Source: a virus. Taken from it: a stretch of 29,642 nucleotides of DNA. This document shows, one piece after another, positions 1 to 29,642 of this stretch. Position numbers and translations under genes: made by a program. Each line of letters starts with the position of its first letter. The stretch's first letter is position 1. The notes under the pieces were generated by a model. It was given only the letters and a program-made list of their open reading frames with translations. It had not been told where the DNA came from and did not search any database. The stretch is from positions 1 to 29,642 of IMG/VR virus record IMGVR_UViG_3300007640_009548. One strand, written 5' to 3'.

Positions 1-141
1 TCATTTAGATATGGAATGAGTTTATCTATATTAAGTGAAGCAATTACTCTATCAGGCCACAGAATTATTCAAGAATCAGCTTTATGTGCTAATAGACATA
101 TGAATCGTGTAATTAGAGGACAAGAAAAATTAGAATTATAA
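1..141 (+). CDS. 43: DNA polymerase family B (gp43-like), N-terminal part, 3' end only
   Basis: The open frame runs from base 1 to a TAA at 139-141 and gives the last 46 residues of a protein cut by the window edge. The piece SFRY followed by EAITLSG matches the palm helix that comes after motif B and before motif C in T4-like gp43 (FRY...AIT..G in T4). The protein stops before the catalytic YxDTDS motif, which is in the separate gene at 408. So this is the N-terminal half of a split replicative polymerase; its exonuclease domain and motifs A and B should lie upstream of the window. The stop overlaps the next start (TAATG). The fold assignment is from memory of the family and the fragment is short. 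Confidence 0.75.
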   Translation, partial: SFRYGMSLSILSEAITLSGHRIIQESALCANRHMNRVIRGQEKLEL

Positions 142-407
142 TGGCTTTAAAAAAACAATCAATAAGAAAAAACATGCACATTACAGTGGATGGGAAAGAA
201 TTATCTAAAGATGATATTATTTCTTTAAGTGAAGAATGGACTGAAGTTCAAGAAAACTTTTTTAGAAAAATGTTAAAGCAAGGCGGGCATTTTAAACTTA
301 AAGGTCGTAAATTTATAGTTGAATTAGCTGAAGCAGATAATAAAAGATCTGATGGAAGTAAAGACGGAGGAATAATCCCAGTACCTGGAGAAGACGGAAA
401 ATTTTAA
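141..407 (+). CDS. unknown 88-aa protein between the two polymerase halves
   Basis: I do not recognise this protein. It fills the whole gap between the polymerase N part (start overlaps that stop as TAATG) and the C part (ATG directly after its TAA), so it should be co-translated with both. It has a short charged N-terminus, a predicted helix around residues 28-45 (EEWTEVQENFF), a basic beta-like stretch GGHFKLKGRKF at about 48-58, and a Gly/Asp-rich, probably disordered tail (SDGSKDGGIIPVPGEDGKF). It shows no HNH, GIY-YIG or LAGLIDADG motif, so it is not an obvious homing endonuclease. It could be a small conserved phage protein, a polymerase accessory factor or, speculatively, a peptide substrate of the radical SAM enzyme downstream. 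Confidence 0.75.
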   Translation: MALKKQSIRKNMHITVDGKELSKDDIISLSEEWTEVQENFFRKMLKQGGHFKLKGRKFIVELAEADNKRSDGSKDGGIIPVPGEDGKF

Positions 408-1373
408 ATGAAACACTTAGAAGAAACACCCTGGTTTATTTGCGATAAAGAAGATAAGAATTACTGTGCTTATGTTGACACAGATTCTAATTACTTTAAT
501 GCTGAACCTATATTAAAACATTTATATCCTAATTTTGAATCATTTTCAGATGAAGAAAAAGATGAAAAGTTAGAGAGTGTTGCTTTAGCATATCAAGATA
601 TTATTACAGATCATTATGATATTTTAGCTAAAGAATGTTTTAATGTTTATAAATTTCCTTGGTTTAAAGATAAAGAAAAAGATCATTGGTTAGAAATGAA
701 AACAGAATGTGTTATTCGTTCTGCCTATTTTAGAGCAACAAGACGATATGCACAATGGATTACTAAACAAGAGGGAATTGCTAAAGAAACTTTAGATATT
801 AAAGGTTTAGAGTTTATGAAAGCAAATTTTCCACCTATTTTAGGAGATTTTTTTAATGATATCCTACAACAAGTACTAAAAGGGGAACAGCATGATAGTA
901 TTATAGAACAAATCAAAGTATTTAAAAAACAAATATTAGATGGTACTATTCCTTTAGCTAAATTAGGTAACCCAACAGCTGTAAAAAAATTAGAAAAATA
1001 CAGTGGTAAAAGTGCTCGTGCGGGTGAAATGTTTACTGAAATATTAAAAGGTGCTCCCGCTCCTGTAAGAGCAGCTATTCGTTATAATGATTTACTTAGA
1101 TTATGGCAGTTAGATAGAAAGTATAACCTAATTACGATGGCAGATAAAGTAAAGTGGATTTATTTAAAGGATAACCCCTATAAAATAGATGCATTAGCAT
1201 TTTTTGATTACCAACTACCAGACAAAATAGTAGATTTTTTAGATACTTATGCTGATAGACAGAAAGTATTTGATTCCATATTATTAAATAAATTAGAGGG
1301 CTTTTTCTCAGACCTTGGATGGAGTTTAAATCTTAATCCTTATGTAAATGCCTTAAAATCTTTTGAAATATGA
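408..1373 (+). CDS. 43: DNA polymerase family B (gp43-like), C-terminal part with motif C
   Basis: This 321-aa protein carries the palm motif C (AYVDTDSNYF, catalytic Asp24 and Asp26), then RRYA at 112-115 and KGLE at 132-135. These correspond to the KKRYA and K-x-G-x-E elements of the B-family palm and thumb. The remainder matches the gp43 thumb and C-terminus in order. T4 gp43 is a single chain of about 900 residues; here the chain begins about 23 residues before motif C, so the active site must be assembled from two polypeptides. The extreme C-terminus (ALKSFEI) could be the clamp-binding tail, but this is not clear. The stop overlaps the next start (ATGA). The polymerase call is strong; function of the split enzyme is inferred. 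Confidence 0.88.
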   Translation: MKHLEETPWFICDKEDKNYCAYVDTDSNYFNAEPILKHLYPNFESFSDEEKDEKLESVALAYQDIITDHYDILAKECFNVYKFPWFKDKEKDHWLEMKTECVIRSAYFRATRRYAQWITKQEGIAKETLDIKGLEFMKANFPPILGDFFNDILQQVLKGEQHDSIIEQIKVFKKQILDGTIPLAKLGNPTAVKKLEKYSGKSARAGEMFTEILKGAPAPVRAAIRYNDLLRLWQLDRKYNLITMADKVKWIYLKDNPYKIDALAFFDYQLPDKIVDFLDTYADRQKVFDSILLNKLEGFFSDLGWSLNLNPYVNALKSFEI

Positions 1374-2266
1374 TAAAAAAAAGAGAATATTGGAAAACTA
1401 CTAAGTGGCCTACTTTAGAATTTACAACAACACTTTCTCTAAAAGGTTGTATTGTAGATTGTGCTTTTTGTCCCCAAAGAACTCTAGAAAAAATTTATCA
1501 TGCTCATAAGGGCCAACCAAAAGTATTATCTAAAGAAAATTTTGTAAAAATTATAGATAAATTACCAAAAGAAGTTAGGATTACATTTTCTGGGTTTACT
1601 GAACCTTGGTTAAATAAAGACTGTACCTCTATGGCTGAATATGCTCATTATGAAGGACATCCTGTATCAGCTTTTTCAACAGGAGTTGGGATGAAAGTTG
1701 AAGATGTTGATATAATTAAAGAAATTCCTTGGACTACTGGCCCTAACGGAGGATTTTGCTTACATTTACCCGATAATGAAAGAATTGCTAAACACCCACT
1801 TTCTAAAAAATTAAGTGATGTTTATAAAAGGTTTTATGAGGTACAAGATGAAATACAAGGTTTTTATGTAATGTGTATGGGAGAAGTTCATGATTCAGTT
1901 AAACATTTATGGTCTGATGTTCAAGTACCTAATTTTTGGTCACGAGCCGGAAATTTATTAGGAGAAGCACAAATTAAACCAGAATTAGCTAAAATAAGAG
2001 ATAGATTTAAACATAAAGATCATAAAGGACAACCTAGTACTTGTGGGTGTATTGAGCATTTATATCATAATGTAGTACTTCCAAATGGAGAAGTTTCCAT
2101 TTGTTGTATGGATTACAGTTTAGAAAAAATATTAGGAAATATTTTAGAAGAAGAATATGATGATATAATGCCTGCTCCACTTTCAACTTTTGATATTTGT
2201 GGTAGATGTGAAAATGGAATTAGCCCAAGTGATACAATAAAAAAATTAAATTTGGTTATAGAATGA
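1370..2266 (+). CDS. radical SAM protein with SPASM-like C-terminus
   Basis: The 298-aa protein has the radical SAM 4Fe-4S signature CIVDCAFC (Cys27, Cys31, Cys34; CxxxCxxC) close to the N-terminus. The C-terminal third has further cysteines: CGC, then LPNGEVSICC with LGNI after it, then CGRC. That pattern is typical of SPASM auxiliary-cluster domains. Such enzymes cleave S-adenosylmethionine to make radicals and often modify peptides or proteins. The substrate here is unknown, and there is no N-terminal peptide-recognition domain because the cluster motif starts at residue 27. It sits between polymerase and clamp genes with ATGA overlaps at both ends, so it is expressed with the replisome. 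The fold call is firm; any role in DNA metabolism is inference from position. Confidence 0.85.
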   Translation: MIKKREYWKTTKWPTLEFTTTLSLKGCIVDCAFCPQRTLEKIYHAHKGQPKVLSKENFVKIIDKLPKEVRITFSGFTEPWLNKDCTSMAEYAHYEGHPVSAFSTGVGMKVEDVDIIKEIPWTTGPNGGFCLHLPDNERIAKHPLSKKLSDVYKRFYEVQDEIQGFYVMCMGEVHDSVKHLWSDVQVPNFWSRAGNLLGEAQIKPELAKIRDRFKHKDHKGQPSTCGCIEHLYHNVVLPNGEVSICCMDYSLEKILGNILEEEYDDIMPAPLSTFDICGRCENGISPSDTIKKLNLVIE

Positions 2267-2988
2267 TAAGTAAACAACAATTAAGTTCAGTTATTTCAAA
2301 ATACTATTTAAATGGTTTAAATAATCAGGTTAAATGGAGAATTAAAGATAATACACTTACAATTTATGCTGGTGAAGCAGGTAGGGTATGTAAAGTAGTA
2401 GCTAATAATTTTCCATTAGAGGATGCTGAATTAGGAGTATTTGATACTAATAAATTAAATAAATTATTATCTATTACTAATGGTGATTTGATTATATCAT
2501 TAGAAAAAATGAAAGCAATTTATACTAAAATGCACATTCAGGATTCTAATTATGATTTAACTTATTCATTAGCTGATACTTTAATTTTAGGTAAAAATAC
2601 ATGGTATGAAGATCCTGAAAACTTAGATATTAATATAACCCTAGAACCCGAAGATGTAGATGCTTTAATTAAAGCTAAAAATGCTTTAGGAGACATAGAT
2701 AATATGTTAATTACAACTACAACTGATTTTGATAGTAACCCTATATGTGAGTTTATATTTGGTGATAACACAGGATTTTCAAATAAAATTACTTATCAAG
2801 TAAATGGTGGTAAAATAGAAAATAATAGTTTAAGTATCCCCTTTAACTCTGATATTTTTAAAGATATATTAAATAATAATAAAGATATGAGTTTATGCAA
2901 ACTAAAATTATCAGATACTGGTATATTAAAGTTGGAATTTATATCTGAAGAAATTAACAGTGAATATTTTATAGCAAGAAATGAATAA
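2263..2988 (+). CDS. 45: DNA polymerase sliding clamp (gp45-like)
   Basis: The 241-aa length fits T4 gp45 (228 aa). ELGVFDTNKLNKLLSI resembles the gp45 segment IYDLNGFLGILS, and the C-terminal SEYFIARNE resembles the conserved closing strand of phage clamps. The protein would form the trimeric ring that tethers the polymerase and, in T4, also activates late transcription. It is encoded directly after the polymerase C part and the radical SAM gene (ATGA overlap) and overlaps the next gene by 8 bases. Clamp sequences diverge strongly, so the call rests on these short matches, the length and the replication context. Confidence 0.78.
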   Translation: MISKQQLSSVISKYYLNGLNNQVKWRIKDNTLTIYAGEAGRVCKVVANNFPLEDAELGVFDTNKLNKLLSITNGDLIISLEKMKAIYTKMHIQDSNYDLTYSLADTLILGKNTWYEDPENLDINITLEPEDVDALIKAKNALGDIDNMLITTTTDFDSNPICEFIFGDNTGFSNKITYQVNGGKIENNSLSIPFNSDIFKDILNNNKDMSLCKLKLSDTGILKLEFISEEINSEYFIARNE

Positions 2989-3622
2989 GAAAAAAACACA
3001 TTACAAAGACACAAGCCCAGATGAAAATCATGGGCAAGTAAAAACAAACCAATTTACAACAAATCCTGATTTAAAACATAGGATATTTGTTATGGATAAC
3101 TTTTACACAAATCCCGAAAAACTAAGACAATTTGCGGTTCAACAATGGTATTTTGATGATGAAGGATTTGAAGGATTAAGAACAAGAAAACAATTCTTTT
3201 TTGAAGGTGTAAAAGAAAAATTTGAAAGTACTATAGGTAAAAAAATTACCAAATGGGAAGAACATGGGATGAATGCTAGATTTCAAAGTCATAAAGCAGA
3301 TTTCAGACCTGTTTATCATTGTGATAGTCAAACCTGGGCAGCTGCTGTTTATTTAAACCCTAATGCCCCTTATGAAGCAGGAACAGCTTTTTACGCTCAT
3401 AAAAATACAGGTTTAAGAGGTGGAGAAGAAGAAATTGGGTATGCTTTTAATGATAAAACATGGGTTGATTCAACCCCTTATATTAAAGTAGATGAAATTG
3501 GAAATGTATTTAATAGATGTGTTATTTGGGATGCCAGATTAATTCATGCAGCTCCTGTTTACTTTGGGTGGGATATTGATACAGCAAGATTAACACAAGT
3601 ATTCTTTTTTGATACAGAGTAA
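2981..3622 (+). CDS. 2OG-Fe(II) oxygenase-like protein (DUF6445 type)
   Basis: The 213-aa protein has a double-stranded beta-helix pattern with a likely iron-binding triad: His113-x-Asp115 in YHCDSQ, followed by AAVYLNP, and a distal His189 in LIHAAP. ARLTQVFFF near the end supplies the Arg normally used to hold 2-oxoglutarate. The overall pattern resembles DUF6445-type proteins, which occur in marine phages. The substrate is unknown; amino-acid, sugar or nucleotide hydroxylation are all possible. Its start lies inside the 3' end of the clamp gene (8-base overlap), making it the last gene of the replication block before a 105-base gap. The family is assigned from motif layout only. Confidence 0.68.
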   Translation: MNKKKTHYKDTSPDENHGQVKTNQFTTNPDLKHRIFVMDNFYTNPEKLRQFAVQQWYFDDEGFEGLRTRKQFFFEGVKEKFESTIGKKITKWEEHGMNARFQSHKADFRPVYHCDSQTWAAAVYLNPNAPYEAGTAFYAHKNTGLRGGEEEIGYAFNDKTWVDSTPYIKVDEIGNVFNRCVIWDARLIHAAPVYFGWDIDTARLTQVFFFDTE

Positions 3623-3627
3623 AAAAA

Positions 3628-3642
3628 TTATATATGTATAAT
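3628..3642 (+). promoter_or_regulatory. candidate promoter element upstream of hsp20
   Basis: TTATATATGTATAAT lies in the 105-base gap before the Hsp20 gene. It belongs to a recurring TTATATATnTA family seen in several other gaps of the window (4210, 9918, 25254, 28249, 29269). A TATAAT hexamer is included at 3637-3642. A second candidate, TATGTTTA at 3673-3680, fits the Bacteroidota TAnnTTTG -7 element but lacks a good TTG. Transcript starts cannot be placed from sequence alone. The rest of the gap shows no gene or stable structure. Confidence 0.3.
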
Positions 3643-3727
3643 AGAACAAATAATGGAGCTAGGGCACATTGTTATGTTTAAAATTAAATTAACCCGAGTA
3701 GCTTAGGCACTCACAAAACTAAATGAT

Positions 3728-4144
3728 ATGAGTACATTATTCAATGAACGTACACCGTTCGATTTATTATTCCGAAACTTTTTTAAAGCAGACGGATCTT
3801 TCCAACCAACAACGTTTGATAACAAACAACCACACCCACTAGATATTTTTTATGACGAAGCAGGACTTCATTTTGAAATTGCCTGTACTGGTCTAACTAA
3901 AGAAGATATCCAACTAGAAATAGATGGGGATTTATTAAAAATTACTTACGATAAACCAAAAGAAGAAGAAGATTATACTGGCTATATCTATAAAGGTTTA
4001 GCTAAACGATCTTTTAATCTAGGTTATAAAGTAGCAGCTAAATTTGAATTAGAAAAATTAACTGCTGAAATGAAGGATGGTTTACTTCATATATTTGTTC
4101 CTATTGCGGAATCGAAAAAACCAAAAACAATCAAAATTAAATAA
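3728..4144 (+). CDS. small heat shock protein Hsp20 (alpha-crystallin family)
   Basis: The 138-aa protein has the alpha-crystallin fold order: N-terminal arm (NERTPFDLLFRNFF), beta-sandwich from about residue 38, the signature AEMKDGLLHIFVP (A-x-x-x-D/N-G-L-L), and the C-terminal IKIK, an I-x-I anchor for oligomer assembly. It would hold unfolding proteins in an ATP-independent way. Hsp20 genes are common in marine T4-like phages. It is the first of a chaperone group with GroES and GroEL, preceded by a 105-base gap with promoter-like sequence and followed by a 71-base gap with another promoter candidate. It may therefore be its own transcription unit. Confidence 0.93.
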   Translation: MSTLFNERTPFDLLFRNFFKADGSFQPTTFDNKQPHPLDIFYDEAGLHFEIACTGLTKEDIQLEIDGDLLKITYDKPKEEEDYTGYIYKGLAKRSFNLGYKVAAKFELEKLTAEMKDGLLHIFVPIAESKKPKTIKIK

Positions 4145-4160
4145 AAGTTATTAAAAAATA

Positions 4161-4192
4161 TGTGTCCTAGCGCATTATTTTTCGTATATTGA
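4161..4192 (+). promoter_or_regulatory. candidate Bacteroidota-type promoter for the 4216-GroES-GroEL operon
   Basis: TATATTGA at 4185-4192, preceded by TTTTCG, fits the TAnnTTTG -7 element. Twenty bases upstream is TGTG (4161-4164), a partial -33 TTG. The same TTTCGTATATT string recurs at 6426, 13291 and 25223. It leads to the start at 4216, which sits inside a TTATATATG string. The start of transcription is unproven. Confidence 0.4.
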
Positions 4193-4215
4193 CGTACAAA
4201 TAAAATAAGTTATAT

Positions 4216-4533
4216 ATGTCTACAAAACGAAAATCTATTCAAATTATTACGGATCCTTTATTAGAACCATTTTTTATTAGTAAAGATGAATACAGTTACA
4301 CAATTAAACAAAATGTAACATCAGATGCATCACACTTTAGATCTAATGGTAAAAGTAAAACGTATGAAAAAAGTCTTTATTATTATCCTACTTTTGCAAA
4401 TGCATTAAATAAAATTGCAGAATTAAAAACAGAAAATAAAGATTATAGTAATATACAAGAATATTTAGAAAATTATAAACAAATTAGTAATCAAATAAAA
4501 GAATATACAAATGGCATTAGAAGCACTATTTGA
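4216..4533 (+). CDS. conserved-looking phage protein of unknown function
   Basis: I do not recognise this 105-aa protein with certainty. It has beta-rich N-terminal residues (IQIITDPLLEPFFISKDEYSY), a YYYPTFANALNKIAELK segment typical of small phage proteins that end in a helix after a beta-sheet, and a charged C-terminal helix. The layout recalls DUF5405-type phage proteins, but that is only an impression. The start at 4216 lies within TTATATATG, after a promoter candidate. Its 3' end overlaps the GroES start by 23 bases, so the two are probably translationally coupled and share a transcript. Confidence 0.7.
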   Translation: MSTKRKSIQIITDPLLEPFFISKDEYSYTIKQNVTSDASHFRSNGKSKTYEKSLYYYPTFANALNKIAELKTENKDYSNIQEYLENYKQISNQIKEYTNGIRSTI

Positions 4534-4807
4534 TGCGGTTATAGTTAAACCGATTGAACTTGAAGAAACTACTTTTGGTAATATTATTGTACCAGATTTA
4601 GGTAAAGAAAAAAACGAAACTGGAACTGTTATAGCAGTAGGACCAGGTAAATCAACTATTACTGGTGATTTTATTCCTACACAAGTTAAAGTTGGGGATA
4701 AAGTAGTACTACCTACTATGGGTTTTACTAAATTACCTTACGATGGGGAAGAATATTATGTAGGACCAGAAAACCAAATATTAGCAAAAATTAACGACAA
4801 TGAGTAA
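4511..4807 (+). CDS. groES: co-chaperonin GroES
   Basis: The 98-aa length and order match GroES (97 aa in E. coli). The N-terminal DAVIVKPIELEETTFGNIIVP contains the mobile loop that docks on GroEL, followed by TGTVIAVGPGK, KVGDKVVLP and the C-terminal EEYYVGPENQILAKI, all typical of Cpn10. The heptamer would cap a GroEL ring. It overlaps the upstream unknown gene by 23 bases and the GroEL start by 8 bases. The mobile-loop hydrophobic triplet reads IIV-P rather than the usual I-V-L, which may tune it for the phage GroEL encoded next to it. Confidence 0.93.
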   Translation: MALEALFDAVIVKPIELEETTFGNIIVPDLGKEKNETGTVIAVGPGKSTITGDFIPTQVKVGDKVVLPTMGFTKLPYDGEEYYVGPENQILAKINDNE

Positions 4808-6419
4808 ACAAGTTATTTTAGGTTCTGAAGCAAGAACCAATTTAGTAAAAGGAATTGATACATTAGCAGATGCAGTTGTATCAACATTAGGACCAAATGG
4901 TCGAAATGTAGTAATAGCTAATGAACAAGGAGCACCACAATCAACTAAAGATGGTGTTACTGTTGCTAAATCAATTACACTAAAAGACCCAAACCAAGAA
5001 TTAGGGGTCCAATTAGTAAAACAAGCTGCAATTAAAACAGCTGAAAAAGCAGGTGATGGTACAACTACATCTACTTTATTAGCAAGAGAAATGATTAAAG
5101 CAGGATTACACGCTTTAAATAATAATGAAAATGCAGTTCAAATTAAAAGAGATATTGATGCTACTGTTAAAGAAGTAATAAATAATCTAAAAAATAATAT
5201 TGCAGAGGATATTTCAGGTGAAGAGCAATTAGAACAAATTGCTACAATTTCAGCAAATAATGATCCTGAAACTGGAAAATTAATTGCTACAGCAATTGAA
5301 AAAGTTGGAATGGAAGGAGTTGTCCATATTGAGGAGTCAAAAACTGGAGAAACTTATCTTGAAACTGTTGAAGGGTTACAGTTTGATAGAGGGTATAAAT
5401 CCCCTTATTTTGTTACAAATAATAGTACTATGACTGCTACTTTGGACAATCCCCTTATTCTTATAGCAGATCAAAAGTTAACACAAGTAAAAGAATTATT
5501 ACCTATTTTAGAAAGTGTATCAACACAGGCACGTTCACTTTTAATTATTGCTGAAGATATTGATAATGAAGCTTTAGCTACCCTTATTGTAAATAAAATG
5601 AGAGGTACAATGAAAGTTGTTGCTGTTAAAGCCCCTGATTTTGGTGATCGTAGAAAATTAGTTTTAGAAGATATTGCTATCACAACTGGTGGTCAGGTTT
5701 TTGATAAACAAAAAGGAATGAAACTTGATAAATTTAGTTGGGATTGGTTTGGTGAAGCAAGAACAGTAACTGTAGGAAAAGAACAAACAACAATTGTAGA
5801 TGGAAAAGGAGGAATTGAACCTATTGAAGCACGTATTGAAGAATTACAACAACAAATAGATAAAGCAACAACACCCTTTGAAACTGAAAAATTACAAGAA
5901 CGTTTAGCTAAATTTGTTGGGGGAGTTGCTATTATCCATGTAGGTGGAAATACTGAAACTGAAATGAAAGAAAAGAAAGATAGAGTTGATGATGCTTTAC
6001 ACGCAACAAAAGCAGCTATTGAAGAAGGAATAATACCTGGTGGTGGAACAGCATTATTATATGCGTCATCAGGCATTGAAGTTAAATCAACAGGTGCCGC
6101 TATTGTAGTAGAAGCATGTACTAAACCATTTAATCAAATCTTAGTTAATGCTGGCCATGATTCAGTTAAAGCACAAATTATAGCTGATGGGTTAGTTAAT
6201 TCCGGAAATGATGGTTGGTTAGGATATGATATTAAAACTGATAATACTGTTGATATGAAAGAAGCAGGTATTATCGATCCAACTAAAGTAGCTAGGACAG
6301 CATTACAAAATGCAGCATCAGTAGCAGGTACAGTACTACTTACAGAATGTACTGTTGTTAACGAACCAGAAGAAGAAAAACAACCTCAAATAGACCCCTC
6401 AATGATGGGGATGATGTAA
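4800..6419 (+). CDS. groEL: chaperonin GroEL
   Basis: This is a full-length 539-aa chaperonin (E. coli 548 aa). It has the nucleotide-binding GPNGRNVV (31-38) and AGDGTTT with Asp86 (Asp87 in E. coli), the equatorial RVDDALHATK with Asp398 (catalytic Asp398 in E. coli), the apical FDRGYKSPYF, LLIIAEDI, and KAPDFGDRRK. The C-terminal tail is short and ends in MMGMM, in place of longer GGM repeats. All residues needed for ATP hydrolysis that I can check are present, so it should be active. Complete GroEL genes are known in some virioplankton and jumbo phages but are uncommon. With GroES it could fold phage proteins, such as capsid proteins, that host GroEL handles poorly. Confidence 0.97.
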   Translation: MSKQVILGSEARTNLVKGIDTLADAVVSTLGPNGRNVVIANEQGAPQSTKDGVTVAKSITLKDPNQELGVQLVKQAAIKTAEKAGDGTTTSTLLAREMIKAGLHALNNNENAVQIKRDIDATVKEVINNLKNNIAEDISGEEQLEQIATISANNDPETGKLIATAIEKVGMEGVVHIEESKTGETYLETVEGLQFDRGYKSPYFVTNNSTMTATLDNPLILIADQKLTQVKELLPILESVSTQARSLLIIAEDIDNEALATLIVNKMRGTMKVVAVKAPDFGDRRKLVLEDIAITTGGQVFDKQKGMKLDKFSWDWFGEARTVTVGKEQTTIVDGKGGIEPIEARIEELQQQIDKATTPFETEKLQERLAKFVGGVAIIHVGGNTETEMKEKKDRVDDALHATKAAIEEGIIPGGGTALLYASSGIEVKSTGAAIVVEACTKPFNQILVNAGHDSVKAQIIADGLVNSGNDGWLGYDIKTDNTVDMKEAGIIDPTKVARTALQNAASVAGTVLLTECTVVNEPEEEKQPQIDPSMMGMM

Positions 6420-6437
6420 AATAATTTCGTATATTAT
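6407..6437 (+). promoter_or_regulatory. TTTCGTATATT element directly at a start codon
   Basis: TTTCGTATATT at 6425-6435 matches the string seen at 4180, 13291 and 25223. Here it abuts the ATG at 6436. As a -7 element it would start transcription a few bases inside the ORF, and the -33 position reads GGG instead of TTG. It may serve the downstream gp44 gene or not be a promoter at all. Confidence 0.2.
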
Positions 6438-6702
6438 GTCCGAAACTAAAATAGTAGAAGAATATATCCTTATCGCTAGGCGAGTTCCGCCTGGTGATAA
6501 GTGGCGTTTAATAGCAAATGAACCTGATGGTCCTGTACATAACACATTAACTGATGCTTTAGAAGCATATATGACTAAAACGGGATTTAGGGGTGAGTAT
6601 AGACTTGCCCCATTAAAGAGTGAATTATATGCTATAAGCACAGATGAAATTGAAGTACAACCAGAACCAGAGAAAAAATATTCAATATATGGGGAATACT
6701 AG
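6436..6702 (+). CDS. hypothetical protein upstream of the clamp loader
   Basis: I do not recognise this 88-aa protein. It starts with a beta-like strand (VEEYILIARRV), then PPGDKWRLIAN and a short helix (TLTDALEAYM) before another strand (GEYRLAPL) and a charged tail rich in Glu and Pro. That looks like a compact alpha/beta domain. It is 16 bases after GroEL and overlaps the likely start of gp44 (6689) by 14 bases, so it is probably coupled to clamp-loader translation. The upstream bases carry a TTTCGTATATT string right at the ATG, which makes the true start slightly uncertain. Confidence 0.65.
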   Translation: MSETKIVEEYILIARRVPPGDKWRLIANEPDGPVHNTLTDALEAYMTKTGFRGEYRLAPLKSELYAISTDEIEVQPEPEKKYSIYGEY

Positions 6703-7615
6703 TCATAGTTTATTAGTAGAAAAATATAGACCATCTAAGTTAGAAAATTATGTTGGTAATGAAAATATCAAAAAGTCTATTTCTAAATATTTAGAACAGA
6801 ATGATATCCAAAACCTAATATTTTATGGACCAGCTGGTACAGGAAAAACAACTTTGGCAAAACTTTGTGTTCAAAATCTTGATTGCGATCATCTTTATAT
6901 TAATGCCTCTGATGAACGAGGGATTGAAACGATCCGTGATAAAGTACAAAGCTTTGCGAGCGTGGCTTCTTTTAAACCACTTAAAGTGGTCATTTTGGAT
7001 GAAGCTGATTTTCTTACTATACAGGCGCAGGCTTCACTCCGTAATATTATTGAAACTTTCTCGCGTACAACGCGTTTTATCATGACTTGTAATTTTGTAG
7101 AGCGTATAATTGATCCTCTACAATCTAGATGTCAAGTACTTAAAATTGTACCTCCAACTAAAAAAGATGTTGCTAAACATTTACATTGGATATGTAATGA
7201 AGAATTAATTACACATGAAGTAAATGAATTAGTACCTTTAGTTAACCAATACTATCCTGATTTACGTAAATGTATTAACACAATTCAATTATCAACTGTA
7301 GATGGTGGAGCAAATGACTTATATCTTAACCTAGATCAATCAGTATTAGTATCATCTAATTATATAGATAAAGTTATTACTGAATTAAAAGGTAAGGCTG
7401 ATTTTAAGACAATCCGTCAAATTATAGCAGACGCTAATGTAGATGATTTTGATGAATTATTTAAAGCACTATATGAAAGAACATCAGAATATCTTCCAGG
7501 AAAAGAAGGCACAGCAGCTATTTTAATAAATGAACATCAATATAAAGCAAATTTCCGGATCGACAAGGAAATAAATACAATGTCGTTAATTTCAAATTTA
7601 ATAAATAATAAATAA
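6689..7615 (+). CDS. 44: clamp loader large subunit (gp44-like AAA+ ATPase)
   Basis: With a start at 6689 this is 308 aa (T4 gp44: 319 aa). It has LVEKYRPSKLENYVG at the N-terminus, Walker A GPAGTGKT at residues 47-54, Walker B with DEAD at 104-107, sensor-1 TCNF and the SRC arginine finger at 146-148, all standard for replication factor C small-subunit and gp44 proteins. It loads the gp45 ring using ATP, together with gp62. An upstream in-frame ATG at 6644 would add 15 residues lying inside the previous gene; 6689 is preferred because SHSLLVEKYRP is the normal start of the family. GC content is locally higher at about 6880-7080. Confidence 0.94.
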   Translation: MGNTSHSLLVEKYRPSKLENYVGNENIKKSISKYLEQNDIQNLIFYGPAGTGKTTLAKLCVQNLDCDHLYINASDERGIETIRDKVQSFASVASFKPLKVVILDEADFLTIQAQASLRNIIETFSRTTRFIMTCNFVERIIDPLQSRCQVLKIVPPTKKDVAKHLHWICNEELITHEVNELVPLVNQYYPDLRKCINTIQLSTVDGGANDLYLNLDQSVLVSSNYIDKVITELKGKADFKTIRQIIADANVDDFDELFKALYERTSEYLPGKEGTAAILINEHQYKANFRIDKEINTMSLISNLINNK

Positions 7616-7617
7616 TT

Positions 7618-7863
7618 ATGCAACAAGCACCACAACAACAACCTCAAATTGATTTAAAAAACACTACTGAAGTTAAAAATTTTAATGGTGGGTCAATTTT
7701 CCAACAAGGGGTAATTTTACGTAAAGTATCTCGTTTTGTAACAGGGACAGATGAAGATGCTCTACTCCCAATTCCAGTATTTTTTGATCCTGAAACTAAC
7801 AAAATTTTAACAGATTCAGTTCCAAAAGATTTAAGAGAGGAAATGAAAGATGAATTGTGTTAA
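7618..7863 (+). CDS. unknown 81-aa protein between gp44 and gp62
   Basis: I do not recognise this protein. It has a Gln-rich N-terminus (MQQAPQQQPQ), a beta-like segment IFQQGVILRKVSRFV, the Asp/Glu-containing GTDEDALLPIPVFFDPET, and a charged helical end (KDLREEMKDELC). It lies exactly between the two clamp-loader genes, which are adjacent in T4. Spacing is 2 bases from gp44 and the stop directly abuts the gp62 ATG. That placement suggests expression with, and possibly function in, clamp loading, but no domain supports this. Confidence 0.72.
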   Translation: MQQAPQQQPQIDLKNTTEVKNFNGGSIFQQGVILRKVSRFVTGTDEDALLPIPVFFDPETNKILTDSVPKDLREEMKDELC

Positions 7864-8277
7864 ATGAAAAATATCTTTGATTGGTTAAAATGTATTAATA
7901 CTTCAAAACCACCTGTTAAGTCATTTTCTGATAAAGATTGGGAGGTTTGGAACAGCTATATGATACACAGGTTCATTAGTATGAACCCAGATTATATTGA
8001 AGTTGTTAATTATGTACAAGACTTTCCACCACAGGAAAAACAAATGATTTATTCTATTTACAAAGAATTTATTCCCAAAAACAATAAGTGGAACAAATAT
8101 ATTAAATCTAAAGTAAAACAACCTAATAAGGATTTAATAGACCATATCAAAAATTATTTTGAATGTTCTTCCAAAGAAGCAAAAGAATATATAAATATAT
8201 TGGCTACCCCAGAAATTAGTCGTATATTAACGAATAGAGGGTTAGACAAAAAAGAAATAAAACCATTATTAAAATGA
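7864..8277 (+). CDS. 62: clamp loader small subunit (gp62-like)
   Basis: At 137 aa it is somewhat shorter than T4 gp62 (187 aa). The stretch WEVWNSYMIHRFISMNPDY matches the gp62 pattern WxxxNxxMIxRFxSM, followed by FPPQEKQMIYSIYKEF and a helical C-terminus. It forms the clamp-loader complex with the gp44 ATPase subunits. It is separated from gp44 by one small unknown gene and ends with an ATGA overlap into the next gene. The gp62 call rests on the MIHRF motif and location. Confidence 0.82.
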   Translation: MKNIFDWLKCINTSKPPVKSFSDKDWEVWNSYMIHRFISMNPDYIEVVNYVQDFPPQEKQMIYSIYKEFIPKNNKWNKYIKSKVKQPNKDLIDHIKNYFECSSKEAKEYINILATPEISRILTNRGLDKKEIKPLLK

Positions 8278-8501
8278 CAAAAGAATTATACACTATGCTA
8301 AAAAAATCTGCTGAAGCAGATCAAGCAAAAGCATTGTTATCATTAGATCTATTAGGCAATCATGCAGTAGGCATTGGAGATCATTCAACTGAAGATTTTT
8401 ATAAAAATGCTGAGGAAGCACTTATGATGTTAGTTGATGCTGAAGATAGATTAGAAATTTTAGAAAAATACTTTAACTTATCAATACAAATCAATGGGTG
8501 A
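8274..8501 (+). CDS. hypothetical 75-aa helical protein
   Basis: I do not recognise this protein. It is short, acidic and mostly helical (EADQAKALLSLDLLGNH, then NAEEALMMLVDAEDRLEILEKYF). It starts in an ATGA overlap with gp62 and overlaps the next gene by 8 bases, so it is part of the replication operon. No metal-binding or catalytic motif is visible. Confidence 0.68.
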   Translation: MTKELYTMLKKSAEADQAKALLSLDLLGNHAVGIGDHSTEDFYKNAEEALMMLVDAEDRLEILEKYFNLSIQING

Positions 8502-8937
8502 TACAGTTAAAAAATACCATGAAAATATGAGTGATAGAGAAATTATGAATTCTAAATATCCAAAGAATAAAATTCAAGAATTTATGGATAATGAAATAAA
8601 TCAAACTATAACAATATTTGAAGAAGAATATCCAGATCTATCTCAAGAGTTTAAACAAATTCAGGAAGAAATGTATGAAATGTTTGCTCGTAAACATATG
8701 GATTATGGTTTAAATAATATTGCCTTAGGTGGAGATATTCTTAATAATAAAGAAGATAAAAAATTTTCACTTACTGGTTTATGTATTAGATTAACTGATA
8801 AAATTAGTAGGTTAAAAAACCTTCTAGTTAATGGTAAAAACTTCGTTAAAGGTGAAGGAATGGAAGACACGTTTATTGATATAGCTAATTATGGAATAAT
8901 TGGTTTATTAGTAGGGCGTGACAAATGGAAAAAATAA
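8494..8937 (+). CDS. DUF1599-like nucleotide modification-associated protein
   Basis: The 147-aa protein carries the DUF1599 (nucleotide modification-associated domain 1) pattern: KHMDYGLNNIALGG, CIRLTDKISRLKNLL, then EDTFIDIANYGIIGLL. Members are frequent in phages and often accompany genes for modified bases; their biochemistry is poorly defined. The helical EDTFxDIANY segment recalls all-alpha NTP pyrophosphohydrolases, where acidic residues bind magnesium. The gene overlaps the 75-aa gene by 8 bases and is 3 bases from the nuclease gene. No DNA-modification enzyme is seen in the window except possibly the radical SAM or oxygenase-like proteins. Confidence 0.8.
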   Translation: MGDTVKKYHENMSDREIMNSKYPKNKIQEFMDNEINQTITIFEEEYPDLSQEFKQIQEEMYEMFARKHMDYGLNNIALGGDILNNKEDKKFSLTGLCIRLTDKISRLKNLLVNGKNFVKGEGMEDTFIDIANYGIIGLLVGRDKWKK

Positions 8938-8940
8938 GTT

Positions 8941-9912
8941 TTGGCTAAAAAAATCCCTAAAATTATACAGGAGATTAGAAATAATCCCCCATCACCCGTT
9001 AATTATGCATATCAAAAGAATATATCATATTCCCAGATGTCTATATTTAGGGGATGTCCTCATAGATGGAAATTGCAGTATAAAGATAAAATAAAGAGAT
9101 TTACTTCATCTATTCATACCGTATTTGGAACCGCTATACATGAAGTAATGCAACATTATTTAGATATAGCATATGATAAATCCTTTGCTGTTGCTGATAG
9201 AGAAATTAATATAGAAGAATTTTTCCAAGAAAAATTTATAGGTGAATATCAAAATCAATATAAAAAAAATAATGACCAACATTTTTCTTCAGCTGAGGAA
9301 ATGAGAGAATTTTATGAAGATGGAGTTGGAATTTTAAATTGGTTTAAGAAAAAAAGATCTAGATATTTTTCAAAACGAGGCTGGCACCTAGTTGGTTGCG
9401 AAATACCATTGGTGATAGCGCCAAATAAAATGTATAACAACATATTATACGCGGGTTTCTTAGATGTTGTTATGTACCATGAACCAACAGAGACATTCAA
9501 AATAATCGATATTAAAACAAGTACCCGAGGATGGAGAGACCAAGATAAAAAGAATGAAGATAAACAATATCAATTACTTTTATATAAGCAATATTTTAGT
9601 GAGCAATATGGAATTCCATTAAGTAATATTGATATTGAGTTTTTTATTGTTAAAAGAAAAGTAATGGATTGGGATGATGAGAAAATAATGTCTCCCCACC
9701 AAGCATATAGAGTACAACAATTTAGCCCCCCAAGTGGAAAAATAAAATTAGGACGAGCTAAAAAAGCTATAAATAGTTTTATAAATGAATGTTTTAACTC
9801 TAATGGAGATATAAAGGAATTAGAATATCCAAAATCTGTTTCAAAATGGAATTGTATGTTTTGCCCTTATAAAGAAGATAAAGAAAATTGTGGAGAAGGT
9901 ATAATTTACTAA
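8941..9912 (+). CDS. Cas4/AddB-like PD-(D/E)XK nuclease with four-Cys iron-sulfur pattern
   Basis: The 323-aa protein starts at a TTG three bases after the previous stop; the first ATG (9038) would remove residues of the conserved N-terminal helix. It has SYSQMSIFRGCPHRW, TAIHEVMQ (nuclease His), GFLDVV with Asp175, the DIK motif (Asp190, Lys192) and YQLLLYKQY. Cys39 with Cys305, Cys308 and Cys317 (C-x2-C-x8-C) reproduces the 4Fe-4S clamp of AddB and Cas4 nucleases. It probably degrades or trims DNA ends in recombination or replication; similar proteins occur in marine T4-like phages. There is no cas1, cas2 or repeat array nearby, so it is not a CRISPR component. Confidence 0.85.
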   Translation: MAKKIPKIIQEIRNNPPSPVNYAYQKNISYSQMSIFRGCPHRWKLQYKDKIKRFTSSIHTVFGTAIHEVMQHYLDIAYDKSFAVADREINIEEFFQEKFIGEYQNQYKKNNDQHFSSAEEMREFYEDGVGILNWFKKKRSRYFSKRGWHLVGCEIPLVIAPNKMYNNILYAGFLDVVMYHEPTETFKIIDIKTSTRGWRDQDKKNEDKQYQLLLYKQYFSEQYGIPLSNIDIEFFIVKRKVMDWDDEKIMSPHQAYRVQQFSPPSGKIKLGRAKKAINSFINECFNSNGDIKELEYPKSVSKWNCMFCPYKEDKENCGEGIIY

Positions 9913-9917
9913 CCTCC

Positions 9918-9931
9918 TAATATATGTATAT
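9918..9931 (+). promoter_or_regulatory. candidate promoter element before the sugar-gene operon
   Basis: TAATATATGTATAT sits in the 45-base gap between the nuclease and the ribbon-helix-helix gene and closely resembles the element at 3628. It is the only sizeable gap in front of the long sugar-gene run, so it is the natural place for its promoter. No TTG-N19/20-TAnnTT pair is seen here. Confidence 0.3.
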
Positions 9932-9957
9932 AAAATAATGTTATTAAAATAAAGACT

Positions 9958-10146
9958 ATGAGCGCAAAAAAAGACATGACACTTACTAGTGTTAAAATCA
10001 AAAGCGATTTATTCGAAAATTTTAAGATTGAATGTGTAAAACGAAAGTTTTCTTTCCAAAAACTTGCCGACCGAGCTATTTATTTGTATCTTACAGATGA
10101 AGATTTCCGTAAGGCAATTACCAATCAAACTAATCTCGAATTATAA
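9958..10146 (+). CDS. ribbon-helix-helix DNA-binding protein
   Basis: This 62-aa protein has the Arc/MetJ pattern: a short strand (TSVKIKSDLFENFK) followed by two helices (ECVKRKFSFQKLADRAIYLYL), then a C-terminal DEDFRKAI. Such dimers insert the strand into the major groove. Similar small RHH proteins occur in T4-like marine phages. It stands first after a gap and directly upstream (12 bases) of the glycosyltransferase run, so it could regulate that operon or itself. The DNA target is unknown. Confidence 0.75.
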   Translation: MSAKKDMTLTSVKIKSDLFENFKIECVKRKFSFQKLADRAIYLYLTDEDFRKAITNQTNLEL

Positions 10147-10158
10147 ATTACAATTTAA

Positions 10159-11607
10159 ATGAATAAAGATTTTAAATATCTTCCTAAAGATCAAAGGAAG
10201 AAAATACTCTTAATATGTGATGATATTAGAGTACATTCTGGAGTAGCTACTGTGGCTAGAGAAATAGTAGTTAAAACCGCCCAACACTTTAACTGGGTTC
10301 AGATGGCAGGAGCTATTAAACACCCGGAAAAAGGAAAAAGATTAGAATTATCTCAAGACACAGATAAAAATACAGGTCTTAAGGATTCTTCTGTATTACT
10401 CTATCCAGTAGATGGCTATGGAAATCCACAAATATTAAGACAAGTAATTCATCTTGAAAAACCTGATGCTATATTTTTAATTACGGATCCTAGATATTTT
10501 ACTTGGATTTTTAATATGGAACAAGAAATTCGTAAAAAAATTCCAATTATTTATTTAAATATATGGGATGACTACCCAGCTCCTATGTACAATAGACCTT
10601 ATTATGAGGCGTGTGATTTATTAATGGGTATTTCAAAACAAACCGTAAATATTAATAAATTAGTACTTCAAGAAGCAGGGAAAGATAAAATATTTAAATA
10701 TGTTCCTCATGGAATTAATTCTCAATTCTATTTCCCCATTACAAAAGAAAAAGGAGATTTAAAAGCTTTTAAAGAATTTAAAAAACAATTTTTTGGAGAT
10801 ACAGATCCTAAGTTTGTAGTATTTTTTAATTCAAGAAATATTAGAAGAAAACAAATCCCAGATGCTATGATGGCATTTAGAACATTTTTAGATTCTTTAC
10901 CTAAAGAAGAAGCACAACAATGTTATTTTATTCTACATACAGAATTGGTTACTGATGCAGGAACTGATTTGGAAAAAGTAAAAGAATATTTATTTGATGA
11001 AGAATATGAGGATAATATTAAATTTTCACTTAATAAATTATCTTCCCAACAATTAAATTTTTTATATAATCTTGCTGATGTTCAAATTTTATTAACATCA
11101 AACGAAGGTTGGGGTTTAACTATTACTGAAGCTATGTTTTCTGGTACCCCAATTATAGCAAACGCAACTGGAGGAATGCAAGATCAAATGAGATTTGAAG
11201 ATGAAAATGGAAAATGGTTTGTACCTGATGCTAATATACCTTCTAATCATAGAAAAACTTTCACTAAACATGGTGAATGGGCTTTCCCAGTATATCCTAC
11301 TTCAAGATCTATCCAAGGATCACCTCAAACTCCTTATATTTTTGATGATAGATGTAAATGGGAAGATGCAACTGAACGTTTAAAAGAAGCTTATGCTTTA
11401 GGTAGAGAAGAATTAAAACGTAGAGGATTAAAAGGTAGAGAATGGGTTATGTCCGAAGAAGCAGGATTTACATCTGAAAATCAGGGAAAAACAGTTATAG
11501 AAGCTATAGATGAATTATTTGAAACTTGGAAACCAAGAAAAAAGTATGAAATTATAAATGCTACTAAGTATAAAGGAAGATTTTTAAATCATAAAGTTAT
11601 ATATTAA
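10159..11607 (+). CDS. GT4-like (GT-B fold) glycosyltransferase
   Basis: The 482-aa protein starts with KILLICDDIRVHSGVA, a GT-B N-terminal strand and glycine loop. It continues with VPHGINSQFYFP, VVFFNSRNIRRKQ (start of the C-terminal Rossmann domain) and NEGWGLTITEAMFSG, which contains the E-x7-E nucleotide-sugar motif of GT4 retaining enzymes, then TPIIANATGG. It transfers a sugar from an activated donor; donor and acceptor are not predictable. At about 480 aa it is longer than a typical GT4 (370-400) because of an extra C-terminal stretch. It is followed after 1 base by another GT-B enzyme. Confidence 0.88.
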   Translation: MNKDFKYLPKDQRKKILLICDDIRVHSGVATVAREIVVKTAQHFNWVQMAGAIKHPEKGKRLELSQDTDKNTGLKDSSVLLYPVDGYGNPQILRQVIHLEKPDAIFLITDPRYFTWIFNMEQEIRKKIPIIYLNIWDDYPAPMYNRPYYEACDLLMGISKQTVNINKLVLQEAGKDKIFKYVPHGINSQFYFPITKEKGDLKAFKEFKKQFFGDTDPKFVVFFNSRNIRRKQIPDAMMAFRTFLDSLPKEEAQQCYFILHTELVTDAGTDLEKVKEYLFDEEYEDNIKFSLNKLSSQQLNFLYNLADVQILLTSNEGWGLTITEAMFSGTPIIANATGGMQDQMRFEDENGKWFVPDANIPSNHRKTFTKHGEWAFPVYPTSRSIQGSPQTPYIFDDRCKWEDATERLKEAYALGREELKRRGLKGREWVMSEEAGFTSENQGKTVIEAIDELFETWKPRKKYEIINATKYKGRFLNHKVIY

Positions 11608-11608
11608 T

Positions 11609-12898
11609 ATGAGTAAACCAAGATTTGTTATAAGCTGCCCTTTTGACACATATAGTGGATATGGAGCAAGAAGTAGAGATTTAGCTAAAGCTATAATTGA
11701 ATTAGATAGATATGAAGTTCAACTTTTACCCCAAAGATGGGGAGAAACTTCTTGGGGGTTTTGTAATGATCACCCTGAATGGAAATTTTTATTAAAACAT
11801 ACTGTACCCCAAGATTGGCAAAAAACCCAACCTGAGATTTGGATGCAGATAACAATTCCTAATGAATTCCAACCTGTAGGAAAATATAATATAGGATGTA
11901 CTGCAGGCATTGAAGCCACAGTTTGTAAACCCGAATGGATAGAGGGACTAAATAGAATGAATATAAATTGGGTTTCATCTAATTTTGCTAAAGAAAATTT
12001 TGAAAAGATTAGATTTGATAAAACAAATTCCCAAACAAACCAAGTAGTAGGACAAGTAAAATTAGAAAAACCAATCCATGTTGTGTTTGAAGGTGCTAAT
12101 TTAGATATTTATAAAAATTTAAAACCCACGGAAATTAAAACCCTTAATTTAGAAGATATAAAAGAAAAATTTTGTTATCTTTTTGTAGGGCATTGGATGC
12201 AAGGTGATTTTGGTCATGATAGAAAGAATGTTTCATTACTTGTAAAATCATTTTATGAAACCTTTAAAAATAAAATGAACCCCCCTGCTTTAATTCTAAA
12301 ATCTTCAGTTGGGGTTGCTTCTTATATAAGCAGAGAACAAATTTTAGATAGAATTAAAAAAATTAGAAAATCAGTAAATTCTAATAAATTACCTAATATT
12401 TACTTATTAAGTGGAGAATTTGATGATTATGAAATGAATGAATTATATAATCACCCAAAAGTAAAAGCTATGGTTAGTTTAACTAAAGGTGAAGGATTTG
12501 GAAGACCCTTATTAGAATTTAGTTTAACTGGGAAACCTATAATAGCATCTGGATGGTCGGGTCATACTGATTTTCTCCATTCAAATAATGTAATTTTGAT
12601 TCCTGGTGAATTAGAAAAAGTCCATAAAAGTGCAGCTAATAATTGGCTAATTGAGGATGCAGAATGGTTTAAACCAAGTACCCCCCATGTAGGTCAAGCT
12701 TTTGTTGATGTATTCAAAAAATATAGTACATATTCTAAAAAATCATCTAAACAAAAAACTTATGCTAAAAATAACTTTAGTTGGGGAAAAATGAAAGAAT
12801 TAATAGATAATATATTAATTAATAATATTCCTGAGTTTCCAAAACAAGTTGAATTAAATTTACCTAAATTAAATTTACCTAAATTACAAAAATTATAG
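11609..12898 (+). CDS. GT4-like (GT-B fold) glycosyltransferase
   Basis: This 429-aa protein has the GT-B opening SCPFDTYSGYGARSRDLA, a central VFEGANLDIY linker (like the VPxGVDxxxF of GT4) and the E-x7-E motif in KGEGFGRPLLEFSLTG followed by KPIIASGWSGHTDFL. It differs from the preceding GT, so this is not a recent duplication. The C-terminus ends with a short tandem repeat LNLPK-LNLPK-LQKL, probably unstructured. It lies 1 base after the upstream GT and 1 base before a zinc-ribbon gene. The acceptor is unknown. Confidence 0.87.
   Translation: MSKPRFVISCPFDTYSGYGARSRDLAKAIIELDRYEVQLLPQRWGETSWGFCNDHPEWKFLLKHTVPQDWQKTQPEIWMQITIPNEFQPVGKYNIGCTAGIEATVCKPEWIEGLNRMNINWVSSNFAKENFEKIRFDKTNSQTNQVVGQVKLEKPIHVVFEGANLDIYKNLKPTEIKTLNLEDIKEKFCYLFVGHWMQGDFGHDRKNVSLLVKSFYETFKNKMNPPALILKSSVGVASYISREQILDRIKKIRKSVNSNKLPNIYLLSGEFDDYEMNELYNHPKVKAMVSLTKGEGFGRPLLEFSLTGKPIIASGWSGHTDFLHSNNVILIPGELEKVHKSAANNWLIEDAEWFKPSTPHVGQAFVDVFKKYSTYSKKSSKQKTYAKNNFSWGKMKELIDNILINNIPEFPKQVELNLPKLNLPKLQKL
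12854..12883 (+). repeat. 15-bp tandem repeat at the 3' end of a glycosyltransferase gene
   Basis: TTAAATTTACCTAAA occurs twice head to tail (12854-12868 and 12869-12883), in frame, coding for LNLPK twice. It may vary in copy number by slippage without disrupting the frame. Confidence 0.75.
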
Positions 12899-12899
12899 T

Positions 12900-13319
12900 A
12901 TGAATTTTGATGAATTGAAAGAGTGTACACGTTGTGGTTCTGATGCTTGTTATAAACAAGAAGTAACTAAAGATATTTCTATTGAATTATGTTATGGTTG
13001 TGGTTTCCAATCCAACTCGTTAATGAAAAAAGGATCAGATTTTTTTAATGAACAATGGGAACTTCTTCCTGAATTATATAAAGTATTAATGGATGAAGAA
13101 GAAGAGACAGGTAAAGTTTGGATGCCTACTACTATAAATCTTAAAGATAAAGGAATGGTTTTTGCAAATGGAGGTGGTAGAGATAATTGGCATTGGTCAG
13201 CAGTTAAATCTATTCCAGATGAGGAACAAGGATATAAGACTGATATGTCTACTATAAAACACTATAAAGAACGTGATTTTATTGAAGCTCTTTCGTATAT
13301 TGGAATATTACCAGAATAA
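12900..13319 (+). CDS. zinc-ribbon protein of unknown function
   Basis: The 139-aa protein has an N-terminal zinc ribbon (CTRCG, then CYGCGFQSN; two CxxC knuckles about 20 residues apart) and a C-terminal part with FFNEQWELLPELYK, VWMPTTINL and GRDNWHWSAVKSIP. I recall similar short proteins from marine T4-like phages, without a known role. It is a non-sugar gene inside the glycosyltransferase run, 1 base after the GT and 2 bases before the next. A TTTCGTATATT string lies inside its 3' end (13291-13301). Confidence 0.75.
   Translation: MNFDELKECTRCGSDACYKQEVTKDISIELCYGCGFQSNSLMKKGSDFFNEQWELLPELYKVLMDEEEETGKVWMPTTINLKDKGMVFANGGGRDNWHWSAVKSIPDEEQGYKTDMSTIKHYKERDFIEALSYIGILPE
13273..13303 (+). 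promoter_or_regulatory. possible internal promoter before the GT-A gene at 13322
   Basis: TTTCGTATATTGG at 13291-13303 repeats the string found at 4180 and 25223. GTG is found 20 bases upstream of its TATATT (13273-13275). It lies within a coding region, 20 bases before the next start, and could boost the downstream sugar genes; coding constraint makes chance possible. Confidence 0.2.
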
Positions 13320-13321
13320 GT

Positions 13322-13945
13322 ATGAAAATAAGCTATGCAATAACTGTTTGTAATGAATTTGTAGAAATACAAAATTTACTTTCATTTTTATTAAAAACTA
13401 AAAGAGATAAAGATGAAATTGTAGTTCTTTACGATAGTAAAAATGGAGATCTAGAAGTTGAAAATTATTTAAGATCTCATTCTATTAATGGGGAATATAC
13501 TTGGCATAAAGGAGAATTTAATAATCATTTTGCAAACTGGAAAAACCAATTAAATTCATATTGTTCAGGGGATTTTATTTTTCAAATTGATGCTGATGAA
13601 ATCCCTAATGAGATTTTAATAGGATATTTACCAGAAATATTGGGTAATAATCCTGATAATGAAGTATATTTAGTTCCTAGAGTAAATACCGTATCTGGTT
13701 TAACCCAAGAGTATATTACTAAATGGAGATGGAATGTTGACGAAGAAGATAGAGTTAATTGGCCTGACTATCAGTGGCGTATTTACAAAAATAACCCTGA
13801 AATTAAATGGGTAAATAGGGTACATGAAAGGTTAGAGGGTTTTAAAACTTATGCTTTAATACCTCAAACACCTAATTTGGCTTTATTTCATCCAAAGACT
13901 ATAGAAAGACAAGTAAAACAAAATAATTATTATAATACTTTATAA
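13322..13945 (+). CDS. GT2-like (GT-A fold) glycosyltransferase
   Basis: The 207-aa protein begins SYAITVCNEFVEIQNLL, the usual GT-A opening, has EIVVLYDS and the metal-binding Asp90-Ala-Asp92 (QIDADEIP, the DxD motif), then WRIYKNNPEIKWVNRVHE, typical of glycosyltransferases that glycosylate lipids or proteins. It is shorter than the 250-300 usual but includes all core parts. Predicted to be cytoplasmic. It follows the zinc-ribbon gene by 2 bases. Confidence 0.85.
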   Translation: MKISYAITVCNEFVEIQNLLSFLLKTKRDKDEIVVLYDSKNGDLEVENYLRSHSINGEYTWHKGEFNNHFANWKNQLNSYCSGDFIFQIDADEIPNEILIGYLPEILGNNPDNEVYLVPRVNTVSGLTQEYITKWRWNVDEEDRVNWPDYQWRIYKNNPEIKWVNRVHERLEGFKTYALIPQTPNLALFHPKTIERQVKQNNYYNTL

Positions 13946-13947
13946 AG

Positions 13948-14370
13948 ATGAAAGCGGACAGTGATGTAAAAAATGTATTAACAGAAGACGGCTTACCAAA
14001 AGAAGCTTTAGCAGTGTTTCACCAATATGAAAATAAAACAACAGTTAATCTAGAAGATTTAAGATCTGAATTAGGAATGACTTCGTGGGCTGTTCGAATT
14101 GCTTATAATGATAGATTTGGTGGTGTGATTATCCAACAACAATCTGGGGAGGGTAATAGAAAACATTATCATCCTCATGCAGATGAAAATTGGGTTATAT
14201 TAGACGGTGAATGGGAATGGTGGATAGAAGGTAAAGGAACTCAAATTGTAAAAAAGCATGATATAGTAGTAGTGCCAAAAAATGTTTGGCATCATATTAA
14301 ATGTGTAAAGGGACCTGGAGTAAGGTACGCAATTACACAACCTGATGTAGAACACGTATATGAAAAATAA
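13948..14370 (+). CDS. cupin-domain protein, possibly in sugar synthesis
   Basis: The 140-aa protein has a clear cupin: motif 1 HYHPHADENWVILDGE (metal ligands H-x-H and E) and motif 2 VVVPKNVWHHIKCV (P...H). It ends with a short tail. Single-domain cupins in sugar clusters often act as isomerases, epimerases or binding proteins. The next gene (an SDR at 14360) overlaps its 3' end by 11 bases, which suggests the two work in one pathway. The precise reaction cannot be told. Confidence 0.83.
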   Translation: MKADSDVKNVLTEDGLPKEALAVFHQYENKTTVNLEDLRSELGMTSWAVRIAYNDRFGGVIIQQQSGEGNRKHYHPHADENWVILDGEWEWWIEGKGTQIVKKHDIVVVPKNVWHHIKCVKGPGVRYAITQPDVEHVYEK

Positions 14371-15016
14371 AATTGTAATAGTAGTAGGAGGAAGTAAAGG
14401 AATAGGTTTAGGAGTTGCCGAAGAATTTCGCAAACGAGGTGCTCAAGTTTATTCTATAAGCAAATCCAATTGCGATATTTCATCTATAGAAGATATCGAT
14501 AAGTATTTTAACCAGTTTAAAAAAATTGATATTTTAATAAATAATGCTGCTATAAATTATTGCAAAACTATAGAAAATATTTCTATAAATGAATGGAGAA
14601 AAGTTGTAGATACAAATTTAACTTCGTATTTTTATATTATAAAAAGATGTATACCTCTGATGAAAAAAGGTAGCAAAATAGTAAACATATCTAGTATAGC
14701 TGGAAGGAGTAAAAGCTTAGTAAGTGGGGTACACTATACTTCCTCTAAAGCAGGAATAATAGGACTAACAAGACAGTTAGCTCAAGAATTAGGACCTAAA
14801 GGGATAAATATAAATTGCATATGCCCTAGTCAGACATTAACCCCAATGCTAAAAAGTTCAATGACGAAAAAGCAATTAAATAATTTAGAAAAAAATATCC
14901 CTTTAAGACGTATTGCACAAGTTAGTGAAATAGTAAAACCTATTCTATTTTTATGCTCCGATGATGCCTCATATATTCATGGAGTATGTTTAGATGTAAA
15001 TGGAGGACAATTATGA
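14360..15016 (+). CDS. short-chain dehydrogenase/reductase
   Basis: The 218-aa SDR has the cofactor motif GGSKGIGLG, NNAA, catalytic Ser in NISSIAG and Tyr-x3-Lys in YTSSKAG, then GININCICPSQTLTP and the C-terminal DVNGGQL. This is the FabG/PtmA type of NAD(P)H-dependent oxidoreductase. SDRs of this kind occur beside NeuA-like cytidylyltransferases in nonulosonic acid loci (e.g. PtmA with PtmB). The gene ends in an ATGA overlap with such a cytidylyltransferase. A role in making a modified sugar is inferred. Confidence 0.9.
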   Translation: MKNKIVIVVGGSKGIGLGVAEEFRKRGAQVYSISKSNCDISSIEDIDKYFNQFKKIDILINNAAINYCKTIENISINEWRKVVDTNLTSYFYIIKRCIPLMKKGSKIVNISSIAGRSKSLVSGVHYTSSKAGIIGLTRQLAQELGPKGININCICPSQTLTPMLKSSMTKKQLNNLEKNIPLRRIAQVSEIVKPILFLCSDDASYIHGVCLDVNGGQL

Positions 15017-15678
15017 AACAAGGTAAATTAACAGCTGTAGTTGCAGTAAGAAAAGGTTCACAAAGAATTCCTAATAAAAATATTACACCTTTTGGTGATA
15101 GTAATTTATTAGAAATAAAATTAAATTTATTAAAAAAAGTTGAAACTATAGATGAAATTATAGTAAATAGTGACTGTGATTATATGTTAACAATAGGTAA
15201 AAAATATGGATGTTTAACACATAAAAGAGAAGCCCACTATGCTAGTTCAATAGTTAATAATAGTGATTTTCATGAACATATAGCTAAAACAACAGATACA
15301 GATTTCATATTTTTAGCTCCTGTGTGTTCGCCTTTTGTCACAATAGAATCACATAATTTTGCTATAGAACATTTTTTAAATAGTAATTATGATAGTTTAA
15401 CCTCAATTGATATAATAAAAAATCATTTATGGTTAAATAATAAACCATTAAATTATAATTTAGATAATATTCCTAACAGTCAAGATTTACCTAATGTTAA
15501 AAGATTAAATTATGGTATATCTCTAATAACAAAAGAAGCTATGCTTAAAAATAAAAGCTTAATAGGTGATAATCCTGGTTTTTATGAATTAGACCATTTT
15601 GAATCAGTAGATGTGGATACCCCATTTGATTTTTTTGTGGCAGAACAAATATATAAAAAATATTATAAAAATAAATAA
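15013..15678 (+). CDS. NeuA/KdsB-like CMP-sugar cytidylyltransferase
   Basis: The start at 15013 (221 aa) is chosen because its ATG overlaps the SDR stop as ATGA and leads directly to the family start. An upstream ATG at 14986 would add nine residues out of register with it. The protein has AVVAVRKGSQRIPNKNI, the CMP-sialate synthetase N-terminal signature for CTP binding (here RKGSQRIPxKN), FLAPVCSPF, and a C-terminal ESVDVDTPFDF that matches the NeuA DIDTxxDF metal site. It activates an acidic sugar such as a nonulosonate to its CMP form. No NeuB-type synthase is seen in the window, so the sugar may come from the host. Confidence 0.88.
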   Translation: MKQGKLTAVVAVRKGSQRIPNKNITPFGDSNLLEIKLNLLKKVETIDEIIVNSDCDYMLTIGKKYGCLTHKREAHYASSIVNNSDFHEHIAKTTDTDFIFLAPVCSPFVTIESHNFAIEHFLNSNYDSLTSIDIIKNHLWLNNKPLNYNLDNIPNSQDLPNVKRLNYGISLITKEAMLKNKSLIGDNPGFYELDHFESVDVDTPFDFFVAEQIYKKYYKNK

Positions 15679-15685
15679 ATAAATT

Positions 15686-16660
15686 ATGATGAACATTGAA
15701 AATATAGGTCATAAATTTACTAAAATAGTAAATACACCTGAGTGGAAAGAATTACAAGATAAATACAATAAATGCGACGATATTTATGTATTAGGGCATG
15801 GTGGTAATATGGGGGTAGCTGATCATACTGCTGTTGATATGACCAGATTATCAAATGGCACTAAAAATGCAATGTGTCCAGGTAGTTGTGTTGTGGCAAC
15901 TTCATTAATAAATGATACTAGTTTTGATCAATGGATGGTAGCATGGTTACAACAAAGAACATCTACTAGAACTAAGAGTCAAATGAAAAAATCATTAGTA
16001 TACGGTATTTCATCATCAGGTAGATCTAAAGATGTAAATAAAGCGTTACAATGGGCTGCGGATAATGGTATGGAGGTTTGTATAATAACAGGAAATGAGA
16101 TAGTAGAAAAAATTAAGGGACTCACACAAATTGTATTAGGAGTAGATTATTACCATACAGCTGAGTGTTTAACTTTATTACTTCAATATCAATTAACACA
16201 TGGTTCTGGAAAAGAATGCCCACCAATTGGAAAAAATAGTCCTGAAGAATTAGAAAAATTAAATTGGAATAAAGGTATTCGTAAACACTCATATCCGGAT
16301 GAACTAATCAATTTAGGGATAGATTTTGATGGTGTAATACATAAAAACAGTAAAGGGTTTTTTGATGGGACAATTTATGATGATCCTATTGAAGGGGTTG
16401 AAGATGCACTTAAAAAACTAGCAAATAAATATACATTAGTATGTTATACATCCAAAGCAAAACCTGATAGAATGTTAATAAATGGTAAAACGGGAACTGA
16501 ATTAGTTTGGGATTGGTTAAAAAAACATAAATTTGACAAATACATTTCTAAAGTAACATCTGAAAAACCAAGAGCAGCAGTTTATATTGACGATAAAGCC
16601 ATTAGATTTGATAGTTGGGATCAATGTTTAAAAGAATTAAAAGACTTAAAAATAATATGA
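15686..16660 (+). CDS. SIS-domain (GmhA-like) isomerase fused to a HAD phosphatase
   Basis: The 324-aa protein joins two domains. Residues about 1-195 form a SIS domain similar to phosphoheptose isomerase GmhA: YVLGHGGNMGVADH (like GNGGSAADA), SLVYGISSSGRSKDVNKAL, CIITG and YHTAECLTLLL. Residues from about 208 form a HAD domain: Asp213-Phe-Asp215-Gly-Val (DFDGV), CYTSKA, KPRAAVYIDDKA. The pairing suggests isomerisation of a heptose- or other sugar phosphate followed by dephosphorylation. The GmhA-like part does not prove heptose as substrate. ATGA overlap joins it to the epimerase downstream. Start could also be the next Met (15689). Confidence 0.82.
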   Translation: MMNIENIGHKFTKIVNTPEWKELQDKYNKCDDIYVLGHGGNMGVADHTAVDMTRLSNGTKNAMCPGSCVVATSLINDTSFDQWMVAWLQQRTSTRTKSQMKKSLVYGISSSGRSKDVNKALQWAADNGMEVCIITGNEIVEKIKGLTQIVLGVDYYHTAECLTLLLQYQLTHGSGKECPPIGKNSPEELEKLNWNKGIRKHSYPDELINLGIDFDGVIHKNSKGFFDGTIYDDPIEGVEDALKKLANKYTLVCYTSKAKPDRMLINGKTGTELVWDWLKKHKFDKYISKVTSEKPRAAVYIDDKAIRFDSWDQCLKELKDLKII

Positions 16661-17562
16661 GAATTTTAATTACTGGTGGCTGTGGGTTTTTAGGTACCAA
16701 TTTATATAATAGGCTAAAAGTTAATGGATATTATGTTAAAACACTTGACATTAAGCCTGAAGCAGATTATAGATTTGATATTTCAAAATATAAGAATTTT
16801 AACCAAATAAATGAAAAATTTGATATTATTTACCATTTAGCTGCCCAATCTGGAAGTCATAGATCATTATTAGAACCTGAGTTAGATTTAGAATGGAATG
16901 CTAAAGGTACATTAAATATTTGTACTTATGCTAAAAAAACAAAAGTTAAAAAAATAATTTATACATCTACAATGGCAGTATATGGAGAAGGAAATTGGAT
17001 AAAGGAATCAAATCCACTTAATCCTCTTTCTAATTATGGCATTTCTAAGCTTTATGGTGAGAATTGTATTAAACAATTTTCCCAATTTGGTATAGATTAT
17101 ACAATATTTAGAGTATTTAACACCTATGGACCACACCAAAATTTAAATAATGATAAACAAGGAGTTGTAGCAGTATTTCTTTCTCAAATAATTAATAATA
17201 TTAATCCTATTAAAGTAACGGGTTCATTACAAAGATATAGAGATTTAACCTATATAGAGGATAACATAGATGCTTTACTTTTAGGTTTGAAAAAAGAAAC
17301 ATCATTAGAGACTTATAATATTTGCAGTAAAGTAAAAATTACAATTAAAGAAATAATAGAAACTCTAATTAAAGTTAGTGGTAAAAACAGAGAAAATATT
17401 ATAATTAAAAATATAGGTAACCATGATGGAGATCAATTTGCCTGTACTGGGGATAATGAAAAATTAAAAACTTTAGGTTGGAATCCTAATTATGATTTTG
17501 AAAAAGGATTAAAATTATTTTATGAATATGGTAAAAAAGTATTAAATAATAATATCAAATAA
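16657..17562 (+). CDS. NAD-dependent sugar epimerase/dehydratase (extended SDR)
   Basis: The 301-aa protein starts at 16657 in an ATGA overlap; an ATG at 16615 would add residues inside the upstream gene. It opens RILITGGCGFLGTNLY (NAD-binding GxxGxxG), has YHLAAQSG, YTSTMAVYGEG, the catalytic Tyr-x3-Lys in NYGISKLYGE and FRVFNTYGPHQ, all typical of UDP-glucose 4-epimerase-like extended SDRs. Length suits a full enzyme. The substrate is a nucleotide sugar, identity unknown. Confidence 0.9.
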   Translation: MRILITGGCGFLGTNLYNRLKVNGYYVKTLDIKPEADYRFDISKYKNFNQINEKFDIIYHLAAQSGSHRSLLEPELDLEWNAKGTLNICTYAKKTKVKKIIYTSTMAVYGEGNWIKESNPLNPLSNYGISKLYGENCIKQFSQFGIDYTIFRVFNTYGPHQNLNNDKQGVVAVFLSQIINNINPIKVTGSLQRYRDLTYIEDNIDALLLGLKKETSLETYNICSKVKITIKEIIETLIKVSGKNRENIIIKNIGNHDGDQFACTGDNEKLKTLGWNPNYDFEKGLKLFYEYGKKVLNNNIK

Positions 17563-17564
17563 AT

Positions 17565-18260
17565 ATGAAACCAGTAATAATATTAACAAAAGGCCCTAGT
17601 GCAAGATTTTTACCTCTTTCAGACAAATATGATGTTGCAACTGTTAATAATGCAATATGGATGCATAAGACACCAAAATGGGCTTTTTTTAATGATATTG
17701 AACCTATGGAACAAATGGAAGATGATGATTTTAAAGAAGTTAAACATATGATAGTACCTTCATTTATGCATAGCCAACATAACCCAAGGATACAATCTTT
17801 TAAAGGAATAAAAAAAATTAATCAAAATTTTTCTTATGTTCATTGGACTAAACTAAGTGAACTTTTTCCTAATCGTTATAATCATATAGGTTTTAACATA
17901 TATGAATTACATCCTGGGGATAATCAAGAATTTAATGAACAAGCTCCAAGTTTAGATGAATGGCCCATGACTACAACTCAAACAGCAACATTATGGTTAT
18001 TAAAATATGAAGGTATTAGAGATATTATTATAGCAGGGGCAGACCCAGGTAAAGGATATCATCAATTATTTATTGACCGAGCTAAATACAATAAAGACGG
18101 TACACCTGCATTTAATGGTCAAAGTACTGCCCCTCAACCTGTTGAAGTTTACCAAAAATGTTGGGATCAAGGTATAAAATGGGCAAATCATTATGGGGCT
18201 AAAATACGACACATAAATAATGTTTCAGATGATGAGTTAATAAATTTGGGGATAAATTAA
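17565..18260 (+). CDS. possible MAF/DUF115-like or GT42-like transferase
   Basis: The 231-aa protein starts VIILTKGPSARFLPLSDKYD, then ATVNNAIW and PKWAFFNDIEP, and later TTTQTATLWLLKYEGIRDII with AGADPGKG. The layout (GPS near the N-terminus, later TTTQTATLWL and AGAD) recalls MAF/DUF115 motility-associated glycosylation proteins and the GT42 sialyltransferases. These transfer nonulosonic acids, which fits the NeuA-like gene two genes upstream. I cannot prove it; a Rossmann-like fold without transferase activity is possible. Gap of 2 bases to the epimerase and 10 to the next gene. Confidence 0.55.
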   Translation: MKPVIILTKGPSARFLPLSDKYDVATVNNAIWMHKTPKWAFFNDIEPMEQMEDDDFKEVKHMIVPSFMHSQHNPRIQSFKGIKKINQNFSYVHWTKLSELFPNRYNHIGFNIYELHPGDNQEFNEQAPSLDEWPMTTTQTATLWLLKYEGIRDIIIAGADPGKGYHQLFIDRAKYNKDGTPAFNGQSTAPQPVEVYQKCWDQGIKWANHYGAKIRHINNVSDDELINLGIN

Positions 18261-18270
18261 AATTTAAATA

Positions 18271-19065
18271 ATGAAAAAAATAGTTTTATTTTGTAAATCC
18301 TATAGAGGAGATATTGAGAGATTTAAGGTATTAAGTGAAAGTGTATTAAAACATAATAAAGATAATATTCCTTTTTATGTTTGTATCCCTAAATCAGATA
18401 ATGATTTATTTTATTCATTTTTTAATAAAGAAAATCAACATATTGTTTTTGATGAAGACATTACAATTGAAACCAATCAACAGTCCCATTTTACTCAGCA
18501 ATTGTTTAAAATGGAATTTATGAGAACCCAAGATATAGCAGAACATTATTTTTTAATGGATTCTGATATGTACTTTATAAGAGATTTTACCCAAGATGAG
18601 TTTTTTGCTGGAGATCTCCCATATATGACTATGCATGAATGTAAAGACTTTCTTGAATATTCTTATAATATGTTTGGTGATAATAGAACAAATGAATGGT
18701 TTCTTTCAGAAAGACTTCCTATAATGGAACTTTTTAATAGAAAAGGTAAACCTTATGATTATTCAGGTTCAGCTAACTTATATATTGCTAATGTTTTTAA
18801 AGAATTATTTAAAAATTACTGCCAACCAAATAATTTAACTTTTTTGGATTTATTAAAGCATTGTGCTTCAGAAAATACATGGTACGGAGAATATGCTTTA
18901 GCTTCTAAAACACCCTTTGCTCCCTGTGCTCCTATGTTTAAAACTTTTCATACTCAATGGCAATATAATCACCACAAAAGTTTAGGAATAACAGAGGAAA
19001 TTATATCAAAAAATTATTTAGGAATCACAATGCAATCAAATTGGGGGTCTCCCCTAAAATACTAA
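18271..19065 (+). CDS. DUF6492-like glycosyltransferase
   Basis: The 264-aa protein opens IVLFCKSYRGDIERF and has FYVCIPKSD, then YFLMDSDMYFIRDF with a D-S-D in the place of the DxD metal motif. It has a GT-A layout similar to the DUF6492 family of probable glycosyltransferases. A lone CAPCAPMFK segment and a basic-aromatic tail are seen near the C-terminus. No membrane segment is visible. It follows the MAF-like gene by 10 bases and precedes the acetyltransferase by 12. Confidence 0.68.
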   Translation: MKKIVLFCKSYRGDIERFKVLSESVLKHNKDNIPFYVCIPKSDNDLFYSFFNKENQHIVFDEDITIETNQQSHFTQQLFKMEFMRTQDIAEHYFLMDSDMYFIRDFTQDEFFAGDLPYMTMHECKDFLEYSYNMFGDNRTNEWFLSERLPIMELFNRKGKPYDYSGSANLYIANVFKELFKNYCQPNNLTFLDLLKHCASENTWYGEYALASKTPFAPCAPMFKTFHTQWQYNHHKSLGITEEIISKNYLGITMQSNWGSPLKY

Positions 19066-19077
19066 ATTTAATAATAT

Positions 19078-19554
19078 ATGAAAAATTATTTTAAACATTC
19101 AACCGCTATCATAGACGAAGGAGCAGAAATTGGAGAAGGAACTAAAATATGGGCATTTGCTCATATTTGTCCTGGAGCTAAAATTGGGAAAAATTGTGTT
19201 ATTGGAGAAGGAGTATACATAGGTCCTAATGTAGAAGTAGGAGATAATTGTAAAATCCAAAATCATTGTTTAGTTTACGAAGGAGTAACACTAGAAGACC
19301 AAGTATTTTTAGGCCCAAATGTGGTAACTACTAATGATTTTATCCCACAAGTTGGGGGTGATTGGAAAAATAGTAATAGATTTAGAACTACCTTATTTAA
19401 AAAAGGAGCTTCTGTTGGGGCTAATTCAACCATCATATGTGGAATTGTATTAGAAGAAAATTGTCTAGTAGGTGCCGGTTCTGTAGTTACAAAAAATGTT
19501 CCTAAAGACTGTTTAGCATATGGTAATCCAACTCAAATTAAAAGAAAAAAATAA
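19078..19554 (+). CDS. left-handed beta-helix acetyltransferase for sugars
   Basis: The 158-aa protein has hexapeptide repeats ([LIV]-G-x4) throughout: IDEGAEIGEGTKIW, PGAKIGKNCVIGEGVYIG and VEVGDNCKIQNHCL, ending VVTKNVPKDCLAYGNP. That ending is characteristic of WbpD, FdtC and WxcM N-terminal acetyl-CoA-dependent N-acetyltransferases, which acetylate amino-sugars of nucleotide sugars. It should form a trimer. It implies an amino sugar in the pathway; no aminotransferase is seen in the window, so that step may be elsewhere or from the host. Confidence 0.92.
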   Translation: MKNYFKHSTAIIDEGAEIGEGTKIWAFAHICPGAKIGKNCVIGEGVYIGPNVEVGDNCKIQNHCLVYEGVTLEDQVFLGPNVVTTNDFIPQVGGDWKNSNRFRTTLFKKGASVGANSTIICGIVLEENCLVGAGSVVTKNVPKDCLAYGNPTQIKRKK

Positions 19555-19557
19555 AAT

Positions 19558-20283
19558 ATGCTATTATCCACATTAAATTACAATCAACCAGAATTAACTG
19601 ATAATTTAATTACTCAACTAAAACGTGATATTACTTTTGATCAACATGAATTAATGGTGGTAGATAATGGTTCCACTAAAGAACTAGCTAAATCTACTAC
19701 TCACAAACTTCCTGAAAATTTATTTTTTGGTGGGGGGTTAAATATTATCCTAGATTATTTTCTCAGTACAGACCATGATTATTTTATTTTATTTAATAAT
19801 GATTTAATTTTTCATGGTCCTCGTGTTTTAGAAAATATGTTAAAAGAAGTAAAAGAAAATAACTTAGATTTATATTCCCCTTCTATTACAAACTCAGGTA
19901 TAGGGCAATGTCATTGGAGACAAATGTGGAATTGGGGTACAGGTACCATTAGAGAAGTTGGATTCATAGATTTTATGTGTCCAGTATTTAGTAGAAAAAT
20001 GGCTGAAACTATAAAAAGTTTTCCTAATGAATTATTTTTAGGGTGGGGTCCTGATTTTTATGCTGGTATTATAGCTGAAGAAAATAATTTAAAAATGGGG
20101 GTAAGTGATAATATTACTTTAACCCATTTAGTAGGCCAAACTTTTAAAAGTGGGGCTATTGAAGTAAAAGAAAGTGATTTTTGTCAACAAGCAGATGGGA
20201 ATATGCATAGATATTTTTTAAATTCCCCTATGAAAGATAAGTTTTTATCTCTTAGAGAAAAAAGTTCTAATTATATTGCATGA
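19558..20283 (+). CDS. GT2-like glycosyltransferase
   Basis: The 241-aa protein opens LLSTLNYNQPELTDNLI (GT-A first strand), has MVVDNGST and FILFNNDLIF, where NND replaces DxD, and LYSPSITNSGIGQ, WNWGTG, GWGPDFYAGII. This order is seen in rhamnosyltransferase-like GT2 enzymes. The substrate is unknown. The next gene starts inside its stop (ATGA). Three bases separate it from the acetyltransferase upstream. Confidence 0.83.
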   Translation: MLLSTLNYNQPELTDNLITQLKRDITFDQHELMVVDNGSTKELAKSTTHKLPENLFFGGGLNIILDYFLSTDHDYFILFNNDLIFHGPRVLENMLKEVKENNLDLYSPSITNSGIGQCHWRQMWNWGTGTIREVGFIDFMCPVFSRKMAETIKSFPNELFLGWGPDFYAGIIAEENNLKMGVSDNITLTHLVGQTFKSGAIEVKESDFCQQADGNMHRYFLNSPMKDKFLSLREKSSNYIA

Positions 20284-21119
20284 TTACACATTGTATAAGT
20301 ACATATAGAAATTTAAATTATCTAAAACTAGCTGTTGAGTCAGTCAGAAAGTACTCTTATTATAAAGATGCTCCATTTATTATTCATTCTGATAGATCTA
20401 ATAATGATGGAACTAATGAGTGGCTCTTAAATAATAGTGAAAAATATAACTTAACTCTTATTATTAGAGATCTAAATCCTTCAGGAATTGGTTCGGGAAT
20501 GAATGTTTGTGCAGAAAATGTAGAAACAGAATATATTAATTTTCTACATTCAGATTTTTATGTAACACCTAATTGGGATCTGGAGTTAATGAAAATTCAC
20601 CAAAAATATCCTAATAAAAAATTATGGGTTAATTCATTTAGAATAGAACCTAATATGTTTAATAATCAGGATAGACCTGGTACTCATTTTGTACCAAAAA
20701 ATGCTTTTGGGGCTTATTATAATGATTTCACTCCTAAACCAATGTTAGAATATGCACAACAATTATCTGAATTGAATGATTTTGAAATACCTAAAGGAGA
20801 AGGAGTATCGGGTATGATTAAAAAAGAAGTATGGGATGAAACAGGAGGTAATGATGATAGATTCGCCCCTACTAGTTGGGATGATATGGACTTATTTTGG
20901 AGAATGATTCAAAATGGAGTTGAATTTATATTACCCTCTAAATCAATAGTTTGGCACTTTGGTGCTAGGGGAAGCCATAGATTAGAGGAAAATAATAACC
21001 AAACCTCTGAGAGACAATCTAAACATGAAAGAATAAATGCCCAGAAATTTTTTGATAAGTGGGGGGGTTTACCTATATTTAACGAATATGGGATGATAAA
21101 TGGAATTAAAAAAATATAA
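20280..21119 (+). CDS. GT2-like glycosyltransferase
   Basis: The 279-aa protein has HCISTYRNLNYLKLAV, SDRSNNDGTNEWL, FLHSDFYVTPNWD (HSD in the DxD place) and SWDDMDLFWRMIQNG, the helix seen in the acceptor region of GT2 enzymes, then WHFGARGSH. It is related in layout to the GT gene at 22001 but not a close copy. It starts as ATGA with the previous gene and is followed by a 27-base A-rich gap. Confidence 0.83.
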   Translation: MITHCISTYRNLNYLKLAVESVRKYSYYKDAPFIIHSDRSNNDGTNEWLLNNSEKYNLTLIIRDLNPSGIGSGMNVCAENVETEYINFLHSDFYVTPNWDLELMKIHQKYPNKKLWVNSFRIEPNMFNNQDRPGTHFVPKNAFGAYYNDFTPKPMLEYAQQLSELNDFEIPKGEGVSGMIKKEVWDETGGNDDRFAPTSWDDMDLFWRMIQNGVEFILPSKSIVWHFGARGSHRLEENNNQTSERQSKHERINAQKFFDKWGGLPIFNEYGMINGIKKI

Positions 21120-21146
21120 AAAAATAATAAAATATTAATAAAAATA

Positions 21147-21995
21147 ATGAATAAAAGTATACTAATAACTGGAGGAGCAGGATTTATAGGTACGAACTTA
21201 GCCAAAAAACTTCTTAAAGAAGGTCATAAAGTAACTGTTATAGATGATTACTCTTCTGGCAAATTTAAAGATAACCATCTAAAAGATGTGCATTATATAG
21301 AGGAAGATATAACTAAAGTATTTGGAAAGTTTGATAAAATTTACCATCTTGCTGCTCTTTCAAGAATCCAACCTTCATTCAATAATCCTGATGAAACTTT
21401 TAGAGTCAATGTGCTTGGCACACAGAAAGTCTTAGAGCTAGCTCGTTGTACCGGTGCTAAGGTAGTTTATGCTGGATCTTCATCTAAGTGGCATGATCCT
21501 CATCAATCTCCATATGCTACTTCAAAATGGTTAGGTGAAGAAATGTGTAAAATGTATAAGAAGACATATGGAATGGATGTTGAAATTGCTAGATTCTATA
21601 ATGTATACGGACCAAATGAAATAATAGACGGTGATTGGGCAGCAGTAATTGGAATATGGAGACGTCAAGTTAGGGATGGTAAAAAAATTACAATAGTAGG
21701 AGATGGTGAACAAAGAAGAGACTTTACTCATGTAGATGATATAGTTGAGGCTTTGTATCGTATAGGATTTAGAAATGAAGTTCATGAAGATGCATGGGAA
21801 TTAGGTACAGGTTTAAACTATTCTATTAACCAAGTTTATAAAATGTTTTTAAAGAGGTACCCACATATTGAAGCAAAGTTTTTACCTGATCAACCTGGTA
21901 ATTATAGAAACACATTAAGAGAAAATGATGATAGTTTAAAAAGATTAAATTGGTCTCCTTCTGATAAATTAGAAAAATACATTAAATCACTATAG
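21147..21995 (+). CDS. NAD-dependent sugar epimerase/dehydratase
   Basis: The 282-aa extended SDR opens SILITGGAGFIGTNLAKKL (GxxGxxG), contains YHLAALSRIQPSF, AGSSSKWHDP and the active-site PYATSKWLGEE (Tyr-x3-Lys), then RFYNVYGPNE, VGDGEQRRDFTHVDD and LGTGLNYSI. It resembles UDP-glucose/GlcNAc epimerases and GDP-mannose dehydratases, at about 30-60 residues shorter than some. The sugar specificity is unknown. Confidence 0.9.
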   Translation: MNKSILITGGAGFIGTNLAKKLLKEGHKVTVIDDYSSGKFKDNHLKDVHYIEEDITKVFGKFDKIYHLAALSRIQPSFNNPDETFRVNVLGTQKVLELARCTGAKVVYAGSSSKWHDPHQSPYATSKWLGEEMCKMYKKTYGMDVEIARFYNVYGPNEIIDGDWAAVIGIWRRQVRDGKKITIVGDGEQRRDFTHVDDIVEALYRIGFRNEVHEDAWELGTGLNYSINQVYKMFLKRYPHIEAKFLPDQPGNYRNTLRENDDSLKRLNWSPSDKLEKYIKSL

Positions 21996-22000
21996 TTAAT

Positions 22001-23047
22001 ATGAAAAAAATTACATTCTGTATTCCTTCTAAAGATAATCTTAGATATTTAAAAAGTAGTATTAATTCAATATTAAAAAATAATTCTTCTGGAGCAGATA
22101 TTATAGTATATGTCGATTCAGATAAAGATGGGACATCTAAATGGTTAGAAAAAAAAGGAATTAAATACTTAAAAAATAACTCTAGTAAACCTAAAGGTAT
22201 AGCTTACGGTTATAACAGGTGTATTGAATTAGCTAAAACTGATATAGTTTGTATGTTTCATGCTGATATGTATATGGCTAAAGGTTTTGATACGGCTTTA
22301 CTTCGGTACATTAAACCTAAGACTGTTGTTAGCGGAACACGAATAGAACCCCCTCTACACCCAGAAGGAAAAGAAAAGATTATTCAAAATTTTGGAATGT
22401 ACCCAGAAGATTTCAAGGTAAAAGTATTTAATGAATTTGTAGATAAATCTATAGTTGAGTTTAAAGATAAAATTACTAAAGGAATATTTGCTCCATGGGC
22501 AATATATAAAAAAGATATTATAGAGATTGGAATGCATGATGAACAATTTCATTCTTACCATGAAGATTCAGATATATTTAATAGATTTATTCTACAAGGT
22601 TATAACCTAATTCAAACCTGGGAAGGATTTGTTTACCATCTTACTTGTAGAGGGGGACAATTCCAAGACGGTATAGAGAAAGTTACTCAAGATAAATCGT
22701 TTCATAATATGAAGATAAATGCTGCTAACCATTACTTAAAAAAATGGGGCAGTTGGATTAAAAATAATGAATTTAGCCACCCTGTTTTAAGTCCTGTTTA
22801 TAGAAAAAAAATCATTATAAATAATGAAAATGCTAATTTAATTTCTTTATATAATTGGTTTAATGAAGGAGAAGATGTAGTTGTAACTATAGATGGAAAT
22901 ATATTTACACAACAAGATTTCCAATATATTACACAATTAAATGATATTATATCTGATAGTGGAGAAATAGGTGAGTTTAAGTTAGGAAATATCCAAATTA
23001 AAATAAATAAAATAGAAGATATCTCTAATCAATTAATAAAAATATGA
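22001..23047 (+). CDS. GT2-like glycosyltransferase with C-terminal extension
   Basis: The 348-aa protein has the GT-A opening ITFCIPSKDNLRYLKSS, IIVYVDSDKDGTSKWL and MFHADMYMAKGFD (HAD near the DxD position), then GTRIEPPLHPEGKEK, HSYHEDSDIFNRFI and VYHLTCRGGQF, as in the GT2 at 20280. A further 70-80 residues from about 270 (VYRKKIIINNENANLISLY) form an unrelated alpha/beta end with no motif I know. That tail may bind the acceptor or a partner. The stop overlaps the next start (ATGA). Confidence 0.83.
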   Translation: MKKITFCIPSKDNLRYLKSSINSILKNNSSGADIIVYVDSDKDGTSKWLEKKGIKYLKNNSSKPKGIAYGYNRCIELAKTDIVCMFHADMYMAKGFDTALLRYIKPKTVVSGTRIEPPLHPEGKEKIIQNFGMYPEDFKVKVFNEFVDKSIVEFKDKITKGIFAPWAIYKKDIIEIGMHDEQFHSYHEDSDIFNRFILQGYNLIQTWEGFVYHLTCRGGQFQDGIEKVTQDKSFHNMKINAANHYLKKWGSWIKNNEFSHPVLSPVYRKKIIINNENANLISLYNWFNEGEDVVVTIDGNIFTQQDFQYITQLNDIISDSGEIGEFKLGNIQIKINKIEDISNQLIKI

Positions 23048-23865
23048 GTATAGGAATTATTGGTCAAGGTTTTGTGGGTAATGCTATTTATCAAAAGTTT
23101 AAGAATTATTATAATATATTAACTTATGACTTGGATGAATCAAAATGTAATTCATCTGAAGAAGAAGTATTTAATTGTGAAATAGTTTTTATATGTTTAC
23201 CAACACCTATGGCGACAGATGGAAAATGTGTTACTACCTTAATTACAAGCACATTAGCTGCTTTAAATACAAATAATAAAACTAAAATCGCTGTAATTAA
23301 ATCTACAGTAATACCTGGTTCAGTTAAAAAATGGAATAAAACTTATGACAATCTTCAAGTAGTATTCAACCCAGAATTTTTAACTGAAGCTAATGCTGTT
23401 GAAGATTATAATAACCAAAATAGAATTATTTTAGGTGGTCCACGTCCTTCAACTACTAAGTTAAAACCTTTATTTTCTAAAGTATTTCCTAAAGCTCATA
23501 TAATTAAAACAGATTCTACTCACGCTGAAATGGTAAAATATTTAACTAATACTTTTTTAGCTACTAAAGTATCTTTTGCTAATGAAATGTATGAAATATG
23601 TGAGGGATTAAATATTGATTATGATAAAGTAGTTGAATATGCTACATATGATGAAAGATTAGGTAAATCACATTGGGCAGTCCCAGGACCAGATGGTGAT
23701 TTTGGATTTGGTGGGCATTGTTTCCCAAAAGATTTATCTGCACTTTTAAGACTCGCAGAAGATCTAGATACTACAGATAATGTGATAAGTGCTGTAGAAC
23801 AAACTAACTATAAAGTTCGCAAAAATAGAAATTGGGAAAAAATGAAAGGAAGAGCAGTAATATGA
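23044..23865 (+). CDS. short UDP-glucose/nucleotide-sugar dehydrogenase without the C-terminal domain
   Basis: The 273-aa protein has IGIIGQGFVGNAI (Rossmann), VFICLPTPMATDGK, AVIKSTVIPGS, VFNPEFLTEANA, the Lys in TFLATKVSFANE and the catalytic Cys226 in GFGGHCFPKD. It is the N-terminal and central part of the UDP-glucose 6-dehydrogenase (Ugd/TuaD) family, which is usually 390-450 aa. It stops about 47 residues after the Cys, exactly where the C-terminal UDP-binding domain would begin. The start of the following gene overlaps the stop (ATGA), so no relic of that domain is present. It may need a partner or work on other substrates. Confidence 0.87.
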   Translation: MSIGIIGQGFVGNAIYQKFKNYYNILTYDLDESKCNSSEEEVFNCEIVFICLPTPMATDGKCVTTLITSTLAALNTNNKTKIAVIKSTVIPGSVKKWNKTYDNLQVVFNPEFLTEANAVEDYNNQNRIILGGPRPSTTKLKPLFSKVFPKAHIIKTDSTHAEMVKYLTNTFLATKVSFANEMYEICEGLNIDYDKVVEYATYDERLGKSHWAVPGPDGDFGFGGHCFPKDLSALLRLAEDLDTTDNVISAVEQTNYKVRKNRNWEKMKGRAVI

Positions 23866-24305
23866 AAAAGTATAGATTAGGATTTACAGCAGGTAACTTT
23901 GATTTATTACATCCAGGTTACATTTATACGTTTGAAGAAGCAAAACGTCATTGTGATAAATTTGTAGTTTTATTACAAAGAGACCCTTCTTTACATAGAA
24001 AATCAAAATATAAACCCGTTATCCCAGCTTGGGATAGATATAAAGGGTTAATGTCGATTCAATATATTGATGAGGTATTTATGTATCAAACTGAAGATGA
24101 ATTAGTTGATTTAATTAAAATTCTAAAACCTGATTTAAGAATATTAGGGGAAGATTATTTAGGAAAACCATTTACTGGAGATGATTTGCCTATTGATGTG
24201 ATTTATACCTCTAGATCCCATGGTTGGTCAACAACTAAACTTAAAGATTTAATTACCCTTCAAACTTTAAAACAAAATCCTGACATTATAAAAAATCAAA
24301 TATGA
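23862..24305 (+). CDS. TagD/RfaE2-like nucleotidyltransferase with a changed HxGH motif
   Basis: The 147-aa start at 23862 overlaps the previous stop as ATGA; an earlier ATG at 23832 would add 10 residues inside the upstream gene. It has FTAGNFDLLHPGYIY, where the usual H-x-G-H reads His17-Pro-Gly-Tyr20, then VIPAWDRYKGL and TSRSHGWSTTKLKD (the usual R-x-x-G-x-S-T-T). This is the cytidylyltransferase family that includes glycerol-3-phosphate and heptose-phosphate (HldE) enzymes. Tyr in place of the second His could lower or change activity. Neighbours suggest a sugar-nucleotide role. Confidence 0.82.
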   Translation: MKKYRLGFTAGNFDLLHPGYIYTFEEAKRHCDKFVVLLQRDPSLHRKSKYKPVIPAWDRYKGLMSIQYIDEVFMYQTEDELVDLIKILKPDLRILGEDYLGKPFTGDDLPIDVIYTSRSHGWSTTKLKDLITLQTLKQNPDIIKNQI

Positions 24306-25204
24306 AAATAGTAGTTACAGGTGGTTGTGGGTTTATAGGATCACATTTTATTAATTTTATTAATTCTAAAAAATTAGATATAGAAATATTAGTAGTAGAT
24401 AAAATGACTTATGCATCTGATATAAGTAATATTCTATCTACGAATTGTGAAATTTTAAAAAAAGATATTTGTGATTTAACCTCACAAGATTTAGGTGATT
24501 ATGAATACATAATTAATTTTGCTGCAGAATCTCATGTAGATAATTCAATTAAAAATGGAAAACCATTTGTAAAAACTAATGTAGAAGGTACTTTTAATTT
24601 ACTAGAACTAGCTAGACAAAATAAAAACCTTAAAAAATTTGTTCAAATTTCAACTGATGAAGTTTATGGGGATATGTTAGACTATGGTAAAAATGTAGAA
24701 GCTTCTACTGAATTTGATCTCTATGGTTCATCCTACTATTCAGCTACCAAAGCATCAGCAGATTTATTAGTACAGGCCGCAGGTAAAACTTATAATTTAC
24801 CTTTTTTAATAACTAGAACTTGTAATAATTATGGTGAAAACCAACACCAAGAAAAATTAATTCCCACTATCACCAATTGTATTAAAAATAAAAAACCTAT
24901 TCCCATATATGGAGATGGATTAAACATTAGAGAATGGATATACGCAGAAGATAATTGTATAAATATACTTAATTTAACATTAGGAGAATATGAAGGTGTA
25001 TACCATATAGGATCTGGAGAAAGATATACTAATTTAGAAATTATCGCTATTATTGAAAATATTTTAGGAGATAGAGTTGATTTTGAATTTATTGAAGATA
25101 GAAAAGGACATGATAGAGTTTATGCTTTAAATTCTTCTGAAACTCCTAAATTAATTTTAAATAATACTTTAGAAAATTATTTAAGAAAAGAATTATTATT
25201 TTAG
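24302..25204 (+). CDS. dTDP-glucose 4,6-dehydratase-like sugar dehydratase
   Basis: The 300-aa protein opens IVVTGGCGFIGSHFINF, has NFAAESHVDNSI, the active-site VQISTDEVYGD (Thr-Asp-Glu), YSATKASADLLV (Tyr-x3-Lys), TRTCNNYGENQHQEKLIP and IYGDGLNIREWIYAEDN. These are the RmlB hallmarks. At 300 aa it is shorter than RmlB (about 355). It makes a 4-keto-6-deoxy sugar nucleotide if it is a true RmlB; a related dehydratase is possible. This is the last gene of the sugar run, followed by a 59-base gap with promoter-like signals. Confidence 0.9.
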   Translation: MKIVVTGGCGFIGSHFINFINSKKLDIEILVVDKMTYASDISNILSTNCEILKKDICDLTSQDLGDYEYIINFAAESHVDNSIKNGKPFVKTNVEGTFNLLELARQNKNLKKFVQISTDEVYGDMLDYGKNVEASTEFDLYGSSYYSATKASADLLVQAAGKTYNLPFLITRTCNNYGENQHQEKLIPTITNCIKNKKPIPIYGDGLNIREWIYAEDNCINILNLTLGEYEGVYHIGSGERYTNLEIIAIIENILGDRVDFEFIEDRKGHDRVYALNSSETPKLILNNTLENYLRKELLF

Positions 25205-25235
25205 TTGGGATATTAAATATCTTTTCGTATATTCC
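25205..25235 (+). promoter_or_regulatory. candidate Bacteroidota-type promoter before the zinc-finger gene
   Basis: TTG (25205-25207), 20 bases, then TATATTCC (25228-25235). It fits the TTG-N19/20-TAnnTTTG layout known for Bacteroidota, and the TTTCGTATATT string seen elsewhere is present. A GATATT-A-AATATC palindrome (25209-25221) lies in the spacer and could be an operator. The start at 25264 lies 29 bases downstream, in TTATATATTTATG. Confidence 0.5.
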
Positions 25236-25263
25236 CGCCTAATTTTTAAAAGGTTATATATTT

Positions 25264-25626
25264 ATGGTATTAACAATTCAAACACCAACTCAAGTGAAAA
25301 TGATTTCATGTTCTAAGTGCCACGGCGAAATGCCTAAACTTAGATTAACTCAATTCGGCTATGATTTTTGCGTTAGCTGTTCCGAAGGATTAAATTTAGT
25401 CGGTAAAAAACGTGCTTTACCCGTGCAAATGGGTCAGGGTGACCACTCATGGACAGAAACAGTTATCATGGAAGAAAGCGACTATCTACAGTATGAAATG
25501 ATGGAAGCTATTAATTCTAAATATAAAAAGAAAAATAAAGCTGAAATTTTAAATATGGAAGCTGAAGAAAGAAATTTACAGGGTCCCTTTAGAATTATTA
25601 ATAATAAAGATAAAGAAAGAGATTAG
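25264..25626 (+). CDS. zinc-finger protein, possibly DksA-like
   Basis: The 120-aa protein has one CxxC near the N-terminus (SCSKCHGEM) and a second CVSCSEG about 23 residues later, a four-Cys zinc finger, and a charged helical C-terminal half (QYEMMEAINSKYKKKNKAE). Such fingers occur in DksA/TraR proteins, but the usual long coiled coil is not clear here. The gene stands first after a promoter-like gap, so it may be the regulator of the accessory block; this is a guess from position. Confidence 0.68.
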   Translation: MVLTIQTPTQVKMISCSKCHGEMPKLRLTQFGYDFCVSCSEGLNLVGKKRALPVQMGQGDHSWTETVIMEESDYLQYEMMEAINSKYKKKNKAEILNMEAEERNLQGPFRIINNKDKERD

Positions 25627-25628
25627 TT

Positions 25629-26246
25629 ATGCCTAAACCAAAACCACTAAGCAAGGAAATGATAGTGGCGGCACAGGCAAATACTAAATCTAATTTTGCA
25701 GCAGCACGTTACTTACACGTTTCTTATCAACATTATAAAAGGTATGCTAAAATGTATGGGATATTTGAATCTCATAAAAATCAAGCGGGTAAGGGTATTC
25801 CTAAATTTTTAAAAGGTAAAGGTAAAGAACCAGCACTTTTAGATATTATTGAAGGAAGAATATCAGCAGCTCATTTTTCTCCTGCTAAAATTAAGTATCG
25901 TTTAATAGAAGAGGGATATTTATTAGAGGAATGCTCAATGTGTGGTTTTAAAGAACGTAGAGTCCTTGATTACAAAATGCCTCTACTGTTGCACTTCAAA
26001 GATAATAATAAATCAAACTACAGTCGTGAAAACATTGAACTATTATGTTATAATCATTATTTTCTTACTGTGGGGGATGTTTTTACTGAAAAAGATGTTA
26101 AACAAATTGAGTCCCATATAGAACATCATGGTACAAGTGAAAAAGTAGAATGGGAAGTAGACGATTACCATTTGCAACGTTTAAAAGAACTAGGTTTAGG
26201 AGATGATGGTGAAGATGAAGTTAATCAATACATTTCTAGAATATGA
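25629..26246 (+). CDS. HNH-like protein with HTH-like N-terminus, degenerate motif
   Basis: The 205-aa protein has an N-terminal helix-turn-helix-like stretch (NFAAARYLHVSYQHYKRYAK), CSMCGF, then a block resembling HNH: LLHFKDNNKSNYSRENIEL followed by LCYNHYF. Standard HNH ends as LCxxCH; here the second Cys is missing and N-H remains. It may be a divergent endonuclease, or a DNA-binding protein with a lost cut site. The acidic tail (GLGDDGEDEVNQ) is likely flexible. Its stop overlaps the next small gene as ATGA. Confidence 0.6.
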   Translation: MPKPKPLSKEMIVAAQANTKSNFAAARYLHVSYQHYKRYAKMYGIFESHKNQAGKGIPKFLKGKGKEPALLDIIEGRISAAHFSPAKIKYRLIEEGYLLEECSMCGFKERRVLDYKMPLLLHFKDNNKSNYSRENIELLCYNHYFLTVGDVFTEKDVKQIESHIEHHGTSEKVEWEVDDYHLQRLKELGLGDDGEDEVNQYISRI

Positions 26247-26422
26247 AAAAAGCAAGACGAGCTAGATCATTAAATAAAAAACATCATAAGATAACTAAGG
26301 ATTATGATAAGCAAAAATCTAAACATTTAGAAAAACTTACAGATAAAATCCTTAAAAATGATGAAAAGGCAAATCAATTAAAATCAAAAACAATGAAAGG
26401 TGACTTTCTTAAAAACTTTTAA
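26243..26422 (+). CDS. small Lys-rich protein (59 aa)
   Basis: A short gene fills the gap between the HNH-like gene and the gene at 26425. It begins in an ATGA overlap, runs 59 codons, and starts MKKARRARSLNKKHH; it ends GDFLKNF. About a third of residues are Lys or Arg, and it is probably one or two helices. It could be a DNA- or RNA-binding peptide. The evidence for being real is tight packing (next ATG is 2 bases after its stop), not homology. Confidence 0.6.
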   Translation: MKKARRARSLNKKHHKITKDYDKQKSKHLEKLTDKILKNDEKANQLKSKTMKGDFLKNF

Positions 26423-26424
26423 CT

Positions 26425-26733
26425 ATGAAATTTGAACACAATTGGGAATTTGACACAGAAGAAGAAATGACTGAAACCTTTAAAGATGGAAATAGGAAGT
26501 TACATAATTTAATTGTAGATACTGCTTTAGCAAATCTAAAAACACGTAAAAAAACTATTCCTGTAGTTTCAATCTATACTAAAGAGGATGATATGATCTA
26601 TGATATAATGATAGAACGTCCTGATATGATTGAAACATTAGAACAAAATTTACAAATAATGGAAGAATTTGAAGATTATGAACGCTGTCAAAAAATATTT
26701 GAAGCTATTAATTATCTAAAATCTAAAAAATGA
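26425..26733 (+). CDS. hypothetical 102-aa protein
   Basis: I do not recognise this protein. It is acidic with beta-like segments (KFEHNWEFDTEEEM; TIPVVSIYTKEDDMIYDIMIER) and a C-terminal helix (EEFEDYERCQKIFEAINYL). No metal or catalytic motif is visible. It starts 2 bases after the small Lys-rich gene and ends in an ATGA overlap with the lysozyme-like gene. Confidence 0.68.
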   Translation: MKFEHNWEFDTEEEMTETFKDGNRKLHNLIVDTALANLKTRKKTIPVVSIYTKEDDMIYDIMIERPDMIETLEQNLQIMEEFEDYERCQKIFEAINYLKSKK

Positions 26734-27299
26734 AACGTTTACCCTTACTTATTCTATGCTGGATAGGTTTAGTTGCATTTACCCAATATAAACAAATAAG
26801 AAACACAAATCCAGTATTAAATATAGAACCTCTACCTATAAAAAAAGTAGAAATTAAACCTGAATTGGTTAAAATAAAAATAATGGATCGTAATGCATTT
26901 TTAGATGCAATAGGCCATCAAGAATCTGGAAATAGATACCATATAGTTAATAGATATGGTTATATGGGAAAATATCAATTTGGCAAATCAACTCTGAAAA
27001 CCATAAAAATTAAAGTAAGCAAAACAGAATTCCTAAATAATCCAGAATTACAAGAAGAAGCAATGCTTAAATTACTTAGATATAATAAAAAAAGACTACA
27101 AAAATATATAGATAAGTTTGATGGGCAAACAGTAAATGGTATATTAGTAACCGAATCAGGATTATTAGCTGCTGCTCATTTAGGTGGAGCAGGTAGTGTT
27201 AAAAAATGGTTTAGAACTGGTAAAGTAAAAAAAGATGGTAATGGTATAAAAATAACTAGTTATATGGAGCGATTTTCTGGGTATAATTTATATTTATAA
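26730..27299 (+). CDS. lysozyme-like protein with N-terminal membrane segment
   Basis: The 189-aa protein has an N-terminal hydrophobic helix (residues 4-18, LPLLILCWIGLVAF) with positive residues before it, fitting a signal anchor. The soluble part contains FLDAIGHQESGNRYHIV with a candidate catalytic Glu65, YGYMGKYQFGKSTLK and LLAAAHLGGAGSVKKWF, the order seen in SLT-type and phage lysozyme-like domains that cut peptidoglycan. It could be an export-dependent endolysin or a tail-associated lysin; no holin is recognised next to it. The fold assignment rests on these three short motifs. Confidence 0.7.
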   Translation: MKRLPLLILCWIGLVAFTQYKQIRNTNPVLNIEPLPIKKVEIKPELVKIKIMDRNAFLDAIGHQESGNRYHIVNRYGYMGKYQFGKSTLKTIKIKVSKTEFLNNPELQEEAMLKLLRYNKKRLQKYIDKFDGQTVNGILVTESGLLAAAHLGGAGSVKKWFRTGKVKKDGNGIKITSYMERFSGYNLYL

Positions 27300-27309
27300 T
27301 TAAAAAATT

Positions 27310-27444
27310 ATGGCAAAAATTGTTTTAGGTAACTATGTTTCAAAAACTAGAAAAAAACGACCTGGTGTACATGCTAAAAGCAAATCATCAAAATTAAAAT
27401 CAAGTAAAAATTATGTCAAAGCGTATAGAGGGCAAGGTAAGTAA
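27310..27444 (+). CDS. small basic protein (44 aa)
   Basis: A short frame begins at an ATG 10 bases after the lysozyme-like gene. It starts MAKIVLGNYVSKTRKK, then RPGVHAKSKSSKLKSSK and ends VKAYRGQGK. The RPGVHAKxKSSxxKSSKNY...YRGQG pattern is one I recall from small proteins of several phages, especially of Bacteroidota hosts, but I cannot verify it. It is strongly positive and likely disordered or nucleic-acid binding. The next likely start is 2 bases after its stop. Confidence 0.6.
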   Translation: MAKIVLGNYVSKTRKKRPGVHAKSKSSKLKSSKNYVKAYRGQGK

Positions 27445-27445
27445 A

Positions 27446-27598
27446 ATGGAATTAAGTACAGTATCTTTATTTAATAATTTAACAGATGAAGATTTTATTG
27501 CTATTCATAATGCTGGTCAATTAAAAAGATTATGTCTTGCTTTATCTATTGATTTAAATGCTAATTACGATGAAAAAGACAACTCTTACACAGCATGA
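27446..27598 (+). CDS. hypothetical 50-aa protein
   Basis: I choose the ATG at 27446, 2 bases after the stop of the previous small gene. An earlier ATG at 27413 would overlap that gene by 32 bases. The protein is MELSTVSLFNNLTDEDF followed by a helix (NAGQLKRLCLALSID). It has no known motif. It overlaps the following small gene by 29 bases. Confidence 0.45.
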   Translation: MELSTVSLFNNLTDEDFIAIHNAGQLKRLCLALSIDLNANYDEKDNSYTA

Positions 27599-27719
27599 AT
27601 GGTTTGATGCCTTAAAAGTTCCTACACCTCATAGGAATAAAAAGAAATATAGACGCAAAGAAAAGCACAGAGCTGGTTGGAAAACCAGCTCTTCTTCATT
27701 ATATTTACACAGTAAATAA
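27570..27719 (+). CDS. small basic protein (49 aa)
   Basis: A 49-codon frame starts MKKTTLTQHEWFDALK, followed by a run of basic residues (HRNKKKYRRKEKHRAGW), and ends LYLHSK. It overlaps the previous gene by 29 bases. The hairpin at 27669-27692 lies within its 3' end, so the last dozen codons are constrained by structure or the frame is fortuitous. The Lys/Arg-rich centre suggests nucleic-acid binding. Confidence 0.42.
   Translation: MKKTTLTQHEWFDALKVPTPHRNKKKYRRKEKHRAGWKTSSSSLYLHSK
27669..27692 (+). terminator. perfect 10-bp hairpin, candidate terminator
   Basis: AGAGCTGGTT and AACCAGCTCT form a perfect 10-bp stem closed by GGAA, a GNRA-type tetraloop, followed by CTTCTTCATTATATTT rather than a clean U-tract. 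It lies before the gene at 27730 and so could end the upstream transcript. The lack of a pure T-run lowers confidence. Confidence 0.5.
27677..27707 (+). promoter_or_regulatory. candidate promoter for the SWIM-domain gene
   Basis: TTG (27677-27679), 20 bases, then TATATTTA (27700-27707), a TTG-N20-TAnnTTTR arrangement. It overlaps the hairpin; a compact terminator/promoter would be needed. GGTTATATTATG follows at the start of the gene at 27730. The AT-rich base composition makes chance matches likely. Confidence 0.35.
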
Positions 27720-27729
27720 AGGTTATATT

Positions 27730-28167
27730 ATGGCACTTTGGGAATTTAAAAATTTAAACAAACACGGAAATTTTAGAACTAGAATTATTCACACTAAAGG
27801 TGCATTAAGCATACCTGGTAGTGGATTTGGTCCTTCTGTTATAGCTAGAAGATTTAAGTATAAGTATGAAGAACCTGTTATGGCTCCTACTTTATTTAAA
27901 ACTAATGGTAAAACTTATTTAATGCCTATTTGGAAAGAAGTAATTGAAGGTACTACTTTAGATGATATAGAATGGATTAAACCAAAACCTAAAGTTAAAA
28001 AAGAACCTATTATTGAAATCCATACCAGTAGTAGTAATGCGGATAAAACGTATAAAACAACATATTATCCAGATTCAGGTAATTTCAGATGCACTTGCCC
28101 AGGAAGTTGGAGAGCAGCAGATAGACGTTGTAAACACATAAAAGAATTAGAAAAAAAAGTAAAGTAA
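27730..28167 (+). CDS. SWIM zinc-finger protein
   Basis: The 145-aa protein ends in a SWIM finger: FRCTCPGSWRAADRRCKHIK (C-x-C-x10-C-x-H). The N-terminal two thirds (IIHTKGALSIPGSGFGPSV, TYLMPIWKEVIEG) show no domain I know. SWIM domains bind DNA or proteins and accompany transposases, helicases and recombination factors; a free-standing one in a phage is of uncertain role. Its own promoter candidate and the hairpin upstream suggest it begins a separate transcription unit. Confidence 0.8.
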   Translation: MALWEFKNLNKHGNFRTRIIHTKGALSIPGSGFGPSVIARRFKYKYEEPVMAPTLFKTNGKTYLMPIWKEVIEGTTLDDIEWIKPKPKVKKEPIIEIHTSSSNADKTYKTTYYPDSGNFRCTCPGSWRAADRRCKHIKELEKKVK

Positions 28168-28178
28168 TGCGCGAGAAA

Positions 28179-28210
28179 TTTTGCTTTTGCAGATATCTTA
28201 CGTATCTTCC
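28179..28210 (+). promoter_or_regulatory. candidate Bacteroidota-type promoter before the gene at 28255
   Basis: TTTTG (28179-28183), 19 bases, then TATCTTCC (28203-28210): the best match in the window to TTTG-N19-TAnnTTTG. It leads to a 5' stretch of about 40 bases ending in TTATATATG at the gene start. Confidence 0.5.
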
Positions 28211-28254
28211 CCATGTTGTGATAATGAAGTTACAGCACTAAATAATGGTTATAT

Positions 28255-28494
28255 ATGTTTATTCAAGTACAAAATCAAAAATTAAAAAGAAACAATCAAT
28301 TTAGAGTTCAAACAATGCCTGCTGGTATTAAAGAAATTAAATCCAGAGGTTGGAATGTTAATGACTGTAAATTTAAAGAAATTAGAGATGAATTAGTTAA
28401 AAATAACTATAGTGGTTTAGATGGCAGAACTAATACTAAGGGGAAGCAATTTTTAAATAGAAAAAATAAATTAAATAAAGTAGTTTCATTATAA
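28255..28494 (+). CDS. hypothetical 79-aa protein
   Basis: I do not recognise this protein. It is basic (KLKRNNQFRVQTM, KGKQFLNRKNKLNK) with one likely helix (DCKFKEIRDELVKNN). The start lies inside a TTATATATG string after a promoter candidate. Fourteen bases separate it from the HNH gene, so both may be on one transcript. No motif is visible. Confidence 0.62.
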   Translation: MFIQVQNQKLKRNNQFRVQTMPAGIKEIKSRGWNVNDCKFKEIRDELVKNNYSGLDGRTNTKGKQFLNRKNKLNKVVSL

Positions 28495-28508
28495 ATTAAT
28501 ATTAAATT

Positions 28509-28874
28509 ATGGCGCGAACTCCTATAAATTATGAAACATTCAAAAATCAATTTTTAATAGAAAACTTCACTAACAAGTCAGGTAAAGAAGTACATACTAG
28601 GTTTTATAAAAAGTATTTTTATAGATTTAGAAAAGAACTTAAAAGTGAATTTAATTTTGATATGCTTACATGTTCTAATAAGGAATGTAACATTACTTCT
28701 CATGCTGGCAGACCTATAGTAATGGAATTAGATCACATAAATAGAATTACTAATGATGCTCGTATAGAAAATTTAAGACCTTTATGTCCTAACTGTCACC
28801 AACAAACTCTAGGATATAAAAATCGAAAAATCAGTATAGAAGAATATTTTAATAAATTATTAAACAATGAGTAG
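28509..28874 (+). CDS. HNH endonuclease
   Basis: The 121-aa protein has the complete HNH signature: ELDHINRITNDARIENLRP and LCPNCHQQT (H...N...H with CxxC), and CSNKEC as the other zinc-binding pair. N-terminal FYRFRKELKSEF may contact DNA. It is a free-standing HNH gene of the type that can act as a homing endonuclease. It overlaps the following gene by 8 bases. Unlike the HNH-like gene at 25629, its catalytic residues are all present. Confidence 0.88.
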   Translation: MARTPINYETFKNQFLIENFTNKSGKEVHTRFYKKYFYRFRKELKSEFNFDMLTCSNKECNITSHAGRPIVMELDHINRITNDARIENLRPLCPNCHQQTLGYKNRKISIEEYFNKLLNNE

Positions 28875-29265
28875 AGGTAGACCAAATGAGCAAGTAGAAA
28901 GATTAGATAAATGGATTATAGATAGTACTGATTATGATGGGTCCAGGTCAGTTATTAAATTTGATAGATCTAAATCAGCAAATGGTCCTTATTCATGGGA
29001 AAATAATCCACCTAAAGGATTTAGACAATCTAAAGTTAAACCAGATAAAGGTAAGGCATACGGTAAACAACCTGTAGTATTAGTATTTAAAACATCAAAT
29101 CGTTCCAATGCTAAAACTAAAATTAAAATATTTAAAAACGAAAACATTGATTATATTTTAACAGCAGATAAATTAGTTGGAGTACCACCCAAAGCAGAAA
29201 TAATTGATGTTGGTGTAGGTAAGTCGTTCGTAGAGCGATATAAACAAAAATATAATTTAGCTTAG
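28867..29265 (+). CDS. hypothetical 132-aa basic protein
   Basis: I do not recognise this protein. It begins MSRGRPNEQVERLDKWI, with an RGRP like an AT-hook core, then beta-like segments (RSVIKFDRSKSANGPYSW; VVLVFKTSNRSNAKTKIKI). It could bind AT-rich DNA, but one such core is weak evidence. It overlaps the HNH gene by 8 bases and is followed by a 42-base gap. Confidence 0.62.
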   Translation: MSRGRPNEQVERLDKWIIDSTDYDGSRSVIKFDRSKSANGPYSWENNPPKGFRQSKVKPDKGKAYGKQPVVLVFKTSNRSNAKTKIKIFKNENIDYILTADKLVGVPPKAEIIDVGVGKSFVERYKQKYNLA

Positions 29266-29268
29266 TCT

Positions 29269-29282
29269 TTATATATTTATAA
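29269..29282 (+). promoter_or_regulatory. candidate promoter element before the gene at 29308
   Basis: TTATATATTTATAA lies 25 bases before the start and belongs to the same family as the elements at 3628, 9918 and 25254. TATATTTA is included but no TTG lies 19-20 bases upstream. Confidence 0.3.
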
Positions 29283-29307
29283 CAAAATATTAATCAATAA
29301 ATTTATT

Positions 29308-29607
29308 ATGTTAAAAATTATAGGTCTTATAGTAGTAATTTTAGTAGCAGGAGCTGCTGTTTATTATTTTGGGTTTTACAAAAAAGGTAAAATTAACGAT
29401 AGAGATGGGGATTTTATTCCTGATGAAGTTGAAGATGCAGTTGAAGATGTTAAAGAAGTAGTTAAAGAAACTAAACGTAGAGCTAAACGTGTTAAAGAAG
29501 AAATTAAAGACGTTATTGAAGAAGCTAAGGACGTTGTAGAACAATCTAAAGACGTAGTAGCAGCTGCAAAAGGAAAAAAACGTAGAGGTAGAAAACCTAA
29601 AAAATAA
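29308..29607 (+). CDS. membrane protein with calcium-loop motif and basic tail
   Basis: The 99-aa protein has one transmembrane segment (residues 4-22, IIGLIVVILVAGAAVYYFG), then NDRDGDFIPDEVED, a D-x-D-x-D...D-E loop like thrombospondin type 3 or EF-hand calcium sites. Next comes a charged coiled-coil (VKEVVKETKRRAKRVKEEI) and a Lys/Arg tail (KGKKRRGRKPKK). The role is unknown; an envelope-associated protein interacting with DNA or other basic-binding partners is possible. It begins after a gap with a promoter-like element and is followed by a truncated gene. Confidence 0.72.
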   Translation: MLKIIGLIVVILVAGAAVYYFGFYKKGKINDRDGDFIPDEVEDAVEDVKEVVKETKRRAKRVKEEIKDVIEEAKDVVEQSKDVVAAAKGKKRRGRKPKK

Positions 29608-29610
29608 AAA

Positions 29611-29642
29611 ATGAGCAAATACAATTTAATAGACATTTACGA
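29611..29642 (+). CDS. start of a gene cut by the window end
   Basis: An ATG three bases after the previous stop opens MSKYNLIDIY and runs to the edge of the window without a stop. Ten residues are too few to identify it; similar openings occur in small phage proteins. Confidence 0.4.
   Translation, partial: MSKYNLIDIY

Follow-up and report, generated by a model that had tools for sequence, protein, structure and literature searches.

What does a virus gain from a gene that joins an SIS isomerase domain to a HAD phosphatase domain in one polypeptide, and to which pathway do the two halves belong? The question is raised by a fragmentary virus record of 29,642 bases (IMG/VR record IMGVR_UViG_3300007640_009548, analyzed over its whole length and hereafter called the window), in which such a gene lies among genes for glycan synthesis. 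The reading that we favor, with a probability of about one half, is that of a bifunctional isomerase/phosphatase that would supply a CMP-activated 2-ulosonic acid for glycans. We infer the activities, their order, the substrate, the product and the biological role from the fusion itself, its intact motifs, its gene neighborhood and the contrast with control loci, all of which were observed directly. The features discussed below are collected in Table 1.

Table 1. The SIS-HAD gene of the window, its domains and the adjoining genes.
Feature	Position	Strand	Basis and remarks
Cupin	13948..14370	+	PF07883 8.4e-11; in 15-16/73 loci
Short-chain dehydrogenase (SDR)	14360..15016	+	PF13561 2.4e-50; overlaps both neighbors; in 19/73 loci
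CMP-ulosonate-synthetase-like cytidylyltransferase	14986..15678	+	PF02348 2.1e-9
SIS-HAD fusion gene	15686..16660	+	Single open frame, 324 aa, no internal stop; 71/73 viral relatives likewise fused
SIS domain, predicted GmhA-like fold, residues 1-172	15686..16201	+	TIGR00441, model, alignment
Linker, residues 173-202	16202..16291	+	Low model confidence; conserved GSG..CPPIG stretch
HAD phosphatase domain, residues 203-324	16292..16657	+	D213, D215, T255, K294, D302, D303
NAD-dependent epimerase/dehydratase	16657..17562	+	PF01370 5.3e-46; ATG overlaps SIS-HAD stop by 4 bases (ATGA)
231-aa protein, possible glycosyltransferase by eye only	17565..18260	+	Relative in 9/73 loci

The sequence-only reading had proposed a true fusion in one 324-aa frame, with 'DFDGV' and 'DDK' motifs in its HAD half, and had named a frameshift or read error between adjacent genes among the findings that would refute it. 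The frame was right in position, strand and length, both motifs are there, and the joining of the two domains was borne out by relatives. Scans of IMG/VR retrieved 73 further viral loci with 58-100% identity, a count that excludes the window's own locus (L021) and is redundant, being reduced to 49 representatives at 92% identity. SIS and HAD share one frame in 71 of the 73; of the two others, L071 is clipped by the contig end and L072 has its halves in different frames. A frameshift, read error or assembly join is ruled out by these 71 in-frame relatives. When the window gene was compared with 8 of the 73, whole-gene dN was 0.07-0.36 and dS 0.5-3.2, several dS values being saturated. dN was well below dS in both domains wherever dS was estimable (8 pairs; single-domain dS was inestimable for one pair), and SIS dN was below HAD dN in 7 of the 8 pairs.

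The fusion is thus real and conserved, and it is mainly virus-borne. Among named phages, no record spanned 80% of the fusion protein, a search with the SIS part alone gave 5 weak records and a search with the aldolase described below gave none. Plasmids yielded partial matches only, none spanning 80% of the protein; a SIS gene on a Rhizobium plasmid clusters with a GHMP kinase and an NTP_transferase-HAD protein, a heptose-type set. The BFVD viral structure library contained one viral protein, A0A516MAU2, with 38% identity (target TM-score 0.81, 202 alignment columns, E 4.9e-17), and besides it just weak matches; with 199 aa, as against 324 in the fusion, it is not the whole fusion as deposited. 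In cellular genome contigs, a pattern scan with the single protein found no relative and a scan with the alignment found two loci. One of these, L075, is an 8.1 kb contig of a metagenome-assembled genome (MAG) that carries the fusion with cupin, SDR and cytidylyltransferase genes upstream as in the window, and is perhaps viral. The other, L076, is an archaeal MAG contig with an unfused HAD gene, 61% identical to the window's, near PF02348, HMGL-like and DHDPS-like genes; in this Thermoplasmatales MAG the order at 4740-8336 is HMGL-like, PF02348, DHDPS-like and small HAD in a row, an unfused counterpart that is either cellular or viral. Profile searches with E up to 1e-10, a limit that would miss more divergent fusions, recovered the fusion only once among 288 genomes from the phylum of the L075 MAG, in that MAG itself, and no fusion in a second phylum (194 genomes), where the centre genome had HAD matches only. 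Given no named phage or plasmid record and a single MAG contig, the fusion gene is chiefly viral within the collections that were searched. A search of defense systems with PADLOC gave no match. Among open-licence papers, we found nothing on this viral fusion or its cassette; an excerpt of one (PMC5332604) refers to NeuA and KdsA encoded by the genome of a marine virus. The sequence-only reading had listed many known examples of the fusion as a second refutation: raw metagenomic sequence does supply them, with 71 fused frames, whereas our searches of named phages, plasmids and print did not.

The SIS half is predicted to have a GmhA-type fold. In the AlphaFold2 model of the fusion (47 sequences, mean pLDDT 85.4, pTM 0.55), the weakest stretches, residues 174-183 and 193-201, both lie in the linker, and the SIS part aligned best by VIA-align 2 with GmhA, the D-sedoheptulose 7-phosphate isomerase (5i01, Z 21.4, rmsd 2.1, 166 residues, 20% identity), followed by DiaA (Z 20.4) and arabinose 5-phosphate isomerase (2xhz, Z 16.5). 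At the level of sequence, the gmhA model TIGR00441 matched residues 24-156 with 8.7e-8 and 32.4 bits against a curated cut-off of 209.45, and PF01380 matched the SIS part with 2.8e-4 and 21.1 bits, under its 25-bit cut-off. The earlier label of a GmhA-like SIS domain therefore stands for the fold and not for GmhA equivalence. Residues were compared in an alignment of 47 rows (A2: the 49 representatives minus L071 and L072, with the window protein standing for the identical L001, and L007, L047 and L061 trimmed), in which H47, D51, S109-S111, S114, E160, T171 and H172 are invariant in 47/47. Of H61, E65, Q172 and H180, which we take to be the metal and catalytic residues of GmhA, H61 corresponds to H47 and E65 to D51, a change from E to D at the metal site that may alter the chemistry; no certain counterparts of Q172 and H180 were found. 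The domain thus shares with GmhA its fold, an SIS phosphate loop and the histidine at the H61 position, but is set apart by its low identity, the missed cut-off, the E65 replacement, the fused HAD domain and the rarity of kinases nearby.

All four HAD motifs (DxD, T/S, K, DD) are present in the second half, with D213, D215, K294, D302 and D303 in 47/47 aligned members and residue 255 being T in 44 and S in 3. Modelled separately (pLDDT 91.0), this domain shows a plain HAD fold with a best Z of 11.0 (3bwv), and a PDB sequence search with the HAD part gave no match. Residues 206-320, which belong to the HAD half and not to the SIS half, match phrog_1238 (4.6e-13), a family of small phage HAD proteins called 'phosphoheptose isomerase', a name that seems misleading for such proteins. 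In the phage records NC_070967 and NC_070829, sites matching only the HAD half are likewise annotated 'phosphoheptose isomerase', which looks like a wrong label.

We then considered the genomic context. The cupin, SDR, cytidylyltransferase, SIS-HAD and epimerase genes all lie on the plus strand and overlap or stand 7 bases apart. They belong to an island of 19 genes (10159-25204) that includes glycosyltransferases, epimerases and a UDP-sugar dehydrogenase, and in which Pfam found neither a sugar kinase nor a condensing enzyme. Known members of PF02348 activate ulosonic acids; the window's cytidylyltransferase has NeuA as its nearest solved relatives (PDB 9t4z, PpNeuA, 4.2e-10) and reached 50.9 bits against the PseF model (cut-off 205.7). 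Pfam and PHROG searches with the 231-aa protein encoded after the epimerase gave no match. In L047 (6001-7434), a cupin homologue is fused after SIS-HAD, forming a natural three-domain chain. Outside the island, the window encodes GroEL (4800-6419, phrog_5725 7.6e-154); by eye, the stretch 3728-6419 also contains a GroES-like gene, ahead of GroEL, and one of Hsp20 type. The window further carries a C-terminal part of a DNA polymerase (408-1373) and two phage clamp-loader genes (6644-8277). This polymerase piece, 321 aa long, may belong to a split enzyme, and a radical SAM/SPASM-type gene (1370-2266) overlaps it, with SPASM above and Radical_SAM just under the cut-off.

The association with CMP-sugar synthesis extends well beyond the window. 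A PF02348-type CMP-synthetase gene was found within 6 kb in 68 of the 73 SIS-HAD loci versus 1 of 80 controls, which were the best 80 of 258 relatives of the window glycosyltransferase at 11609-12898 (mean locus 9.7 vs 11.9 kb); the CMP-synthetase profile was derived from the same loci in which it was counted. The single positive control, L156, comes from the contig that also carries L001, the window's twin, and only one other of these best 80 of 258, L213, shares with it an SDR match. All 5 SIS-HAD loci lacking a CMP synthetase are truncated by contig ends. At 92% identity, the CMP synthetase was present in 46/49 representatives and the aldolase described below in 26/49; Fisher tests applied here take no account of the kinship among loci. 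The CMP synthetase directly adjoins the fusion in 25 loci beyond those with an adjacent aldolase; together with 36 directly adjoining aldolases, this makes 61 of 73 fusions that adjoin one or the other. The contrast between 68/73 loci and 1/80 controls (again the best 80 of 258) points to the cassette as a variable module within a more constant glycan island. Its CMP synthetase also varies: in L023, a gene of CMP-KDO-synthetase type, above two NCBIfam cut-offs (255.1 vs 255; 230.6 vs 193), stands behind the cupin and SDR where other loci have the NeuA-like gene, and at a distance of about 8 kb from the fusion there is a NeuB-type gene with a second CMP synthetase after it.

The most frequent candidate for a condensing step is a pyruvate aldolase of the HpcH/HpaI family, found upstream in 37 of the 73 SIS-HAD loci and in 0 of 80 controls (best 80 of 258). 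It is directly upstream in 36 of the 37 and one gene apart in L041; with start codons chosen mechanically, 35 of the 37 overlap the SIS-HAD start by up to 35 bases or end 0 bases ahead of it, and one ends 54 bases ahead of it. The aldolase of L012 (3061-3747) matched PF03328 with 1.2e-17 and reached 86.5 bits against the HpaI equivalog, below the cut-off of 368.8. Against PDB, a profile of 19 aldolases found 4-hydroxy-2-oxoheptanedioate aldolase (7et8, 1.6e-27) and YfaU (2vws, 1.3e-26), and its relatives there are 2-keto-3-deoxy and hydroxy-oxo acid aldolases. D28, E30, H31, R56, E131 and D156, at positions which we take to be HpaI active-site residues, are invariant in 19/19 of the aligned aldolases (A3, comprising 19 of the 37). 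The viral copies are thus members of the family of YfaU, HpaI and GarL, yet they fall under NCBIfam equivalog cut-offs and stand beside CMP-sugar rather than catabolic genes. Characterized relatives take unphosphorylated aldehydes.

A scan with the aldolase itself gave 75 viral loci, which are not independent of the 73, many contigs being common to both. The fused gene was present in 44, L092 had a SIS part at its cut end and in 30 the retrieved stretch contained no SIS or HAD part, some of these loci being clipped by contig ends and one, L137, having the fusion farther along its contig; the aldolase therefore does not need the fusion. A CMP synthetase was found in 62 of the 75, and in several loci without the fusion, for example L123, the aldolase overlaps the end of the CMP-synthetase gene. 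A quick tree with 71 rows implies at least 7 changes in the presence of the aldolase. One aldolase locus, L125 (4217-10046), also holds a second HpcH-family gene, a small HAD gene and, both recognized by eye, a thiamine-diphosphate-type enzyme and a kinase resembling HldE. Among loci without the aldolase, a gene of the fumarylacetoacetate-hydrolase family (L048, 7586-8236, PF01557 2e-41) comes after SIS-HAD and CMP synthetase; it has relatives in 8 loci and might act on a 2-keto-3-deoxy acid.

Other condensing enzymes were present in some of the same viruses. In the 29.6 kb fragment that constitutes the window, the aldolase profile and tblastn with nine query proteins found no aldolase, KdsA, NeuB, DHDPS or HMGL gene. 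KdsA, NeuB or the aldolase occurred in 42 of the 73 records, leaving 31 in which none of these three families was found; a KdsA match of 14.2 bits in the L057 record was below the cut-off and left out of the count. DHDPS, looked for in 36 of the records as the missing condensing enzyme, was rejected with 0/36. A KdsA-type enzyme lies about 13 kb away from the fusion in L047 and about 8 kb away in L060. L033 combines KdsA-type, NeuB-type and HpcH-type genes with SIS-HAD, three PF02348 genes and a gene of the GT29 sialyltransferase family above the Pfam cut-off, and L073 resembles this set by clusters and family matches. The L033 set fits three parallel CMP-ulosonate routes with SIS-HAD in the aldolase one, a pairing suggested by gene order; since the KdsA-type gene of L033 and L073 lies within the same gene run as the fusion, the pairing of synthase and sugar is not fixed in either. 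Cluster c18 as a whole was rejected as a sialyltransferase, its L033 member being GT29 by Pfam and just four others matching, three of them clearly weaker or marginal. Two side observations may be added: L043 (2028-3398) encodes a protein of about 456 aa in which HAD_2 is fused with NTP_transferase and whose relatives recur near SIS-HAD in 29 loci, and L236 (6833-9637), a viral contig, encodes ahead of KdsA a 934-aa ORF whose start is carboxypeptidase-regulatory-like, as in TonB-dependent receptors, by eye.

In the route that we propose, the SIS domain would convert a ketose phosphate to an aldose phosphate, from which the HAD domain would remove the phosphate to give the free aldose. The HpcH/HpaI-type aldolase, in about half of the relatives, would condense the free aldose with pyruvate to a 3-deoxy-2-ulosonic acid, the neighboring cytidylyltransferase would turn this 2-keto-3-deoxy acid into a CMP-sugar and phage glycosyltransferases would transfer the CMP-ulosonate to a glycan, most likely remodelling the surface of the infected host. 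The order of isomerase, phosphatase, aldolase and CMP synthetase was chosen because the two fused steps then become consecutive. In favor of a CMP-ulosonate route, we counted the CMP synthetases, the aldolases, the scarcity of kinases and the gene sets of L023, L033 and L076. Against it stand the window fragment and the 31 records without a condensing family, as well as the 30 of 75 aldolase loci that do without the fusion and D51 at the position of E65; against the order to which we commit, the KdsA-type enzymes of L047 and L060 would fit that of KDO synthesis. That a fused isomerase/phosphatase, a class II pyruvate aldolase acting on a free aldose and a dedicated CMP synthetase make up one virus-borne CMP-ulosonate route is accordingly offered as a tentative proposal, at odds of less than even.

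The precedent of the KDO pathway suggests a different order, in which the SIS step would be followed by condensation through the aldolase or KdsA/NeuB, then by HAD acting on the ulosonate phosphate and finally by CMP activation, so that the fusion would combine the first and third steps, much as a joined KdsD-KdsC would. KdsD and KdsC are indeed an isomerase and a HAD phosphatase of one CMP-ulosonate pathway, their genes are adjacent in E. coli K-12, and KdsA-type genes occur in the records of L047, L060, L033 and L073; this order may hold where such a gene is present, as in L047 and L060. Neither fusion domain, however, is closest to these enzymes by sequence. In hhalign comparisons, the SIS part is nearer to GmhA (probability 95.8 over 105 columns) than to KdsD (47.0 over 39), whose sequence profile it does not match convincingly, and KdsC gave no alignment with the HAD part, its probability of 0.5 falling in the SIS part. 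The commonest partner is moreover a pyruvate aldolase, often in place of KdsA, and its characterized relatives take unphosphorylated aldehydes. For the loci as a whole, we consider the KDO-like order possible but on the unlikely side. A route to a nucleotide-activated heptose, in which the fusion would be GmhA-GmhB-like and phage or host would supply the kinase separately, seems improbable. The fold of the SIS part agrees with it, the top Foldseek hit of the HAD model, a weak one (E 2.5e-3), was E. coli GmhB, L065 has a weak HAD-IIIA match (19.5 vs 44.6 bits), and an excerpt of PMC1501019 reports SIS and HAD in one gmhA-gmhB frame in M. tuberculosis CDC1551. That frame, according to the excerpt, arose by a frameshift joining adjacent genes in one strain, whereas the viral fusion is kept across diverse viruses. 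In addition, the GmhA cut-off was missed, a GmhB model was absent among the 12 NCBIfam matches of the fusion protein (E up to 1), the ties are to CMP synthetases instead, and sugar kinases were found in just 4 of 49 records (PfkB in 3, GHMP in 1) and nowhere in the 19-gene island, though a host kinase could still serve. The sequence-only reading had argued that a direct fusion implies a product other than ADP-heptose, and this remains the better reading; its framing in terms of GmhA and GmhB proved too narrow, as the useful clue lay outside the gene, in the CMP-ulosonate-synthetase-type neighbor and, in half of the relatives, the aldolase.

Two further alternatives are less likely still. The HAD part could be the sole enzyme, and SIS could serve for binding or as a scaffold, in the manner of DiaA. 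DiaA and GmhA align with the SIS part about equally well (Z 20.4 vs 21.4), and the loss of the GmhA glutamate at D51 would agree with this. The invariance of H47, D51, the SSS phosphate loop, T171 and H172, together with a dN that is lower in SIS than in HAD in most pairs, argues against a mere scaffold and makes this reading quite improbable. A sugar supply for DNA modification by arabinosylation has been considered because AfhF, the arabinose 1,5-diphosphate phosphatase of phage HY126 (9iqw), was one of the stronger hits when the HAD part was searched with Foldseek (E 4.0e-3, 23% identity). By VIA Z, 47 entries outrank AfhF (8.5), kinases are rare and the neighbors are glycan and CMP-sugar genes, and we regard this explanation as scarcely plausible.

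Cellular KDO and sialic acid pathways use PEP-dependent synthases. If the favored CMP-ulosonate route is right, a pyruvate aldolase acting on a free sugar would set the viral pathway apart from these, and phages would carry and exchange whole cassettes, consisting of few and small genes, for activated acidic sugars. It would also correct the label 'phosphoheptose isomerase' on phage HAD proteins. If the more specific proposal with the aldolase is true, an aldolase family familiar from catabolism would here serve synthesis, alongside the KdsA and NeuB routes that some of these viruses carry as well, and the product might be an ulosonic acid not yet described. Acidic sugars of this kind are displayed on bacterial surfaces, where phages use them as receptors, and a phage altering them could thereby block superinfection.
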